Origin: Acidobacteria bacterium Mor1
GTDB lineage: Bacteria; Acidobacteriota; Polarisedimenticolia; Polarisedimenticolales; Polarisedimenticolaceae
Assembly: GCA_001664505.1 (NCBI GenBank)
Contig: CP011806.1
Span: 3,110,378 to 3,174,377 of the forward strand
Length of the DNA: 64,000 nt
Direction: 5' to 3'
Shown: positions 1 through 64,000 of the stretch, piece by piece
Position numbering within the stretch: the first letter of the stretch is position 1
Layout: the number at the start of each line of letters is the position of its first letter
Notes under the pieces: generated by a model
What the model saw: the letters and a program-made list of their open reading frames with translations, nothing else
The model's database searches: none
Told to the model about the DNA's origin: nothing
Program-made: the position numbers and the translations under genes

Positions 1-444
1 CACTTCCAACCGGAGAAGACCGCCCAGCAAACCGCCGCCAAGGCGACCGAGCGTCACCGGGTGCTGGTCGTCGAGGACCAGGAGTACTTCCGGGAGATCG
101 CCCGGGATGCGCTGTCCGAGAAATTCGAGGTGACCACCGCCGAGAACGCCGAGGACGCCTGGCGCGCCCTGGCCGCCGGAGGTATCTCGCTGCTGGTGCT
201 CGATCTGACCCTGGGCGGCTCCGAAAGCGGCCGGCGCCTGCTGGAACAGATCAAGGTCAAGCCCTGCCCCGTGCTGATCTTCACCTCTCGCGACGAGTCG
301 GAGATGTACGGCGACGAGTGGGACGAACTGCAGGCCCTGGGCGCCGACGACATGGTGATCAAGGGCATGAACGTCGGTGAGTCGCTGATGCGCAAGGTCT
401 GCGAGCTGCTCGACTGCACCGACGACTCGATCGACCTCGACTGA
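1..444 (+). CDS. Response regulator receiver domain, 5' end cut by window edge
   Basis: The frame is open from base 1, so the 5' end lies outside the window. A GTG at 61 exists, but no ribosome site precedes it and about 20 polar residues come before the domain, so this is probably the C-terminal receiver domain of a longer protein. The domain shows the acidic pair in LVVEDQ, the phospho-acceptor Asp in LLVLDLTLGG, the conserved Thr/Ser in IFTSRD and the conserved Lys in MVIKG, so phosphotransfer looks intact. It ends with a short acidic tail (DDSIDLD). No output domain follows, so any output module would have to be upstream. rmuC starts 37 bases downstream on the same strand. The receiver call is solid; the partner kinase is not visible. 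Confidence 0.85.
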   Translation, partial: HFQPEKTAQQTAAKATERHRVLVVEDQEYFREIARDALSEKFEVTTAENAEDAWRALAAGGISLLVLDLTLGGSESGRRLLEQIKVKPCPVLIFTSRDESEMYGDEWDELQALGADDMVIKGMNVGESLMRKVCELLDCTDDSIDLD

Positions 445-481
445 TTCCGCGCCCGCGCCGCTCGTCCTGTAAGCTTGGGCC

Positions 482-1483
482 ATGGACGAGAGCACCCTGC
501 TCATCGCCGTGGCCGTGCTCGCCGCGCTGTGGCTCTTCGGACAGTTCCGTCTGCAGCGCAAGCTGGAGCAGTTGCAGCAGCACGCGGCCGCGAACGACAG
601 CCTCAAACAGGATCTCGACGGGCTGCGCGAACAGGTGCAGCAGAGTCTGGCCGGAGGCCGCGATGCCATCGACCGGCGGCTGACCGAGACCAACCGGATG
701 GTCGGCGACGTGCGCCGGGAGCTCGGAGAGATCGATCGCCAGACCCGGCATGTGGCCGAGGCCGCCCGGGACCTGCGCGGACTTCAAGACCTGTTGCGCT
801 CACCGAAACTACGGGGCGGCCTGGGCGAGTACCTGCTCGCCGAGTTGTTGGCCCAGGTGCTGCCCCAGGAGAGCTTCTCCCTCCAGCATCGCTTCCACAG
901 CGGAGACCGGGTCGATGCGGTGATTCGCGCCGGCGACCGGCTGGTGCCGATCGACGCCAAGTTCCCGCTGGAGAACTACCGCCGGGTCTCCGCCGCCGAG
1001 ACCGACGAGGAGCGCGGCCGGGCCCATCGCGCCCTTACCGCCGACGTCAAGACCCACGTCGACGCCATCGCCGACCGCTACGTACTGCCCGCGGAGGGCA
1101 CCTTCGACTTTGCGCTGATGTACCTGCCCGCCGAGGCGATCTACCGGGAAGCGTTCCTCGGTGAGGCGGGTAATGACGATCTGCTGCACTACGCGATCGC
1201 CCGCAAGGTCATCCCGACCTCGCCTCAATCGTTCTACGCCTACCTGCAGGTAATCGTGCTCGGCCTGCGCGGACTCGCCGTCGAGCGGGATGCCCGGGAG
1301 ATCGTCGAACGCCTGGCGGCGATTCGCGGCCGGCTGGGGCAGTTCGGCGAGTCCTTCGAACTGGTGCAGCGCCACGTGTCCCACGCTCAGAAACAACTGG
1401 ACGAATCGCGGCGCCGGCTCGAACGGCTCGATCTGGCGTTGGGTGAAACCACCGGCAGCCCGACGAGTCCGCTCTCTTCCTGA
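482..1483 (+). CDS. rmuC: RmuC family DNA recombination protein
   Basis: This 333-residue protein has the standard RmuC layout: an N-terminal membrane anchor (about residues 5-19), a coiled-coil stretch (about 20-110) and a PD-(D/E)XK nuclease-like domain (about 110-300) with the core motif IDAKFPLENY (D158, K160). RmuC proteins limit inversions and rearrangements at short inverted repeats; the nuclease role is inferred from the fold. It is shorter than the Escherichia coli protein (about 475 residues), mostly because the coiled coil is short. The ATG at 482 directly encodes the anchor (MDESTLLIAVAVL). No strong terminator follows on this strand; the hairpin at 1540 has its A-tract on the wrong side and serves the opposite gene. 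Confidence 0.88.
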   Translation: MDESTLLIAVAVLAALWLFGQFRLQRKLEQLQQHAAANDSLKQDLDGLREQVQQSLAGGRDAIDRRLTETNRMVGDVRRELGEIDRQTRHVAEAARDLRGLQDLLRSPKLRGGLGEYLLAELLAQVLPQESFSLQHRFHSGDRVDAVIRAGDRLVPIDAKFPLENYRRVSAAETDEERGRAHRALTADVKTHVDAIADRYVLPAEGTFDFALMYLPAEAIYREAFLGEAGNDDLLHYAIARKVIPTSPQSFYAYLQVIVLGLRGLAVERDAREIVERLAAIRGRLGQFGESFELVQRHVSHAQKQLDESRRRLERLDLALGETTGSPTSPLSS

Positions 1484-1532
1484 TACAGACCCTGCCGGCG
1501 CCCGCCCGCGGAGTGCCCGCGCGCCGCCGCAC

Positions 1533-1559
1533 AAAAAAACGCCCCGCTGGAGCGGGGCG
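1533..1559 (-). terminator. Intrinsic terminator of the barrel gene at 1665-2408
   Basis: A perfect 9-bp GC stem (CGCCCCGCT / AGCGGGGCG, 1540-1548 and 1551-1559) has seven A residues on its left (1533-1539). Read on the minus strand it is a stem followed by a U-tract, about 105 bases after the stop at 1665. Confidence 0.72.
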
Positions 1560-1664
1560 AAGCATCTCTGAGCTGGAGGAGTCTCTCATCGGCCGCGGCG
1601 GGCCTGTCTTGAGGATCGCCGCGGCCGCTTTGGAGATGGATTGAGGAAACGAACTCGATCTCGA

Positions 1665-2408
1665 CTAGAAGCGGAACGAGGCGCCGACGTAGGCGGAGGT
1701 CCCGCCCAGATCGATGTCGCCGAGGCCGGCAAAGTCGCCCCCGGCATCATCCTCGACCCAGGAGTGGCGACCCTCGAAGAACAGCCCCCAGTTGGGAGTC
1801 ACCGGGAACTCGAGACCGGCCAGGGCGTGGGTGGTGAAGGCCCAGTCGGAATCGATGAAGCGATCGAAGAAGATCTCGTCGGTGGTCTGGTCGACGAAGT
1901 CGCCGATCTCCTCGTACTCCCAATAGGTCACGCCGATGCCGCCGCCGAAGTAGAACACCGGACGGCTGACGAAGCGGCCGCCGCCGCGCTTGCCGTAGCG
2001 CCCGGTCGGCACGATCCGGAGATCGACCGAGATCGGCACCAACCGCAGCCGGCTGTCGTGGAGGATCGGGAACCCGTCTTCGTCGACGAAGCCGCGGGTC
2101 GCAGAGACGTTCTCGGCGTCGTAGAAGTCGACGTTGAGGCCCGCCTCGAAGTGATTGTTGAATCCGTTGACCAGGCTGAAGCCCAGGACGGCGTCATTGA
2201 AATCGGAATCGTCCAGGGTGAAGGCGTTGAAGACCCCGTCGCCCTCGACCGGGTCATCCCAGAACTCGCTGTCGGTGTTCGGGAAGAAGCCTCCGAGTCG
2301 GACCTGGAACGCCAGATCACCGTCGCCGCGAGGCCCCGCCTGAGCGCTGGTGCCGAACGCGGCGACGAGCGCGAAACTTGCCAGAACCAGGACCATCTTC
2401 TTGAACAT
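1665..2408 (-). CDS. Secreted outer-membrane beta-barrel protein
   Basis: The 247-residue protein begins with a clear Sec signal peptide (MFKKMVLVLASFALVAAF, cleavage after AQA near residue 24). The rest alternates hydrophobic and polar residues, is rich in Gly, Phe and Asp, and ends in Phe (SAYVGASFRF), the typical C-terminal signature for BAM-dependent insertion. Length and pattern fit an 8-stranded OmpW/OmpX-like barrel. No enzyme motif is visible. GGAGG sits a few bases upstream of the ATG at 2408, which fixes the start. Own terminator at 1533-1559; the terminator at 2603-2632 separates it from the OmpA-like gene, so it is probably monocistronic. The specific role is unknown. Confidence 0.75.
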   Translation of the reverse strand: MFKKMVLVLASFALVAAFGTSAQAGPRGDGDLAFQVRLGGFFPNTDSEFWDDPVEGDGVFNAFTLDDSDFNDAVLGFSLVNGFNNHFEAGLNVDFYDAENVSATRGFVDEDGFPILHDSRLRLVPISVDLRIVPTGRYGKRGGGRFVSRPVFYFGGGIGVTYWEYEEIGDFVDQTTDEIFFDRFIDSDWAFTTHALAGLEFPVTPNWGLFFEGRHSWVEDDAGGDFAGLGDIDLGGTSAYVGASFRF

Positions 2409-2602
2409 CGCGAACCTCCGTCTCTCTGTCTGTGTGTGGCCCGGGACCTACCGGGGTTAGCAGCCAACAGAAATTGCAAGGCGCGGGCCACATACAGCAG
2501 GCTCGCAAACTGCTGAAAACAAAGACTCTTGCCGACGGACTACCTGTCCGCGTTCGAGGACACCAGACCTCCACACCGGTCACCGGCCTGCCATTCAGGC
2601 AC

Positions 2603-2632
2603 AAAAAAGCCGGAGCGAACGCTCCGGCTTTT
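2603..2632. terminator. Bidirectional intrinsic terminator
   Basis: An 8-bp perfect stem GCCGGAGC / GCTCCGGC (2609-2616, 2621-2628) with a GAAC loop is flanked by six A residues on the left and four T residues on the right, so it can end transcripts in both directions. It mainly serves the minus-strand OmpA-like gene that stops at 2682. Confidence 0.8.
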
Positions 2633-2681
2633 CGATGTCGTCCGGTTCCGGCGCCGCGATCCGGCGCCGGGAGGGCCTGCT

Positions 2682-3338
2682 CTACTCGAGGACCCGGATG
2701 ACCACGCGACGGTTCTGGGCCCGGCCGTCAGGCGAACCGTTGTCCGTAACCGGCTGGGACGACCCGTAGGAAATCGAGTTCATGGCGTGCAGCGGAATGC
2801 CGCCCTCGGCGTTGAGGTAACGCATCACCACCAGGGCGCGCTTTTCGCCGAGCTCCACGTTGTAGTCCTCGCTACCGATGTTGTCGGTGTGGCCTTCGAC
2901 CTCGAGGTAAACCGCCTTGTCGAGGGCCTTGACCATCTCGGCAAGGCCGTCGAGGTCCGCCTTGGCCTCAGGAGAAAGCTCCGCCTTGTCGAAGCCGAAG
3001 CGGACCCGGTCATCGGACAGGGTCACCGCCCACAGCAGCTTGCCCTTCATCGCACGATCGGCGTTTGCTGCGGCCAGGTCGGCGCGACTCAGCGCGCTGT
3101 TGCTCGCCTCCTGAGCCTTCTCGACCCGGCCGTCCATGGAGGCCAGGCGGGAGTCGGTCTCATCGCTCAGGTCGGCGATGCGGCGCTCGTTCTGTTCGAC
3201 GGCGCTTTCGACGCCTCCGACACGTGCGTCGTTGTCCTCGACGTTCTTGCGGAACAACTTCTTGGAAACACAACCCGTCGAAAGCAAGAGCGCCATGGTG
3301 ACGAGAGCCAGCAGCAGGATTCGCGTACTTCTGAACAT
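2682..3338 (-). CDS. OmpA-family (Pal-like) peptidoglycan-binding lipoprotein
   Basis: The 218-residue protein starts at the ATG at 3338, chosen because AAGGAG lies just upstream and because it opens a lipoprotein signal peptide; a farther upstream ATG in frame (3383) only adds a charged leader. The lipobox is LSTGC with Cys23. Residues 25-95 form a predicted coiled coil (Asp/Arg/Glu/Ala heptads), followed by an OmpA C-terminal domain with the diaminopimelate-binding pattern (GHTDNIGSEDYNVELGEKRA, NRRVV near the end). This layout (lipid anchor, coiled coil, OmpA domain) fits a Pal- or Lpp-like tether between outer membrane and wall. No tolB or ybgF neighbours are present, so I do not assign pal. 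Confidence 0.85.
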   Translation of the reverse strand: MFRSTRILLLALVTMALLLSTGCVSKKLFRKNVEDNDARVGGVESAVEQNERRIADLSDETDSRLASMDGRVEKAQEASNSALSRADLAAANADRAMKGKLLWAVTLSDDRVRFGFDKAELSPEAKADLDGLAEMVKALDKAVYLEVEGHTDNIGSEDYNVELGEKRALVVMRYLNAEGGIPLHAMNSISYGSSQPVTDNGSPDGRAQNRRVVIRVLE

Positions 3339-3630
3339 TCCGTTCTCCTTGCGGACCCGGATCGATCGCGCGCCGTAATGCACGGCCCGTCATCTCCGAG
3401 GCGACGCGTCACGCTACTGTATCCACAGGCGTGACAGGTTTCAATGGGAACGGGCCCCCCGAAACGGTCCCGAGCGGGATAGAGATCAAGTCGCGTGCCA
3501 TCGACGCTCACCGTCGATAAACCCAGCTATCACTGCTAGTTACGCGAATCAGTGCAACAAGGGGGTGCCGGGGGCCGCGTGACGAATCGGGAAGAAACGC
3601 CACACTCCGGGTAAGAATTGCCGCAGTGGT

Positions 3631-4608
3631 TCAGGGGTTGGCGTAGTAGCCGCTACGAGTGCGCGCCGAGAGCCGCCGGCGATCGACTTCAAGCCGGATT
3701 TGCCGGAACTCGCCCTGCTCGGGAATGCGCCTGGGGTAGTAGCCCAGCATGTACTGGAAGCGCAGTTCGGCGTCGAGGAAGGCGATCGCTTCCTTCAGTT
3801 CCACCGGCCCGTGTACCGCGAACAGGCGTCCGCCGGTCTCATTCGCAACCCGGTCGAGCACCTGGAAGTTGGTCTCCACCGCACCCCGGGGCAGAGCTTC
3901 GGCCGATACCGATAGGAAGCCCAGGGTGAAGATCGGCACGTTGACCTGCCGGGCCAGGGCCACGGCCCGGTACATCGACATGGTGCTGGCGTTGTCGATG
4001 CCGTCGGTGACCAGCACGATCGCCTTGCGGCCGCTGATCGAATCGTCGACCAGCCGCGGCGTGGCGGCGATGGCGTCGTTGAGGGCCGTCTGGCCGAACC
4101 CCTGCTGAACGTCCAACCGCCGGAGGAAACGGTCCCGGTCGCCGGTGAACTCGGTGATCCAGTCGACCTGGTCATCGGCGAAGGCGATCAGGGCGAACTG
4201 ATCCCCCTGGCGCAGGTTATCGACGAAATAGCGAATCGCTTCCTTGGCGTGCTGGAGCTTGTCCAGCTGCCGCATGCTGCCGGAAACATCCAGCACGAAG
4301 GCGATCGAGACCGGCTCGGTGGTCTCCGAGGAGAAGAACCGGATCTCCTGGGGCGCTCCGTCCTCGAACACGGTGAAATCGGACTCGTCGAGCCCCCGGA
4401 CGATCCTCCCCCGGCGATCGGTCACAGCCGTGGGCAGCAGGACCAGCCGAACCCGGGAGCTTTCGGTGTGATGGAGCCGCAGGCGCCGTTCGATCTCGGC
4501 GTCATCGAGGCCGGGGCCCTCGGCGGACAGCGGCCCGATGGCCGCCCAGAGGCAGGCCAGGAGGGCGGCGGTCAGGGCCGGCCGGCCGGTTCGTCGTCGT
4601 GGCTTCAT
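3631..4608 (-). CDS. VWFA-related domain secreted protein
   Basis: The 325-residue protein has an N-terminal signal peptide (ALTAALLACLWAAIGPLSA) and then the layout of the VWFA-related family known mainly from Acidobacteria: a short beta region with the hallmark GLDESDFTVFEDG and QEIRFF, then a von Willebrand A domain. The metal-site motif is intact: DVSGSM (D107, S109, S111), a Thr in FGQTALNDAI and LVTDGIDN. The C-terminus (YYPRRIPEQGEFRQIRLEV) is also typical of the family. The role is probably metal-dependent adhesion or assembly outside the inner membrane; no ligand is known to me. It is transcribed away from the barrel gene at 4835, with about 226 bases between the two starts. Confidence 0.85.
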   Translation of the reverse strand: MKPRRRTGRPALTAALLACLWAAIGPLSAEGPGLDDAEIERRLRLHHTESSRVRLVLLPTAVTDRRGRIVRGLDESDFTVFEDGAPQEIRFFSSETTEPVSIAFVLDVSGSMRQLDKLQHAKEAIRYFVDNLRQGDQFALIAFADDQVDWITEFTGDRDRFLRRLDVQQGFGQTALNDAIAATPRLVDDSISGRKAIVLVTDGIDNASTMSMYRAVALARQVNVPIFTLGFLSVSAEALPRGAVETNFQVLDRVANETGGRLFAVHGPVELKEAIAFLDAELRFQYMLGYYPRRIPEQGEFRQIRLEVDRRRLSARTRSGYYANP

Positions 4609-4723
4609 CGGAGATTCCTACGGGTTCGGGGGCTCCCCCTCAATCTGCAGCCTTCCGGCCCGGCCGTCAAACCGCCATGCGGGCGAAAAGCCGCAGCATC
4701 CCGGGAACCGGGATTCAGCAACC

Positions 4724-4752
4724 TTGACCGGGGTGCCGGGATTTCATATATA
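4724..4752 (+). promoter_or_regulatory. Sigma70-type promoter for the barrel gene
   Basis: TTGACC (4724-4729) and TATATA (4747-4752) are separated by exactly 17 bases. This predicts a transcript start near 4759, which excludes any translation start before that and leaves ATG 4796 or TTG 4835. Confidence 0.72.
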
Positions 4753-4834
4753 GGTGCCTTTGTTTCACCCTGATTTACGGAATCCACCGGCACGGATGAG
4801 CGTTGCAGTGCGCCCGGGGTGGGGGGGCTTTCAA

Positions 4835-6073
4835 TTGAAGTTCAATCGACGTTTCGCGACGGCAGCGCTTGCGCTCGCCCTGGTCCTGCCCGTCTGGGCC
4901 ACTTCGGCCGCCCTGGCCCAGGATGAGGCCCAGCAGGCCGAAGGGGAAGCCGAGGAAGAAAAGGGACCCGGTTTCTGGGGCAACAAGTTCGCCCTCTACG
5001 TCGAGGTCCTCGCCGGCGAATCCGCCTCCGAAGATATCGAGCCGGACATCGTGGTGTCGGAGACCCTGGTCACCCGCAACACCTATTCGATCGATACGGC
5101 CGACCACGGCCGCGTGGTGTTCGGCTGGAAGCTTCCCGAGGAAAAAGGCGGCTTCCGTGTGTCGTTCACCGGCCACAAGGAAACCGACTTCATCTTCGAC
5201 TCCCGGGGCACCCGCTTCGACGTGGCCAACCCGCTGGGCGGCGTGACCCAGGGCAACGAGCGAGTCGAGTGGTGGAACGTCCACATCCAGAACGGCCAGC
5301 TGGTGTCGACCGCGACCGTGCCGACCTGGAACCCGCTGACCGACGACGCTGACGGCGGCGGCGATGCCGACATCGAAGAGATCACCTTTGCGCCGTCGAC
5401 CCTGGGTGTGTCCCGCAGCGCGGCGACTTCCCTGCAGAACCAGGTCCAGACCCTCGATCTGGTCTACCACCGCAACTGGGGCGGCCGTCTCGTCGACGCC
5501 CAGTGGGAAGGCGGCCTTCGCTATTTCGCTTACGAAGGGAACCTGCCGATCGGAAGCTGGCTGCGTACCGGCTTCAACACCAGCCCCTCCGAAGGCTTCA
5601 CCGACGGCGTCGGCCTGAACCTGATCAACTTCAACCAGGAAGCCACCGGCATCGGTCCGACCGGTAGCGCCGAGATTCGGGTCAACCTGCTGCGCGGCAA
5701 GCTGGTGCTCTACGGCAAGGGCCGCTTCGCGTTCATCATCCAGGATATGGAGACCGACTCCGGCGACTTCTTCACCCTGGTGCGCGACCAGGCCAACAAC
5801 TCGGTCTTCCCGGTTGCCACCCGCCTGCGTCGCGAGCTGAGCAAGGACGTGTGGCATTCGGGCGCCGAATTCGGTGCTCGCGGCAAGCTGAGCAACGGCC
5901 TCACGATCCACGCCGGATACTTCGTGCACGTGTACCACGATGCGATCCTGCTGCCGACGGAACTGGCGATCCCGACCACGCTGAACGAGGCGGGCCAGCC
6001 CGCAGAAGCGCTGTACAAGACTCGCGACTGGCGGATGGACGGCTGGCGCGCCGGCGTCTCCTACCAGTTCTAG
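4835..6073 (+). CDS. Outer-membrane beta-barrel protein, about 412 residues
   Basis: From the TTG at 4835 the protein starts MKFNRRFATAALALALVLPV, a textbook signal peptide ending at ALAQ; a G-rich run (about 4817-4827) could serve as ribosome site. ATG 4796 is the alternative and would add 13 residues; starts before about 4759 precede the predicted transcript start. After a short Glu-rich linker the mature part is a long series of amphipathic strands rich in Gly, Tyr, Trp and Phe, and it ends WRAGVSYQF with a terminal Phe. Size suggests 14-18 strands. There is no porin-family motif I recognise. The stop codon lies inside the first copy of a palindromic repeat, and a terminator follows at 6201. 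Confidence 0.75.
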   Translation: MKFNRRFATAALALALVLPVWATSAALAQDEAQQAEGEAEEEKGPGFWGNKFALYVEVLAGESASEDIEPDIVVSETLVTRNTYSIDTADHGRVVFGWKLPEEKGGFRVSFTGHKETDFIFDSRGTRFDVANPLGGVTQGNERVEWWNVHIQNGQLVSTATVPTWNPLTDDADGGGDADIEEITFAPSTLGVSRSAATSLQNQVQTLDLVYHRNWGGRLVDAQWEGGLRYFAYEGNLPIGSWLRTGFNTSPSEGFTDGVGLNLINFNQEATGIGPTGSAEIRVNLLRGKLVLYGKGRFAFIIQDMETDSGDFFTLVRDQANNSVFPVATRLRRELSKDVWHSGAEFGARGKLSNGLTIHAGYFVHVYHDAILLPTELAIPTTLNEAGQPAEALYKTRDWRMDGWRAGVSYQF

Positions 6074-6185
6074 TCGTCGCTGCGGCCCTTCGGGCCTCGC
6101 GCGACATCGGTCATTCACGTGAGCCGCTTCGCGGCGCACGTGAATGTGCTAGTCGCCGCTGCGGCCCTTCGGGCCTTGCGCGACA
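6071..6185. repeat. Pair of 36-bp palindromic repeats flanking a hairpin (REP-like)
   Basis: Two copies of a 36-bp unit (6071-6106 and 6150-6185) differ at two positions. Each contains the stem GGCCC-TTC-GGGCC. Between them sits another inverted repeat: ATTCACGTG (6113-6121) and CACGTGAAT (6137-6145), with an inner GCCGC-TTC-GCGGC. All three hairpins share a TTC loop. The first copy begins with the stop codon of the barrel gene. The arrangement resembles paired REP/BIME elements, which can protect mRNA 3' ends or bind proteins; function here is not shown. Confidence 0.7.
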
Positions 6186-6200
6186 GACGAATCAGCCTAG

Positions 6201-6229
6201 AAGCGCGCCGTGAAAGCGGCGCGCTTTTT
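6201..6229 (+). terminator. Intrinsic terminator after the barrel gene
   Basis: A perfect 10-bp stem (AAGCGCGCCG / CGGCGCGCTT) with loop TGAAAG is followed by a T-run (6225-6229). Confidence 0.82.
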
Positions 6230-6280
6230 CGTTTCGGGCGTAGGTCTCGGTCGTTGGGTCTTGGTGACTTGTGGAGGACC

Positions 6281-7561
6281 CTAGCTGTCGGTCAGGGTTT
6301 CGAACTGGGTCCAGAAGGCGGGGTTCGACTTGGAGACGCAGGCGGGATCGTCGATGATCATCCCGGGAATGCGCAGACCCGCCACGGCAAAGGCCATCGC
6401 CATCCGATGATCCGCCGCGGTGTGTATCAACGCGCCCTTGTATCCCTCCGGCGAGGGTGGATCGATCTCGAGAGTGTCCGGCAAGGCCCGTGCTCCGCGG
6501 CCGAGAGCGCGCAGGTTCGCGGCCACGACCTCCAGGCGGTCAGACTCCTTGATCCGCAGGTGGGCCACGCCGCGGATCCGGCAGGCCTCCCGGGAGAACA
6601 GGCCGAGTACGGCGACGGTCGGCGCGATGTCCGGTGCATCGCCGAGATCGAGATCGAACCCGGGCAACTCACCCGCCCCCTCGACGGTCACCGCGTCTCC
6701 GTCACGCTCGACCCTGCAGCCGAGATCGGAAAGGATCGTCAACATGCGGGCGTCCGCCTGGCGGCTGTCCTCCCGCAGGTTCTCCACGCGAACCCGGCCA
6801 CCGGCGATCGCCGGCGCAGCCAGGAAGTAGGAGGCGGATGAATAGTCCCCCTCGACGCGGAACTCGCGGCCGGAGTAATCGCACGCCTCCAGCCGGAAAG
6901 CGTGCTCGTCGGGACGGCCCACCTCGACGCCGAATTCCTCCAACACCTCGGCGGTGACCTCGATGTACGGCAGGGAGACCGGGTTCGGGCCCAACCGCAG
7001 GCTGAGGCCTCCGGGCAACCGGGCCCCGATCAGCATCAGCCCGCTGGCAAACTGGCTGCTGGCCGAGGCATCGACCTCGACCTCCCCACCCTGAAGCGGG
7101 GATCCTCCCGCGGTGGCGGGCAAACCGTCCCCCCCGGCACTAGCTTCGATCCGTGCACCGAGCGAGCTCAAGGGATCGACCAGAGCCCCGATCGGGCGTT
7201 CCCGGAGCCGGGGCGCTCCATCCAGGGCCGAAGGTTTCCGGCCCATCGCGGCCACACACAGAAGGAAGCGCAGCGACGTCCCCGAGAACTCCAGGTCGAT
7301 CCGCCCCCCGCCGGGGACCCGGCCTCCGAGCCCTTCGACGGTCCAGACCCGATCGTCGCTGCGGTCGACGGGAATCCCCATGGCCGCGAGCCCATCCAGG
7401 GTGATGCGGCTGTCGTCGGCGATCAGGGGGTTGTGGATACGGCTCGGGCCACGCGCCAGGGCGGCAGCCACCAGAGCCCGGTGGGTCACGCTCTTGGATC
7501 CGGGAGCGCTGAGCCTGGCACGCAGAGGCCGCGAGACAGTGTTGACGGATCGGCCCCGCAT
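6281..7561 (-). CDS. aroA: 3-phosphoshikimate 1-carboxyvinyltransferase (EPSP synthase)
   Basis: The 426-residue protein matches the usual length (about 427). It catalyses transfer of enolpyruvate from PEP to shikimate-3-phosphate in the shikimate pathway. Visible motifs: LSAPGSKSVTHR (K23, S24, R28) for shikimate-3-phosphate, SGTSLRFL for PEP, the catalytic-Asp region DAPDIAPTVAVLG, KESDR, and the C-terminal HRMAMAFAVAGL. The start is the ATG at 7561, where homology begins; the frame stays open upstream but that part is antisense to the neighbouring gene. The ribosome site is weak. It is transcribed away from the LpoB-like gene, the two starts being about 80 bases apart. Confidence 0.93.
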   Translation of the reverse strand: MRGRSVNTVSRPLRARLSAPGSKSVTHRALVAAALARGPSRIHNPLIADDSRITLDGLAAMGIPVDRSDDRVWTVEGLGGRVPGGGRIDLEFSGTSLRFLLCVAAMGRKPSALDGAPRLRERPIGALVDPLSSLGARIEASAGGDGLPATAGGSPLQGGEVEVDASASSQFASGLMLIGARLPGGLSLRLGPNPVSLPYIEVTAEVLEEFGVEVGRPDEHAFRLEACDYSGREFRVEGDYSSASYFLAAPAIAGGRVRVENLREDSRQADARMLTILSDLGCRVERDGDAVTVEGAGELPGFDLDLGDAPDIAPTVAVLGLFSREACRIRGVAHLRIKESDRLEVVAANLRALGRGARALPDTLEIDPPSPEGYKGALIHTAADHRMAMAFAVAGLRIPGMIIDDPACVSKSNPAFWTQFETLTDS

Positions 7562-7643
7562 GGTGGAAGAGTGTATTATGAAAGGCCTCAACATGAAACG
7601 AAGCAACGGGTTAACACTCGCAGGCCAGCCGAGGTTCGCCAGG

Positions 7644-8744
7644 ATGGTTCGCTCCCCCTCCCGCGTTGCAATCGCTCTTTGCGGAGCGATCGTCGTCGCG
7701 GCGTTGAGCGTCGGCCCCGCATCCACGCCCATCTGGGCCAAGGCCGAACTCCGCCGGACCCTCGAGTTCGCCGCCGAGATGGCCGAGGCCGGAAACTGGC
7801 GCGAGGCCCAGTTCCGCTGGGAGAAAGCCCAGCGGCTGGAAGGCGAAGATAACTTCCGCGTTATCAACAATTTGGCCGTAGCAGCCGAGGTGCTCGGCAA
7901 CAACGCCAAGGCTCGCGACCTGTACGAGACCGCCCTGGCGATGTCCGGCGGGAACGAGCGGATCTCCGAGAACGTGTTCCGCTTCGAGCGTTTCGAACGG
8001 CTCCGCCGCGAGGTCGAGGAAGCCGAACAGGACGCCGATGCAGCCGGAGAGGCCGCGGCTTCCGAGGAGCCGGAACTCGAAGCGCTCCCGCCGGAGCTCG
8101 ACCCGCGTAAACGCAAGAAACCAAAGAAGAAAGAGCGGGTACGCCGAGTAGCTGCGAGTTTCCGCCTGCCCGCCCGGCTCAACATCGAGCCCTACAAGAC
8201 CATCCTGGTGGCCAGCTTCCGCACCGAGGACGACGATCTCCTCGATTCCAACCGGGAGATCACCCGCTACCTGCGCTCCGCCTTCGGCCGCCGTAGCACC
8301 CTGGAGGCCCTGGAAGTGGCCCCGGCGCCGGCGATTCCCGAGCAGACCCTCGAGGACATGATCCGGAACGGCGAGTTCTGGAAGTATCTCGGGAAGGAAT
8401 ACGGGGCGGATCTCGTTGTCTCTGGCCTGGTTCGCTACACGAACCGGGATGCCTCCGGGTTCGAGGATGTGGACGTGGTGAGCCCGGTAACGGGTCAAAA
8501 GGTCCGGCGGACCCAGTTCGTCGAGCGAGAGCAGTTCGTCTACGAAATGGACTTGCTGTTCTTCGACGGGGCCACCGGCCAGTTGGTCTTCCGAGACAAA
8601 CTGCGCCGCGGCGTCGTCTACCAGGGGACGGCCAACGATGCGTTGACCGCCTTCCACGACCTGGTGGAATTGATCTCCCGGGAGGTGATGTCGGTGGTGT
8701 CCCCGCGCACGCGCCAGGACAGCCGCTTCATCTTCAAGGAGTAG
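7644..8744 (+). CDS. Exported TPR protein with LpoB/CsgG-like C-terminal domain
   Basis: From the ATG at 7644 (GAGG about 9 bases upstream) the protein starts with a clean signal peptide (VAIALCGAIVVAALS, cleavage near WAKA). In-frame ATGs at 7593, 7578 and 7560 exist, but using them would overlap the probable aroA promoter region. Residues 35-100 are two TPR-like helix pairs (EAQFRWEKAQ, KARDLYETAL), 130-165 is an acidic and then Lys/Arg-rich linker (RKRKKPKKKERVRR), and 175-366 form an alpha/beta domain resembling LpoB/CsgG-type lipoproteins (YKTILVASF, GADLVVSGLVRYT, LFFDGATGQLVFRDKL). The role is probably periplasmic envelope assembly or sensing. The C-terminal call is by pattern only. 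Confidence 0.65.
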   Translation: MVRSPSRVAIALCGAIVVAALSVGPASTPIWAKAELRRTLEFAAEMAEAGNWREAQFRWEKAQRLEGEDNFRVINNLAVAAEVLGNNAKARDLYETALAMSGGNERISENVFRFERFERLRREVEEAEQDADAAGEAAASEEPELEALPPELDPRKRKKPKKKERVRRVAASFRLPARLNIEPYKTILVASFRTEDDDLLDSNREITRYLRSAFGRRSTLEALEVAPAPAIPEQTLEDMIRNGEFWKYLGKEYGADLVVSGLVRYTNRDASGFEDVDVVSPVTGQKVRRTQFVEREQFVYEMDLLFFDGATGQLVFRDKLRRGVVYQGTANDALTAFHDLVELISREVMSVVSPRTRQDSRFIFKE

Positions 8745-8763
8745 AGGGATTGCAGAGGCGGCC

Positions 8764-8787
8764 TGTCGCCGCGGGGTAACGGCGACA
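8764..8787 (+). terminator. Possible terminator hairpin
   Basis: Perfect 8-bp stem TGTCGCCG / CGGCGACA with an 8-base loop, just after the stop at 8744. There is no T-tract, so it is a weak call. Confidence 0.35.
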
Positions 8788-8850
8788 CGATCGATGGCCG
8801 CGTGACCGGGTAGAACGAGGGGATTCGGCTACGGCCGGGAGGAGCTTGCG

Positions 8851-11799
8851 ATGGGACGTCTAACCCGCCTGTGGGCGGTGCTCGTGGTCGTTGGGTTGTG
8901 CTTCACCCCGGCGGCCGCGCAGTTCGGCAAGAACAAGATCGCTTACGACACCTTCGACTGGGAGGTCTACCGGTCGCCCCATTTCGACATCCACTACTAC
9001 GGCACGATGGAAGAATCGCTGCCGGAGATCGTGTCCTATGTCGAAAGCGCCTACGTCAAGATCAGCAAGGACCTCGACCATGAGTTGCGCTACCGCATCC
9101 CGCTGATCCTGTACCAAACCCACGCCGACTTCGAACAGACCAACATAGTGCTCCAGGAGCTGCCCGAAGCGGTCGGCGCCTTCGCCGAGCCGGTGCAGAA
9201 CCGCATGGTCGTCCCGATCGACCTGCCGCCGGACCAGCTCTACGCACTGCTGGCCCACGAACTCGTTCACATCTTCCAGTACTCGATGTTCTTCGAAGGC
9301 AACCTGGGCCGCGCGCTGCGCTCCAACCCGCCGACCTGGTTGATGGAAGGCATGGCGTCGTACCTGGCCGACGACGAGAACAACATCGATCGCATGGCGA
9401 TTCGCGACGCCGTGGTCAACAACATCCTGCCGCCGATCCAGGCGCTCAACGTGTTGTCCTTCCTGACCTATCGCTACGGCCACGCGATCTTCGACTACAT
9501 CGAGCAGGAGCACGGCATCGAGGGTGTGCGCACCTTCATCTTCGAGTTCCGCCGGGTGCTGTTGACCAACAACATCGGCAAGGCGGTCGAAGAGGCCTTC
9601 GGCTACGACATCGACGAGTTCAACCGCCGCTTCAACCGCTTCCTGCGCCGCCGCTACTTCCCGGTGCTGCTCGAGAAGAAATCTCCCGACGACTACGGCA
9701 CCGAGATCGGCGTTCGCGGCGTCTACACCTTCTCGCCGGCGATCTCGCCGTCGGGTGAGCTGATCGCGGCGCTCTCGGCTCCTCGCCAGGAGATCGATCT
9801 GGTCGTGCTGTCGGGAGACGACGGCGCGCAGGTCAAGAACCTGACCAAGGGCTGGACCAACAAGTACCAGAACCTGGTCAGCGAGTCCTTCGACGGAAAG
9901 CGCGACCTCTCCTGGTCCCCGGTGGACGACCTGGTCGCCGTGTTCGCCCGTAAGGAAGGGCGCCGGCGGTTGCTGGTGTTCAACGCCCTGTCGGGCAAGA
10001 TGGTCCACAACCTCGAGCTGCCGAACATCGCCCAGACCGCGAGCCCGGCCTTCTCGCCGGACGGCTCCCGGGTCGCCTTCGAGGGCAACCTCGAAGGGGT
10101 GGTCGACATCTTCGAGATCCATCTCGAGACCGGGGACATCCGCAACCTTACCCAGGACGTGTTCTACGACTCGAACCCGGCCTACTCCTCCGACGGAAAC
10201 TCGCTGCTCTACAACCGGCGCATCGGACCGCACTGGAAGATCTTCTCCGTCGACTACAACGACTCGTCGCGCAAGCGGCAGTTGACCTTCGGGCCCTCGA
10301 GCGATCTGCAGCCGGCGTACTCGTCGGACGAGTCGCAGATCTACTTCAGCTCCGACCGCAACGATTACGGCGTGTTCAACATCTACTCGCTGGACATCGG
10401 CACCGGGCAGGTTCGGCAATACACCGACGTGGTCGGCGGCTGCTTCGCCCCGGTGGAGCTGGCCGAGCGGGACGACACCCGCTTCATCGCCTTCGCGGCC
10501 TACAACCGCGGCCAGTTCCGGCTCTACCGCATGGCCCTGGCCGAACCCGAGGCGGTCATCGAACCCGAGGAGCGGCTGGCCAACCCGATCGAGGTCCAGC
10601 CCTTCGAGCCTCCGATGAGGCTCACCGTCGACGAGAACCAGAAGGAAGACTACAAGGTGCGCTGGGACATCAACGTCCCCGACATCGCCCTCGGCGTTGC
10701 CGATGACGGCACCTTCCTGAGCAACGCGGCGGTCGAGTTCACCGATCTGTTGGGCGATCAGCGCATCCAGATCGTCGGCCAGAGCGTCTCCAGCTTCTCC
10801 AACATCTCCGCCCAGTACATCAACCTGAAGGGCAGGGTCAACTGGGGCGGCGGCATCTTCGACCAGCGGGACTTCTTCGTCCGCACGACCGTCGGCGGCT
10901 TCACCGGTGACCAGGATCAGGTCCAGCGGACCACCGGCGCCCAGGCGTTCGTTCAGTACCCGTTCAACCGCCACGTGCGGGTCGACTCGTCGCTTTCCTA
11001 CTGGGACCTGTCCCAGGACGTGCTGGTCTTCGGCGGCGGCACGGCGACGATCAACGAGAAGTTCGGGCTGTTCGATGCGTCGCTGACCGTCGACACCACC
11101 CGCTTCCAGTCCTTCGGTCCGTTCCAGGGCAAGCGCTTCCGCCTGGGCGTGCAGTACGGCGCGAACCTGGGCGGCGACACCGACGGCGACATCCAGCAGT
11201 ACTCCTTCGACTACCGAGGCTACCGGCAGGCGACCCGCCGCTCGGTGCTGGCCTGGCGACTGGTGACCCTGTGGAACGAGGGCGACCGGGAGATCTTCTA
11301 CCCGTTGGGCGGGATCAACCAGCTCCGCGGCTATGACTTCCGCGACTTCTTCGGTTCCCGGGTGGCCTGGACCAACGTCGAGTTCCGCTTCCCGCTGATC
11401 GACCAGCTACGCTTCCCGATCCTGGCCATCCAGCAGATCCGCGGCGTGTTCTTCGTCGATGTCGGCGCGGCCTGGTTCGGTGACGACACCTGGTTCGACC
11501 CCCAGAGCGGTATCCGGCTCAACCCGCTCACCGGGGAACCGATCCCCTTCGAGTTCTGGGACAGCGAGAACGACCGGCTGCAGGATGGTCGCGCTTCCTA
11601 CGGCGCAGGACTCAACTTCCGCTTCCTGGGCGGGCTGCAGTTCAACTGGGTCTGGTCCAAGCGGCTGGACCACACGGCGATCGTCTGCGTGCCCAACGAC
11701 GCGATCCTCGGCTGCGCCATCTCCGGCGGCGCGATCGAAAAGGTCGAGGTCGACGGCGGCGACACCCGCATGGACTTCTTTATCCAGTTCGACTGGTAG
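8851..11799 (+). CDS. Metallopeptidase - TolB-like propeller - Omp85-type barrel fusion
   Basis: A 982-residue exported protein (signal peptide to AAAQ, residue 24) with three parts. Residues 30-280 form a gluzincin-type peptidase domain: HELVH (H136-H140) and, 26 residues on, WLMEGMASY with the third-ligand candidate E166. Residues about 300-570 are a TolB/PD40-like beta-propeller, with repeats such as SPAFSPDGSRVAF and PAYSSDGNSLLY. Residues about 640-982 form a BamA/TamA-type surface-antigen barrel with GGINQLRGYDFRDF, the strand FRFPLIDQLRFP and FFVDVGAAWF. It therefore probably sits in the outer membrane with protease and propeller in the periplasm. GGAGG precedes the ATG at 8851. It is likely its own transcription unit. 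Confidence 0.82.
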   Translation: MGRLTRLWAVLVVVGLCFTPAAAQFGKNKIAYDTFDWEVYRSPHFDIHYYGTMEESLPEIVSYVESAYVKISKDLDHELRYRIPLILYQTHADFEQTNIVLQELPEAVGAFAEPVQNRMVVPIDLPPDQLYALLAHELVHIFQYSMFFEGNLGRALRSNPPTWLMEGMASYLADDENNIDRMAIRDAVVNNILPPIQALNVLSFLTYRYGHAIFDYIEQEHGIEGVRTFIFEFRRVLLTNNIGKAVEEAFGYDIDEFNRRFNRFLRRRYFPVLLEKKSPDDYGTEIGVRGVYTFSPAISPSGELIAALSAPRQEIDLVVLSGDDGAQVKNLTKGWTNKYQNLVSESFDGKRDLSWSPVDDLVAVFARKEGRRRLLVFNALSGKMVHNLELPNIAQTASPAFSPDGSRVAFEGNLEGVVDIFEIHLETGDIRNLTQDVFYDSNPAYSSDGNSLLYNRRIGPHWKIFSVDYNDSSRKRQLTFGPSSDLQPAYSSDESQIYFSSDRNDYGVFNIYSLDIGTGQVRQYTDVVGGCFAPVELAERDDTRFIAFAAYNRGQFRLYRMALAEPEAVIEPEERLANPIEVQPFEPPMRLTVDENQKEDYKVRWDINVPDIALGVADDGTFLSNAAVEFTDLLGDQRIQIVGQSVSSFSNISAQYINLKGRVNWGGGIFDQRDFFVRTTVGGFTGDQDQVQRTTGAQAFVQYPFNRHVRVDSSLSYWDLSQDVLVFGGGTATINEKFGLFDASLTVDTTRFQSFGPFQGKRFRLGVQYGANLGGDTDGDIQQYSFDYRGYRQATRRSVLAWRLVTLWNEGDREIFYPLGGINQLRGYDFRDFFGSRVAWTNVEFRFPLIDQLRFPILAIQQIRGVFFVDVGAAWFGDDTWFDPQSGIRLNPLTGEPIPFEFWDSENDRLQDGRASYGAGLNFRFLGGLQFNWVWSKRLDHTAIVCVPNDAILGCAISGGAIEKVEVDGGDTRMDFFIQFDW

Positions 11800-11810
11800 G
11801 TCATCCGGAA

Positions 11811-11842
11811 GGGAGCCCCGGCCCACGAGGCTGCGGGCTCCC
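11811..11842. terminator. Hairpin between convergent genes
   Basis: GGGAGCCC (11811-11818) pairs with GGGCTCCC (11835-11842) between the stop at 11799 and the ftsX stop at 11887. There is no T-tract. Confidence 0.35.
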
Positions 11843-11886
11843 GGCTCCGGGGCGTCCGATCTCTCGACGCGCCGGCCCTGGGAAGA

Positions 11887-12807
11887 TCAGGCCCCCAGCA
11901 GGGCGTCTCCATCCCGATCGCGACGCACGGCGAAGAACGCCGCGGTCAGACTGATCGCCAGGCTCACCCCGATCAGAAGCCCCGCAAAATGCCAGGGCAG
12001 CGGACGGCCCGCGACCATCTGGGCCAGTAGCGAGGAGGGATCGACGTAGGCCAGCAGCAGGCGCCGGCCGACCTCGGTCAGGATGACGGCAATCACCGCC
12101 CCGAGCAGCCCCTGGCACAATCCCGCGACCAGGAACGGCCCGCGCACGAAAGCCGGCGTCGCGCCGACCAGCAGCATGATCTCGATCTCGTCCCTGCGGG
12201 CGTAGACCGCCAGGCGCAGCACACTGGCCATCACGAACACCAGCGCCCCGAAGATCGGGAGCGCCAGGGCCAGCCCCCCGAGGCGCGCCAGACCGAGCCA
12301 GACCTCGAGTTGGTCCAGCCAACCCTGATCGAAGACCGCCTCATCCACGCCGGCGCGGCCGCTGGCAGACTCGACCACCTCCCGCGCCCGCTCGGCGGCA
12401 CCGGGACCCGGCTCCAACGCAACCTCGAAGGAGGCCGGGAACGGGTTGGATTCCAGCTCCCCGGGGACTCCTGCCAGTTCGCCGAACGAGGCCTGATAGC
12501 GCTCCAGCGCCTGCTCCCGGGTCACCAGCCGAACTTCCCGCACTCCGGGAAGCTGGGCCAGGGTTCGCTCGAGAGAAGCCCGCTCGCCGGCGTCTCCGGG
12601 CTCCAGCAGGTAGACGTCGACGTGCACCGCATCCCGCCGGTCGCCGATCCAGCCCTCGACGTTGGCCAGCACCAGCAGAACCAGGCCGGCGACGAACAGG
12701 GCGGCCGAGAGGGTCGTCAGCGCCAGGATATTGACCCCGGGACTGTGGCGGACCTCCTCCCAGGCATCGCTGAGGTAGTAGCGGAGCCTTGCGGTGCGTG
12801 CGCTCAT
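11887..12807 (-). CDS. ftsX: Cell-division ABC permease FtsX
   Basis: The 306-residue protein has the FtsX layout: a cytoplasmic N-terminus, first membrane helix (about 25-47), an extracytoplasmic domain (about 50-165) and three further helices (about 172-200, 222-245, 270-295). The FtsX sequence ARRDEIEIMLLVGAT, which follows the second helix, is present. With FtsE it forms the type VII ABC complex that activates septal wall hydrolases. It overlaps ftsE by four bases (ATGA), so the two are translationally coupled. Confidence 0.92.
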   Translation of the reverse strand: MSARTARLRYYLSDAWEEVRHSPGVNILALTTLSAALFVAGLVLLVLANVEGWIGDRRDAVHVDVYLLEPGDAGERASLERTLAQLPGVREVRLVTREQALERYQASFGELAGVPGELESNPFPASFEVALEPGPGAAERAREVVESASGRAGVDEAVFDQGWLDQLEVWLGLARLGGLALALPIFGALVFVMASVLRLAVYARRDEIEIMLLVGATPAFVRGPFLVAGLCQGLLGAVIAVILTEVGRRLLLAYVDPSSLLAQMVAGRPLPWHFAGLLIGVSLAISLTAAFFAVRRDRDGDALLGA

Positions 12808-13529
12808 GGGGCGGGATCCCCGGCCGGCGGTTCCCCCGCCGTCCCGGCAGGAGGCTGTCCTGCCGGCTTCTCGCCGGCGTTGACCACCTTGCCTCCGTCG
12901 AGCAACACGGTGCGCAGCTTCATCCGGTGGATCAGCTCCTTGTCGTGGGTCGCCACCACCACGGTGGTTCCCCGGGCGTTGATCTCGCGGAACAGACGCA
13001 TGATCTCGACGGCAAGCTCGCCGTCGAGGTTTCCGGTCGGCTCATCGGCCAGGAGCAGCTCCGGATCGGTAACGACTGCCCGGGCGATGGCGACGCGCTG
13101 TTGCTCTCCACCCGACAGCGTCGGCGGCAAGGCATTCAACCGGTGGTTGAGGCCGACCCCCTTGAGCGCCTCGTAGGCCCGCTGCTTCTGTTCGCTGCGG
13201 CTGAGCCCGGCGACATTCAGCACGTAGGCCACGTTCTCCAGGGCGGTCTTGCGGCGAATCAGCTTGAAGTCCTGGAACACCACCCCGATGGTGCTGCGCA
13301 GCTCGGGCACCTTGGATGCCGGCAGCGCGCCGACGTTGCGGCCGTTGACGATGATCTGCCCCGACGAGGGCAGCTCCTGGCGCAACATCAGGCGCAGCAG
13401 CGTGGTCTTGCCCGCGCCCGAGGGCCCGGTAACGAAGACGAACTCTCCGCGCTCGACCTCGAGGTTGGCCTCCGCCAGGGCGGTGGTTCCTCCGGGGTAG
13501 CGCTTGACCAGATTGAAGGCTCGAATCAT
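12804..13529 (-). CDS. ftsE: Cell-division ATP-binding protein FtsE
   Basis: A 241-residue ABC ATPase: Walker A GPSGAGKTT (residues 35-43), signature LSGGEQQRVAIARA, Walker B LLLADEPTGNLD and a switch His in VVATHDKELI. FtsE usually has about 220-230 residues; here a Pro/Gly/Ala-rich tail of about 20 residues follows the last strand and runs into the ftsX overlap, and its function is unknown. It powers FtsX to regulate peptidoglycan hydrolysis at the septum. Confidence 0.94.
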   Translation of the reverse strand: MIRAFNLVKRYPGGTTALAEANLEVERGEFVFVTGPSGAGKTTLLRLMLRQELPSSGQIIVNGRNVGALPASKVPELRSTIGVVFQDFKLIRRKTALENVAYVLNVAGLSRSEQKQRAYEALKGVGLNHRLNALPPTLSGGEQQRVAIARAVVTDPELLLADEPTGNLDGELAVEIMRLFREINARGTTVVVATHDKELIHRMKLRTVLLDGGKVVNAGEKPAGQPPAGTAGEPPAGDPAP

Positions 13530-13608
13530 CGGCGCGGTAGCATCTCACAATCCGGGCCGCGGGTGAACCGGGGCGAGCCCGGGTCCGGAGGAAAAACGAG
13601 CCGATACG

Positions 13609-13635
13609 AAAACGGCCCGCCTTGCGGCGGGCCGT
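13609..13635 (-). terminator. Intrinsic terminator of the M1 peptidase gene
   Basis: Stem ACGGCCCGCC / GGCGGGCCGT (13612-13621, 13626-13635) with loop TTGC has AAAA on its left, giving a U-tract on the minus strand just after the stop at 13659. Confidence 0.72.
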
Positions 13636-13658
13636 GGTGGTTTCGGTTCGAAGGAGGA

Positions 13659-16556
13659 CTACCAGCTCTTGCCGGTGTTGGTGTCGTGGGACAGGGTGTT
13701 GCCGTCCTTGTTCAGCAGCACCTCGATCGGCTCACCCGGAACCTTCAGCTGGAACGGGGTGGTCTCGACCGCCTCGAGCACGAGCTTCTTGACCCAGGTC
13801 TGATCGTTGCCCGACCGGTCCCTGCCGATCACCGTCAGCGGGACGAGAGCCCGGTAGTACTTGCCCGGAATCTCACGCTTGCTGAACTTGGAACCGGCCA
13901 GCACCCGCTGGTGGATCGATCCCTTGATGATGGCGCCGCCATCCTCGGTCTTGCGGATGTCGTACTCGAGCCGGTACTCGGGAATCCCGGTACCGCGGAT
14001 CCACTGATCGAAGAACCACTCGAGATCGACGTTGTACTTCTCGCCGGTGTTGGGATCCACACCGCCGAGGGCCTCTTCGGAGACCACCTGGATATCGCGG
14101 GAGACGATCTCGCGGCGAGCCGCCAGCTCCTGGGAGAACTTCTTCAGGAACGGGAAGAATCTCTCGTCGCCGAACATCTCACGCATCAGATGGAACGCGT
14201 AGGGCCCCTTGTTGTAGACCGCCGACTGGTAGGAAGCACCCCCGTCGTCGCCGGAGTAGATCACGCTGGAATCCTGAACGCTGGACTTGGCGTCCACGGT
14301 CAGGACCCGGCGGCGCCACTCGTCGACCTGCTCCTGGTACTCTCCGCGGCCGAAGGCGCGCTCTAGGTAGATCGCCGAGAAGAACTCGGCCAGGGATTCG
14401 ACGAACCAGTAGTTGCGCTGGTTGGCGTTGGAGACGCGAGAGCCCCACCACTGGTGCCCGACTTCGTGGGCGACCACCGACTTCAGGAACTTGGCGGTAC
14501 CGGTACCGCCCCCGCCTTGACGTCCGGAGAAGATGCCGCCGCCGGCCATGGTGCCTTCACCACGGAACACCAGCGATCCCAGGTAGATCAGCGAACTGGG
14601 CGCCTGACCGTAGAGGGCCGGGGCCGGGTCGTTGACCAGGTTCAACTCTCCATAGGGATAGTCGACCCCGGAGATCTCGTTGAACATGTTGATCGAGACC
14701 GCCGCCTGGGTGGCGATCGGGCGAAGCTGCTTGCCGCGAATACCGCGCGCACCCGAGTTGAAGTTGTCCATCGTCTCGCCGAAGCGGTCGGAAACCTCGA
14801 TGTCGAGCTGCTGCATGCTGACTTCGTCGACGTGAACCGCGACGGGCACCACGGTGCCGTCGCTCTTCTTGGCGGTGGCTTCCTTCGGCGGCACGTCGGA
14901 GATGTACTTGCCGAAGATGATCGTCGGGAACACGACCGGGCTGTCCGCTCTCCACTTGGAGGTGGTGACCTCACCGACCGTCTTCTCCTCGACCTTGTGG
15001 CCGATGCCGAGAATCTTGTACTGCGAGGGCGCCTTGATCGTCAGATCGAACTCGTCGATGAAATCGGCGAAGCGGACGAAGGGCATCCAGCCGAAGCGCG
15101 CCATCTGGGAGAAGGCGTAGTTCAGCTTGCGGATTGCCTTGGTATCGAACTCCATCCGCAGGTTGATCTGGTCGCCCGCCTTGGCCGGCTCGGGCAGCAG
15201 CACGTAGCCGCTGGTCGCACCGGTCTTGACGTAGCTGAGGTCCTGGCCGTCCATCTGCACCAGGTTGACGTTGACCTCGGGCGGCTTGGTTCCTCCGCCG
15301 GCGCCGAAGCGGTTGAAGCCGACGATGGAGAACGGCAGCACCTGAATCGGCTGCTTGATGTTCAGTTTGAAGTTGATGTCGGCGTCCAGACGCTCGGCAT
15401 CTTCCAGCGCAGCCTCGACGGTACCGCTGACGCCGTACACCTCGAGGAAGCGGTTGGGCGTCGAGCCGCCGGCGATACGCTCGTTGTAGTAGTCGTCACG
15501 CCGCTCGAGCTCGTAGGGATCGGTGTTGGCCAGGGTCTCTTCGGTGTAGTAACCGAAGAGCACGCCCACCGGGGTGAAGAACAGGCACTCGTAGCCGCCC
15601 CAGTTGTCGTAATAGAGGGCCACGGTGGCGTCGTCGTCGTCGGAACCCTTTTCGCGGACGCCGGCGACGAACCAGTGGTTCCCCTCGAAGTCCGGACGGC
15701 GGAAACCGGCGAAGGGGCTGGACTTGCCGTCGAGGTCGAATCGGCGCCGGGCTTCGGCGTGAACCTTGGAAGGCAGGCCGTCGACGGAGGTCAACTTGGC
15801 CCAGGTCGCGGCTTCCTCGGCCGACGGAGGCGCCTCGCGGTCGAGCCCCTTGAACGACGAGGTGATGATCTCCTCGCAGGTATCGAGGTCGCACTCGAAG
15901 TCGAAGGCTTCCGGTTCGACGATGACCTGCTTCTTGAGGTCGACGTTCATCTGGTGGATCTGCCAGAGCTGATAGAGGTTGCGCTCGTTGGCGTAGTCCG
16001 GCGGGTTGTAGGTGTAGGCCACGTCGTCGGAGACCAGCCAGAAACCTTCGACGCCGCCTTCGTAGTACTCCTCGCACATGGCGCCGTTGGTGGCCGACAT
16101 CTTCATGCCGTAGCGCTCGAAGTCGAACGACTTGAAGTCGTAGCAGCGGATCCCGTTGGACTTGCGAATGCCGTCCCAGGTGTCCTGCAGCTCTTCGTTG
16201 AGCAGCTTGTACTTACCCTTCTTCTCGGGGTCAGGGCCGATCGTCATCAGATAGCGCTCGACGATCTGCTTGGTCGGCTCGGCGGTCCGCACGATGAACG
16301 GAATCTCGAACGTATCGTCGCCGACCTTGCGTGGGAGCCTGCCGTGACTGAAGCGCTTGAGCTTTTTGTCGTTCTCGTCCTTGATCTCGCCGAGTTCTTT
16401 CTTCTTGTCTTTGAGCGCGGCAAGCACCTTGCGCGCAAGCTCAGGCGATACGGTCTCGTCGTCCGTGGCCTTGGCCAGCGCCGCCGGCGACAGAAGCGTC
16501 ACGGCAAGCACGGCCACCAGGGCCCACAGGAGTCCCGAGAAACACCTCGTTTTCAT
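13659..16556 (-). CDS. Secreted M1-family (aminopeptidase N-like) metallopeptidase
   Basis: The 965-residue protein starts at the ATG at 16556, chosen because GGGGGA lies upstream and a signal peptide follows (GLLWALVAVLAVTLLSPAALA); the open frame farther upstream is only the antisense of the next gene's 3' end. The zinc site is complete: HEVGHQWW (H697, E698, H701) and E720 in WFVES, i.e. HEx2Hx18E. A large N-terminal beta region of about 450 residues with no family I can name precedes the catalytic part, and the last 150 residues form a beta-rich C-terminal module. The GAMEN exopeptidase motif is not visible; a related stretch near YPYGELN may replace it. Probably a periplasmic or surface aminopeptidase. 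Own terminator; monocistronic. Confidence 0.82.
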   Translation of the reverse strand: MKTRCFSGLLWALVAVLAVTLLSPAALAKATDDETVSPELARKVLAALKDKKKELGEIKDENDKKLKRFSHGRLPRKVGDDTFEIPFIVRTAEPTKQIVERYLMTIGPDPEKKGKYKLLNEELQDTWDGIRKSNGIRCYDFKSFDFERYGMKMSATNGAMCEEYYEGGVEGFWLVSDDVAYTYNPPDYANERNLYQLWQIHQMNVDLKKQVIVEPEAFDFECDLDTCEEIITSSFKGLDREAPPSAEEAATWAKLTSVDGLPSKVHAEARRRFDLDGKSSPFAGFRRPDFEGNHWFVAGVREKGSDDDDATVALYYDNWGGYECLFFTPVGVLFGYYTEETLANTDPYELERRDDYYNERIAGGSTPNRFLEVYGVSGTVEAALEDAERLDADINFKLNIKQPIQVLPFSIVGFNRFGAGGGTKPPEVNVNLVQMDGQDLSYVKTGATSGYVLLPEPAKAGDQINLRMEFDTKAIRKLNYAFSQMARFGWMPFVRFADFIDEFDLTIKAPSQYKILGIGHKVEEKTVGEVTTSKWRADSPVVFPTIIFGKYISDVPPKEATAKKSDGTVVPVAVHVDEVSMQQLDIEVSDRFGETMDNFNSGARGIRGKQLRPIATQAAVSINMFNEISGVDYPYGELNLVNDPAPALYGQAPSSLIYLGSLVFRGEGTMAGGGIFSGRQGGGGTGTAKFLKSVVAHEVGHQWWGSRVSNANQRNYWFVESLAEFFSAIYLERAFGRGEYQEQVDEWRRRVLTVDAKSSVQDSSVIYSGDDGGASYQSAVYNKGPYAFHLMREMFGDERFFPFLKKFSQELAARREIVSRDIQVVSEEALGGVDPNTGEKYNVDLEWFFDQWIRGTGIPEYRLEYDIRKTEDGGAIIKGSIHQRVLAGSKFSKREIPGKYYRALVPLTVIGRDRSGNDQTWVKKLVLEAVETTPFQLKVPGEPIEVLLNKDGNTLSHDTNTGKSW

Positions 16557-16680
16557 GGCGTCCCCCAACGGAAATGGATGTCTTCGAACACGATTACTCG
16601 TACGGACGAGTTTACAACTGGTTCGCAAAACCGGCGAATTTTTGGTTATCGCGGAGGTTGCGGGCCGGATACCCCGCGGC

Positions 16681-18828
16681 TCAGCGGTGGAAGCGGGTCT
16701 GGGCCCGGACCATCTCGTTGATGCAGTCGGCCGGCCGGAAGCGCTCCCCGTGAGCGTCGGCCAGCCGGGACAGCCGGTCCGCCACCACCGGCACACCCAG
16801 GGTGTCGGCGTGGCGCAGCAAACCCCCTCTAAATGGGGGAAAACCGGTGCCCATGACCATCGCCAGGTCCAGATCCCGGGCCTCCCGGACCACGTTCTCG
16901 GCCAGGCAGCGAGCCGCCTCGTTGACCATGATCAGCACCATCCGCTCCTGGAGGGTCTCGGGGGGAATGTCCCGGGGTGAGGGCGACCCGGCCAGACTGT
17001 AGATCTCGCTGTCCGGTACAGTCTTTTTACCTGCCTTGTACTTATAAAAACCCTTACCGTTCTTCTGGCCCAGCCGATCCGAGGCCACGATCGACTCCAT
17101 CAGACTGTCGTCCCCACCGATCCGCTCGCCGAAGGCGGACTGCAACACTTTTGCGACGTGAAGCCCGGTGTCCAGCCCGACGGCGTCCATCAGCTCGAAG
17201 GGGCCCATCGGCATGCCGAAAGCCAGCATCGCCGCGTCGGCGTCCTCGATCTTGACCCCCTCCTTGAGCAGGACCATTGCCTCGGCGAGATAGAACATCA
17301 GGATGCGGTTGACCAGGAAGCCCGGCCCGTCCTGCACCACCACCGGCACCTTGCCCAGACGGATCGAGAGCTGGTGCGCCGTGGCGATCGCCTCGGGAGA
17401 ACTCCGTTCGCCGGCGATGACCTCGACCAGCGGCATGCGATGCACCGGATTGAAAAAGTGCAGGCCGACCACCCGCTCCGGACGAAGCGCACGGGCCGCG
17501 ATGTCCTTGATCGGAATCGACGAGGTGTTGGAGGCGAAGACCGCCCGCTCGTCCAGGTGCTGCTCGGCCGCGGCGAGCACCGCCTGCTTGATCTCCAACC
17601 GTTCGACCACCGCCTCGATCACGATGTCCAGGTGCCGGAAGCCGGTCTCGCTGAGAGTCGGCGCGATGTAGGCCATTCGCCGCTCGTGCTCCCGGCGGGT
17701 CATGCGGCGGCGCTTGACCTTCTTCTTCCACAGGCCGTCGGCGGTGCGCAGCGCCGTGAGGATCGCTTCGTTGTTGATGTCCTTCAGCCGGACCGGGATG
17801 CCCTTGTCGGCGGCGAGCTGGCTGATGCCCCCACCCATGATCCCCGCGCCGAGCACGCCGGCTCGCTTGATCTTGCGCGGAACCGCATGGACGCCGCCCA
17901 CCTCTTTCTTCAGCGCGTTCTGCGACTTGAATAGCCACATCAGGCTCTTGGAGGTCTCGCCGGCGATCAGCTTGCCGATCTCTCGGGCCTCGAAGTCGTA
18001 GCCCTCCTGCTCCGACTCGGTGATCGCCGCGGCGATACTCTCGATGGCGCGGAAGGGCGCCGGGTAGTCCTGCTCCTTGACCCGCTCGGCGGTCTTCTTC
18101 CGCGCCTTGTCCAGGGCGTAGTTGCGGAGCGGTGCGAACACCTCCATGAGCCGCTCGACCGCCTTCTTCTTGCGGCGATGTTTGGCCAGCAGCCGTTCGC
18201 GGCTCCCCTCGGCCGCCTGGGTCAGCAACTTCAGCGCCTCGCGCTCCAGATAAGCCTGGGGCACCACCATGTCGACGATGCCCGCCTTGCGCGCCCGTTT
18301 GGCGTCGAGCTGCTTGCCGGTGAGGATCACGTCCAGCGCGGTGGGCAAACCGGTAAGGCGCGGCAAGCGCTGGGTGCCGCCGAAACCCGGGATGATCCCC
18401 AGCAACACCTCGGGCAAACCGATGCGCACCGCCTTGTCGTCGCCGGCCACCCGGAAGGTGCAGGCGAGGGACATCTCGGTGCCGCCGCCGAGGCAGGTCC
18501 CGTTGATCGCGACCACGGTGGGAATCCGCAGGTCCTCGATCTTCTGGAACACCATCTGACCCTGGCGCGCGCCTTCGGCGGCCTGCACCGGGTCGTGGAT
18601 CTCGGCGATACGGTCGACGTCCATCCCCGCCACGAACATGCCCGGCTTCGCGCTCTTGAACAACACCCCGCGCACGTCGGTTCGCTGGGAGAGCTTGTCC
18701 ATCAGATCCGCGATGTAGCTCAGGATGTCCGGCGTCAACAGGTTGACCTTCGGCTCCGGGTAGTCGAACACCACGTGCACGAACCCGTTGCTGTCGATCT
18801 GATGAGAGATTCCGATCGATTCCGACAT
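16681..18828 (-). CDS. fadJ: Multifunctional fatty-acid oxidation protein (enoyl-CoA hydratase / 3-hydroxyacyl-CoA dehydrogenase)
   Basis: The 715-residue protein has the two-part FadB/FadJ structure. The N-terminal crotonase domain carries LGGGTEMSLAC and GLPEVLLGIIPGFGGTQ with both catalytic glutamates (E118, E140). The C-terminal dehydrogenase has the NAD-binding GAGIMGGG, the catalytic-His motif HFFNPVHRM and a second helical domain. It carries out hydration and NAD-dependent oxidation of acyl-CoA in beta-oxidation. It lies three bases after the thiolase stop, so the two form an operon encoding the trifunctional complex. Length fits FadJ (714 in E. coli). Confidence 0.93.
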   Translation of the reverse strand: MSESIGISHQIDSNGFVHVVFDYPEPKVNLLTPDILSYIADLMDKLSQRTDVRGVLFKSAKPGMFVAGMDVDRIAEIHDPVQAAEGARQGQMVFQKIEDLRIPTVVAINGTCLGGGTEMSLACTFRVAGDDKAVRIGLPEVLLGIIPGFGGTQRLPRLTGLPTALDVILTGKQLDAKRARKAGIVDMVVPQAYLEREALKLLTQAAEGSRERLLAKHRRKKKAVERLMEVFAPLRNYALDKARKKTAERVKEQDYPAPFRAIESIAAAITESEQEGYDFEAREIGKLIAGETSKSLMWLFKSQNALKKEVGGVHAVPRKIKRAGVLGAGIMGGGISQLAADKGIPVRLKDINNEAILTALRTADGLWKKKVKRRRMTRREHERRMAYIAPTLSETGFRHLDIVIEAVVERLEIKQAVLAAAEQHLDERAVFASNTSSIPIKDIAARALRPERVVGLHFFNPVHRMPLVEVIAGERSSPEAIATAHQLSIRLGKVPVVVQDGPGFLVNRILMFYLAEAMVLLKEGVKIEDADAAMLAFGMPMGPFELMDAVGLDTGLHVAKVLQSAFGERIGGDDSLMESIVASDRLGQKNGKGFYKYKAGKKTVPDSEIYSLAGSPSPRDIPPETLQERMVLIMVNEAARCLAENVVREARDLDLAMVMGTGFPPFRGGLLRHADTLGVPVVADRLSRLADAHGERFRPADCINEMVRAQTRFHR

Positions 18829-18831
18829 CCG

Positions 18832-20127
18832 CTAGCTCCGTTCCAACACCAGGGCACCACCCTGGCCGCCGCCGACGCACATGGTGGCCAGGCCGAGGCT
18901 CGCGTTGCGCCGCGCCATCTCCTTGAGGGCGGTCAGCACGAGGCGTCCGCCGCTGGCGCCCACGGGGTGGCCCAGCGCGATCGCCCCGCCGTTGACGTTG
19001 ACCCGGTCGAGATCGGGGGCGCCGAGAGGTGCGGAGCCCAGGTTGTCCTCGCAGAACTTGCGCGAGTCGAAGGCGCGGAAGCAGGCGATCACCTGGGCGG
19101 CAAAGGCTTCGTTGAGCTCGACGATATCCATCTGGTTCATCTGCAGGCCACCGGCCCGGCGCAGAGCGATCGGCGAGGCCAGAACCGGCCCGAGGCCCAT
19201 GCGCGCCGGGTCGCACCCGGCGAAAGCCCAGGAGCGCAACTTGCCCAACACCGGTAGATCCAGTTCCTGTGCCCTGCGCGCCGACGCGAGCACCAGGCCC
19301 ACGGCACCATCGGTGATCTGGGACGAGTTCCCCGCCGTGACCGTGCCGTGCTTGCGATCGAAGACCGGCCGGAGCTTGCCCAGCGCCTCCATCGTCTGGT
19401 TCTCGCGGATGCCGTTGTCGTAGTCCGCCATCTTCTCGTACCTGGGCGGCAGCGGAACCGGGATCACCTCCTCGGCCATCCGCCCCTCGGACCAGGCGGC
19501 GGCGGCGAGCCGATGGCTGCGCATGGCGAAGGAGTCCTGATCGTCCCGGGAGATGCTGAACTCACGAGCCAGCACCTCGGCGGTCTCGCCCATGTTCAAC
19601 CCGGAGATCGGATCGGTCAGCCCCTGGATCACGGCGATCACCGGCTTGAAGTGCTTGGGCCGGAACTTCGCCATCGTGCCGAGACGCGCGCCGAGAGTGC
19701 GGGCACGGCCCAGGTCAGTCCACAGGTCCTGGGACTCGTCGTTGAACAGCAGAGGAATCCGCGACATCGACTCGACGGCACCGGAGACCACCAGATCCGC
19801 GTGGCCGGCCTGGATGCGATAGGCACCCTCGACGATGCTCTCGAGCCCCGAGGCGCAGTTGCGGGCCACGGTGAAGGCGGGAACGTGGGCCGGGATCTTG
19901 GCCATCATCGCGACCACCCGGGCGATGTTCGCCGCATCGGCCGGGCCGGCGATGTTGCCCAGGATCACCTCGTCGATCTCGGCGGGATCGATCTCGGCCT
20001 GCTCGACCGCCTCGCGAACAGCGGTGCGGGCAAGCTGGACCGCAGGGACGCGGCGGAAGTGGGTGGCGGCCTTGACGAAGGGGGTGCGAACACCCGCGAC
20101 GATGACGACGTCGCGCTCGTTACTCAA
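18832..20127 (-). CDS. fadI: Acetyl-CoA acyltransferase (3-ketoacyl-CoA thiolase)
   Basis: The 431-residue thiolase begins at the TTG at 20127: AGGAGG lies seven bases upstream, and the sequence then reads MSNERDVVIVAGVRTPF, the normal thiolase N-terminus. An upstream ATG in frame would add 11 unlikely residues. Active-site features: NCASGLESI with nucleophile C91, GHPVGASG with the catalytic His, and MCVGGGQGGA with the second Cys. It cleaves 3-ketoacyl-CoA to acetyl-CoA. Length and pairing with fadJ favour FadI over FadA. First gene of the operon. Confidence 0.92.
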   Translation of the reverse strand: MSNERDVVIVAGVRTPFVKAATHFRRVPAVQLARTAVREAVEQAEIDPAEIDEVILGNIAGPADAANIARVVAMMAKIPAHVPAFTVARNCASGLESIVEGAYRIQAGHADLVVSGAVESMSRIPLLFNDESQDLWTDLGRARTLGARLGTMAKFRPKHFKPVIAVIQGLTDPISGLNMGETAEVLAREFSISRDDQDSFAMRSHRLAAAAWSEGRMAEEVIPVPLPPRYEKMADYDNGIRENQTMEALGKLRPVFDRKHGTVTAGNSSQITDGAVGLVLASARRAQELDLPVLGKLRSWAFAGCDPARMGLGPVLASPIALRRAGGLQMNQMDIVELNEAFAAQVIACFRAFDSRKFCEDNLGSAPLGAPDLDRVNVNGGAIALGHPVGASGGRLVLTALKEMARRNASLGLATMCVGGGQGGALVLERS

Positions 20128-20382
20128 TCGATGCCTCCTGACGACCGGGCGAGTGCGCACCGGGCAAGGGTCCGATCATATCGGCAACTCTCGCCGGAGT
20201 TCCAGCGGAAACGCGACTAAGTCGTTTACGGCGTTCAGTTTGGGCGGATGCGGAGGCCGCCGGAGGCCGCCCCGGAGGCCCCTGCGGCGGCACCGGCACC
20301 GAAGGTGTTGTCGGCACGGCCCGAACGAAGCCATATTGTCCCGGCACACGGGGTTTTCCCTCCCCGGCCCGGAAAGGACACC

Positions 20383-21375
20383 ATGCAGACCTGGCCCGAT
20401 TCGTTTCCGCGTATCCCCGACGAGGAGTGGGTTCAGAGCCCCGTCGGCGAGCTGGCGCTCAAGTACGACACCGTCGAGGACCACGGCTGGTACCGCAACC
20501 TCGATCGCACCATCCAGGACCTCGCCGGCTTCCTGAAACCGGGCTCGATCCTGCTGGACTATTCCGGGGGCACCGGCATTCTCGCGGGACGGCTGCTGGA
20601 AGAAGTCGCCGAACGGAACTTCGGCGTCCTGATCGTCGACTCCTCCCCCAAGTTCCTGCGCCTGGCCGTGGAGAAACTGGGCCGCCACCAGCGCATGGGC
20701 TTCCGGCTGATCCGCTACCTCAAGGAGCAGAAGCGGCTGCAGCTGCTGCAGGAGTGCCTCGACCCGGTGATGCAGGAGCGAGGCGTCGACGCGATCGTCT
20801 CGACCAACGCGATTCACCTGTACTACGACCTGCAGGAGACCCTGACCTCCTGGCGCAAGGCGCTCAAGAACGACGGCCGGGTGTTCATCCAGTCGGGCAA
20901 CATCGGCATGCCCTACACACCGGCAGGCGCCTGGATCATCGACGAGACCGTCGATGCGATTCACAAGGCGGCGATGGAGATCGTGGCCGAAGACGAAACC
21001 TACGCGGCCTACCGCCCGACCCTTTCCGATAGCCAACGGATGGAAGGCCACGACGCCCTGCGCCGCAAGTTCTTCCTGCCGGTGCGGCCGATCGACCACT
21101 ACCTTGAGCGGATCGAGGCGGCCGGTTTCACCGTACGCGAGGTCACCCACCTGCCGATCGAGGCCCACGTGGACCAGTGGTACGAGTTCCTCTCGGCGTA
21201 CCACGAGGGCGTCCTGGGTTGGGTCGGCGGCAGCCGCCGGGTCGAAGGCAACGACCCGGCCCCGGCGGACGTCGAGCAACGGCTGACGTTGATCCGCGCC
21301 GCGATGGAGCGGATCTTCGAGAGCCGCTCCAGCTTCCAGGCGCTCTGGACCTACATCGCGGCGGATCCGAAGTAG
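20383..21375 (+). CDS. Class I SAM-dependent methyltransferase
   Basis: The 330-residue protein starts at the ATG at 20383 behind GGAAAGGA. Motif I, ILLDYSGGTGILAG (residues 56-69), and the acidic motif II loop VLIVDSS identify a Rossmann-fold methyltransferase; VDAIVSTNAIHLYYDL is the motif IV region. No close substrate-defining subfamily is evident. An added C-terminal part (about 220-330) with aromatic residues may form the substrate lid. It is convergent with the helix-hairpin-helix gene (25 bases apart). Substrate unknown. Confidence 0.75.
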   Translation: MQTWPDSFPRIPDEEWVQSPVGELALKYDTVEDHGWYRNLDRTIQDLAGFLKPGSILLDYSGGTGILAGRLLEEVAERNFGVLIVDSSPKFLRLAVEKLGRHQRMGFRLIRYLKEQKRLQLLQECLDPVMQERGVDAIVSTNAIHLYYDLQETLTSWRKALKNDGRVFIQSGNIGMPYTPAGAWIIDETVDAIHKAAMEIVAEDETYAAYRPTLSDSQRMEGHDALRRKFFLPVRPIDHYLERIEAAGFTVREVTHLPIEAHVDQWYEFLSAYHEGVLGWVGGSRRVEGNDPAPADVEQRLTLIRAAMERIFESRSSFQALWTYIAADPK

Positions 21376-21400
21376 GAGCGGCGGAAGGCCGTTTCGATCG

Positions 21401-22048
21401 CTAGTTGCCGATCGTCACGTAGCGCCAGAGGCGAGCGACTTCGTCCTCGTCGACGTACTTGCCGATCTCCCGCTGGAACTGCGCCTCGGCCTTCCAGGGG
21501 CGGTACTCCTCGAACTCGTGAGCCATGCGGCCGCCGACGCCGGGGATCGTCTTGAACTGCGCCTCGGTGGCGGTGTTCAGATCCAGCGGCACGAACACGT
21601 ACTGGGCCAGCCGCGCCAGCTCATCGTCGTCGACGTACTTGGCGATCTCCCGGTGGAACACCGGCAGCGCCTTGTAGGGCGCGTACTCCTCGAACTCGTG
21701 AGCCATCCGGTCGCCGACACCGGGGATCAGTTTGACCTCGGCCTCGGTGACGTCGTTGAGATTGATCGGAAGCCAGAACTTGCGGTAAAGCGCCTCGATG
21801 TCGCCGCCGGTCACGTGCTTCGATACGACGGAGTGGAGATCGGACATGCGCAGGAAGGGCCGGCCGGCGACGATTGCGTCGACCGCGGCGGCGTTCAGCT
21901 GGGGCAGCGCACCGAGTTCCTCGGCGGTGGCCAGGTTGGCATTGAGCAGGCCGTCACGGTTCTCGCCGACCTGGGCCAGTGCCGGGGTAGCCAGCAGCAG
22001 GACGGTCGCCGCGATCAACAAGGTCTTCATCTTGGAAGTCATCTTCAT
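21401..22048 (-). CDS. Secreted protein with three helix-hairpin-helix repeats (ComEA-like)
   Basis: A 215-residue protein with a signal peptide (LLIAATVLLLATPALAQ) and three related units: LNANLATAEELGALPQL, INLNDVTEAEVKLIPGVGDRMA and LDLNTATEAQFKTIPGVGGRMA. Units two and three are near-duplicates, each followed by a matched segment (HEFEEYAPYKALPVFHREIAKYVDDDELA and its counterpart; positions about 21600-21720 and 21420-21540). The LNxAT..EL..IPGVG pattern is the ComEA-type DNA-binding motif, but ComEA has only one pair. It is three bases downstream of the small membrane-protein gene, so they are probably co-transcribed. The role could be DNA uptake or another periplasmic interaction; binding of DNA is not shown. 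Confidence 0.72.
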   Translation of the reverse strand: MKMTSKMKTLLIAATVLLLATPALAQVGENRDGLLNANLATAEELGALPQLNAAAVDAIVAGRPFLRMSDLHSVVSKHVTGGDIEALYRKFWLPINLNDVTEAEVKLIPGVGDRMAHEFEEYAPYKALPVFHREIAKYVDDDELARLAQYVFVPLDLNTATEAQFKTIPGVGGRMAHEFEEYRPWKAEAQFQREIGKYVDEDEVARLWRYVTIGN

Positions 22049-22051
22049 GTT

Positions 22052-22501
22052 TCACACCGATGCCGCGCGATCATCGCGCCGGAAGAGCGGGTGCCGGTAG
22101 GCGATGGCCAGTCCGACAAAACCCAGAAGGAACATCGTCCCCGGCGCCAGGGCCGGAGTGGCGCCGGTCAGCGCCTCGCGAATCAGCTCCCAACCGCCGA
22201 TGGTCGGGACCATTTCTTTCTCGAACTCCGCGTTGCCGGAGTAGTGGAAGTACAGCCCGAGGCCGCCGCTCACCACAAACCCGAACATCACGATGCCGTG
22301 GAGTTTGAGCCAGAACGGCGTCGGCCCGATCGCAGCTCCGAGAGTGGTCACCAGGCCGAGACCGAGCATAACCAGGGGCGCCTGCTGGCGCCAACCCTCG
22401 TAGTGGCCCAGTAGGGCAAGCTCGGCGGCGACCCCTGCGATACCCAGGAGCAGGATCCAGCAGAGCAACTGCCGCAGGGTGTTCTCGTTGGTGGATTGCA
22501 T
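22052..22501 (-). CDS. Small four-helix membrane protein, unknown function
   Basis: The 149-residue protein from the ATG at 22501 has four predicted membrane helices (about 12-34, 41-59, 64-87 and 122-136) and a short basic C-terminus (RHPLFRRDDRA). The in-frame region before 22501 would add a soluble leader without a ribosome site. It is the first gene of a two-gene operon with the helix-hairpin-helix protein (three-base gap). There is no recognisable family; the pattern FWLKLHGIVMFGF and a Gly-rich helix suggest a small integral membrane protein, perhaps a septation-type protein. Confidence 0.6.
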   Translation of the reverse strand: MQSTNENTLRQLLCWILLLGIAGVAAELALLGHYEGWRQQAPLVMLGLGLVTTLGAAIGPTPFWLKLHGIVMFGFVVSGGLGLYFHYSGNAEFEKEMVPTIGGWELIREALTGATPALAPGTMFLLGFVGLAIAYRHPLFRRDDRAASV

Positions 22502-22586
22502 CGTTTTCCCGTCGAAAATCGCCGGCCAGTCTAGCGCGAATCCTCTCCCGGGACCCTGTGGGGCGGATCGGTTAGGATGGGCGCCG

Positions 22587-23810
22587 ATGAACATCCTCAT
22601 GATCTCGCCGGGCTACCCCTCCCAGATGCCCGCCTTCGCCGAGGCCCTCGCGGCCACCGGCGCACGCGTGTTCGGGATCGGCGATCAGCCCGAAAGCTCC
22701 CTCCCCGACCGTGCCCGCCGGGCGGTCACCGCGCACCTGCAGGTGCGCGACCTGTGGGACGAAGGCTCGGTGATCGGCCGGGTCATGGACGAGATGCGAA
22801 AGAACGGCGTGCGGTTCCATCGCATCGAATGCCTGTGGGAGCCGGGGATGGGACTCGCCGCCCGCTTGCGGGAGGCGCTGGGAGTCCCGGGGCTCGGCTA
22901 CTCGGCCACCGAGGGATTCCGCGACAAAGAGGTGATGAAGCGGCGGCTCGACGCCGCCGGCCTGCGCACCCCGCGCCACGCCGTAGCCCGCACCAAGGAT
23001 GAGATCCGCCGCTTCGCCGGGCCGATCGGCTTTCCGCTGATCGTCAAGCCGATCGCCGGAGCCGGCGCCACCGACACCTACCGGATCAACAGCAAGGAAG
23101 AGCTGGAATCGGTGCTCCCCCGGTTGGGACATGTCGAATCGGTCAGCGTCGAGGAGTTCATCGAAGGGGACGAGTTCACCTTCGACACGATCTGCGCCGG
23201 TGGACGGATCCTGTTCGAGAACGTCGCCTGGTACCGCACCAAGCCGATCGAGGAGCGCAAGCACCAGTGGGTCAGCCCCTCGTGCATCTGCCTGCGAGAC
23301 CTCGACGTGCCGGAACTGGCCGGAGGCCGCAAGCTGGGACGCCAGGTTCTCGACGCCCTGGGTTTCCGCGACGGCTTCACCCACATGGAGTGGTTCCGCA
23401 AGGCCGACGGCGAGGTGGTCTTCGGCGAGATCGCTGCGCGCCCGGCCGGCGCGAACCTGGTCGACGCGATGAACTTTGCGTCGGAGGTCGACCTGTTCCG
23501 CGGCTGGGCCGAGGCGGTGACTCACGGCCGCTGGACCCAGCCCTTCGAACGCAAGTACAACGCCGCGGTGGTCGGTAAGCGGGCCGCCGGTAACGGCCGC
23601 ATCCGGGCGATCCGCGGGCTGGAAAAAACCCTGCGGGAACTCGGCCCGGCCATCGCCGCCGTGCGCATGCCGGCAATCGGCGCCCCGGCGGGGAACTGGC
23701 GCCGGGGCTCCCCTTCCGACGGGTTCGTGTTCGTCCGCCATCCAGACTTCGAGACCTGCGTGGAGCTCGCGGACCGGGTCGCCCGGGATATCGAGATCCT
23801 GGCCGGCTGA
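22587..23810 (+). CDS. ATP-grasp domain protein (carboxylate-amine ligase type)
   Basis: A 407-residue protein starting at the ATG at 22587. N-terminal part: Rossmann-like pre-ATP-grasp domain (NILMISPGYPSQMP...FGIGDQP). ATP-grasp domain: GFRDKEVMKRRLDAAGLRTP, the ATP-binding lysine region FPLIVKPIAGAGATDTY and the adenine-lid segment VSVEEFIEGDEFTFDT. Metal-binding acid and Asn: FGEIAARPAGANL. Substrate is unknown; products of this type include dipeptides, biotin-like and ligated amino acids. It is divergent from the membrane-protein operon and followed by a terminator. No other biosynthetic gene is adjacent. Confidence 0.78.
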   Translation: MNILMISPGYPSQMPAFAEALAATGARVFGIGDQPESSLPDRARRAVTAHLQVRDLWDEGSVIGRVMDEMRKNGVRFHRIECLWEPGMGLAARLREALGVPGLGYSATEGFRDKEVMKRRLDAAGLRTPRHAVARTKDEIRRFAGPIGFPLIVKPIAGAGATDTYRINSKEELESVLPRLGHVESVSVEEFIEGDEFTFDTICAGGRILFENVAWYRTKPIEERKHQWVSPSCICLRDLDVPELAGGRKLGRQVLDALGFRDGFTHMEWFRKADGEVVFGEIAARPAGANLVDAMNFASEVDLFRGWAEAVTHGRWTQPFERKYNAAVVGKRAAGNGRIRAIRGLEKTLRELGPAIAAVRMPAIGAPAGNWRRGSPSDGFVFVRHPDFETCVELADRVARDIEILAG

Positions 23811-23823
23811 GCCCTCCCACCCG

Positions 23824-23847
23824 CCCGCCGAAGCCCCGGCGGGCTTG
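23824..23847 (+). terminator. Probable intrinsic terminator after the ATP-grasp gene
   Basis: Perfect 8-bp stem GCCCGCCG / CGGCGGGC (23824-23831, 23838-23845) with loop AAGCCC, followed by TT. The T-tract is short. Confidence 0.55.
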
Positions 23848-23933
23848 CTAAGATGAAGGGTGACCGGTTGCCCCACGGCCCGGCACACCCGCGGCGCTGC
23901 GCGCCCAACTCATTCAATTAGAGGCACTTAAGC

Positions 23934-26699
<2,766 letters not shown>

Positions 26700-26906
26700 T
26701 TCGCCGGGAGTGAGCCGTGGAGCAACGAGGCCCGGGTCGAGAAACGGCCTGGGGCTCTTGCTACTCCGACCGCGAGACCACGCCTGGCCTTCGTAACCTT
26801 CCTCCCGGCATCCGTCTGAGCAGTTGCTGAACAGGCCCGTGCGTCCGTTCCGGTCCAGCAAGGGCCCACGGACGACGACGCCACAACTGCATCAGGAGGA
26901 TCTGAG

Positions 26907-27446
26907 ATGAAGCGAGCTATTCCGACCATCCTGGCGCTGCTGTCCCTGGCCGGCGCAGCCCCATGTTTGGCCGATGAGGTCGTCTGGAAGGCTGATGCCA
27001 TGTCCTGCGTACCGACATCCGCAACAGCATCGGCCGGCAACTACGTCACGACGGCGGGGCGGGTGAAGTTCGCGCGGGGTGCGGTCGGCACTCTCTCCTT
27101 CATTTGTCCCTTCGACCCAAGCGACTTGCGCTTCGGCGGCCGGTTCCAGCTAGAGGCGCTGGTTCGCAATCGTGAGGACTTCGCGTCGCTGTATCCGACG
27201 GTCAAGGCCCAGCTTCGCGCGGTGCGCGAGTCGGATGGTGCCGTACTCAACGTGCTGCTCACCGACAGGCAGGATCCGGCAACCATCTTCTCGACCTTCA
27301 GGCGACTCTATAGCCGCGACGCTCTCATCGCCTGGAGTGACGACTACACCTACTATGTACAGGTCACGCTGCAGCGATCCCGGATCGATCGGATCGGCGG
27401 CGTCGAGCAGATCCCGTCGCTGCTGTCGGTGGCGCTGGTCGAGTGA
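26907..27446 (+). CDS. Secreted protein of unknown function
   Basis: A 179-residue protein with a signal peptide (AIPTILALLSLAGAAPCLA, cleavage after CLADE). The mature part is beta-rich; two Cys (in AMSCVPTS and SFICPFDP) could form a disulfide. No known domain is visible. AGGAGGA sits upstream of the ATG. It lies between acnA and a lipoprotein gene on the same strand, with 39 bases to the next gene, so it may be co-transcribed with that. Confidence 0.6.
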   Translation: MKRAIPTILALLSLAGAAPCLADEVVWKADAMSCVPTSATASAGNYVTTAGRVKFARGAVGTLSFICPFDPSDLRFGGRFQLEALVRNREDFASLYPTVKAQLRAVRESDGAVLNVLLTDRQDPATIFSTFRRLYSRDALIAWSDDYTYYVQVTLQRSRIDRIGGVEQIPSLLSVALVE

Positions 27447-27485
27447 CCCCCCCTGGCCCATGTCGGGCTGTGTTCTAATCGGGGC

Positions 27486-27947
27486 ATGCGTACGTTCGAC
27501 ACGCCCCGTTCGACGAAGAGAGCGGTCTCGTTACGGAATCTCGCCGTCGCGGTGCTACTCGCGACGGCCTTGCTGACCGCGTGCGGCGGGGATCCGATCG
27601 GTGCACCCTGCGAGTTCAAGGGCTCGGGCTTCAGCGCCGGCGACAACTGCCGCTACCAATGCCTCGAGACCCGGCAGGTCTTCTGCCCGGACGGGAGTTC
27701 GCTGCGTCCACCTCAGTGTTCGGGAGCCTCCGGCTGCGAGCCCGGCAGTTGTCCCGAAGGGCAGGTTTGCTACGCCATCGACGATCCCTTCAATCAGGAG
27801 AGCTACTGTGTGCCCGCGGACCTTTGCGGGGAACTGGCTCCGGATGCACGCTCAGGTTGGGAGCAGGAGTCCTTCGAGCGGGCCGCGGCAACTCGCGCAG
27901 TCTACGAAGAGAAACGCCGGCGGCGGGAGGCCACCACGGCTCCTTGA
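27486..27947 (+). CDS. Cys-rich lipoprotein of unknown function
   Basis: A 153-residue protein with a lipoprotein signal (LAVAVLLATALLTACGG; lipobox LTAC). About ten Cys follow in the mature part (e.g. CRYQCLETRQVFCPDG, CEPGSCPEGQVCY), suggesting a disulfide-stabilised exported domain; the C-terminus is charged and probably helical (RAAATRAVYEEKRRRRE). It is similar in character to the convergent Cys-rich protein at 28017. No family recognised. Confidence 0.62.
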   Translation: MRTFDTPRSTKRAVSLRNLAVAVLLATALLTACGGDPIGAPCEFKGSGFSAGDNCRYQCLETRQVFCPDGSSLRPPQCSGASGCEPGSCPEGQVCYAIDDPFNQESYCVPADLCGELAPDARSGWEQESFERAAATRAVYEEKRRRREATTAP

Positions 27948-27971
27948 CCGCCCGCGGCCCTTCGACCCACG

Positions 27972-28003
27972 GACGGGTCGACCCGATCACGAGTCGACCC
28001 GTC
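27972..28003. terminator. Hairpin between convergent genes
   Basis: Perfect 11-bp stem GACGGGTCGAC / GTCGACCCGTC (27972-27982, 27993-28003) with a 10-base loop, placed between two convergent stops (27947 and 28017). There is no T-tract; a dimeric-protein operator is less likely because both sides are gene ends. Confidence 0.45.
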
Positions 28004-28016
28004 GTTGCTGGTCACA

Positions 28017-28442
28017 TCAGTCGCAGAAGAAGTTGGCCGCCCAACCTTCGCCGATGCACTGGGGTCCGCCTTCGCAGTTCCCGATGGTCGCGTGCACGGT
28101 TTCACCGCTGGGGCAAGTGAGCGTCGAGCCTCCGGCCAGGCCGCATTGCTGGAGGCCGGTGTCCTCGAAGCCGAGAATGTCGGTGTTGCGCTGACAACCC
28201 AACGGGCAGCGCTCGTAGGGGCAGATCTTGGCCGACGTTTCGTCGAACCAGTCCAGGCTCGGGACCGCGTCGCGCCACGAAACCGGGGCCTTGTTCACGT
28301 CGGGATCGACGACCTGCGTCGAACGGTTCGAAACGTCCTGCGGAGTTGCCTCGGAGGCGGACTCGGTAGTCGATTCCGCTGCCGACACGGAAACGAAGGA
28401 AAGAGACAGCAGCACGAGAAGAACGAGCAAAGATCGAGACAT
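28017..28442 (-). CDS. Secreted Cys-containing protein, unknown
   Basis: A 141-residue protein from the ATG at 28442, selected because GGAGG is four bases upstream; a GTG start at 28454 is possible but overlaps that site. Signal peptide SLLVLLVLLSLSFVSVSAAE, then a Ser/Thr-rich linker (TTESASEATPQD) and a C-terminal domain with eight Cys (ICPYERCPLGCQ, LQQCGLAG, LTCPSG, NCEGGPQCIG, FFCD). No family recognised; likely disulfide-rich and extracytoplasmic. Confidence 0.6.
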   Translation of the reverse strand: MSRSLLVLLVLLSLSFVSVSAAESTTESASEATPQDVSNRSTQVVDPDVNKAPVSWRDAVPSLDWFDETSAKICPYERCPLGCQRNTDILGFEDTGLQQCGLAGGSTLTCPSGETVHATIGNCEGGPQCIGEGWAANFFCD

Positions 28443-28551
28443 CCGATCCTCCACGCGGCCGAAGCCGCAAGACTGATCATGAGCGGAATCCCATGTCAGA
28501 GGGGTGGAGTCGCTCGGAGCCCCTGTTCGTTCATTTCAGGAACAAGAAAAT

Positions 28552-29349
28552 TTACCGGACGACAATTTGGAACGGGTACGTGCGCGGGGGAGCGGCTGCC
28601 TGGGTGCCGCGCACCGTGGCGGTGTAGTCTCCGGCCGGACAACGGGAGGCGTCACAGACGAGAAAATGGAGCCGGCCGTCGGCGAGCTGATCGCGGCCGG
28701 CGATGCGCTCCTCGATCACCAGCCGCTCTCCCCGGCGGAGTTCGAAGCTCAGCGGGAACTCATCGGTAGCGGCGGTGATCTCGAAGGAGAGGTAGCGCGG
28801 CTCTCCCCTGGGAACTTCGATGAGTGCGGCGCCACCCGTCATCTGGCTCTGCGGTACCAGCCGCGGCCGGAAGCTCCGGGTTTCATCCCCTCGCGTCAGC
28901 ACGAGCAGAAGCAGCGCCCCCGCCAGCCCCGCTGCGACCAGCCAACCCGCAATCGATCCGGCCGAAGGGCGCGATGCGGCCTTGTGTGCGGTAGGGAGCT
29001 CAACCGGCGATGTCTCGACGGGAGCCACGCTGCGATCGATCCAGCGGGATTCGGTAGCGCACGTCACGCACAGCGCGAGGTGTTCCCGCAGCTCGAGAAG
29101 CGGAGCGCCGGTGAGTTCCCCCCTCACCGCCGCCACCAGTTCCTCGGGAGAGGGGTGGGCTCCCAGGACCGGGCCGCCGTCCCGTTCGATGGCGTCCCGG
29201 GCGGCCTGGAAGGTGTCGAAATCCTCGCGGCACTCGGGGTGTTCCGCGAGCAACGCCTCGACCTCGGCCTGTTCTTCGGCCGAAAGGGTGCCCGCCACGT
29301 ACCACGGAATCAACCAGCGCAGGCGGTCGACGGCTTCGCGGGAGCTCAT
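28552..29349 (-). CDS. Membrane anti-sigma factor with zinc-finger (ZAS-like) motif
   Basis: The 265-residue protein starts at the ATG at 29349, which overlaps the stop of the CHAT gene by four bases (ATGA). The N-terminal half has an anti-sigma-like helical region with LREHLALCVTCATE, a His-x3-Cys-x2-Cys motif typical of the ZAS fold that holds an ECF sigma factor, followed by a membrane helix (IAGWLVAAGLAGALLLLVLT) and an extracytoplasmic beta-rich domain (residues about 175-265, ending PRTYPFQIVVR). Its natural partner is the ECF sigma at 33611. The translational coupling to the TPR-CHAT protein suggests the protease-like protein and the anti-sigma are made in fixed ratio. Confidence 0.75.
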   Translation of the reverse strand: MSSREAVDRLRWLIPWYVAGTLSAEEQAEVEALLAEHPECREDFDTFQAARDAIERDGGPVLGAHPSPEELVAAVRGELTGAPLLELREHLALCVTCATESRWIDRSVAPVETSPVELPTAHKAASRPSAGSIAGWLVAAGLAGALLLLVLTRGDETRSFRPRLVPQSQMTGGAALIEVPRGEPRYLSFEITAATDEFPLSFELRRGERLVIEERIAGRDQLADGRLHFLVCDASRCPAGDYTATVRGTQAAAPPRTYPFQIVVR

Positions 29350-32300
29350 GGCTTCACCTTCGGATCGGAGCGATAGGGATCGCCGATGAGAACGAACGGG
29401 GCCCAGCGGTAGGGTTGGCGGAACGCCTTGACGTCGGACTCGAGGAACGCGAGTTGGGTCGCGCGGAGAGCGGCCGCCGCCGACTCCCCGGCGGACAGCC
29501 GGGCGTAGAACGATTCGAGAAACTCGGCGGCCGTGGCGTCCTCCAGGTTCCACAGACCGACCAGGGTCGTCTGGGCACCGGCGGCCAGGAAGGCACGGGC
29601 CAGGCCGACGACCCCTTCTCCGGGGACGACCTCCCCGGACCCCGATTGGCAGGCGGACAGCACCACGAGTTCGGCCGCCAGCTCCAGCGCGAGGGCGTCA
29701 TCGGGTTGCAGCAACCAGCCCTCCTCCTCATCGGTGGCTCCGGGGAACCACAAACCGACGCGGCGAGGCAATTCATCGTCGACCCAGCCGTGGGTCGAGA
29801 GGTGCAGGTAGCGATAGCGCTCGAGGGGAACCGCGAGAAAGTCGGCGCGGGTGATGCGTCCCTCGGGCACCCAGGCGGTGTGATCCGCGTCGAACGTCCC
29901 GGCGATCCGTTCGGTTGCGCTGTTGGAGTGCGGCAGCGCGGCGAACTCCGTCGCACCGAACCGGCCGCCGGCGCTGCCCACGGCCCACATCCCGGCCGGT
30001 GCGATCCCCGCGGGCTGGAGTCGCATCAGGCGGAGCAGACTCGCCGAGGGGATCATGGTGATCTGATGGTTCTCAATCAGATAGTCCTGCCCGCGCCGAA
30101 GCGCGGCGAAGGGAACCCGCCGCAGCGCCCCGTCGGGAACCACCAGCAATCGCTCCGCAAGCGTGACCTCGGTCAACCCCAACGCTTCGGTCAGGGCGGA
30201 CTCGGCCGCGGTAGCTCCCTCGCCGGACAGGCCCAGCTGCGGGCCACGGATCCCATCGGCGTGGGCCTCGATCGCTCTCTCGATCGAACGCCGCGAGCCG
30301 AGCGAGATGACCCTGGCATCCCGCGCGTCGACGACCCAGAGATAGGAGCGCTCTTCGCCGATCATGTAGCGCAACAACGTCTCGTCCGGCTGCAACACCT
30401 GCTGGATATCGGAAAGCGACGACGGCGCCGGACGGGAACGGTCCGTCAGGTCGCCGGCGTTTCGAGATTCGATTCGAAACTCGGCGAGCTCCGCCTCGGC
30501 CTCGTGGAGGCGCGTGGCCGCCGGGTCCGACCCTTCCGTGCCCGCGGCCGCGACCACTCCTGCCACCGCCCGGGAGATTCGATCGAGAAGCTCCGCTTCG
30601 CGGTCGTCCCGGCCGACATCCCGCTCCCCGCCTCGGCCCGGATCTCGATCCTGGCGTAGCTCGTAGCTGCCGCGGCCTCGACTCCGTTCCACGATGGCGA
30701 ACGCCGACGGGTGCGGGGCCGGCTCGCGGGCCATCTCGAGTTCGACGATCCGCTCGGCCAGGTCGGTGCGAACGCTGGCGAATCCGATACGAAACCCGTC
30801 CAGCGGGAGACGCGCCTGCCGGGCCTCGCGACTCTCGAACACCCGCCGCCAGGCCGCCAGCGCCTCGCCTGGATGCCCGTCACGTTGTTCGACGTGGCCG
30901 ATTCCCTCGAGAGCACGGTCAGCCTGCTCGACGTAGCCACCCGCGGACGCCAACTCGAACGCCCGTTGATGAGCGTCCCGCGCCTTGCCCAGGGCGCCCT
31001 CCCGGGTCGCGATCGACCCGAACAGGTTGTGCACCCGGGCCTGCCCTTCGGCATCGTCGCCCGCCTCGAAGCCGGCTAGCGCTTGACCCAGCAACCTGCG
31101 GGCACCTCGAACGTCGCCGAGCCTCCGGCGAACGTCGGCCAGGTTGTAACGCGAGAACGCCAGCCCGACCTCGTCACCGTTCTCTTCGCGCAACGCAATC
31201 GATCGCTCGCAGGCGGACTCCGCAGCAGAAAGATCCCCGGAGTCGGTCAGCAGCACACAGAGATTGTTCAGCAGGAGCGGCTCACGACGCCCGCTGGAGC
31301 GGCGTACTGCGGGATCCTCGGCCTGTTCCAACAGCTCCAGCGCGGCGCGGGTATAGCGCTCGGCAACCTGAAGGTCGCCCAACCCATGGGCGATGGCCGC
31401 GAGATTCGACAGCGCGTCGGCGCGCGGGCCGAACCGCCGCAGTTCCTGCTCGATTTTGTGCGCGCGACGCTGCACGACGAACGCCTCGGTCAGGTCTCCC
31501 TGCGCCGCCTCGATCGAGGCGAGCTGACTGAGAGCCTTGCTCTCCAGCGAAGGGTACTCGCTGGCGCGGCAGAGCCGGATCACCTCGTTGAAAGTGTCCT
31601 TCGCGGAACCGAGATCCCCCTCGAGGGCCTCGATACGCCCGCGTGGAAACACGATCGCCGCTTCGGCGCGTCGATCGTCCGCAGCGCCCGCGAGGTCGAG
31701 ACCTCGGTCGACTGCCTGCCGGGCCGCGTTCAGGTCGCCGTGATCGACCCAGTGATGGGCCACATCCGCCAGCAGGCGCACGCCTCGCCTCGTCCGGCCG
31801 CCCTCAACCGCCAGCTCGATGGCTTCGTCCCAGCGTTGCATCGCGTCTGAATGCCGGTCGATCTTGCCGTACACGGTCGCCAGCCTGCTGGAGCTATCGA
31901 TCCGATTCCGTGTCGTGTCGATCCGATGACGCAACTCGACTGCCTCGAGCAGCGGATCGATCGCCTCGAGGCTGCGGCCGGCGCGATCCAACGAGTCACC
32001 CAAGGCATGCAGGCTCAACGCCAGCGCCCGCTCGTCGTCCCGGGAACGGGCGAGCTCCACCGCACGGGCCTGGAACCCCGCGGCGTCCTCGTAGCGACCG
32101 CGGGACCGGAGCAACCTGCCCAGCTGTGTAAGCGCGCTGGACTGCCCGGAGGTGTCCTCCAGTTGGTCGAACAGGTTCAAAGCGCGCTCGAGCGAGGCCT
32201 CGGCAAGATCGTAGTCGCGGGTCCTGATCGCTGCCTGCCCTCGCAGCAGGACGCTGGAGGCCATCCCCGGCGCGTGCTCCAGCATGACGTACCGGTCGAG

Positions 32301-32651
32301 CGCATCGTCGGCCCGCTCGACCGCCTCTGCCGCTTCGCCTTGAAAAAGGGCCAGGAACCCCGACCCGAGTTCGTGACAGGCAGGCGCGACTCCCAAACGT
32401 TCCAGCAGTGCAGCGCCGGCTTCCGGATCCTTCTGGCCATGAAGACGGGCCGGCCAGCCGCAGATCTTCGGATGTCCGGAATCCAGCGCGACCATCTTCT
32501 CGAGCAACGGAAGCACCGTCGCTTCGCTGCGTTCCTCTTGGCCGGCCGCCTCGGAATGAAGTTCCAGCACCGCCCGATGGCTCTGCTGCCGGGCCTCGTC
32601 CGCAAGCCACGCACCCTCCGGAGTGGCCGGCGCACAGGCCGCGGCCAGCAT
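29346..32651 (-). CDS. TPR-CHAT domain protein (caspase-like)
   Basis: At least 1101 residues. Much of the N-terminal 800 is TPR helices (e.g. ALTQLGRLLRSRGRYEDAAGFQ), then a coiled segment, and a C-terminal CHAT domain with the catalytic pair: His954 in HLSTHGW and Cys1001 in LSACQSGSGE, plus the following GEGVVGLARAFLAAGA helix typical of CHAT. It should act as a caspase-fold Cys protease recognising a partner through TPRs. The start is unclear: a lipoprotein-like leader (RRLSRRF...AAAC) extends in frame beyond the ATG at 32651, but no start codon is found there; the nearest ATG (32737) is in another frame. Co-directional with, and overlapping, the anti-sigma gene. Confidence 0.82.
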   Translation of the reverse strand: MLAAACAPATPEGAWLADEARQQSHRAVLELHSEAAGQEERSEATVLPLLEKMVALDSGHPKICGWPARLHGQKDPEAGAALLERLGVAPACHELGSGFLALFQGEAAEAVERADDALDRYVMLEHAPGMASSVLLRGQAAIRTRDYDLAEASLERALNLFDQLEDTSGQSSALTQLGRLLRSRGRYEDAAGFQARAVELARSRDDERALALSLHALGDSLDRAGRSLEAIDPLLEAVELRHRIDTTRNRIDSSSRLATVYGKIDRHSDAMQRWDEAIELAVEGGRTRRGVRLLADVAHHWVDHGDLNAARQAVDRGLDLAGAADDRRAEAAIVFPRGRIEALEGDLGSAKDTFNEVIRLCRASEYPSLESKALSQLASIEAAQGDLTEAFVVQRRAHKIEQELRRFGPRADALSNLAAIAHGLGDLQVAERYTRAALELLEQAEDPAVRRSSGRREPLLLNNLCVLLTDSGDLSAAESACERSIALREENGDEVGLAFSRYNLADVRRRLGDVRGARRLLGQALAGFEAGDDAEGQARVHNLFGSIATREGALGKARDAHQRAFELASAGGYVEQADRALEGIGHVEQRDGHPGEALAAWRRVFESREARQARLPLDGFRIGFASVRTDLAERIVELEMAREPAPHPSAFAIVERSRGRGSYELRQDRDPGRGGERDVGRDDREAELLDRISRAVAGVVAAAGTEGSDPAATRLHEAEAELAEFRIESRNAGDLTDRSRPAPSSLSDIQQVLQPDETLLRYMIGEERSYLWVVDARDARVISLGSRRSIERAIEAHADGIRGPQLGLSGEGATAAESALTEALGLTEVTLAERLLVVPDGALRRVPFAALRRGQDYLIENHQITMIPSASLLRLMRLQPAGIAPAGMWAVGSAGGRFGATEFAALPHSNSATERIAGTFDADHTAWVPEGRITRADFLAVPLERYRYLHLSTHGWVDDELPRRVGLWFPGATDEEEGWLLQPDDALALELAAELVVLSACQSGSGEVVPGEGVVGLARAFLAAGAQTTLVGLWNLEDATAAEFLESFYARLSAGESAAAALRATQLAFLESDVKAFRQPYRWAPFVLIGDPYRSDPKVKP

Positions 32652-32780
32652 CAGGATCCAGACGCCGAGCGCCGCGAACCGGCGAGAAAGGCGACGATTC
32701 GGGCTGGTTTCGTGGCGACGCCACGTTTTCGGGGCATACTCACGGCAGGGAACACACCTTTCTTGGATTCGGAGGTGTCT

Positions 32781-33608
32781 GTGGCTGGAATGAACAGAAA
32801 CTTGATCGCGATGAGCGTCTGCCTGGGCCTGATCCTCGGCTCCCACGCCCACGCGGGAGACATCGAATACACGGGATCGGGAGACGGCGGCGGAATCGAC
32901 ATCGAATGCCACGGGGACGATCGGTCGTCGGCGTCCTGCGAAGACGGAGGCTCCAACATCAGCGTCGACGGCGGGCTGCCCACCACCGAGTGCATCGCGA
33001 AGGACGGATACAACCCTCCGAGCATGCAACAACCGCCGGAGAACGAGGAGCTCGACGTCTTTCAGGAATGCCTCGAGGATTTGATTCCCGCCCCGTACTC
33101 GGTGACGATCCTGACCTCCCCCAACCCGGGGCTTCGCATCCTGAACAGTGACGGGACGGAGGTCTCGGGCCTGTGCGCCAACGAGAACAGCACGGACATC
33201 CGTTGGTTGCGCCTGACGGTCGCGGGGGCGGGCCTGCGAGCCAAGGTCGGCCTGTTCGAGCCGGACGCCCAGCCGCTGGGCGGCACTGTCGAAGTCACAG
33301 TCGACGGCGCGGTCTATTGGATCAACACAACCCCGAGCCAGACTGGAAGCGACGTCAATCAGGCGCTCTACTTCGAGATTCGGGGTAAGCTCGGTTCCGC
33401 GGTCACACGCCACGGCGACAGCCATCTGATCATCGAGAGCACCGGCGGCAGCCTCGGGATCAACTCGGTCTCCTTCCACAGCGACGATGACGGGCTGGCT
33501 CGCAGCATCCTGGAGTTGACGCCGTTCTCGAGTGGAATCGGTCCGGCATCCTGCGCAGACCCATCCATGGCGATGGCCTCGGTGATGCCACAGTCGGGCA
33601 GGCCGTAG
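32781..33608 (+). CDS. Secreted protein of unknown function inside the sigma/CHAT cluster
   Basis: A 275-residue protein read from GTG 32781, where GGAGG lies five bases upstream; the ATG at 32790 is an alternative. The signal peptide is MNRNLIAMSVCLGLILGSHAHAG, then a short acidic/Gly-rich section with Cys (IDIECHGDD, SSASCEDGG, PTTECIAKDG), and a beta-rich C-terminal domain. It is transcribed against its neighbours: divergent from the CHAT gene and convergent with the sigma gene (two bases between stops). No family recognised; it might be the extracytoplasmic input or a target of the cluster. Confidence 0.6.
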   Translation: MAGMNRNLIAMSVCLGLILGSHAHAGDIEYTGSGDGGGIDIECHGDDRSSASCEDGGSNISVDGGLPTTECIAKDGYNPPSMQQPPENEELDVFQECLEDLIPAPYSVTILTSPNPGLRILNSDGTEVSGLCANENSTDIRWLRLTVAGAGLRAKVGLFEPDAQPLGGTVEVTVDGAVYWINTTPSQTGSDVNQALYFEIRGKLGSAVTRHGDSHLIIESTGGSLGINSVSFHSDDDGLARSILELTPFSSGIGPASCADPSMAMASVMPQSGRP

Positions 33609-33610
33609 TT

Positions 33611-34276
33611 TCATCCCGCGCCCCTCTCTTCACGATCACCGGACAACAGCCGCCGCATCGCTTCGACCGCGATGCGGCGGCAATTCCAGAGCCTGGACTT
33701 GAGTGTCCCCTCGGGAATACCCAACCGGTCCGCAACACGATCCCTGGGCAATCGTTCGATGAAGACCAGGTACCAAAGCCGCTGGCAGCGGGCCGGTAGG
33801 TTGAGCAACACCTGGCGCAGCAACACGTGATTCTCGGCGTTGCGTTGCAGCTTGTAGGGGTTCGGCGGATCGTCGGCAGGCGGCTCGCTGGAGAGAAAGT
33901 CCCTCAGCGCCCGGTCACGGTAGCGTTTGCGCATGCGGTCCAGCGCCGTGTGGTGGGCGATCCCGGTGACGTAGGTGCGCAGCGCGGAGGTGCCGCGGTA
34001 GGCGCCGGCACGCAGCTTGACCAGCAGCTTTTCATGGACGGTCTGACATAGATCCGCGTGCTCCCGATCCAGGGAGGGGTACGAACGCCTCAGCTCGCCC
34101 CGGATCCATTCGTCGATCTCGCGGAAGACTTGCGGCTGCCCGTTCAAGTACCCGTCGACCCGGCTGCGCTGTTCGAGCTCTCTCTCGAGCTTCTTTTCGT
34201 GCTGCTGATCGATGAGCGCCCCCGCATCTTTCGCGCCGGCGAGCGCGGAAAAACCCGGGGTCGACGACCCGGACAC
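33611..34276 (-). CDS. ECF RNA polymerase sigma factor
   Basis: About 221 residues from the GTG at 34276; no convincing ribosome site decides the exact start. Region 2: SLDREHADLCQTVHEKLLVKL and GTSALRTYVTGIAHHTALDRMRKRYRDRA. Region 4: a helix-turn-helix, CQRLWYLVFIERLPRDRVADRLGIPEGTLKSRLWNCRRIAV. It lacks regions 1.1 and 3, so it is an ECF sigma. The preceding ~35 residues (KKLERELEQRSRVDG) are extra. Activity is probably held by the anti-sigma factor at 28552. A TATACT hexamer at about 34308-34313 (minus strand) could be part of its own promoter, but no good -35 accompanies it. Confidence 0.85.
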   Translation of the reverse strand: MSGSSTPGFSALAGAKDAGALIDQQHEKKLERELEQRSRVDGYLNGQPQVFREIDEWIRGELRRSYPSLDREHADLCQTVHEKLLVKLRAGAYRGTSALRTYVTGIAHHTALDRMRKRYRDRALRDFLSSEPPADDPPNPYKLQRNAENHVLLRQVLLNLPARCQRLWYLVFIERLPRDRVADRLGIPEGTLKSRLWNCRRIAVEAMRRLLSGDREERGAG

Positions 34277-34474
34277 CCCGGCGCTACGGCGCTCTTTGCC
34301 GACTGAGTATACGCACCAAGCGAGACGGGGACCGGAGAATGATCGCGTCCCGATGAACTTCTGGGGTGCTCGAGCGACTCCACCCTTCGTGAAACGTGAG
34401 GTGGGGGTCCGATCACCGCTCCGCATTAGTTTGTGTTCCCTTGGCGGAGGGTGGTGGAGCACCACTGCGCAGAT

Positions 34475-34500
34475 GCCCGGGGCCGGTTGCGGGCCCGGGC
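34475..34500 (-). terminator. Possible terminator hairpin after the FG-GAP gene
   Basis: GCCCGGG (34475-34481) and CCCGGGC (34494-34500) can pair, just beyond the stop at 34510 on the minus strand. There is no T-tract; low confidence. Confidence 0.3.
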
Positions 34501-34509
34501 TTCTGCGTC

Positions 34510-36423
34510 CTAACGCAGAGCGGTCTCGCCGCAGATGTTGGTCGCGGTGATCAGGTAGTAGTGCGACGTCACGTCGCCCGCGGCGCCGCTGTCCCGGTGT
34601 TGAATCCCCGCGGTCCCCGCGTCCGCATCGCTGACGCCGGCGGCGTGGGGCTCGCCCCACCCGCTCGGATCCTTGCTCGCGTCGCGGTAGACGTTCCAGG
34701 AGATACCGGCATCCGCCGGGTCATCCCAGGTCAGCACCACGTCCGGACCGTCCCGATCCAGCCGCAGTTGGGTCGGATCCGCCGCCCCGGCGCAAGGCTC
34801 GTTGATCGTCAGGAACTGATCGGCGGTCACGTTGGTCAACACCTGCTCGGTGAGCGTTGCATTGGGCCAGCGCACGGTAATCGAGTCGACAGAGGTGTTG
34901 CTGCCCAGCCCGAAGTGCAGACGCAGCGGCCGCATCGGACCCTCGTGGCCGTTGCCCGCGTGAACCTCCTGCATCTGGCTCACGCCGCCGGCGACCACGG
35001 TCACCCGTGCGCCGATGGCGCTGCGGTTGGAGAAACCGGGCGCGCCGACCCCCTCGAGGTCGATGGCCAGCCAGTGATTGTCGGTGCCGACATCGTTGCG
35101 ATAGAGCCGCAGCTCGCCGCCTAGCGTCACCAGCAGATCCTCGTCGCCGTCGAGGTCGAAATCCAGAGGCGTGACGTAGCCCGGAGACAGGCCCGCGGTG
35201 TTGATCCCGTCGAGACCGGAAGCCGGCGTATCGGCATCGAAGGTGTGGTCGGACTGCTGGCGGAACAGATACAGCCGCGGGTTGTCGTAGCCGCTTTCGG
35301 TCAGGAAGAAATCGACCAGCATGTCGTTGTCCACGTCGATCCAGCTGGCGAAGTGGTCGCCGTGGTGGGTGGTGTCCGGGTCTTCCAGCGAGCGGCCGGA
35401 GATGCGGTTGAAGTCCCAGGAGAACACACCGGCGTTGTTGGTGGCGGTGGCGCTGTACACGCTGCCGTCGCCGTGGGTCATGATCTCGAGGAAATCCATG
35501 TCGCCGTCGTTGTCGTAGTCCCGGGGCATGGTGCCGAAGGAGACCTTCTGCAGCGGGAAACCGCGGTAATCGTCGTAGTTGGTCGAACTCTCGACCCGGG
35601 TAAAGGTCCCGTCGCCGTTGTTGCGCCAGTGCCGCGCATAGGAATCGAACACCGTACGGCTGTAGGGGGGCGCGAACAGATCCATGTCTCCGTCGCCGTC
35701 CCAATCGAAGGTCGCCACCGCGTACACACAGGTCGTCATGGTGTCCAGGCCGGAACCGGTGGTCACGTTGGTGAAGCTGCCGTCGCCATGCCCCTGGTAT
35801 AGATGATCGATGTTCAGCGTGCTGTCCGGGTTGTACCAGGTGCCGATGTAAAGATCGACGCTGCCGTCGTTGTCGTAGTCGAGAAAGGTCGCCGTCGGCG
35901 TGTTCCAGTTGGGCTCGGTGTGAAAGGCAGAGACCGGCGACAGGCTGAAGCTCCCGCTGCCGTCGTTGATCAACAGATCGTTGCGACCGAGATCCAGGGC
36001 GTAGCTGCGATGCAGGTAGACGCTGGTGAAGATGTCCAGGTCGCCGTCGTTGTCGACGTCGGCGAAGATCGCCGCGTCGGAGTGCCGGCCGGTAGCGGTC
36101 CCGGCACGGTTGTCCCGAATACCCGAACCGGCGGTGTGGTCGACGAACTTGCGGCTGAAGGGATCGCCGGGGGTGTCCCCCGGCTCGTTCAGCAGCAGGA
36201 ACTGCTTGTCCAACACGTCGCCGGCCGCGTGGTTGGGCTCGGTGTGCATCAGGATGTCCGGGTAGCCGTCCCCGTTGAGATCCCCTACCGACACCCGGTA
36301 GGGCACGATGCCGGTCAGGCCGGCGTCTCCGCTGACATCGGTGAAGTAGGGGGCCGTCGGCTGGGCCGCGGACGGAAGGGCGGCGAAGGCCAGCAACAGC
36401 AAGGCCGGGATCGATTTGTGCAT
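34510..36423 (-). CDS. Secreted FG-GAP/VCBS propeller protein with ASPIC/UnbV domain and C-terminal beta module
   Basis: A 637-residue protein with a signal peptide (IPALLLLAFAALPSAAQ). It contains about seven FG-GAP/VCBS repeats with Ca-binding loops (DLNGDGYPDI, DVDNDGDLDI, DYDNDGSVDL, DWDGDGDMDL, DYDNDGDMDF, DVDNDMLVDF, DFDLDGDEDL). Residues about 465-530 match the ASPIC/UnbV pattern (GARVTVVAGGVSQMQEVHAG, HFGLGSN, ITVRWPN). The C-terminal ~90 residues look like a fibronectin-type module (DVVLTWDDPADAGISWNVYR). It is likely an extracellular Ca-dependent binding protein. No enzyme site visible. Confidence 0.82.
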   Translation of the reverse strand: MHKSIPALLLLAFAALPSAAQPTAPYFTDVSGDAGLTGIVPYRVSVGDLNGDGYPDILMHTEPNHAAGDVLDKQFLLLNEPGDTPGDPFSRKFVDHTAGSGIRDNRAGTATGRHSDAAIFADVDNDGDLDIFTSVYLHRSYALDLGRNDLLINDGSGSFSLSPVSAFHTEPNWNTPTATFLDYDNDGSVDLYIGTWYNPDSTLNIDHLYQGHGDGSFTNVTTGSGLDTMTTCVYAVATFDWDGDGDMDLFAPPYSRTVFDSYARHWRNNGDGTFTRVESSTNYDDYRGFPLQKVSFGTMPRDYDNDGDMDFLEIMTHGDGSVYSATATNNAGVFSWDFNRISGRSLEDPDTTHHGDHFASWIDVDNDMLVDFFLTESGYDNPRLYLFRQQSDHTFDADTPASGLDGINTAGLSPGYVTPLDFDLDGDEDLLVTLGGELRLYRNDVGTDNHWLAIDLEGVGAPGFSNRSAIGARVTVVAGGVSQMQEVHAGNGHEGPMRPLRLHFGLGSNTSVDSITVRWPNATLTEQVLTNVTADQFLTINEPCAGAADPTQLRLDRDGPDVVLTWDDPADAGISWNVYRDASKDPSGWGEPHAAGVSDADAGTAGIQHRDSGAAGDVTSHYYLITATNICGETALR

Positions 36424-36497
36424 GGTCTACCCCCTGTCCCGGGAGCATACGTCGATCCTGGGCTGCGGAAAAGGAGGGATCCGGATGACCTAGGGCC

Positions 36498-36941
36498 TCA
36501 GCCTCGGATCTCTCCCGACTCGACCAGCCGTTTGAACGTCTCCAGGTCGTTGCAGCTGCGCTTTTTCATCGCCCCTTTGATGAACGGCAGCATCAGCCAC
36601 ATCATGATCGAGCGACCCTTGAAGTTCGAGCGAAAGTGGATGCCGGTGCGCTCACCCCGATCGATGAAATTGACCTCCATGGTCGCGTGGGTGCCGGGCC
36701 CTTCCAGAATGCCGGCCATGTGTTTCTCCGGTTCGTGAGCCGTGATCGTCTCGATCAACTCGACGATGCGTCCCCGCTCCAGGTAGACCTGCCGGGTCTT
36801 GGCGCCGACGGCTCCGGGCTCTCCGCTGATGGACTCGGTGCGCTGCAGCCCCTGGATCCAACGCGGCAGATTGTCCGGGTGGTTGAACGCGGCGTAGACC
36901 TCGCGCAACGGTCGTTCGACTTCAATCTCGATCTCGATCAT
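36498..36941 (-). CDS. SRPBCC family (START/Bet v 1-like) protein
   Basis: A 147-residue protein from the ATG at 36941. The pattern IEIEIEVERPLREVYAAFNHPDNLPRW and the following strands and final helix define an SRPBCC lipid- or ligand-binding cavity protein. Lies four bases after the AraC gene on the same strand, so it is the second gene of that operon. A second SRPBCC protein lies just beyond the AraC gene on the other strand. Ligand unknown. Confidence 0.75.
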   Translation of the reverse strand: MIEIEIEVERPLREVYAAFNHPDNLPRWIQGLQRTESISGEPGAVGAKTRQVYLERGRIVELIETITAHEPEKHMAGILEGPGTHATMEVNFIDRGERTGIHFRSNFKGRSIMMWLMLPFIKGAMKKRSCNDLETFKRLVESGEIRG

Positions 36942-36945
36942 CGAC

Positions 36946-37773
36946 TCATCCCTCCCGGGTGTCGCGCACCGGCTGGTGCACCACGACCCCGTCATCCTGC
37001 TGAATTTCCACGATCGGCCCCGGCCTCAGCCGGTGACGTCCCGCCATCGCCCAGACGAACAATCGCTGATAGATCGTCGGCGCCACCGGGCCGGGCCCTT
37101 CGAACCGCAGAGCCGCGTACAGCCCACCTCCGATGGAACGCCGCACCCATCCTTCGTCTACCGGCCGGCCGTCGAGCCGCCGCCCCCAGTCCTGCCGCAC
37201 GAAACCGGGTGGTGTGATGCCCGGCCAATCCAGCAGCAGCCCCACCCGAGGCGCGTCGGAGCCGGCGCCGTTCCACTCGCACCAGGGTGCCGCCGCAGGG
37301 TCGAAGCAAAAGCCTTCGTCGACGCCGACGCTGCGCCGCACCTCGATCTTCGATTCTGGCAAGCGTGCGATCCGAATCTCTCCCGGCCGGCCCAGCGGGT
37401 CTTCGCCGGCGTCCAACCCCAGTTCACCCCAGAGTCGAATCTGCTCTCTGCGATAGTCCCGGGCGGAGACCTCGAAGTGGGCGCGGAACCGGCGGGCAAA
37501 TGTCTCTGGGCGTCGGAACCCGACATCCATCGCCAGCTCCGTGATCGGTTCATCCCGTGCCAGCAGCATCAGCGCCGCCCGTTCGAGCCGCAGCCGCTCG
37601 AGAAACACCGCCGGGGTTTCACCCGAGGCGGCACGGAACATCCGGTGAAAATGGAAGGCGGAAAAGCGGGCCTCTCCGGCCATTCGCTCCAGGGTCCAGG
37701 CCTCGGCCAGCTGCGACTCGACGCGGTCGACGACCTGAATCACGGCCTCCGGAATCCAGCTTCTCCTGCCCAT
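36946..37773 (-). CDS. AraC-family transcriptional regulator with GyrI-like effector domain
   Basis: A 275-residue protein. Residues 1-115 carry the AraC double helix-turn-helix (LERMAGEARFSAFHFHRMFRAASG..., DVGFRRPETFARRFRAHFEVSARDYRRE). Residues about 125-275 match the GyrI-like small-molecule domain (IARLPESKIEVRRSVGVD, VGLLLDWPGITPP, GGLYAALRFEGPG). This domain order (DNA-binding first) is the Rob/GyrI class that responds to hydrophobic ligands. It is the first gene of an operon with an SRPBCC protein and is divergent from another SRPBCC gene, suggesting it controls both. Confidence 0.88.
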   Translation of the reverse strand: MGRRSWIPEAVIQVVDRVESQLAEAWTLERMAGEARFSAFHFHRMFRAASGETPAVFLERLRLERAALMLLARDEPITELAMDVGFRRPETFARRFRAHFEVSARDYRREQIRLWGELGLDAGEDPLGRPGEIRIARLPESKIEVRRSVGVDEGFCFDPAAAPWCEWNGAGSDAPRVGLLLDWPGITPPGFVRQDWGRRLDGRPVDEGWVRRSIGGGLYAALRFEGPGPVAPTIYQRLFVWAMAGRHRLRPGPIVEIQQDDGVVVHQPVRDTREG

Positions 37774-37904
37774 GGGGCAACCCTAGCACCGGGCCAGGCA
37801 GGAGACTTGACGCATCTTGCGGCGCCGCCGCCGGGATGAAACACCGCGATAGTAAGCCCTGCGTTCCGGCCTCCACCTCCTCTGCGGGTATGCTCGATAT
37901 CGAC

Positions 37905-38594
37905 ATGGCGAAACGTTCACCAGGATCGAGTAAGCGCATGGGCCGGATCTTGAAGGGCCTGCTCATCGCCCTGCTGAGTGCAGCGGCGCTGATCCTGATC
38001 GGCGGTGCGCTCCTGTTCAGCGGGTCGGAAGTGACCTGCGAAGAGTTCGAACCGGAAGGGGGCACGCCGGCCTTGCGCTGTGGTTTCGAAGTCGCCGCCA
38101 CGCCCGAAGCCGTTTGGGAGACCTTCACCCGCACCGACGAACCGCAGCCCCACTACTTCGACGCCGTGCTTCAGGCGGAGATGCATCCCGGCGGCCGCTG
38201 GCGTTTCGTCACCGACGACCTCCAACGCCTGCTCGCCGACGGTGTGGTCCTGGCCGTCGATCCCCCTCGCCGCTTTCAGCAGACCTTTCGTGCCGCCGAC
38301 CTCGAGGAAGCGCCGAGCCGGATCACCGTAGAACTCGAACCCACCGCCACCGGCAGCCGGGTCACCCTGACTCACGACCGCTTCCCGGGGAAGACGGTGA
38401 CCTACCGGCGTTTCCGCAAGGCCCACCCGTTGGCGCTCTCGGCGATGAAGGCCCGGCTCGAGACCGGAAAGCTGCCGGTCCGGGCGCGGATTTACACCTG
38501 GATCTTCAAGCCGGGAATGAAGTCGGTCAGCGCCCGGGCCGAGCCCTGGGAGCCCCGGAACCGCGGATTTCCCGGCCGCCCGCAAGAAAACTGA
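37905..38594 (+). CDS. Membrane-anchored SRPBCC (AHSA1-like) protein
   Basis: About 229 residues from the ATG at 37905; 37938 is an alternative that starts right at the membrane helix (LLIALLSAAALILIGGALLF). After the helix comes an SRPBCC domain (CGFEVAATPEAVWETFTRTDEPQPHYF, WRFVTDD, FRAADLEEAPSRITVELE). The C-terminus (TWIFKPGMKSVSARAEP) is basic. It is divergent from the AraC operon, so likely part of that regulon. No ligand is evident. Confidence 0.65.
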   Translation: MAKRSPGSSKRMGRILKGLLIALLSAAALILIGGALLFSGSEVTCEEFEPEGGTPALRCGFEVAATPEAVWETFTRTDEPQPHYFDAVLQAEMHPGGRWRFVTDDLQRLLADGVVLAVDPPRRFQQTFRAADLEEAPSRITVELEPTATGSRVTLTHDRFPGKTVTYRRFRKAHPLALSAMKARLETGKLPVRARIYTWIFKPGMKSVSARAEPWEPRNRGFPGRPQEN

Positions 38595-38663
38595 TCCGGT
38601 TTGCCCGCGAATTGCGCCCTTTCAAGTGCGGAACCGATCGCGGTTCCGGATGGAGGAATGGGC

Positions 38664-41354
38664 ATGTCTCGTGGGTGGCAAACGACTCTGTGGCTGGTGC
38701 TGGTTTCGATTCTCGGAGGCTTCGCCGGGTTGGCGGCTGAGACGCCTGATTCCGGCCCCCCGTCCGATCTGGAGCACGAACGGACCCTCGCACCACCCAC
38801 TGCGGCTCCTCGGCCCCAGGTCCTGGTACCCGACCGGGACCACGACCACCAGGGCGTTCCGGCGACCCTCGGCCGGTTGGAAGCTCCGCCGGCCTCCGAG
38901 GACCCCGCCGCTCCCGAGACCATCGCCGCGCCGACCCTGACCGGCCTGCGCTGGCCCCTGCCCGCCTCCTACGATGATCTGACGCAGCTGATCAACTACG
39001 TCGACGTCGACGACGGCACCAGCGGGATCCAGGAGTACAACTGCGGCTTCACCGCCTACGACGGCCACCGGGGTGTGGACATCAACATCGACGACTTCGT
39101 CGAGATGGAGAAGGGCTACCACATTCTCGCCGTGGACGACGGCGAGGTGCTGTTCGCCTTCGACGGCAACTTCGACCGCCGAACCGCCACCGGCGTCGAC
39201 ACCCCCAACTACGTCGACGTGCGCCACGGCGACGGCACGATCTCGCGCTACCTGCACATGAAGAAGGGAAGCGTCACCGTGCGTCCCGGACAGATGGTGC
39301 GCCGCGGAGACTCCCTGGGCCTGATCGGGAGCTCCGGCTTCTCCTCGAGCCCCCACCTGCACATCGAGTTCTACGACGAGAACGACTTCGACACGATCTA
39401 CGTGCCGAACAACGGCCCGTGCCAGAGCAACGCTTCGATGTGGGAGAACCAGCCGACCTACGTGTGGGACCGTCCGGCGGACCTGATTCGCACCGGCCTC
39501 TCGATCAACGAGCCGACCTACGCCACGGTTCTTGACCGCCTGCCGATGATCGAACGGCTCCCCGGCAGTTCGACCCAGTGGATCTACCTGTGGACCACCC
39601 TGGAAGCGTTCCGCACCACCGACGTGATGCGCATCGTCCTGCAGCCGGTTTCGGGGATCACCTGGTACGACTTCACCTACTCCCCTCCCCAGGATTACTC
39701 CTGGGCCTGGTTCTACTGGAACCTGCAGCTCCCGGGAAACACCTACCTGGGGGAATGGCGCATGCAGATCTACATGAACGGCCAGCTCGAACAGGAGCGC
39801 CGCTTCCAGTGGGGCCAACCGATCTCGACGCCGGTGGCCCAGGATGCGACCCACGCGGTCACCGGCGGGCAGCCGTTCAGCGATCGCATGGTCGCCACCG
39901 ACGCCGACAGCACCAACCTGCGCTATCGGGTGATGAGCCAGCCGAGCCGCGGACGGGTGATCCAGCCGAACCCCGACGAGCCCTGGTTCACCTATCTGCC
40001 CGAGGGCCGAGGCGCGGTCAACGACTCCTTCACCTTCCTGGCCATCGACGAGGTCGAGCAGTCCAGCAACGTGGCGACGGTCACGCTGCAAGAGGGTGCC
40101 TCGAATACCAACGTACTCAGCGTGGTCGGAGATCAGGAATCGGTTGACGTGCCGCTCGGCAGCTCCCTGCAGCTCAGCGACACCTTCACCATCGAGGCCT
40201 GGGTGCGGCGCGGAGCCTTCTCCAACGGCAACCGAGTCATCTACGAGGCGATCGATCCGGCGCTGGACAACGGCCTGCTGTTCTACGTCGGTGCCTCGGG
40301 ACGCCTGATCCTGAGCGCCGAGCCAGGTGCGCTGTTCGGTTCGACCGCAAAGATCCCCTTCGAGGAGTGGGTCCACGTTGCGGCGACCAGCGACGGCACC
40401 ACCGCGCGGTTGTACATCAACGGCGCCGAGGATGGCTCTGCCGCCTGGAACGGCCCGATCGACTGGTCGGGGGTCACCGAGGCCAAGCTGGGAGGCAGCC
40501 GCTACTACGACAGCGAGTGGGCCTACGGCTGGAACGGCGAGATCGACGAGATTCGGCTGTATGACGTCGCCCGCAACGGGAGCCAGATCGCCCAGGACAT
40601 CACCGACTGCGCGATCTACTCGGCGCCGGCGGAAACTTCGCTGGTCGGCTGGTGGACCTTCGACGGCGACGTCCAGGATCGCTCGACCTACAACAACCAC
40701 GGCAGCCTGACCGGCGGGGCCGGACTGGCGCCGGTCGCCGGCAACACCCCGATCTGCCCCGCTCTCGACCATGACGGAGACGGCATCACCGATACGTCGG
40801 ACAACTGCCGTTTCGTGGCTAACGCAAGCCAGGCGGACCTCGACCTCGACGGGATCGGCGATGCCTGCGACAGCTGCTCGACGGTGGCCGATGCTACCGG
40901 CGCAGATCGCGACCGGGACGGCGTGGGAGATGTCTGCGACAACTGCCCGCGGGTCGGCAACGCACTCCAGGCCGACGCCGATGCCGACGGAGACGGCGAC
41001 GCCTGCGACCCGTTCCCGGACGACCCGGGAGCCGGGCTCCCCCTCGACCCGGCGCTGACCCTCTCCAAGAGTGCGCCCACCATCGCCGAGCTCGACTGGA
41101 CCGCTGACGCCGGCGCCGCGGGCTTCGAGGTGCTGCGCGGCGAGAGCGCCGACCTGCTCGACGGACGCTACGGCGACTGCATCAGCGGAGACGACGGGAA
41201 CCCGGCCGATACGACCTACGCCGACGCCACGGTGCCGGCCGCCGGCCAGGTGTTCTTCTACCTGGTTCGCGGCATCGGACCCGAGTGGGAAACCGGCCCT
41301 TCGGGCAGCAGTTCCACGGGAGAGCGGGAGATCGGCTACCGGGTCTGTGAGTAG
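38664..41354 (+). CDS. Secreted M23 peptidase with LamG and thrombospondin-3 repeats
   Basis: An 896-residue protein from the ATG at 38664 (GGAGGA six bases upstream), signal peptide TTLWLVLVSILGGFAGLA, then a Pro-rich linker. The LytM/M23 domain carries HRGVD (H135, D139) and HLHIEF (H231, H233), so the zinc site looks complete. A beta region follows, then a LamG/concanavalin-like domain (about 480-675; TFTIEAWVRRG, WVHVAATSDGTTARLYING, GEIDEIRLYDVA), three thrombospondin-3-type Ca repeats (DHDGDGITDTSDNC, DLDLDGIGDACDSC, DRDRDGVGDVCDNC, 700-790) and a fibronectin-like tail. Role: probably a secreted peptidoglycan endopeptidase with surface-binding modules. Confidence 0.85.
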   Translation: MSRGWQTTLWLVLVSILGGFAGLAAETPDSGPPSDLEHERTLAPPTAAPRPQVLVPDRDHDHQGVPATLGRLEAPPASEDPAAPETIAAPTLTGLRWPLPASYDDLTQLINYVDVDDGTSGIQEYNCGFTAYDGHRGVDINIDDFVEMEKGYHILAVDDGEVLFAFDGNFDRRTATGVDTPNYVDVRHGDGTISRYLHMKKGSVTVRPGQMVRRGDSLGLIGSSGFSSSPHLHIEFYDENDFDTIYVPNNGPCQSNASMWENQPTYVWDRPADLIRTGLSINEPTYATVLDRLPMIERLPGSSTQWIYLWTTLEAFRTTDVMRIVLQPVSGITWYDFTYSPPQDYSWAWFYWNLQLPGNTYLGEWRMQIYMNGQLEQERRFQWGQPISTPVAQDATHAVTGGQPFSDRMVATDADSTNLRYRVMSQPSRGRVIQPNPDEPWFTYLPEGRGAVNDSFTFLAIDEVEQSSNVATVTLQEGASNTNVLSVVGDQESVDVPLGSSLQLSDTFTIEAWVRRGAFSNGNRVIYEAIDPALDNGLLFYVGASGRLILSAEPGALFGSTAKIPFEEWVHVAATSDGTTARLYINGAEDGSAAWNGPIDWSGVTEAKLGGSRYYDSEWAYGWNGEIDEIRLYDVARNGSQIAQDITDCAIYSAPAETSLVGWWTFDGDVQDRSTYNNHGSLTGGAGLAPVAGNTPICPALDHDGDGITDTSDNCRFVANASQADLDLDGIGDACDSCSTVADATGADRDRDGVGDVCDNCPRVGNALQADADADGDGDACDPFPDDPGAGLPLDPALTLSKSAPTIAELDWTADAGAAGFEVLRGESADLLDGRYGDCISGDDGNPADTTYADATVPAAGQVFFYLVRGIGPEWETGPSGSSSTGEREIGYRVCE

Positions 41355-41383
41355 CCCTGACGACACCCCTGAGACAAGCCTTG

Positions 41384-41447
41384 CGGCGGCTTTCGCCGTT
41401 TAGGTGATCGGAACCGCCGGTGAGTTCGAGTAGTATCTCACCGGCGG
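41384..41447. terminator. Two hairpins between the M23 and Cys-repeat genes
   Basis: A small stem CGGCG-gcttt-CGCCG (41384-41398) followed by TTT could end the M23 transcript. A second perfect 11-bp stem CCGCCGGTGAG / CTCACCGGCGG (41414-41424, 41437-41447) follows. The first fits a weak terminator; the second may be regulatory or a second stop. Confidence 0.4.
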
Positions 41448-41583
41448 CGCCGTCTCCGGCGCCAACAGAGGATGGCGGCCCCATCGATCGTTGCCGAGCG
41501 GCACCCGCCGCGAGCGCCTATTCCACGGCTTCCCCCTTGGTCGTGGCGGAGCATCGATGCGTGCGACCACAGAGGGGATCACG

Positions 41584-44331
41584 ATGCGCACACTGACCGG
41601 ACTCCTGGTTCTGATTCTGGCGTTCTCCGCCGGATGGGCCTGCCCCGACGACTACGACCAGGACGGCGTCTGCGACGATCTGGATTGCAGCCCCACCGAT
41701 CCCTCGACCTGGCCCGGCGCGCCCGAGATCAACGACGGCCGGGACAACCAGTGCCCCGGAGACCCCGGCTACGGACTGCGCGACGAGGTGGCGGGGGTGT
41801 TCAGCTTTCCCGCGCCTGCGGGATCGGGCGCCCGCGCCGAAATCTGCTGGCCCCATCAGGCGGGAGCGACCTCCTACGTGGTCGCTCAATCGGCGTCTCC
41901 GCAACTCGATCCCGAGGACTCGACCTGCAACCGCATCGGCGTCACCGTTACCCTGCCGGAACCGGCGGCGGGCTCTCCGATCTGTATCCCTCAGAGCGAT
42001 CCGCCGGCCGGTTTGCTGACCAGTTTCGTCGTGCTGGCCGAGGCGCCGTTCCTCGGTGAGCTACGTCCCGACGGGAACGGCACTCCGCGCATCGCCTGCT
42101 GGGGCAACGTGGTTCGAAACGGCGACTTCGAGAGCGGCGCATGCGACGGCGACAGTGTGCGGCTCGGGCAGGGCTCCAGCCTCCCCGCCGATCCGGACAA
42201 CCTGCAGGCTCCGCTGTGGCAGGTCGCTCCGGTCGATGTCGATCATCTCTGCCGCGACGGAAGCGCCGACGCGGCCTCCGGCCGCAGCAGTGTCGACCTC
42301 AACGGCAGCAGCGCCGGCGGACTGCGCCAGACCGTCCCGACCCGACCGGGTGCCGAATACACCGTCCGTTTCCGCATGGGCGGCGATCCGGGCAGCGGAC
42401 CGGCGACCCGCGAGCTGAGTCTCAACGTCGGCGGCACTTCCCAGAACTACTCCTTCGACGCCTCGTCGATCGGCACCCGCCTCGACGCTGGCGAGTGGGA
42501 CACCCACGAACTGACGTTTACCGCCGCCGCCGATCAGACGACGATCCGATTCGACAGCACGACTCCACAGGGAGGTTCCGGTCCGCTGATCGACTCGGTG
42601 TCGGTCATCCTCGAAGCCACCTGCTTCGACGGCGTACAGAACGGAAACGAGAGCGAGGTGGATTGCGGCGGGTGGTGCCCCCCGTGCTCCGCTGGCGGCA
42701 GGTGCGGCATCGCTTCGGATTGCGGGAGCAGCGTCTGCACCGCCGGGATCTGTCGCGAACCGAGCTGCTTCGACGGGGTGAGGAACGGCAGCGAGACCTT
42801 CGTCGACTGCGGCGGCACCTGCAAGAAGTGCCACGACGAAGCGTGCTTCGTCGGCGAGAATTGCGCCAGCGCCCTTTGCAGCGGAGGCTTCTGCCGGCCG
42901 TCGAGTTGCTACGACAGTGTTCAGAACGGCGACGAGACCGGAATCGATTGCGGCGGCTCCTGTGGTCTCTGCTACGGCGAATTCTGCTCCGACCCGGTCG
43001 ACTGCAACAGCGGAACCTGCGCCGGAAGCATCTGCGTCGGCGCGTCCTGCTACGACGGCATCAAGAACGGCGACGAGACCGGCCCCGACTGCGGCGGCCC
43101 TTGCGGCGCCTGCCCAGAGAGAAGCGCCTGCACCACCGACGGCGATTGCATCAGCGGCGTCTGCCGTGCGTCGATCTGCCGGGGGGATACATGCCGGGAC
43201 GGCATCTGGAACGGCAGCGAAGAAGGCGTCGACTGCGGCGGTCCGTGCGGCCGGTGCGCCGATTGGGAGTGCTACGACGACTCCGACTGCGAGAGCAACA
43301 TCTGCCGGTTCGGCGTCTGCCAGCCGGTCAGCTGTGCCGACGGGATCCGCAACGGCTACGAGGCCGGCGTCGATTGCGGGGGCCCCTGCCTGACCTGCCC
43401 GTCGGGACAGACCTGCGGAGACGACGGCGACTGCGACAGCGGCTTCTGCCTGGCGGGCGTCTGCCGCGACCCGGATTGCGCCGACGGCGCGCAGAACGGA
43501 TCCGAAACCGGCATCGACTGCGGCGGCGATTGCGGCTGGTGCGTGGCGACGGAGTGCCGCTGGCATGGCGACTGCGCCAGCGGCGTGTGCGTTGCCGGGT
43601 ACTGCCGTGAGGCGAGCTGCGACGACGCGGTGCGCAACGGGTTCGAGACCGGCACCGACTGTGGCCCCGACTGCGGCGACTGCCCCGGCACCGCGTGCAC
43701 CGACGGCGAGACCTGCGCCAGCGGAGTCTGCGCGGGTCAGTTGTGTGACCCTCCTTCTTGCGTCGACGGAATCTTCAACGGCTACGAGACCGGCGTCGAT
43801 TGCGGCGGCCCCTGTCCACCCTGCGGCAGCGGGTGGAGCTGCAACGCCGACAGCGACTGTGAGGACGACCTCTGCAGCGGCGGCGTCTGTCGCGAGCCGA
43901 GTTGCGCCGACGGCATCCGCAACGGCTCGGAGCAGGGAGTCGACTGCGGAGGAGGTTGCGGTGCGTGCCCCGACTCCGGCTGCGGCACCGGCAGCGAGTG
44001 CGCCAGTGGCGTCTGCGACACCGGCTTCTGCCGGCCGGCCAGTTGCGACGACCGCCGACGGAACGGCTACGAGACCGGCATCGATTGCGGCGGCCCCACG
44101 TGCAAGAGCTGCCCCGGAGACTCGTGCGGCGTCGGCATCGATTGCGCCAGCGGCTCCTGCCCGGTCGACCGCTGCCACGAGGCCCGCTGCGATGACGGGT
44201 TGCGCAACGGCGAGGAGAGCGACGTCGATTGCGGCTGGTTCTGTCCCGGCTGCCCCGACGGCGCCGCCTGTTTCGTCGACGGCGACTGCGAGAGCGGCCG
44301 CTGCACGGGAGGCACATGCGTCGGCCAGTAA
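41584..44331 (+). CDS. Secreted protein with twelve Cys-rich tandem repeats
   Basis: A 915-residue protein from the ATG at 41584 (GAGGGGATC upstream), signal peptide TGLLVLILAFSAGWA. Residues about 16-50 carry a Ca-binding-like DYDQDGVCDDLDC stretch. Residues about 200-345 are a beta-sandwich beginning NGDFESGACDG (DUF642/galactose-binding-like; VVRNGDFESG, EYTVRFRMGGDPG). Residues 346-915 are twelve repeats of about 47 residues with pattern SCxDGxxNGxETGxDCGGPCxxC...DCxSGxCxxGxC, each with eight Cys. They need extracytoplasmic disulfides. Such repeats are frequent in Myxococcota surface proteins. No enzyme site; probably a surface stalk or adhesin. Next, the TPR gene starts 13 bases later. 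Confidence 0.82.
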   Translation: MRTLTGLLVLILAFSAGWACPDDYDQDGVCDDLDCSPTDPSTWPGAPEINDGRDNQCPGDPGYGLRDEVAGVFSFPAPAGSGARAEICWPHQAGATSYVVAQSASPQLDPEDSTCNRIGVTVTLPEPAAGSPICIPQSDPPAGLLTSFVVLAEAPFLGELRPDGNGTPRIACWGNVVRNGDFESGACDGDSVRLGQGSSLPADPDNLQAPLWQVAPVDVDHLCRDGSADAASGRSSVDLNGSSAGGLRQTVPTRPGAEYTVRFRMGGDPGSGPATRELSLNVGGTSQNYSFDASSIGTRLDAGEWDTHELTFTAAADQTTIRFDSTTPQGGSGPLIDSVSVILEATCFDGVQNGNESEVDCGGWCPPCSAGGRCGIASDCGSSVCTAGICREPSCFDGVRNGSETFVDCGGTCKKCHDEACFVGENCASALCSGGFCRPSSCYDSVQNGDETGIDCGGSCGLCYGEFCSDPVDCNSGTCAGSICVGASCYDGIKNGDETGPDCGGPCGACPERSACTTDGDCISGVCRASICRGDTCRDGIWNGSEEGVDCGGPCGRCADWECYDDSDCESNICRFGVCQPVSCADGIRNGYEAGVDCGGPCLTCPSGQTCGDDGDCDSGFCLAGVCRDPDCADGAQNGSETGIDCGGDCGWCVATECRWHGDCASGVCVAGYCREASCDDAVRNGFETGTDCGPDCGDCPGTACTDGETCASGVCAGQLCDPPSCVDGIFNGYETGVDCGGPCPPCGSGWSCNADSDCEDDLCSGGVCREPSCADGIRNGSEQGVDCGGGCGACPDSGCGTGSECASGVCDTGFCRPASCDDRRRNGYETGIDCGGPTCKSCPGDSCGVGIDCASGSCPVDRCHEARCDDGLRNGEESDVDCGWFCPGCPDGAACFVDGDCESGRCTGGTCVGQ
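42619..44328 (+). repeat. Twelve tandem 141-147 bp repeats within the Cys-rich gene
   Basis: The DNA repeats encode the 47-49-residue Cys-rich units. Unit sequences have diverged, and lengths vary by one or two codons. They are coding repeats, not a CRISPR array. Confidence 0.85.
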
Positions 44332-44344
44332 ACGGAGCGGGGCG

Positions 44345-44911
44345 ATGAGCGATGCCCACACTCTAATGAGGGAAGCGTGGGATCTACGGCGAGCCGCGCT
44401 GAACGCCGACCCCGCGGCAAGGCCCGCTCTGCTCGAACACGCCGCAAGGAAGCTGAAGGCCGCCGCCCGGGACTGCCGCGACCAGGGCCACGATGCCGAC
44501 TACGCCCAGGCGATTCACCTGCTGGCCAACGTCGAGACCGACCGGGGCGACACCGACCGCGCCCTCTCGCTGTGGGAAGAATCGGTCGGATTGTTGCGCC
44601 GCTGCGATGAACCGCTGCAACTGGCCCACAAGGTGCGGCACCTGGGCGACGCCCACCGCCGCGCCGGAAATCTGGACCAGGCTTCGCAGTGCCTGGCCGA
44701 AGCCCTGGAGCTCTACCGGACCCACGACGCCCCCGGCAGCCTGGATTTCGCCAACGCGGTCAGCCGCATGGCCGAGCTCGAGGGCGCCTCCGGCCGGACC
44801 GCCGAGGCTCTGGCGCTCTGGCAGGAAACACGGGATCTCTACGCCGCCGCCGGGATCTCCGCCGGCGTGGAGCAGGCCGAGGAACAGATTCAAGCTCTTG
44901 AAGCTCGTTGA
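44345..44911 (+). CDS. TPR-repeat cytoplasmic protein
   Basis: A 188-residue protein from the ATG at 44345 with GGAGCGGGG upstream, no signal peptide. Almost entirely helical: at least three TPR units (YAQAIHLLANVETDRGDTDRALSLWEES, KVRHLGDAHRRAGNLDQASQCLAEAL, NAVSRMAELEGASGRTAEALALWQE). It lies 13 bases after the Cys-repeat gene, so probably same transcript. Partner unknown. Confidence 0.7.
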   Translation: MSDAHTLMREAWDLRRAALNADPAARPALLEHAARKLKAAARDCRDQGHDADYAQAIHLLANVETDRGDTDRALSLWEESVGLLRRCDEPLQLAHKVRHLGDAHRRAGNLDQASQCLAEALELYRTHDAPGSLDFANAVSRMAELEGASGRTAEALALWQETRDLYAAAGISAGVEQAEEQIQALEAR

Positions 44912-45070
44912 CCCCGGAAGCCTTGCGGTTGCCGACCCGGACCCCGGCCCCGGCCACCCCCTGCCAGCGGCCGGTCACCCGACGAAACCACCCGGTGATC
45001 CCCACCGTAGGAAAGAGGGGGCGGCCATCCGCTACAGTGGTCGCACACCCCAATTGGAGGAAGAAACCGC

Positions 45071-45823
45071 ATGAAACGCACTATGACGTTCGTTCTGGCC
45101 ATTCTGGCCCTGGTCGCCGCGCTGCCGGCTGCCGCCGAAACCACCCTGGATGAAATCATCGCCACCAACATCGAATCCAAGGGCGGACTCGATGCGATCA
45201 AGGCGATCAAGTCGATGCGCATCGAGGGGCGCATGCAGATGGGTCCGGGCATGGAAGCCCCGATCACGGTCGAGATGAAGCGCCCGGGTTCGATGCGGAT
45301 CGAGTTCGTGATCCAGGGCATGACCGGAATTCAGGCCTACGACGGAGAGACCGGCTGGCAGGTCATGCCGTTCACCGGTTCCACCGAGCCCGAGAAGATC
45401 ACCGGTGAAGAGCTCGAGAACCTGGCGGACCAGGCGGACTTCGACGGCCCGTTCGTCAACCACAAGGAACGCAGTGAAACCCTCGAGTACCTGGGTACCG
45501 AAGAGGTCGACGGAACTCCGGCTCACAAGATCAAGGTGACCAAGGAGAACGGCACCGAAACGATCGTGTTCCTGGACACCGAGTACTGCCTCGAGATCAA
45601 GGCGGTGGCGAAGACCAATATGCAAGGCATGGAAGTCGAGATGGCGACCGCCTTCGGCGACTACAAGGAAGTTGCCGGCGTGATGATGGCCCACTCGATG
45701 AACCAGAGCGTGGTCGGCGCCCAGGCGGGTCAGGCGATCACCTTCGAGAAGATCGAGGCCAACGTCGATCTGGCCGACGACCGCTTCGCCATGCCGGCCG
45801 CCGAGCCCGCGGCTACCGAGTAA
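45071..45823 (+). CDS. LolA-like outer-membrane lipoprotein-sorting family protein
   Basis: A 250-residue secreted protein: signal peptide MTFVLAILALVAALPAAAE, then LDEIIATNIESKGGLDAIKAIKSMRIEGRM, the beginning of the LolA/LolB fold, with the beta strands MKRPGSMRIEFVIQG, QAYDGETGWQVMPF, and a late YCLEIKAVAKTNM segment. Typical of the many secreted LolA-like proteins whose cargo is unknown. GGAGGAAG precedes the ATG. It is four bases upstream of the propeller gene, so it is an operon with it. Confidence 0.7.
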   Translation: MKRTMTFVLAILALVAALPAAAETTLDEIIATNIESKGGLDAIKAIKSMRIEGRMQMGPGMEAPITVEMKRPGSMRIEFVIQGMTGIQAYDGETGWQVMPFTGSTEPEKITGEELENLADQADFDGPFVNHKERSETLEYLGTEEVDGTPAHKIKVTKENGTETIVFLDTEYCLEIKAVAKTNMQGMEVEMATAFGDYKEVAGVMMAHSMNQSVVGAQAGQAITFEKIEANVDLADDRFAMPAAEPAATE

Positions 45824-45827
45824 GCCC

Positions 45828-48800
45828 ATGGCAGCACGGGGTGTTTTTCTGGCCGGCCTGGTGCTGGCGACGGCAGCGGTGTGCCCGCTTACGGGCATCG
45901 CCGCGGCCGAGATCGATTCCAACACATTCGGCGACATGCAGGCCCGCTCCATCGGCCCCGCCGTCATGGGCGGCCGCATCGCGGCGATGGATGCGGTCTG
46001 GATCGACGACCGGCTGCACGTCTACGTCGGCACGGCGACCGGCGGCATCTGGAAATCCGACGACGGCGCGACGACCTTCGAGCCGATCTTCGACGACCAC
46101 ACCATGTCGATCGGCGCGCTGACCATCGACCCGAGCAACCCGGAGACGATCTGGGTCGGTACCGGCGAGGCCTGGCCCCGCAACAGCGTGTCGGTGGGCG
46201 AAGGGGTGTTCAAGTCGACCGACGGCGGCGAGAGCTGGAAGCAGGTCGGCCTGACCGACTCGGAGCGCATCGTCGAGATCCTCGTCCATCCCGAAGAATC
46301 GGACACGGTCTACGTCTGCGCCACCGGACATCTGTGGGACGCCAACGAGGAGCGCGGGGTCTACAAGACCACCGACGGCGGCGAGAACTGGGAAGCGGTG
46401 CTGCAGGTCGATGCGGACACCGGCTGCGGCAACCTGGCGATGGATCCCCAGGAGCCGGACGTGCTCTACGCCGGTATGTGGCAGTTCCGCCGGGAGCCCT
46501 GGTTCTTCACCTCCGGCGGCCCGGGGAGCGGGCTCTACCGCACCACCGATGGCGGCGAGAACTGGGAGCGGGTGACCGAAGGATTGCCCGAAGGTGAACT
46601 GGGGCGCATTGCCGTGGCCCCGGCTCCCTCACGCCCGAGCGTGGTCTACGCCACCGTCGAGGCCGAGGACACCGGCTTCTTCCGCTCGGAAGATCTGGGC
46701 AAGACCTGGACCCGCAAGGCCCAGTCGGCGGCGGTCGAGGGGCGCCCCTTCTACTTCTCGCTGATCGTGGTCGACCCGGTCGACCACAACCGGGTCTACA
46801 AGCCGGGCACCACCACGGCGCTGACCACCGACGGGGGTGAGAACTTCAGCACCATCGCCGGCAGCACCCACTCCGACCACCACGCGCTGTGGATCGATCC
46901 GCGCAATGTCGAGCACCTGCTGCTCGGTACCGACGGCGGGCTGTACGAGTCTCACAATCGCGGCCGGTCCTGGACCTTCCGCAACTCGTTGCCGGTCTCC
47001 CAGTTCTACCAGGTCAGCTTCGACATGGAGCGTCCGTACAACGTCTACGGCGGCCTGCAGGACAACGGTACCTGGTGGGGCCCCTCCAGCGCCCTGACCC
47101 CGGTGATGAACAAGCACTGGGACAACATCGGCCAGGGGGACGGCTTCCACGCCTACGTCGACAAGAAAGACAACGACATCGTCTACCTGGAGTGGCAGGG
47201 CGGGCGCGCCCAGCGGGTGCGCAAGAGCAACGGCGAGACCAAGGACATCCAGCCGTTGGAGGCCAAGGGTGAACCGAAGTACCGCTTCAACTGGAACGCC
47301 GCGATGCACGTCAGCCCCAACCGGGACGACACCCTCTACATCGGGGCCCAGTTCCTGTTCCGCTCGCGCGACCAGGGGGATTCCTGGGAACGGATCTCGC
47401 CGGATCTGACCACCGACGACCCCGAGAAACAGCGGCAGGGAGAGTCCGGCGGTTTGACCATCGACAACTCCACCGCCGAGAACCACTGCTCGATCTATCG
47501 CATTGCCGAACAGCCCGGCAACGAGAACACCATCTGGGTCGGCACCGATGACGGCAACCTCCAGCTGACCCGGGACGGCGGCCGCAACTGGACCGATCTC
47601 ACGTCCAACATCCCGGACCTGCCGGCCAACACCTGGGTCACCGGCATCGATCCCTCACCCCACACCCCGGGCACCGCCTTCGCCGTATTCGACGGCCACC
47701 GCACCGGGGACATGACTACCTACGTCTACCGCACCGACGACTGGGGCAAGAGCTGGACGTCGCTGGTCAAGGAGCCGATCGAAGGCTACGCCCTGGCGAT
47801 TCGCCAGGACCTGGTCAACCCGAAGCTGCTGTTCCTGGGAACCGAGTTCGGTCTCTATGTGTCTGTTGACGGAGGCGGGGCTTGGGCTCGCTTCAAGGGC
47901 AACGTCCCCCGGGTCGGCATTCGCGAGATCCAGATTCACCCGCGAGAGCACGACCTGATCCTGGGGACCCACGGCCGCGGGATCCTGATCGTCGATGACC
48001 TGACGCCGCTACGCAACCTGACCGCCGAGACCCTGGATGCCAAGGGAGCGCTGCTGCCCTCGCGGGTCGCGTTCATGACCTCCCCTTCTTCCAGTCAGAC
48101 CTTCAACGGGGACAACGAGTTCGTCGGCAGCACGGCGCCGGGCGGGGCGACCATCGCCTACTACCTGAAGAAGCGTCACATGTTCGGCGACCTCAAGATC
48201 GAGATCTACGATCCCGAGGGCAACTGGATCACCACCCTGCCGACCACCAAGCGCCGGGGGCTCAACCGGGTCTCCTGGTCGATGCGCGGCCGGGCGCCCA
48301 AGATCCCGCCTTCGGCCAGCCTCGTCCCGCAGTTCTTCTCGTTCCTCGGCCCGCAGGTTCCTGCGGGGACCTACAAGGTCAAGCTGATCCGGGGTAAGGA
48401 GAGTTACGAGATGCCGCTTCGGGTGGAACCCCACCCGGACCTGGGCCACAGCGCGGAGGATCTGGCGGCCCAGGACAAGGCCGCGGCACGGCTCTACGCG
48501 TTGGTGGAACGGCTGACCTTCCTGGTCGACCGCCTGATCGACATTCGTGATCAGGCCCAGACCCACCGGGACGGACTCGGCGAAAAGGACAAACTCGGCG
48601 GGCGGCTCGACGATCTGATCGAGGCCCTCGAGAAAGAACGCGCCGGCCTGGTGGCCACTCGCAAGGGCGGATTCATCGCCGGCGAGGAGCAGCTCCGCGA
48701 GAAGCTGACCTCGCTGTACGGCAGCGTCAACGGCTTCGAGGGCAAACCCTCGAAGTCCCACCTGGACTACGCCGACGTGCTCGAGTCGGAGGTCGCTGCC

Positions 48801-48929
48801 GCCGAGACCCGCTTCGCCGGCCTGCTCGGCGACCGCCTACCGGCGATCAACGGCCAGCTCGAGCGCAAGAAGCTCCAGGCGCTGGCTGAGAAAAGCCGCG
48901 AGGACTGGGAAGCAGAACAACGCCGCTAA
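45828..48929 (+). CDS. Secreted sortilin/VPS10-like (BNR) beta-propeller protein
   Basis: A 1033-residue protein with a signal peptide (GVFLAGLVLATAAVCPLTGIAAAE). Residues about 50-720 contain many BNR/VPS10-type repeats (KSTDGGESWKQVG, KTTDGGENWEAV, RTTDGGENWERV, FRSEDLGKTWTRK, RDQGDSWERI, TRDGGRNWTDL, RTDDWGKSWTSL), i.e. a large, probably ten-bladed propeller. The remaining residues (about 730-1033) form a beta module and a long coiled coil (AAARLYALVERLTFLVDRL). No catalytic sialidase RIP/Asp-box set is complete, so a binding or scaffold role is likelier. Follows the LolA-like gene with a four-base gap. Confidence 0.78.
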   Translation: MAARGVFLAGLVLATAAVCPLTGIAAAEIDSNTFGDMQARSIGPAVMGGRIAAMDAVWIDDRLHVYVGTATGGIWKSDDGATTFEPIFDDHTMSIGALTIDPSNPETIWVGTGEAWPRNSVSVGEGVFKSTDGGESWKQVGLTDSERIVEILVHPEESDTVYVCATGHLWDANEERGVYKTTDGGENWEAVLQVDADTGCGNLAMDPQEPDVLYAGMWQFRREPWFFTSGGPGSGLYRTTDGGENWERVTEGLPEGELGRIAVAPAPSRPSVVYATVEAEDTGFFRSEDLGKTWTRKAQSAAVEGRPFYFSLIVVDPVDHNRVYKPGTTTALTTDGGENFSTIAGSTHSDHHALWIDPRNVEHLLLGTDGGLYESHNRGRSWTFRNSLPVSQFYQVSFDMERPYNVYGGLQDNGTWWGPSSALTPVMNKHWDNIGQGDGFHAYVDKKDNDIVYLEWQGGRAQRVRKSNGETKDIQPLEAKGEPKYRFNWNAAMHVSPNRDDTLYIGAQFLFRSRDQGDSWERISPDLTTDDPEKQRQGESGGLTIDNSTAENHCSIYRIAEQPGNENTIWVGTDDGNLQLTRDGGRNWTDLTSNIPDLPANTWVTGIDPSPHTPGTAFAVFDGHRTGDMTTYVYRTDDWGKSWTSLVKEPIEGYALAIRQDLVNPKLLFLGTEFGLYVSVDGGGAWARFKGNVPRVGIREIQIHPREHDLILGTHGRGILIVDDLTPLRNLTAETLDAKGALLPSRVAFMTSPSSSQTFNGDNEFVGSTAPGGATIAYYLKKRHMFGDLKIEIYDPEGNWITTLPTTKRRGLNRVSWSMRGRAPKIPPSASLVPQFFSFLGPQVPAGTYKVKLIRGKESYEMPLRVEPHPDLGHSAEDLAAQDKAAARLYALVERLTFLVDRLIDIRDQAQTHRDGLGEKDKLGGRLDDLIEALEKERAGLVATRKGGFIAGEEQLREKLTSLYGSVNGFEGKPSKSHLDYADVLESEVAAAETRFAGLLGDRLPAINGQLERKKLQALAEKSREDWEAEQRR

Positions 48930-48935
48930 TCCATA

Positions 48936-48962
48936 GGGCCCGGGCCATTGCGGTCCGGGCCC
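48936..48962 (+). terminator. Probable terminator after the propeller gene
   Basis: Perfect 8-bp stem GGGCCCGG (48936-48943) / CCGGGCCC (48955-48962), followed by TCTTGTC. The tail is only partly T-rich. Confidence 0.48.
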
Positions 48963-48991
48963 TCTTGTCACTCTCCGTTCGGGTTCAGCCC

Positions 48992-49310
48992 ATGGTCGAT
49001 TGGCCGAGAATCGCAGCGACGGTCGCGCCTCACGCGGAAAGTTTCGACACCTTCTTCCGGCGTCCCGGCTCGCGAAAGTGGGTTCCCACGTCACTTTTCG
49101 ACATCGCCGCGAACCGCTTCGAGGGGCCGATCGCTCACGTGATACTCACGATCTCGGCAGATGTGCCCCCCCCGCGAGAAGGAGGCTTCGACGCTGGCGC
49201 TCAAGGGCCGCCTTCCGGCACTCGAGGGGATCGACGCACTCCAGTTCGTGAACCGCACCCTCGACTATCCGATCGGAGACTATCTACGGCTCTCGCCGCG
49301 CACCGAGTAG
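48992..49310 (+). pseudogene. Possible small gene broken by a one-base change in a C8 run
   Basis: The stretch 48930-49467 (538 bases) has no intact gene. From the ATG at 48992 one frame reads protein-like (FDIAANRFEGPIAHVILTISADVPP) up to a run of eight C (49166-49173). After it, a neighbouring frame reads on (REKEASTLALKGRLPALEG ... DYLRLSPRTE) to a stop at 49310. With seven C the two would join as about 105 residues. No ribosome site and no family recognised. It could be a decayed gene, slippage-based phase variation or a sequencing error. The rest, 49311-49467, holds nothing I can identify. Confidence 0.42.
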
Positions 49311-49467
49311 CCCGCGGCGCTCGCTCCGGTTGCGCGGTCGAGGTGCTTTCTGCGCATGACTCCTAGAACGGCGACTCGCAGGTGGATGTCCCCTGCGCTG
49401 CCCTGACGCCGTACATTGAAGCCAACCGCCGGGCCCAGCGCCCGCCAGGACGGTCCGAGAGGTGCTC

Positions 49468-50649
49468 ATGCGCGCGAGATTGATCGAAACCACCGCTTTT
49501 TTTCTGCTGGCCGGACTGTTCCTGGCCCCGGCCGCCCATGCGATCGACGTGGATCTGGTCGCCATCACCGCCGGTGCCAACCGGGATGACGGCGTGCTGG
49601 TCGACTACTTCCTCAGCTTCAGCCTGGAGGGGACCGATCTGGCCGATGTGCGGGTGTTCAAGCCGGGCAATCCGCCGACCCCCGTCTGCTTCCTGGTCGA
49701 CGAAGGGGACGGAGCCTGGAATTGCGACCTGCCCGGCTTCAGCAGTCTGAACGACATCTGCGTCAACGTCGGCTTCGGCGACTTCCTGTTCGAACTGACC
49801 GCGACGGTCGGCAGCGACGATCTGTTGACGGTGTCTTTCGATCCGGGCTGCACCGATCCCTTCGCCGGCTTCCCGGCGATCACCGCGCCGACATCGGGGG
49901 GCACCGTCTCGACCGAACCGGGGCCCGCGGATTTCTGCTGGACCTGCAGTACGCCGGGCGGATGCGGTTCCGGGGACACGGCGGCATCCCTGTTCAATGA
50001 CGACAGCGATCTGGCGGTGGAGTTGTTGCGAGGGGTAGCGCTCCCCGCCTGCTGGGATCCGGGCGTCTGCCTGCCGCCGGGCCCGGACAATGAGTTCGAG
50101 GTCTCGGCCCTCGAGGTCTACGCCGACTTCGAGACCCGCTTCACCGACCTGGGTGACGACCTGATCTACCTCTCGGCCTACGAGAGTCAGAACCACACGC
50201 CGTTCACCGTCGGCGGCGCGGTTCCGACGGGCCCGCCGGCGGTACCCGCCGGCACCGGCTCCTCCCAGGCAGCGCAGGTGGCCAAGCTCGACGTCAACGG
50301 CAACACCCTCGAGCTCGTCTGGGATATCGAGAGCTGCTGCGGCGTCGGCGACCATCATCTGGTGCACGGCAGCGGCAGCGATCTTCCCGGATCGATCGGC
50401 GCTCCCTTCTCCATCGGTGGAAGCGTCTGCACCCTCGGCCCCGGGGAGAGCTTCACCTGGAGCAGTGTACCCACGCCGGCGCCGGGTGAGTTCCTCTGGT
50501 GGGTCATCCTGGGGAACAACGGCGCGAGCACCGAGGGCTCCTGGGGCGAGGACAGCGCCGGCAACGAGCGCCTGGGACCGGGACTCGGCGGAGTCTCGGG
50601 CACCTGTGGGATGAACGTGCGGGACGCCGGCAACGCCTGCGGCCGCTGA
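49468..50649 (+). CDS. Secreted beta-rich protein of unknown function
   Basis: A 393-residue protein from the ATG at 49468 (GAGAGG upstream); signal peptide LIETTAFFLLAGLFLAPAAHA. The mature part is Asp/Gly-rich, with scattered Cys pairs (e.g. FCWTCSTPGGCGSGD, SCCGVG) and no visible catalytic motif. Similar in character to other acidobacterial surface proteins. Convergent with the porin gene downstream; a hairpin separates the two. Confidence 0.58.
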   Translation: MRARLIETTAFFLLAGLFLAPAAHAIDVDLVAITAGANRDDGVLVDYFLSFSLEGTDLADVRVFKPGNPPTPVCFLVDEGDGAWNCDLPGFSSLNDICVNVGFGDFLFELTATVGSDDLLTVSFDPGCTDPFAGFPAITAPTSGGTVSTEPGPADFCWTCSTPGGCGSGDTAASLFNDDSDLAVELLRGVALPACWDPGVCLPPGPDNEFEVSALEVYADFETRFTDLGDDLIYLSAYESQNHTPFTVGGAVPTGPPAVPAGTGSSQAAQVAKLDVNGNTLELVWDIESCCGVGDHHLVHGSGSDLPGSIGAPFSIGGSVCTLGPGESFTWSSVPTPAPGEFLWWVILGNNGASTEGSWGEDSAGNERLGPGLGGVSGTCGMNVRDAGNACGR

Positions 50650-50671
50650 CCGGACCAGCTATTCCCCTACC

Positions 50672-50700
50672 GCCCCGACCGCCGACTCGACGGTCGGGGC
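50672..50700. terminator. Hairpin between convergent genes
   Basis: Perfect 10-bp stem GCCCCGACCG / CGGTCGGGGC (50672-50681, 50691-50700) with a nine-base loop between two convergent stops (50649, 50732). No T-tract. Confidence 0.5.
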
Positions 50701-50731
50701 CGGCAGGGACTCTCATGCCTGCCTGGTCTGA

Positions 50732-52105
50732 CTAGAACGAAACGTCCCACTGGAAGCGGACACGGTCGTCGGACACATCCTGCCCGAGCACGGGGTCGTC
50801 GAGGGTCAGGTGCGAGTAGTCGAGGGTCAGCTTGTTGCGGTGGCCGGCGAAGAACCAGTTGGTGCCGAAGGTGAACTCTTCGCGCTTGTTCTCCTGGGCA
50901 CGGTCGATCACGTTGGGCTCTTCGACTTTGGCGTACCGGATGGCGAGCTCCAGCGGCTCGGGGAATCCTTCGAACGCCTCGTGGAAGAAGTAGCCGGCCT
51001 GGGCGTATCCACCGGTCAGCTCCGAGTGGGTGCCCGCGACCCGGTCCTCGATCCGCTTGCGGTGGTACTCCTGCTGGAAGGAGAAGCCGTTGGACTTGTA
51101 GGCGAGTTCCTGAACGACCTGATCGATGTCGAATTGACCGACCTCGGCACTCCCCGGACTCTCGAAACCGTCGAGGTTGCCGCAACCCGAAGAGGACCAA
51201 CGGGTGCAGCTGCCGCGGTTCTTGGCCGCGCCGATGGCGAAGCTACCGGCAGCCTTTTCGGTGCGCTCGACGTCGGTCTGCTTCCAGGCCAGATCCCGGC
51301 CGAGGAAGTTCCACTGGACACGGCCCATGGTCAGCAGGTTCTCGTCGTTGTTCCGGACGCCGCGGCCTTCGCCGGTGAAGACGCCGGCCCAGTAACGCAT
51401 GTCGGCAGCGGTGTCCTTGAACAGGTGCCCCTTGAGCTGCACGCCGACCTGGCGGTCGATGGTGAACACGCGGTTCGCGATCGAGCGTTCGACGAACTGC
51501 TGCTTTCCCGAGGAGTCGACACGCTCACGGTTCAGGTCGATCTTCCACTGACCGACGCGAATCGTCGCGGTGCGGAACTTCGCGACGTCGATGCGCCAGT
51601 CGATGACCCGGGCGCTGGATGACGCACTGCTGTCGTCGACATCGCGGCTGGGCTGCAGGTCGACCTCGAAGTAGTACTTGATCCACGGCTGGAATCCGTG
51701 GCCGCCGATCTTCATCCGCACCCGGCGTGCCTCGAAGGTCGACTCTTCCTGGCTCTGGAACGACGAAACCTGTCTCGGGTCGCCGCTGGTCGGGTTGGTG
51801 AAGCGAAGCTGAGCGCGCCACTGCAGGTTGGTCTGCCACTTGCCGTCCTGGGACTCCAGGCGGAACCCCTTGCTTCCGTAGCTGACCTTGACGGGAGAGT
51901 TCTTGGCCAGTTTCTTGGCGACCTCATCGGCGATACGATCGACGTCGACGTCGTCCCCGCCGGTACTCCCTTTGGAACCGGAGTCGTCGGCGACCACAGC
52001 CTCCTCTGCCGGGGCTTCATCGGCAACGGCAAACGGCACCATCAGGGCGACGGCGAGCAGCAGCCCCCCGCGACCCACACTAGACATGAAGCGACTGCAG
52101 GACAT
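50732..52105 (-). CDS. Phosphate-selective porin O/P family outer-membrane protein
   Basis: The 457-residue protein starts at the ATG at 52105, directly after GGAGGAAGG; an earlier frame extension lacks a ribosome site. Signal peptide GLLLAVALMVPFAVA, then an acidic stretch (EAPAEEAVVADD) and a short helical region (RIADEVAKKLA). The barrel has the OprO/OprP-type pattern: WRAQLRFTN, FEARRVRMKIGGHGFQPWIKYYFEVDLQP, VIDWRIDVAKF, VGQWKIDLNRERVDSSGKQQFVERSIANR, DRQVGVQLKGHLF, GVFTGEGRG, and it ends FQWDVSF with terminal Phe. Substrate phosphate is suggested by family and by a Pho-box-like element upstream. It is its own transcription unit. Confidence 0.82.
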   Translation of the reverse strand: MSCSRFMSSVGRGGLLLAVALMVPFAVADEAPAEEAVVADDSGSKGSTGGDDVDVDRIADEVAKKLAKNSPVKVSYGSKGFRLESQDGKWQTNLQWRAQLRFTNPTSGDPRQVSSFQSQEESTFEARRVRMKIGGHGFQPWIKYYFEVDLQPSRDVDDSSASSSARVIDWRIDVAKFRTATIRVGQWKIDLNRERVDSSGKQQFVERSIANRVFTIDRQVGVQLKGHLFKDTAADMRYWAGVFTGEGRGVRNNDENLLTMGRVQWNFLGRDLAWKQTDVERTEKAAGSFAIGAAKNRGSCTRWSSSGCGNLDGFESPGSAEVGQFDIDQVVQELAYKSNGFSFQQEYHRKRIEDRVAGTHSELTGGYAQAGYFFHEAFEGFPEPLELAIRYAKVEEPNVIDRAQENKREEFTFGTNWFFAGHRNKLTLDYSHLTLDDPVLGQDVSDDRVRFQWDVSF

Positions 52106-52441
52106 CCTTCCTCCTCGCGAACGTACTGTGTTCGTGATTCCCAGCACTGTGATCGCGCTTCCCGCATCGGCGGATTTTGCGATCACGTCGGGCGCGAGGA
52201 ACCTCCCCGGCACCCGTAGAGGCAGGACGATATCAGAGCGGCCGTCACACGACTGTTATCAAGCTGTAAGATTACTGACACCCTGTTTTCGCCTTTGAAC
52301 ACGCACCTTGGGGATGCGCCAGAATGCCTCAAATCAGGCTTTTTGAGGGCTTCTGCGGGGTTCTGGCGATTATCGGGACAGGGCGGTGGAGAGCAAAAAC
52401 GGGCGCAGTTCTTCGACGGATTACGTGGAGTTAACGCGGAG
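52106..52441. other. Non-coding stretch between porin and oxidoreductase genes
   Basis: These 336 bases separate the porin start (52105) and the oxidoreductase stop (52442), both on the minus strand. They hold the phased repeat at 52243-52280 and a possible -10 (TGATAT on the minus strand, 52235-52230). Outside these I see no gene or strong hairpin. Confidence 0.6.
52243..52280 (-). promoter_or_regulatory. Pho-box-like element: four half-sites with 11-bp phasing
   Basis: On the minus strand the half-sites TGTCA, TTACA, TAACA and TGACG occur at exactly 11-bp steps (plus-strand starts 52276, 52265, 52254, 52243). PhoB/PhoP-type regulators bind direct repeats of TGTCA or TTAACA with 11-bp period. 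The last half-site lies seven bases before a TGATAT -10-like hexamer, and the regulated gene is a phosphate-selective-porin homologue, so the context agrees. Confidence 0.65.
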
Positions 52442-54088
52442 CTAACTTGAGTGGGCCTCGATCTCCTGCAGGGCTGCCGCGCGGGCCTTGGAGATGTAGT
52501 CCCGACCCTTCATCGCGGACACGGTGACCATGCCTCCGAGCAAAGCGCCCCCCACACCACAGGTCACGATGTCCTGGCCGGTCAGGTACAGATTCTTGAT
52601 CGGCGTGCGGGGACGCAGGAAGCGCTGTTCGAAGCGGGCCGGATCGTGGGACAGGCCGTAGATCTCTCCCAGTTCGTAGCTGACGAAGTCCCGGGTCGAG
52701 AGCGGCGTCGACAGCTCGTAGTGATCGACCTTGCCCCGCAGCTGCGGCTCGTAGCGATAGAGCACCTCGAGCAGACGTTGGCTGATCTGCTCCTTGAACG
52801 CCTCGTAGTCGTCGCCCCGCTTCTTCCAGCGGCTGTCCTTCCAACGATCGAACCACTCGTAGGGCGCCAGGGTGATGATGTCGACGGTGGCGCGGCCAGG
52901 GTAGCGCTCCTCCCACTTCGGATCTTTGGCCGAGGGGAACGAGACGTAGACAACCGGAAAATCGGCGTTGACGTCGGCGACGAAGGCCTCGACGTTCTTG
53001 TCGTGGTCGTAGCTGCCGTCGGGGTAGATCCAGTAGTTGGTCTTGTTCAGGCCCAGATCGGCAGTGGACTCCTTGAATCCGAGATAGAGCCCCATGTGAG
53101 CCACCGAAGGCTGCACCGCGTCAAGCTGCTGCGGTAGGCCGAGCGAGCGGCCGGCCTCTTCGGGCACCAGCTTGCGATAGGTGTTGACCACCCCGGCGCT
53201 GCTGATGATGTTCGGCGCCCGCAGCTCCCGGCCATCGGCCATCCGCACACCCACTGCCGCGTTCCGCTCCAGGATCAACGACTCGACCGGAGCGTTGGTC
53301 AACACAAGCCCTCCGGCGGCGCCGATCGTCTCGGCGACGGTCTCGGCAATGCGCGACGAGCCTCCCACCGGGAACGCCCCGCCGTGGAGGTAGTGGTTGG
53401 ACACCAGGGCGTGCATGGCGAAGCTGCTGCGGCCCGGCGGAAGACCGTAGTCCCCATACTGAGCGGTCAGTACGCCGATCAGTTTCTCGTTGCGGGTCAG
53501 CTCTTCAAGCACCTCCCGGGTCGTTCGCCCGGCAAAGTCCAGGTACTTCTTGCGCATGCGCCCCCCGGCAACCCAGGAGACCGCCCGGGGCACCGCCTTC
53601 TCGGCGAAGAAGGTGCGGCTGGCCTCGTTGGCCTGTTTGACCAACTCGACGTAGCGATCGATCGCCTGCTGGTCTTCCGGTTCGGGAAAGCGCTCCTTGA
53701 GGCCCGCCTTGAAGTTCTCGGCCCCCTTGCGAAAGTCGAAGTGCTCGTCACCGAACCAGACCCGGTCGTAGATCTCTCCCATGTCCGCCCACTCGAGCTC
53801 CCCACGGCTCAGATAGTGGAACAGGGTGTAGAGCAGTGCTCTGGGGTGATTGACGCCACCGATGTAGTGGATTCCCACGTCCCATTCGTAGCCGCTGCGC
53901 TTGAACACGTGAGTGAAGCCGCCGGCGGTGTAGTGCTTCTCCAGTACCAGCACCCGCTCCCCGTCCCGGGCGAGAAGCGCCGCGCAGGTCAGCCCGCCCA
54001 TGCCCGATCCGATCACGATGGCGTCGAAGGACTCGTTCGGGTCGAGCTTGTGCTGTTTGTAGGAACGAATGCTGTCTGAACGGGCCAC
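52442..54088 (-). CDS. FAD-dependent oxidoreductase, phytoene-desaturase / RetSat family
   Basis: A 548-residue flavoprotein. The GTG at 54088 is chosen as start because GGAGGGAG lies just upstream and the dinucleotide-binding fold begins soon after: VIGSGMGG (G27-G32) and VLVLEKHYTAGG. The C-terminal FAD motif is NLYLTGQDIVTCGVGGALLGGM. Overall pattern (GYEWDVGIHYIGG, FPVGGSSRIAETVAETI) fits the CrtI / retinol-saturase group, which reduces or oxidises polyene double bonds. Substrate unknown; a CarF-like lipid desaturase gene lies nearby. It lies downstream of the DUF1579 gene, 35 bases away. Confidence 0.85.
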   Translation of the reverse strand: MARSDSIRSYKQHKLDPNESFDAIVIGSGMGGLTCAALLARDGERVLVLEKHYTAGGFTHVFKRSGYEWDVGIHYIGGVNHPRALLYTLFHYLSRGELEWADMGEIYDRVWFGDEHFDFRKGAENFKAGLKERFPEPEDQQAIDRYVELVKQANEASRTFFAEKAVPRAVSWVAGGRMRKKYLDFAGRTTREVLEELTRNEKLIGVLTAQYGDYGLPPGRSSFAMHALVSNHYLHGGAFPVGGSSRIAETVAETIGAAGGLVLTNAPVESLILERNAAVGVRMADGRELRAPNIISSAGVVNTYRKLVPEEAGRSLGLPQQLDAVQPSVAHMGLYLGFKESTADLGLNKTNYWIYPDGSYDHDKNVEAFVADVNADFPVVYVSFPSAKDPKWEERYPGRATVDIITLAPYEWFDRWKDSRWKKRGDDYEAFKEQISQRLLEVLYRYEPQLRGKVDHYELSTPLSTRDFVSYELGEIYGLSHDPARFEQRFLRPRTPIKNLYLTGQDIVTCGVGGALLGGMVTVSAMKGRDYISKARAAALQEIEAHSS

Positions 54089-54123
54089 GACTCCCTCCGT
54101 TGCTCCTCGAACCACCGAGGGTA

Positions 54124-54612
54124 TCAGGTGCGCCGGTAGCTCAGCTCCATCACCTTCACTCCGCCACTGCCGGGACCCGGCAGGATCAGTTCGATCATCT
54201 GGGTCTCCCCCTCGACGCGCACCTCGTTGCGCATCGGAATCTGGCTGCCCAGTGCCGCGACGGAGCCGAGCCCCTCGAAACGTCCGCTCCCGGTCTCCGG
54301 ATCCAACTCGCCCGGCATGAAGAACACACCGGTTCCCATGTTGTCGGTGGTCGTGGTCCACCACTGCCCGATGACGTTGTCGAAGCCGATCATGCCGATC
54401 GATTCGTACGGGATTCCGTGTAGTTCACCGCTGAGCCGTTCCTCCATGACCCGACCGCCGAGGATCATGCTGCGTTCGGCGACCCCATCGGAAACCGCCG
54501 GCTCACCCCCCGGCTCGACCCAGACCTTGATCGTGACCGCCCAACGGCCCGTCTGCCGGGCCAGGTAGGCGTGCTGTGGACCCGGGGTCCGTGCTCTCTG
54601 CATCGCGTCCAT
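54124..54612 (-). CDS. DUF1579 family protein
   Basis: A 162-residue protein, start at ATG 54612 preceded by GGAGG at five bases. The sequence runs RQTGRWAVTIKVWVEPGG, ERSMILGGRVMEERLSGE, IGMIGFDNVIGQWWTT, the pattern of DUF1579, a small beta-barrel of unknown function. No signal peptide. It is upstream of the oxidoreductase gene and probably co-transcribed. Confidence 0.72.
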   Translation of the reverse strand: MDAMQRARTPGPQHAYLARQTGRWAVTIKVWVEPGGEPAVSDGVAERSMILGGRVMEERLSGELHGIPYESIGMIGFDNVIGQWWTTTTDNMGTGVFFMPGELDPETGSGRFEGLGSVAALGSQIPMRNEVRVEGETQMIELILPGPGSGGVKVMELSYRRT

Positions 54613-54814
54613 CGGCACCTCCATGGGAAAGCGTTGCGCCGCTCCCGGCTTCGTCCAGGATACGCCTGTTTGTCGGCCTGGTAGGCCCGGTCTCGATGTA
54701 CGTTTCCATCAGTTTCGGAGCGAGCGACCCGCTCCCGAAACAGCCTTGACCCGTTCGTATTGCCTGACCAGGGGGGAGCGGAACCGGCGGCCTGCCGCGG
54801 GACCGCGTCACGTG

Positions 54815-55372
54815 ATGTTTGATGTCCTTGGACAGCTCGTGGTGATCGTGCTGGCCGGCGACCTGATCGCCGGCTTCTTCCACTGGCTCGAGGACACCTA
54901 CTGCATGCGGGGCTACCTGTTCGCCGTCTGCGACCGCAATATCGACCACCACCGGTCGCCGACTCGCATGGGCCGGGCCCACTCCTTCCTTGACCGCAAC
55001 AAGTCCACCGCCGCACTGTTCGTGATCGGCATGATCTTGCTCTGGGCCTTGGACCTGTTGATGTGGCAAACGATCGGGGCCCTGTTCGTCGCCTCCTGCG
55101 GCAACGAGATTCACTACATCAACCATCGCCGCCTGGACGAACTCAATCCGGTCCAGCGATTCCTCGCCGATAGCGGGCTGATCCAGTCCCGGGTGCAGCA
55201 CAACCGCCACCATCGGGCTCCCTACGACCGGCTCTACTGCGTGATCGTCTCGTTCAACAACGAAGTGCTGGAGCGCATTCGCTTCTGGCGTGGGCTGGAG
55301 GCGGCGATCCGCATCGCCTCGTTCGGACACGTGGTGCCCCAACGGGGCAAGGCGAGCCGCAACGGATTCTAG
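54815..55372 (+). CDS. CarF/TMEM189-like lipid desaturase (plasmalogen-type)
   Basis: A 185-residue protein from the ATG at 54815 (weak ribosome site). It has the Kua/TMEM189 motifs: DLIAGFFHWLEDTY, NIDHHRSPTRMGRAHSFLDRN, EIHYINHRR, QHNRHHRAPYDRLYCVIVSFNN and then FWRGLEA, with the clustered His for a di-iron centre. Two to four membrane helices. Family members (animal TMEM189, bacterial CarF) introduce the vinyl-ether bond of plasmalogens; CarF is linked to light-induced carotenoid synthesis in Myxococcus. Length is shorter than most (about 260-280), so I call it a homologue only. Confidence 0.78.
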   Translation: MFDVLGQLVVIVLAGDLIAGFFHWLEDTYCMRGYLFAVCDRNIDHHRSPTRMGRAHSFLDRNKSTAALFVIGMILLWALDLLMWQTIGALFVASCGNEIHYINHRRLDELNPVQRFLADSGLIQSRVQHNRHHRAPYDRLYCVIVSFNNEVLERIRFWRGLEAAIRIASFGHVVPQRGKASRNGF

Positions 55373-55392
55373 CCCGGTCTTCGCGGCGAGGG

Positions 55393-56208
55393 TCAGGCGG
55401 CGCGCAGTGCGGGACGCCGAGACGGAGGGTTGCGCCGGCTGAACACCACGCCGAGCCAGAGCAAACCCAGGAGTACTCCACCGAGGGAGATCCACTGGGA
55501 GGTCGAGAACCCCAACCACCAGGAGCCCCGGTAATCTGCCCGCAGCATCTCGATCCCGAAGCGGGTAACACCCCCGACCACCCAGAACAGGCCGGCCGCG
55601 ACTCCCGTACGGCGGCTGCGATGGATCGCCCGGAGGCAGACGAGGAACACCAGCGTTCCCTGGGCGATCAGGAGCCATTGGGTCGGATGCAGGGTGACAT
55701 CCAGTGGAGTGCCGGCGATGGCGTGGGCCCGCTGGTCGGTGAAGATCATGCCCCAGCCCCAGTCGGTATGCCCGCCGTAGCAACATCCGGTCATCAGGCA
55801 GCCCACCCGGCCGATCGCCATCCCCAGGGCGCCCCCGACGAAACCGGCGTCGACGAACTGAGACCGGGTCAGCCCGAACTCCCGACCGGCGCGGCGCATC
55901 AGCCAGAAGCTGCCGATCAGCGCCCCGACGGCCCCGCCGAGCACCACCCGGCCGGCGGTCATGAACTGAACCCAGCTGACGCTGCCGGCGGCGAAGCGCT
56001 CCCACTCGACCACGATGTACGTGATCCGTGCGCCGATCTCCCCGGAGATCGCCACCCCGAAGCCGAGATCCACCATACGGTTGAACGGAGCGCCGTGACG
56101 CCGCATCAGATGGGCGAACATTCCGATCGCGGCGAGAAACGCGATGAGCAGAATCGTTCCGTATGTGGGCACGGGGATGCCACCGATCTCGAACAGCACA
56201 GGGTGCAT
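55393..56208 (-). CDS. Prolipoprotein diacylglyceryl transferase-like (Lgt family)
   Basis: A 271-residue membrane protein from the ATG at 56208. Seven helices; family motifs GRVVLGGAVGALIGS, AIGRVGCLMTGCCYGGHTDW and VTRFGIEMLRAD. The Lgt signature in the fourth helix is GRxGCxxxGCCYG, a variant also seen in Lgt-like paralogues, instead of the classical GRxGNFxNGE. It transfers diacylglycerol to lipobox cysteines, or is a paralogue with other substrates. Convergent with the CarF-like gene (20 bases apart). Confidence 0.8.
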   Translation of the reverse strand: MHPVLFEIGGIPVPTYGTILLIAFLAAIGMFAHLMRRHGAPFNRMVDLGFGVAISGEIGARITYIVVEWERFAAGSVSWVQFMTAGRVVLGGAVGALIGSFWLMRRAGREFGLTRSQFVDAGFVGGALGMAIGRVGCLMTGCCYGGHTDWGWGMIFTDQRAHAIAGTPLDVTLHPTQWLLIAQGTLVFLVCLRAIHRSRRTGVAAGLFWVVGGVTRFGIEMLRADYRGSWWLGFSTSQWISLGGVLLGLLWLGVVFSRRNPPSRRPALRAA

Positions 56209-56382
56209 GGGAGCTCCGTCGCGTCCGTGAAAGGACCACTCTCGCGTGGTCGCTCGCGAGAGTGGCGGCGCGCGCGTTCGGTGCGTCACGTCACGAAAAG
56301 TCTACGGCGGAGGCTCTGCGGAGAATACGAAAGCAACCGGTCGACTACCGGCCAGGATCAGCGGAAGCGCAGGAGGCTGCGG

Positions 56383-57159
56383 CTACTCGTCATCGGACAG
56401 TCGGGCGCCGCAACGGGCACACTCCGACGGCCGGGAGTCGCCGGTTATCCAGACGAGGAAGAAACCGCAACCGGGACAACGGCAGAACCAGAGAAAGGCC
56501 GCGACAGAGACCAACATCGAGAAGATGCAGATAGGGATCAGCACCTTGCCGAAGGCTCCCCACTTCGGCCCGAAGAACGACGCGGCCGGAAGCCCCAACA
56601 TACTCAGGAAAACCATCGACTGCGCAGCTTGGATGATCTGCATCGACCGGTCGAATTCTCTCCTCAAGTCCTTGGGCGCCTCCGGCTCCGGGTCGACTGG
56701 CTCCGTCAATACCAGGATCGGCTCCGCCTGCCGTACTTCCGGCTCGCTCTCAGCGGGAGACTGCTCGTTCCCCTCACCCGCCAACCATGCGTGCTTCGCC
56801 TCGTACTCCTCTGAAGTGAGTTCGCCCCGCTCCAGCGTCTCGGCAGTTTCGAGTTCGGTTCGATCCCACAGGTTGTCCCCGGCGTAGTCGGTCTCGGCGT
56901 AGCCGGTCGCGGTGACCATGAAGCGATCGCTGCAGCATCGGGCGTGGATCGAGAACGAGGGTGGAAGCCTCATACGCTCCCGCTGCACCGCCGGGAGCAG
57001 GAACTCCTCGTCCACATCCTGGGCAATCGGCGCCTCGACACCCTGACGCCAGACGAACTGGCCACACGGACCATCCTTCCCCTTCCAACCGTCCAGGGCC
57101 TTGCCGCAGGCCGGGCAATCGAGCTGGGGGTAGGGTTCGTAGATGTCGAAGCGATTCAT
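56383..57159 (-). CDS. Membrane protein with zinc-ribbon ends, unknown
   Basis: A 258-residue protein. The N-terminus has CPACGKALDGWKGK and another Cys pair (ARCCSDR), a linker rich in Glu/Pro (SPAESEPEVRQAEP), two probable membrane helices around 180-225 (SMVFLSMLGLPAASFFG, VLIPICIFSMLVSVAAFLWF) and a C-terminal zinc ribbon (CRCPGCG ... CARCG). Cytoplasmic ends hold metal sites. Divergent from the metallopeptidase-like gene at 57272. No family recognised. Confidence 0.62.
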   Translation of the reverse strand: MNRFDIYEPYPQLDCPACGKALDGWKGKDGPCGQFVWRQGVEAPIAQDVDEEFLLPAVQRERMRLPPSFSIHARCCSDRFMVTATGYAETDYAGDNLWDRTELETAETLERGELTSEEYEAKHAWLAGEGNEQSPAESEPEVRQAEPILVLTEPVDPEPEAPKDLRREFDRSMQIIQAAQSMVFLSMLGLPAASFFGPKWGAFGKVLIPICIFSMLVSVAAFLWFCRCPGCGFFLVWITGDSRPSECARCGARLSDDE

Positions 57160-57271
57160 GGGGCCTCGAGGAGCGTTGGTTGCTTGCCACCACAGTACCC
57201 CAGAGGAAGCACTCTATTCACGGGACATTCCTCAGGATCCCCGATCTCATTGTGGATTACACTCACCGCCC

Positions 57272-58597
57272 ATGGCGAAACTCGACGATATTCCGGGCGC
57301 GCTGACAACGGCCAACGACCTCCCACGGGTCGATTGGCTCCTGCTGACCCAATGGGTCATCGATGAGCTCCCCGAGCCCGAGTGGGAAACCGCTCTTGCG
57401 GAGTTGACCGAGCAGTGGCTCGAGCGCGTGGCGGAGGCCCTCGACGGAGACTACGAGGTCTTCGAGAGCGACCGGTTCTTCATCCTGACCAGCGCAGGCC
57501 GGACCTACGCATCGAATCTCGCTCAGACCGCCGAACGCGCCCTGGCCGAGATCTTCGAAGCGCTTCCCGATATCGCCCACGTCGATCCCTATCGCAAGCT
57601 GGCCTGTCTGGTATTCCACGACAATCAGCTCTACTACGAATACATCGATCACCCCGACGACGTGGGGGAGCTTTGTCTGCCCGACGGCGGTCACGCTTTC
57701 CTCGGCCGCGAGCAATTCGCCCTGGTCGAGAACAAGGAAGGGGTCGTCGAGGAGTACCTGGTCAGCGAGATCGCCTGCTCCTGCCTGTTCCAGCGGATGC
57801 TCCCGATGTGGCTCGAAGAAGGGGTGAAGCAACTCCTCGTCGAAGACGTGCTGCGCTACCGGAGTGGAGCGTTCTACGCTGGGGACAAGCACCGCATTCG
57901 CTTCCGCGTAGATGCCGGAGACCAGGAAACGCACCAGAAGTTTTGGAAGGGCAAAGAACTACGCCGCTTCTGGCAAGGACAGAGCTTCGGCGATGAGGAA
58001 GGAGGCTCGTACATGAGTCTCGGCCTCGGACAGATTCTCGCGGCCAGCATCCGGAGCCGCGGGAAGGACGACTTCCTGCGCCTGATCGAAACCGCCAGCC
58101 CGCTGGACGGCGGTGACCTGGCCATGCGAGAGATCTACGGGTTCGGTGTCGGTGAGCTGGCGGGCCAATTCCTCGGCCCGGGGGACTGGGACTGGAAACC
58201 GGTCGAGCCGATGGACTTTTTCGGCCGAGGCCTGCTCTACCACAGCAGCCGCCGGTTCAAGGAAGCCCTCGAGGATTTCGAAGCGGCGATCAGCCGAAGC
58301 GAAGAACCCGGCTGGCTCCGCACCACCGCCTGGTTTCTCGCGACCTGCCCCGACGACGATGTGCGAAACGGCGAACGAGCCGTCGAGCTCGCAACCCGCG
58401 CGGGAGAGTTGACCGCCTGGGAAGAGGAGGGGGCCCTGGATACCCTGGCCGCGGCCTACGCCGAGGCGGGTGACTTCGAGAACGCGATCAAGAACGCGCG
58501 GGCGGCCATCGCGAAACAGGACGACGAGTGGGGCAAGGCGGACGCGGCGGCGCGGCTGGAGCTCTACGAGGCGGGAAAGCCCCTCCGGGAGGATTAG
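57272..58597 (+). CDS. Gluzincin-like protein with lost HExxH histidines, plus TPRs
   Basis: A 441-residue protein from the ATG at 57272, no signal peptide. Residues about 55-250 follow the peptidase-MA/DUF1570 pattern: FILTSAGRTYASNLAQTAERALAEIF, LACLVFHDNQLYYEYI, and, where HExxH should be, SEIAC (S165-C169) followed by MWLEEG (180-184), the usual WLxEG position. Both His are replaced by Ser and Cys, so catalysis is unlikely. The last 100 residues are TPR-like (FKEALEDFEAAISRSEEPGW, AYAEAGDFENAIKNARAAIA). Role may be binding; it lies directly upstream of the DUF4062 gene (138 bases) on the same strand, but a separate promoter may lie between. Confidence 0.7.
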   Translation: MAKLDDIPGALTTANDLPRVDWLLLTQWVIDELPEPEWETALAELTEQWLERVAEALDGDYEVFESDRFFILTSAGRTYASNLAQTAERALAEIFEALPDIAHVDPYRKLACLVFHDNQLYYEYIDHPDDVGELCLPDGGHAFLGREQFALVENKEGVVEEYLVSEIACSCLFQRMLPMWLEEGVKQLLVEDVLRYRSGAFYAGDKHRIRFRVDAGDQETHQKFWKGKELRRFWQGQSFGDEEGGSYMSLGLGQILAASIRSRGKDDFLRLIETASPLDGGDLAMREIYGFGVGELAGQFLGPGDWDWKPVEPMDFFGRGLLYHSSRRFKEALEDFEAAISRSEEPGWLRTTAWFLATCPDDDVRNGERAVELATRAGELTAWEEEGALDTLAAAYAEAGDFENAIKNARAAIAKQDDEWGKADAAARLELYEAGKPLRED

Positions 58598-58640
58598 AGA
58601 AGGCGCCCGCAGCGCTCGACCTGACTCCGGCGAGAGATCG

Positions 58641-58671
58641 TTGATTGCCCCCGGCAACTCTCGGGTATAGT
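58641..58671 (+). promoter_or_regulatory. Possible promoter of the DUF4062-MoxR operon
   Basis: TTGATT (58641-58646) and TATAGT (58666-58671) with a 19-base spacer lie between the gluzincin-like gene and the DUF4062 start. Good -10, long spacer; moderate support. Confidence 0.45.
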
Positions 58672-58734
58672 GTCTCGAAAAATGTCGCACAAGAAGTCGC
58701 GGCAGGCCCACTGAACGGCGTCCGGCAAGGCAGC

Positions 58735-60021
58735 ATGAAGCTCTACGTTTCCTCCACTTTCAGGGACCTTGAGGCCCATCGGCTCGCGGCCCGAGATGCG
58801 ATCGAGTGCCTGAGGCACCAACCGATCGGGATGGAGAAGTACGTCGCCACAAACCGTCGCCCCCTGGATCTTTGCGAGCAAGATGCTCGAGAAAGCGATG
58901 GTTACATCGGGATTTTCGCCTGGCGCGTCGGCTACAAGCCGGACGGCAAACATCAGGCGATCACCGAACTCGAGTACCGCGCGGCAAAGGGCGCGGGAAA
59001 GCGCTGCCTGATCTTTCTCGCCGAGGAGGATGGCTGGCTCGGAGAAAAGGACAGCGACCTGTCGGAAATCCGCGCCCTGCGTGAGCACTTCGAACGTGAG
59101 TACACCGTCTCGTACTTTTCCAGCCCGGACAGTTTGGCACGCAAGGTGTCTCCGGCGGTGGCTCTCGAGTTCGGCAAGGGACCACCGCGATTTCCCTCGA
59201 TCCTCCCCTACATGACGAATCGGGGTCTTCAACTTCAAGCCACCGAACGTCACCTTCGCGAGCATCAGCAACGTCGCCAGAACCGGGCGTCCTTTTTGTT
59301 GGTCCACGGGAACGAACGCGAGGCTCACGACCGCTTCGTCGACCGGCTGCGGCTTGTCACGCTACCCAGGATCGCTCCCGGCCAGGCGACCCCGAAACGC
59401 TACGACGTCAAGTGGCCGGACAAGGGCGGCACGCTGACCGATCGCTTCGTATCGCTCCGAGATGACCTGGCCCGAGAGATCACCGGCGACTCCACCAGCC
59501 ACGAAGACCTGCTGCGAGACACCGTGGCCGGTCAAGGCTCTCCGGTCCTGGTCGAAACCACGTTCTACGGCGGCAGCTTCGACGCCGGAGAACAGGCGCT
59601 GATCGAGCGATGGTCCGACTACTGGCGTCGCTGGCCCGACCTACCTGCGGGTCAGATCCTGTTGGTCCTGTTCAACGTGTGCTACGAGGATTGCTCCTCG
59701 CTCGGGTGGCTCAAAGCGCGGCGGGCCCGTCGCCGGACCAAGGAACTTCGCGGTTTGATCAAACAGATCGCCGACACAACCTCGGAGCGCCTGCCGGTCG
59801 TGCCGCTTCCGGAACTGGGCCAAGTGCTCTCGGAGCATGTCAACCATTGGATTCGCGATGTGGAAGAGTATTGTGCAGAGAACGGCCTCGACCCGATCAG
59901 CGTGGGCGACAAGGTAAGGAACTACGCCAAGGCAATCTTCGGCAAGGACAACAAAGACGGCATCCCGATGGAGAAGCTTGCGCCCAAGCTGCATGAGGCA
60001 TTGGTCCGGTCGACGAGTTAG
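58735..60021 (+). CDS. DUF4062 protein with STAND-like (iSTAND) C-terminal region
   Basis: A 428-residue protein from the ATG at 58735, AAGG five bases upstream. Residues 2-110 match DUF4062 (KLYVSSTFRDLEAHRLAARDA, GYIGIFAWRVGYKPDGKHQAITELEY), a TIR-like fold used as effector or coupling domain in conflict systems. Residues about 180-400 resemble the inactive STAND domain: FLLVHGNEREAHDRFVDRL at the place of Walker A but without its GxxxxGKT, and LPAGQILLVLFNVCYED at the Walker-B strand without the acidic pair. No signal peptide. Followed by the MoxR gene after 35 bases. An effector/adaptor role is inferred from the family and neighbours. Confidence 0.75.
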   Translation: MKLYVSSTFRDLEAHRLAARDAIECLRHQPIGMEKYVATNRRPLDLCEQDARESDGYIGIFAWRVGYKPDGKHQAITELEYRAAKGAGKRCLIFLAEEDGWLGEKDSDLSEIRALREHFEREYTVSYFSSPDSLARKVSPAVALEFGKGPPRFPSILPYMTNRGLQLQATERHLREHQQRRQNRASFLLVHGNEREAHDRFVDRLRLVTLPRIAPGQATPKRYDVKWPDKGGTLTDRFVSLRDDLAREITGDSTSHEDLLRDTVAGQGSPVLVETTFYGGSFDAGEQALIERWSDYWRRWPDLPAGQILLVLFNVCYEDCSSLGWLKARRARRRTKELRGLIKQIADTTSERLPVVPLPELGQVLSEHVNHWIRDVEEYCAENGLDPISVGDKVRNYAKAIFGKDNKDGIPMEKLAPKLHEALVRSTS

Positions 60022-60056
60022 TTTCGGAAGCCGAGCCAGCGAGAGGAGTGTGTGAC

Positions 60057-61052
60057 GTGGAGTTCCCCTGGTATCGCGGAAACGGTGAAAAGGCGGCCGA
60101 GGAGGTCCCGGTCCCGACTCAGGGCCGGTCGCGCTTCACCGACCCTTCGGGCTATCGGCCGGACACCGGACTCATCGATGCGGTCAACGTCTCGCTGCAC
60201 TCGGGCCAACCGCTCCTCCTGACCGGCAGCCCCGGCACCGGGAAGACCCAGCTGGCCTACAGCCTGGCCCACGAACTGGGCATGCCCAAACCACACAAGT
60301 TCGAGACCAAGTCGACCAGCCTCTCTCGCGATCTGTTCTACACCTACGACACGCTGGGGCGGTTTCACGCGGCTCAAACCAAGTCGGAGGTGTTGGACCC
60401 GGTCCACTATCTGACCTTCAACGCCCTGGGAAAGGCGATCCTCCAGGCCAATCAGCCTGAGGCCGTCAAGCACCTGGTGCCCGCCGACGCTCTGCATGAC
60501 AGGCCCCGTCGGTCGGTCGTGCTCATCGACGAAGTGGATAAGGCTCCGCTGGATTTCCCCAACGATCTGCTCAACGAGATCGACGAGATGTACTTTCGCA
60601 TCCCGGAACTACGGGGCGAGGTGGTGCGAGCGGAACGCGAACTTCGCCCGGTGGTCGTCATCACCAGCAACTCCGAGAAGAACCTTCCCGCGCCTTTCCT
60701 GAGACGCTGCGTCTACTACGACATCCCCTTTCCCAAACTCGAGCGCCTGCGAGAGATCGTGGTGCAGCGGCTGGGACAAGACATCCTGCAGGCTCCCGGC
60801 GCGCTCAACGAGGCCATCGAACTTTTTGGTGAACTGGCGAGCGAGAACTCCGGGCTGACCCGGCGCCCTTCGACCGGAGAGCTGCTGGTGTGGCTTCGTG
60901 TACTCAGCGGCCTGCCCATCGTCGAGGGCTCGCTGCGTGAGGCCGGCGCCGAGAAGATCGTTCGCACGCTGACCCCGCTGATCAAGGTCGAGGAAGATGG
61001 CCGCAAGGCCAAGTCGATCGTGGAGCAATGGGCGAACAAGAGCGAAAGCTGA
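60057..61052 (+). CDS. MoxR-type AAA+ ATPase
   Basis: A 331-residue protein; start GTG 60057 chosen because AGAGGAG ends eight bases upstream (the GTG at 60048 overlaps that site). Walker A GSPGTGKT (residues 57-64), Walker B VVLIDEVDKAP (D158, E159), sensor-1-type VVITSNSEKNLP, and Arg-finger-type FLRRC. MoxR ATPases work as chaperones with vWA-domain partners. The next gene overlaps it by 25 bases, which implies coupled expression. Pairing with DUF4062 and a vWA-like protein resembles NTP-dependent conflict systems. Confidence 0.88.
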   Translation: MEFPWYRGNGEKAAEEVPVPTQGRSRFTDPSGYRPDTGLIDAVNVSLHSGQPLLLTGSPGTGKTQLAYSLAHELGMPKPHKFETKSTSLSRDLFYTYDTLGRFHAAQTKSEVLDPVHYLTFNALGKAILQANQPEAVKHLVPADALHDRPRRSVVLIDEVDKAPLDFPNDLLNEIDEMYFRIPELRGEVVRAERELRPVVVITSNSEKNLPAPFLRRCVYYDIPFPKLERLREIVVQRLGQDILQAPGALNEAIELFGELASENSGLTRRPSTGELLVWLRVLSGLPIVEGSLREAGAEKIVRTLTPLIKVEEDGRKAKSIVEQWANKSES

Positions 61053-64000
61053 CCGCCCGGCCCGATTTTGACGAGCTGGGAGCGCTGCTCGACGAGTTGC
61101 GGGCAAGCGGAATCGAGGTCGGGATCGAACAGCATCTGCTGGCCCAGGACCTCCTCTCCCGGTTCCCCCTGGACGACATGGGGGCCGAGCGAGTCGCCAC
61201 GGTCCTCTCTCCCGTCGTGGCGGGATGCCGCGAGGAACAGGAACGGGTCCATCGCCACGTTCGCGCCTGGGTTCGGCGTCGCACCGAGGGGGAGCCCCCT
61301 GAAGAGATCGCCGCCGCGGAACGCATCCGAGAGGTCGAGGAAATCGGCCGACACGGCCGTATCTGGCCCTGGGCACTCGTCGGCGCGGGGCTGCTGGCGT
61401 TGGGGCTGTTGGCCTCGCAACGTAGCGATCCGCCCGAAACCGTCGTGGTCGAGAATGTCGAGAACCAGACGAACCAACCGGATAGTGAGCCGAGCACCGA
61501 ATCGGATCCAGTGGGCGAAGTGCTGCCCGGCACGGCTCCGGAGCTGCAGCCACTCGCGCCGGCCCGGCTACCGAAAGCTCCCTTCCCCGAAACGGTTTCC
61601 GGCCGCGTCGTTAGCCGCTCCGGAGCCCCGCTACGCGGAGCACAGGTCGAACTCGAAACCTGGAGATTCGGCGAGGAATCGATCGATCTAAGCACTATCG
61701 AGCTCTTTGGCGGAGTCGCCTTCTCAAATGACCTCAGCGTGTGGGCCATGGCACACGACAGCGGCACGCTCGTTCATGACCTGCAAGCCCGGACCTCTGC
61801 GACCTTGCCCGAGATCGATCTCGACTCCACGCTGGGTGTTGCGTCGCACCCTCCACTCATCGCAATTCCAGCAGGCTCTTCGGTTCTTCTCGTAGACGCC
61901 GACGGTTCATCCAGCGAAACCTCCAGGGTTGCACTGCGCACCGCCAACGATGTCGCCATCGACAGGGCGGCTCTCAACTTTGACGGTAGTAGGTGTGCGG
62001 GCCTCTCCGACAACTCGTTGTTCATCTGGTCTCCACCTGGGGAAGCACCCATCGCTGACTTCGCGCTCGAGGCCACCGCGAGTACCATCCAATTCAGCCG
62101 CGACGGGAGAAGCCTCGTCGTCGCCGGCCCTGAGCACACCTGGGTGTGGCGATCAGGACAACCGGACAGACTGGCCGGCTTCCCAGGTAGCTGCCTCGCT
62201 GAAGAAGAGGACACCGGGCTTGCCGCGAACTTGGTCGGTGAATTCGGCGACCGAGTCCTCACATGCGACTCGTTTACTCACGAGATACGGGTCGTAGATG
62301 TCGCGACCGGGCGAGTGCTTGCGCAAATGAGCGAACATCGCGATGAGATCCAGGTGGCCTCGTTTTCTTCCGATGGTCGCTTCGTCGTCTCCGCCGACCT
62401 GGAGGGCCGACTCGTTGCATGGGATGTCGACGATGGTTCGACCCGCACTACTTTTCAGGACGTCGAGCAATATATGTTTTCCTTCGGAAGCGAGGGCGAC
62501 CAGGTTGCAATTTCCTCAGACGAGACCGGCTATCTGTGGGATCTCACCGAGGGTGGTACACCCCACCCAATTACTCTTCCGACGGGCGATTTCGGGCCCT
62601 TGGCTCTGTTCTTCCTGGACGACGGCACCCTGATATCCCTCACAATCAGCGCTGACGGCAACTTGTTTGCGTTTGCAGAGATCGAGACAGTCCGCAGCGA
62701 CGAGATTTCGACCGCCGATGGCGGTTTCAGCTTCGACATCCCCGCCGAATCACTCTCCGCCACGGTCAGTGTTAAACGCTCGCTCTACAAAGCAACCCCA
62801 CCGTTCTCCGTTCCGGTCACGCGCTCGGGAAGCGCATCAGGCCCGGCCCTCGACATCGAGATGTACCGCCCTCCTCCCCAATCCCTGGATCGTTTCTCGA
62901 TCTTCCTCAAGCCGTTTCTTGTGCTGAGCCCCCTGATTGCGGCGCTCTGCTGGTGGGGCTGGCGACTCCGACGACGGCGGCTCGTGCTTGAGCGCCGCCG
63001 CTCCCGAGACGACCCCGACGAATTGCCGATTCCCCTCGCGGAACCGCGGACCGGGCTGTTTCGTGGTCCCGACTTCGACCGTGTTCGACGCGCGGCATTC
63101 CGGCGTGACGAGTCGCCGGGAACCCGGCTCGACGCGCCGGGTACCGTCGACGAAACACTGCGCGCCGGGCTCTACTTCACTCCGGTCTATGGAGTTCGCA
63201 AGTCGCTGACCGGCTACCTCGTCTTGATCGACCGGGTCAGTCTTCAGGATCAGCAGACACGCATGATCGACACGTTTCTCGACCGCCTCAAAGAGGGCGG
63301 TGTTCACATCGACCGCTACTACTACCAGGTCGACCCCCGCCGCTGCAGCCCCAAGAAGGAAACCGCGGCCCGCGTCCCGCTCCAGACCCTCGCCGCCCGC
63401 CACCCGGGGCACCGATTGCTGATCTTCGGCGATGGAGCCGGGCTGGTTCACACAACCACCCAGCGAGTAGAGAGCTGGGCGCAAATACTCGACACCTGGA
63501 AAGCACGCCTGCTGCTGACCTTCGAACAACCGGCGAGTTGGGGCCTGCGCGAAGAGAGACTCGCTGCCTCGGGGATGGTCGTACTCCCCGCTCAGGCCGA
63601 GAGCCTGCAGCAGTTCGTCGAGGCGCTGGGGAGCGCGGAGACGGAGTCCCACGAATCCCCGCGCTGGGAAGCTCCCTTTCCGCGGCTGATCGAAGATCGC
63701 CCACGCCGCTGGCTAGCTCCCCAACCTCCGCCGGAAGAAGATGAAGCGGAGTTGCTCCGCCAGCTCCGCACCTACCTGGGCTTGTCGGCCTATCGCTGGC
63801 TCTGCTCCCTCGCGGTATATCCCGAGCTTCATTGGCAGTTAACCCTGCATCTGGGAACCCAGCTCCGCCGAGTCGATGGAAGTCCGGCTCTTGACGAAGT
63901 AGAGCTAACAAGGCTGACTCGACTCCCCTGGCTGCGTCAGGGCCGCATGCCCGACTGGCTTCGATTGGCGCTGATCACCTCTCTTCCCGAAGAAGACGAA
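61028..64000 (+). CDS. Large membrane protein: inserted propeller plus divergent vWA-like domain (cut by window end)
   Basis: The frame from the ATG at 61028 has no stop through base 64000 (991 codons) and continues beyond. Residues 1-110 are helical; first membrane helix 112-130 (ALVGAGLLALGLLAS). Residues 189-212 (VSGRVVSRSGAPLRGAQVEL) start a carboxypeptidase-regulatory-like beta-sandwich that resumes at about 562 (TADGGFSFDIPA); between lies a WD40/quinoprotein-like propeller (VASFSSDGRFVVSADLEGR). Second helix about 623-646. From about 714, RAGLYFTPVYGVRKSLTGYLVLIDR (D735; positions 63167-63237) and LLIFGDGAG (D802) look like a divergent vWA fold. The end (RLPWLRQGRMPDWLRLALI) is a further conserved helical region. 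Overlaps moxR by 25 bases. Confidence 0.78.
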   Translation, partial: MGEQERKLTARPDFDELGALLDELRASGIEVGIEQHLLAQDLLSRFPLDDMGAERVATVLSPVVAGCREEQERVHRHVRAWVRRRTEGEPPEEIAAAERIREVEEIGRHGRIWPWALVGAGLLALGLLASQRSDPPETVVVENVENQTNQPDSEPSTESDPVGEVLPGTAPELQPLAPARLPKAPFPETVSGRVVSRSGAPLRGAQVELETWRFGEESIDLSTIELFGGVAFSNDLSVWAMAHDSGTLVHDLQARTSATLPEIDLDSTLGVASHPPLIAIPAGSSVLLVDADGSSSETSRVALRTANDVAIDRAALNFDGSRCAGLSDNSLFIWSPPGEAPIADFALEATASTIQFSRDGRSLVVAGPEHTWVWRSGQPDRLAGFPGSCLAEEEDTGLAANLVGEFGDRVLTCDSFTHEIRVVDVATGRVLAQMSEHRDEIQVASFSSDGRFVVSADLEGRLVAWDVDDGSTRTTFQDVEQYMFSFGSEGDQVAISSDETGYLWDLTEGGTPHPITLPTGDFGPLALFFLDDGTLISLTISADGNLFAFAEIETVRSDEISTADGGFSFDIPAESLSATVSVKRSLYKATPPFSVPVTRSGSASGPALDIEMYRPPPQSLDRFSIFLKPFLVLSPLIAALCWWGWRLRRRRLVLERRRSRDDPDELPIPLAEPRTGLFRGPDFDRVRRAAFRRDESPGTRLDAPGTVDETLRAGLYFTPVYGVRKSLTGYLVLIDRVSLQDQQTRMIDTFLDRLKEGGVHIDRYYYQVDPRRCSPKKETAARVPLQTLAARHPGHRLLIFGDGAGLVHTTTQRVESWAQILDTWKARLLLTFEQPASWGLREERLAASGMVVLPAQAESLQQFVEALGSAETESHESPRWEAPFPRLIEDRPRRWLAPQPPPEEDEAELLRQLRTYLGLSAYRWLCSLAVYPELHWQLTLHLGTQLRRVDGSPALDEVELTRLTRLPWLRQGRMPDWLRLALITSLPEEDE

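Follow-up and report, generated by a model that had tools for sequence, protein, structure and literature searches.

A predicted exported TPR-CHAT protease is encoded with an ECF sigma factor and a transmembrane anti-sigma factor in recurrent modules of Acidobacteria bacterium Mor1

Most discussion of the caspase-like CHAT proteins of bacteria concerns cell death and phage defence. In the type III-E Craspase/CASP system (PMC10028731; PMC9729208), a TPR-CHAT protein with a His-Cys dyad, an ECF sigma factor and an inhibitor of that sigma factor are encoded together, and the TPR-CHAT protein, Csx29, cuts Csx30, the inhibitor of CASP-sigma (PMC10028731). CHAT proteins are also found in the genetic neighbourhood of the ECF54 sigma factors, for which proteolysis has been proposed and which are described as having no anti-sigma factor (PMC8999054). 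In the RseA/DegS/RseP pathway, the anti-sigma factor is a single-pass protein with a cytoplasmic sigma-binding half and a periplasmic half, and a protease acts on it from outside before the second cut is made within the membrane (PMC8103513). Our literature search found no description of an exported CHAT protein together with a sigma and an anti-sigma factor, and the ECF classification groups (10.1093/nar/gkaa1229) may still name such a linkage.

The genes studied here lie in a 64,000-nt stretch of the Mor1 genome, the whole of which is referred to as the window (GCA_001664505.1, CP011806.1:3,110,378-3,174,377) and provides all coordinates (Table 1). As the preliminary description had stated, the ECF sigma, TPR-CHAT and anti-sigma genes are all on the minus strand with the sigma gene 5' of the other two, and the CHAT and anti-sigma genes overlap by four bases (anti-sigma ATG at 29349, CHAT TGA at 29348-29346). 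The gene for the secreted 272-aa protein is situated between sigma and CHAT in the opposite direction, convergent with the former and divergent from the latter. It scores as coding, with a log-odds of 0.205 per codon, whereas the extension of the CHAT frame antisense to it gives 0.025. The start of the 1422-aa CHAT ORF that runs from the sigma stop codon is therefore not the genuine CHAT start, and this ORF was rejected.

The sigma gene begins with GTG and encodes a member of the sigma-70 superfamily in which only the sigma-2 and sigma-4 regions are recognizable, which assigns it to the ECF type. It matched TIGR02937 with 62.9 bits (cut-off 42.9), the PF08281 and PF04542 matches being slightly under their cut-offs, and the closest solved structures in a phmmer search were ECF sigma factors (best 6jcy_F, E=1e-6). 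It is 45% identical to the sigma factors of two like modules, L023 and L048. The neighbouring anti-sigma protein matched zf-HC2 in two stretches (34 bits, cut-off 22.2) and contains two ZAS-like helical units; the zinc motif is partly lost in the first, and the HxxxCxxC of the second is invariant in seven relatives. The AlphaFold2 model places helices at residues 3-104 and a beta sandwich at residues 163-265 (pLDDT about 75-95). The latter, which would be periplasmic, gave Ig-like fold matches with Z up to 8.9, a fold so common that it is uninformative on the function of this domain. The zinc motif, the helical domain, the single transmembrane segment and the adjacent sigma gene identify the protein as a ZAS anti-sigma factor, and we infer that it binds the sigma factor.

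The CHAT protein matched PF12770 with E=1.1e-55 and many TPR families; a sequence search against solved structures matched TPR proteins only. Its caspase-like domain carries the His-Cys dyad, which was kept in 53 of 53 aligned CHAT proteins, very divergent members included. Thus, selection appears to maintain the chemistry of the protease, and protease activity is predicted.

Table 1. Features of the Mor1 locus in window coordinates.
Feature	Position	Strand	Basis
ECF sigma factor with only the sigma-2 and sigma-4 regions, 221 aa	33611..34276	-	TIGR02937, phmmer, relatives
Exported 272-aa protein, no family assigned	32790..33608	+	coding score, same slot in L023/L048/L049
Exported TPR-CHAT protease (predicted)	29346..~32690	-	PF12770, TPR families, N-terminal stretch
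CHAT catalytic His codon (HLSTHG)	29790..29792	-	invariant in 53/53 aligned CHATs
CHAT catalytic Cys codon (VVLSACQSG)	29649..29651	-	invariant in 53/53 aligned CHATs
Zinc-motif anti-sigma factor, 265 aa	28552..29349	-	zf-HC2, AlphaFold2 model, Ig-like fold matches
Anti-sigma TM segment, about residues 131-151	28897..28959	-	hydrophobic stretch; equivalent single TM in relatives
Exported Cys-rich 141-aa protein	28017..28442	-	one relative beside CHAT in L049
ECF-promoter-like site GGGAACACA-N13-CGGTG, upstream of sigma	34414..34440	-	pattern match
ECF-promoter-like site GGGAACACA-N13-CGGAG, upstream of secreted gene	32748..32774	+	pattern match

The N-terminal end of the CHAT frame enters a lipoprotein-like hydrophobic stretch at about 32620-32690 (RRFAALGVWILMLAAAC). 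The sole in-frame ATG, GTG or TTG below 32846 is at 32651, within this stretch, and hence the 5' end given in Table 1 is approximate. Relatives of the protein have clear signal peptides, such as the one with the lipobox LAAGC in L023. When a strict signal-peptide rule was applied to the proteins of 51 modules, 36 CHATs passed, 10 of them lipoprotein-like, and none of the sigma or anti-sigma factors did; most of the CHATs failing the rule have a hydrophobic N-terminus by inspection. The TPR-CHAT protein is predicted from these signals to be exported, either as a lipoprotein or as a periplasmic protein. If so, the periplasmic part would be the only portion of the anti-sigma factor within its reach, a point absent from the preliminary description.

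The likeness to Craspase/CASP raised the question of a CRISPR origin. However, none of the ten proteins encoded at the locus or close to it matched a Cas protein, and no CRISPR-like repeats were detected in 22000-42000; by these searches the locus does not show the type III-E set of Cas7-11 (gRAMP), crRNA array, Csx30 and Csx31. In addition, the Mor1 CHAT is predicted to be exported and the inhibitor is a transmembrane zinc-motif anti-sigma factor, unlike in the type III-E system. An origin in type III-E CRISPR was rejected on these grounds, and the module is best read, by analogy, as a membrane-spanning counterpart of Csx29-Csx30-CASP-sigma. The conserved CHAT proteins near the sigma gene recall ECF54, but a transmembrane anti-sigma factor is present in nearly every module studied here, and by the description of that group the locus does not belong to it. 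The topology of the anti-sigma factor fits the RseA type, with its probable sigma-binding half inside and its other half outside, and M50 site-2 type peptidases are encoded in the Mor1 genome. The difference is that the outside protease would be a module-encoded CHAT cysteine protease and not a DegS-type serine protease.

The locus appears to belong to a set of about 17 paralogous modules for trans-envelope signalling in the genome. Gene calls around all 21 CHAT genes of Mor1 placed 18 of them in 17 sigma/anti-sigma/CHAT modules, each with an ECF-like sigma factor and a single-TM anti-sigma factor. The order of the genes varies: sigma, anti-sigma, CHAT; sigma, CHAT, anti-sigma; sigma, anti-sigma, exported protein, CHAT; or CHAT beside a divergent or convergent sigma/anti-sigma pair. 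Both families are dense in this genome (80 Pfam sigma hits in addition to the 21 CHATs), which could by itself produce chance neighbours. Nevertheless, 13 of the 21 CHAT genes are located less than 5 kb from a Pfam sigma hit, a zone covering 12.8% of the genome (P=1.8e-7), and the linkage recurs elsewhere. We took 60 further loci, picked by CHAT only, from other genomes within the class; 59 had a called CHAT, and a sigma gene was present within 2.5 kb at 35 of these (20 in tandem upstream, 2 in tandem downstream, 13 on the opposite strand in convergent or divergent order). Together with the co-divergence described below, these data led us to reject chance linkage, which we consider extremely improbable.

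For a wider scan of 85,000 species we used close CHAT relatives as the query, since the broad CHAT alignment was too diverse, and obtained 79 named loci. A sigma and a zinc-motif transmembrane anti-sigma gene adjoin CHAT at loci of Acidobacteriota, among them Bryobacterales (L118, L126), Chloracidobacterium (L130), Pyrinomonadaceae (L132) and Aminicenantes (L188, L189), and at one KSB1 locus (L146). The linkage is thus conserved across the class and beyond. At the same time, the many cyanobacterial CHAT loci among the 79 had no sigma or anti-sigma gene alongside, which serves as a built-in negative control, and about 40% of the class loci had no sigma gene nearby, some of their contigs being short. 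The preliminary description had held that relatives with unlinked CHAT and sigma genes would speak against the proposed release of the sigma factor by the protease; such relatives do exist in these two sets, and the linkage stands elsewhere. A separate arrangement was seen at L161, L187, L190 and L192 (some Bryobacterales, Blastocatellia and related bacteria), where the sigma gene is followed by a gene for a protein of about 520-600 aa and then by CHAT, possibly representing a different wiring.

The three components also appear to have diverged together. Among the 17 Mor1 paralogues, the sigma and CHAT distances were correlated with r=0.67 (p=0.0005), equal in strength to the correlation between sigma and anti-sigma (r=0.67-0.70); as all 17 are within one genome, these values are free of confounding by species history. 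In partial tests, which hold the remaining module parts fixed and in which relatedness inflates r for the other genomes, the periplasmic half of the anti-sigma factor followed CHAT (r=0.33, p=0.0003 in other genomes; r=0.20, p=0.055 in Mor1). The cytoplasmic half hardly did so (r=0.08 and -0.04, respectively) but followed the sigma factor instead (r=0.49 in Mor1 and 0.42 in other genomes). This pattern is indirect evidence, and it is what an action of CHAT on the outside domain predicts. Conserved linkage, co-divergence and the invariably kept dyad support the earlier view that sigma, anti-sigma and CHAT form a functional unit, and the module can be regarded as well supported.

We propose, with a probability of about 0.5, that the exported CHAT makes the first cut in the anti-sigma factor and thereby frees the sigma factor. 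The zinc-binding domain of the single-pass anti-sigma factor would keep the ECF sigma factor in the cytoplasm, while the TPR-CHAT would reside outside as a lipoprotein or periplasmic protein. Once an extracytoplasmic cue is sensed, possibly by the TPRs of CHAT or by exported partners, CHAT would cut the periplasmic Ig-like domain or the linker, ordinary intramembrane and cytosolic proteolysis would then free the sigma factor, and the latter would transcribe the sigma gene itself and that of the exported partner. Gene expression within the cell would thus be controlled in part by a protease located beyond the inner membrane. Several points count against CHAT making the first cut: an outer-membrane lipoprotein might fail to reach an anti-sigma factor in the inner membrane; linkage and co-divergence would also be expected if CHAT were merely a target of the sigma factor; the class loci with no sigma gene nearby; and the sigma-CHAT correlation that remains when the anti-sigma factor is removed (r=0.49 in Mor1), although a strictly indirect link would not require it.

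The main rival is accordingly that CHAT is an output: the sigma/anti-sigma pair would sense another cue and induce the exported protease and secreted partners, whose targets would be external proteins, competitors or the envelope of the cell itself. CHAT is in an operon with, or flanks, the sigma gene in most modules, ECF sigma factors commonly control neighbouring genes, and CHAT is also found without a sigma gene. However, a mere target need not be tracked specifically by the periplasmic half of the anti-sigma factor, one CHAT per module is retained whatever the gene order, and in the known TPR-CHAT/sigma precedent the protease is the activator (PMC10028731). We therefore regard the output role as rather unlikely, although it is the strongest of the alternatives.

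The putative promoters bear on the same issue. A search for a promoter shared with the plus-strand gene, as suggested by the preliminary description, yielded a promoter-like GGGAACACA site upstream of both this gene and the sigma gene, and its presence at the divergent region between CHAT and the secreted gene would suit CHAT as an output. The pattern GGGAACACA-N13-CGGWG has three exact sites in 5.985 Mb, two of which are these correctly oriented ones, a count that is not independent because the pattern was derived post hoc from the same two regions. In shuffles, the chance of a shared bipartite block was 0.5-2%, or 1e-4 if GAAC was required; aligning these promoter regions without gaps gave no significant match (7 of 60 shuffles were as good). 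The AAC trinucleotide is the -35 hallmark of ECF promoters (PMC8103513), and the GAAC in the GGGAACACA site fits it. A related pattern, TGAAC-N16-CG(A/C)C, likewise recognized post hoc, is present in the intergenic region between CHAT and the exported gene in L023, L048 and L049.

If CHAT is the site-1 protease, many orphan CHAT genes would gain a function, regulated intramembrane proteolysis would gain a cysteine-protease branch, and the Csx29-Csx30-CASP-sigma circuit would have a non-CRISPR context for its possible origin. We tentatively suggest that exported TPR-CHATs have undergone a lineage-specific expansion in Acidobacteriota and have become site-1 proteases, each dedicated to one pair of anti-sigma and ECF sigma factors, although this falls somewhat short of an even chance; about 17 channels from a caspase-like protease to transcription, insulated from one another, would then operate in parallel across the inner membrane of a single bacterium. 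In the loci described here, CHATs with a conserved dyad and export signals appear repeatedly as partners of ECF sigma/anti-sigma pairs, and with 17 paralogues of the module in one genome the specificity between protease, anti-sigma and sigma factor is directly testable. The cell-death switch also envisaged in the preliminary description was dropped, as nothing found in our analysis argues for one.

Exported proteins accompany many of the modules. Family searches with the 272-aa protein gave no family and its structure model was unusable (pLDDT 30.6). Exported proteins occupy the same slot in L023, L048 and L049, and similarity within this set of four sequences is weak (E values of 5e-4 and above in pairwise blastp). 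Other Mor1 modules (L024, L028, L029, L031, L033, L036-L038) have genes for larger exported proteins beside them, about 512-544 aa in length. CHAT could therefore process such a partner, the 272-aa and/or the 141-aa protein at this locus, with the cut product and not CHAT itself signalling to the anti-sigma factor. The recurrence of the 272-aa slot, the relative of the 141-aa protein in L049 and the larger exported proteins favour such processing; on the other hand, L026, L027 and L030 are limited to a sigma gene, an anti-sigma gene and a gene for a CHAT that carries a C-terminal TM itself, and no exported protein is encoded next to these modules on the same strand. We consider partner processing improbable.

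The 141-aa gene, 110 bases downstream of the anti-sigma gene, is a further likely member that the preliminary description did not include. No second copy was found in the Mor1 genome. The protein shares 47% identity over 74 aa (phmmer E=1e-21) with a 134-aa exported protein of L049, a locus of the same family but a different genus, in which its gene directly adjoins the related CHAT gene. Like the Mor1 locus, L049 also has a separate exported protein encoded divergently from its CHAT. Since the single relative detected lies beside a CHAT of this kind as well, the 141-aa gene is probably the fifth gene of the module.

At the start of the window CHAT gene (window 32600-32800, minus strand), no usual start codon was found in the CHAT frame ahead of the signal-like stretch. 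A short distance upstream, a basic stretch opens with an ATG that lies in a different frame. A sequencing error, an unusual start or recoding could each possibly account for the missing codon. The gene upstream of the window sigma and other loci are listed in the table.

Coordinates of the gene and CHAT loci (L-numbers)
Feature	Location	Strand	Context
Exported FG-GAP/UnbV_ASPIC repeat protein	window 34510-36423	minus	directly upstream of sigma, same strand
Sigma, then 519-604 aa protein, then CHAT	L161:374-6171		other Acidobacteriota
Same order	L187:1192-7864		other Acidobacteriota
Same order	L190:2372-8143		other Acidobacteriota
Same order	L192:432-7864		other Acidobacteriota
One sigma/anti-sigma pair, then two tandem CHAT genes	L022:4833-11154		own genome
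1943 aa CHAT	L035:4452-10283		no nearby sigma

Elsewhere in the Mor1 genome, exported proteins of ~512-544 aa adjoin the anti-sigma or the CHAT gene of the modules at L024, L028, L029, L031, L033, L036, L037 and L038. Judged by their N-terminal starts, these partners are apparently of two kinds: the first, beta-propeller-like, begins with a sequence resembling WVANENGSFTVIDA, and the second with one resembling WSLxDxxCxxGQSTLE. Both tandem CHATs of L022 have the catalytic His-Cys dyad, a signal peptide and a C-terminal TM segment. The L035 protein, which has neither a signal peptide nor a nearby sigma, differs in kind from the module CHATs.

The gene order shared by L161, L187, L190 and L192 may represent a second wiring of sigma to CHAT. 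At these loci the sigma (~187 aa) is different from that of the modules, the TM anti-sigma is replaced by the 519-604 aa protein, and this is followed by the CHAT and an exported protein of 280-300 aa, the latter carrying RGIVPEEVL in three of the four cases.

Follow-up and report, generated by a model that had tools for sequence, protein, structure and literature searches.

A 44-base array of four 11-base repeat units (positions 52242-52285) lies upstream of an OprO/OprP-like porin gene in the window, the whole 64,000-nucleotide stretch of DNA that was analysed, and looks like a genuine site for a phosphate-starvation regulator. The array is an ordinary kind of Pho-regulon switch with one unusual and testable feature, the direction of its repeats. 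It extends putative phosphate-limitation control to an OprP-like porin of a lineage remote from the model organisms, and it offers a natural promoter for testing the direction dependence of PhoB activation. A literature search combining Pho box, phosphate-selective porin and PhoB found nothing. Inverted Pho boxes were likewise not met with in the literature searched, including the accessible portions of PMC1906773, PMC10294691, PMC4415409 and PMC7866108, which is no proof of their absence in print.

The array is held in a gap of 336 bp, bounded on one side by the porin ATG at 52105 and on the other by the 3′ end, at 52442, of a gene for an FAD-dependent oxidoreductase on the same (minus) strand as the porin. 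The features of the locus are as follows.

52242-52252, plus strand: repeat unit 1, CCGTCACACGA, nearest to the porin; profile match, with an identical unit in the pstS promoter of a relative (L113).
52253-52263, plus strand: repeat unit 2, CTGTTATCAAG; profile match, within the 23/33 identity to the pstB-promoter element.
52264-52274, plus strand: repeat unit 3, CTGTAAGATTA; profile match, within the same 23/33 identity.
52275-52285, plus strand: repeat unit 4, CTGACACCCTG; profile match.
52227-52232, minus strand: candidate -10 hexamer TATCGT (TANNNT), a consensus match only, separated by 9 bases from the porin-side edge of the array.
52110-52115, minus strand: Shine-Dalgarno-like AGGAGG, 4 bases before the porin ATG, read from the sequence.
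50732-52105, minus strand: gene for a Porin_O_P (OprO/OprP-like) outer-membrane porin (Pfam PF07396, E 5.2e-19; best PDB matches OprP 2o4v and OprO 4rjw).

The first-pass annotation had described four pentamers at 11-base intervals over 52243-52280 with no strand stated. They are present in minus-strand order, TGTCA, TTACA, TAACA and TGACG at exact 11-base steps from 52280 to 52243, the minus-strand letters from 52280 down being TGTCA-GTAATC-TTACA-GCTTGA-TAACA-GTCGTG-TGACG. Scans for sigma-70 promoters and for intrinsic terminators returned none. Nested inverted repeats, CGCCAGAA/TTCTGGCG around CCTCAAA/TTTTGAGG, were seen by eye at 52317-52368, between the oxidoreductase gene and the array; the terminator scan does not call them.

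The array is well above chance expectation. Profile 1, an 11-base unit obtained by expectation-maximization, was trained solely on orthologous porin promoters of other bacteria: 25 orthologue loci were collected (21 of them informative), L061-L063 were excluded (two from Bacteroidota, one truncated), and the 22 upstream stretches used for training include one, L043, that reads N. The unit learned was CTGTMAYAAAA, with a likelihood gain of 232 versus 33 ± 5.6 in 20 shuffled sets. When all 127,914 four-unit positions of the window's two strands were scored, 52242 on the plus strand came out on top with 26.4 bits, the best unrelated position scoring 9.9 bits. In 2,000 dinucleotide shuffles of the 336-bp gap the largest score was 23.7, short of that of the array. 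Of the spacings from 7 to 15 tried in the gap, 11 alone scored high (24.3 for four 7-bp cores), all others giving 11.1 or less. Profile 2 was derived from 28 pstS promoters in relatives (30 pstS loci minus the genome's own, L090, and the truncated L119); its consensus is CCGTCACAnnn, and it also puts 52242 plus first, with two, three and four units. According to the part of PMC4415409 available to us, a Pho box consists of directly repeated 11-nt units, seven bases of which are well conserved; the four units at 52242-52285 conform to this description. On these sequence comparisons and those with orthologous and pstB promoters given below, the Pho-box reading of the array is well supported.

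Whether the element recurs in orthologous promoters had been raised in the first-pass annotation. By leave-one-out, the array is found on the coding strand in 18 of the 21 readable orthologous porin promoters, and it is absent from two closer homologues, L010 (G004, same family, 49%) and L011 (G041, 44%). In the window's phylum, a Porin_O_P match occurs in 33 of 60 genomes, its own included; in 10 of the 32 other matching genomes, pstS or pstB is found no more than 3 kb away and in every case on the porin's strand. These pst-adjacent porins form distant branches (23-32% identity for those aligned).

The same genome carries a pst cluster (L082) in which pstA, pstC and pstS lie on one strand, followed by ppk and ppx; beyond ppx, a first PhoB-like regulator gene and pstB are divergently arranged, and the genes of a second PhoB-like regulator and of a PhoR/PnpS-like kinase come next. 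PstB, PstS, PstC and PstA score above their cut-offs. The two PhoB-like regulators reach 232.7 and 221.4 bits versus the NCBI PhoB cut-off of 296.2, and the kinase beside pst is also below its curated cut-off; among the control genomes that match the PhoB model, the matches are also below the cut-off in 9 of 11. Three observations concern the cluster itself. The two regulator genes (12712-13518 and 15369-16043 of L082) stand on either side of pstB; their wings read VRGVGYRF in the one facing away from pstB and VVGVGYRF in the one adjoining the kinase; and the frame between pstB and the second PhoB-like regulator resembles PhoU by eye.

A scan for the element at pst promoters, proposed in the first-pass annotation, did find it there. 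In the region that separates pstB from the first PhoB-like regulator gene, an element is identical to the porin array at 23 of 33 bases, against 19/33 for the next best site in the window. The two-unit pattern TGTHA-N6-TGTHA, a count that is descriptive because the pattern was picked after the sites were seen, has 10 matches genome-wide versus 5 for a reversed-pattern control; of the 10, one is at the porin, two that overlap are at pstB and one stands some 490 bp ahead of pstS, four in all. The one ahead of pstS, TGTTA-N6-TGTTA at 6317-6332 of L082, is on the pstS coding strand and is unusually distant from the gene. A broad regulon was sought with a three-unit pattern (up to 2 mismatches) and the candidate was set aside, with 7 matches versus 6 in the reversed control; the only two perfect matches are the two sites that built the pattern. 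The third three-unit match, at G000:C1:3323862-3323899 (L085/L154), was rejected as a Pho site, with no phosphate gene in view; it consists of four TAACA-like units at 11-base steps that overlap the start of a short plus-strand ORF. Exact TGWCA-N6-TGWCA occurs at six places, several of them inside ORFs; inspection of the neighbouring genes by eye gave no obvious connection with phosphate, and this pattern was also discarded. No PhoD phosphatase of the genome's own and no CGTCAC-type dimers genome-wide were found, and therefore a wider regulon is not demonstrated.

The porin gene matches Pfam PF07396 with 69.2 bits (gathering score 20.9), and a profile search of the PDB finds Porin P (E 2.3e-17) and Porin O. 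An AlphaFold model built with 29 sequences (pLDDT 80.6) has OprP 2o4v and OprO 4rjw/4rjx as its top three fold matches, with E 6.2e-15 and a TM score of 0.61 by query against 2o4v, which assigns it the OprP/OprO β-barrel fold. In a tree, the protein groups with gammaproteobacterial porins (support 89/82 with L039 and L040) and not with the Porin_O_P proteins of its own class; it is 58-65% identical over the alignment to porins of marine gammaproteobacteria. This placement apart from its own class suggests horizontal transfer of the gene.

The core TGWCA is close to palindromic, and so the direction of the array has to be read off the bases that flank it. At the array, profile 1 gives 26.4 bits on the plus strand versus 4.1 on the minus strand, and the three-unit class profile gives 21.0 versus 5.9; the units thus read on the plus strand, with the porin gene on the minus strand, which departs from the coding-strand placement that is the usual layout, although the latter is outside the written definition of a Pho box. 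With the class set, training on the reverse strand gives equal likelihood, since a model so trained picks up the motif in reverse, and therefore the orientation call rests on the strand that carries the coding-strand-learned profile. Since the plus strand is where both coding-strand profiles find the array, the half-sites appear, by profile, to face away from the porin, opposite to those of the orthologues. A standard tandem box on the coding (minus) strand was tried and rejected, its 4.1 bits being equalled in 60 of 500 shuffles. An inverted layout is not unique to the porin array, since pstS is also preceded by inverted boxes in L095 (22.0 versus 8.4) and L099 (18.6 versus 9.4), two relatives that belong to a single genus and in which the gene upstream of pstS runs in the same direction; weaker ones were found in L108 and L111. 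In L095 and L099, the inverted dimer lies about 120 bp before pstS, directly after the same-strand gene of a PhoB-like regulator.

In E. coli, according to the sections of PMC1906773 that could be consulted, some 10 bp separate the Pho box from a downstream -10 of the form TAN3T/A. In this gap, TATCGT (52232-52227, minus strand) lies 9 bases past the array edge on the porin side, a spacing near that value to which only modest weight is given, the motif being short. Only 6 of the 18 orthologue promoters contain such a TANNN[T/A] hexamer, and its offset varies among them; these few and scattered matches therefore leave TATCGT a small weight. The hexamer that the first-pass annotation had placed seven bases beyond the array, TGATAT, is indeed there, but the overlapping TATCGT fits TANNNT better. 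No TANNN[T/A] was seen within 60 bases of the array on the non-porin side; the array is assigned to the porin because TATCGT stands on the porin side and the other side has no -10-like hexamer. The PhoB-type box geometry proposed upstream of an OprO/P-like porin agrees with the orthologous promoters, the pstB promoter, the PhoB/PhoR-type genes beside pst and the OprP/OprO fold; a standard E. coli-type order on the coding strand, two tandem sites and then a -10, does not hold, the units being oriented away from the porin. The earlier interpretation is thus partly supported: it was largely right, and the direction of the array is corrected.

We consider it probable that the array mediates PhoB-type activation of the putative phosphate porin under phosphate limitation. 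When phosphate is scarce, a PhoB-type response regulator would be phosphorylated and recruited to the Pho-box array of four 11-bp half-sites; once bound, it would turn on the adjacent porin gene from a promoter with TATCGT as candidate -10 and a putative start site. The regulator would be seated inverted relative to the E. coli arrangement, with the half-sites facing away from the porin. Counted against this activation model are the orientation, the sub-cut-off regulators, the lack of the array before the G004 and G041 homologues, a pst adjacency confined to distant Porin_O_P branches, the missing PhoD and CGTCAC-type dimers, the 13 full-length matches to the PhoB model in the genome, and the few, scattered TANNN[T/A] hexamers of the orthologue promoters.

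The orientation bears directly on two alternatives. That the array is a PhoB-type site which represses the porin or is neutral, its half-sites facing away, draws on the plus-strand orientation under two independent profiles and on the description of PhoB, in the available part of PMC10294691, as a dual regulator by site position with many transcriptionally inert sites in E. coli. We hold this to be unlikely: the array is intergenic, lies directly before a phosphate-porin-type gene, has four good units and a -10-like hexamer near the expected distance, and the inverted boxes before pstS in L095 and L099 occur without a divergent gene. The same orientation, together with a short plus-strand ORF of 36 codons (52324-52434), would fit an array that drives a plus-strand transcript, this ORF or a small RNA, which would run towards the oxidoreductase gene and be antisense to its 3′ end. 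That reading is very unlikely given the lack of TANNN[T/A] on that side; moreover, no plus-strand gene is recognizable in the 336-bp gap, whose plus-strand frames are without coding bias, and the ORF itself, with GC of 0.53/0.58/0.56 at the three codon positions, lacks gene-like codon bias.

The identity of the regulator and the origin of the repeats bear on two further readings. The PhoB model has 13 full-length matches in the genome, none over the cut-off, so that another regulator of the OmpR/PhoB family with an 11-bp repeat site, and not the phosphate one, might use the array; the closest match to the array found in the genome is the pstB/regulator intergenic region, and the orthologous arrays precede the same porin family, which makes such a regulator quite improbable. 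A chance AT-rich repeat could be argued from the three-unit pattern, hardly commoner genome-wide than its reversed control as counted above, and is extremely improbable in view of the first rank under two independently trained profiles and the shuffles of the gap. Activation by a PhoB-type regulator remains our preferred reading. As a tentative extension, one we consider rather less likely than not, PhoB-type regulators might activate phosphate-regulon promoters class-wide from either array orientation, as with the inverted arrays ahead of this porin and ahead of pstS in L095 and L099, the quasi-palindromic TGWCA allowing the flip, so that the fixed direction of E. coli would not be general.

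Compared with the E. coli-type PhoB Pho box (CTGTCAT), the array is likewise built of 11-nt units, each with a conserved core of seven bases (here CTGTTAT, CTGTAAG, CTGACAC and CCGTCAC), arranged head-to-tail near a -10-like hexamer with no recognizable sigma-70 -35/-10 pair; it differs in that its units point away from the gene, the host genome is GC-rich and the regulator is putative. The Porin_O_P orthologues of Halieaceae, Arenicellaceae and other gammaproteobacteria (L039-L058), which are 61-72% identical to the window porin over the best segment, have the same CTGTMAYAAAA units before the same porin, but theirs lie on the coding strand and the window array on the opposite one. The pstS boxes of class relatives (L115, L116, L112 and L098 among them) share CYGTCACANNN units and, unlike the array, such class boxes are mostly on the coding strand, L095 and L099 being the inverted cases. 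The porin resembles the phosphate-selective OprO and OprP in Pfam family, best PDB fold matches and Porin P profile match, whereas identity in the fold alignment is 15-18% and phosphate selectivity is here putative.
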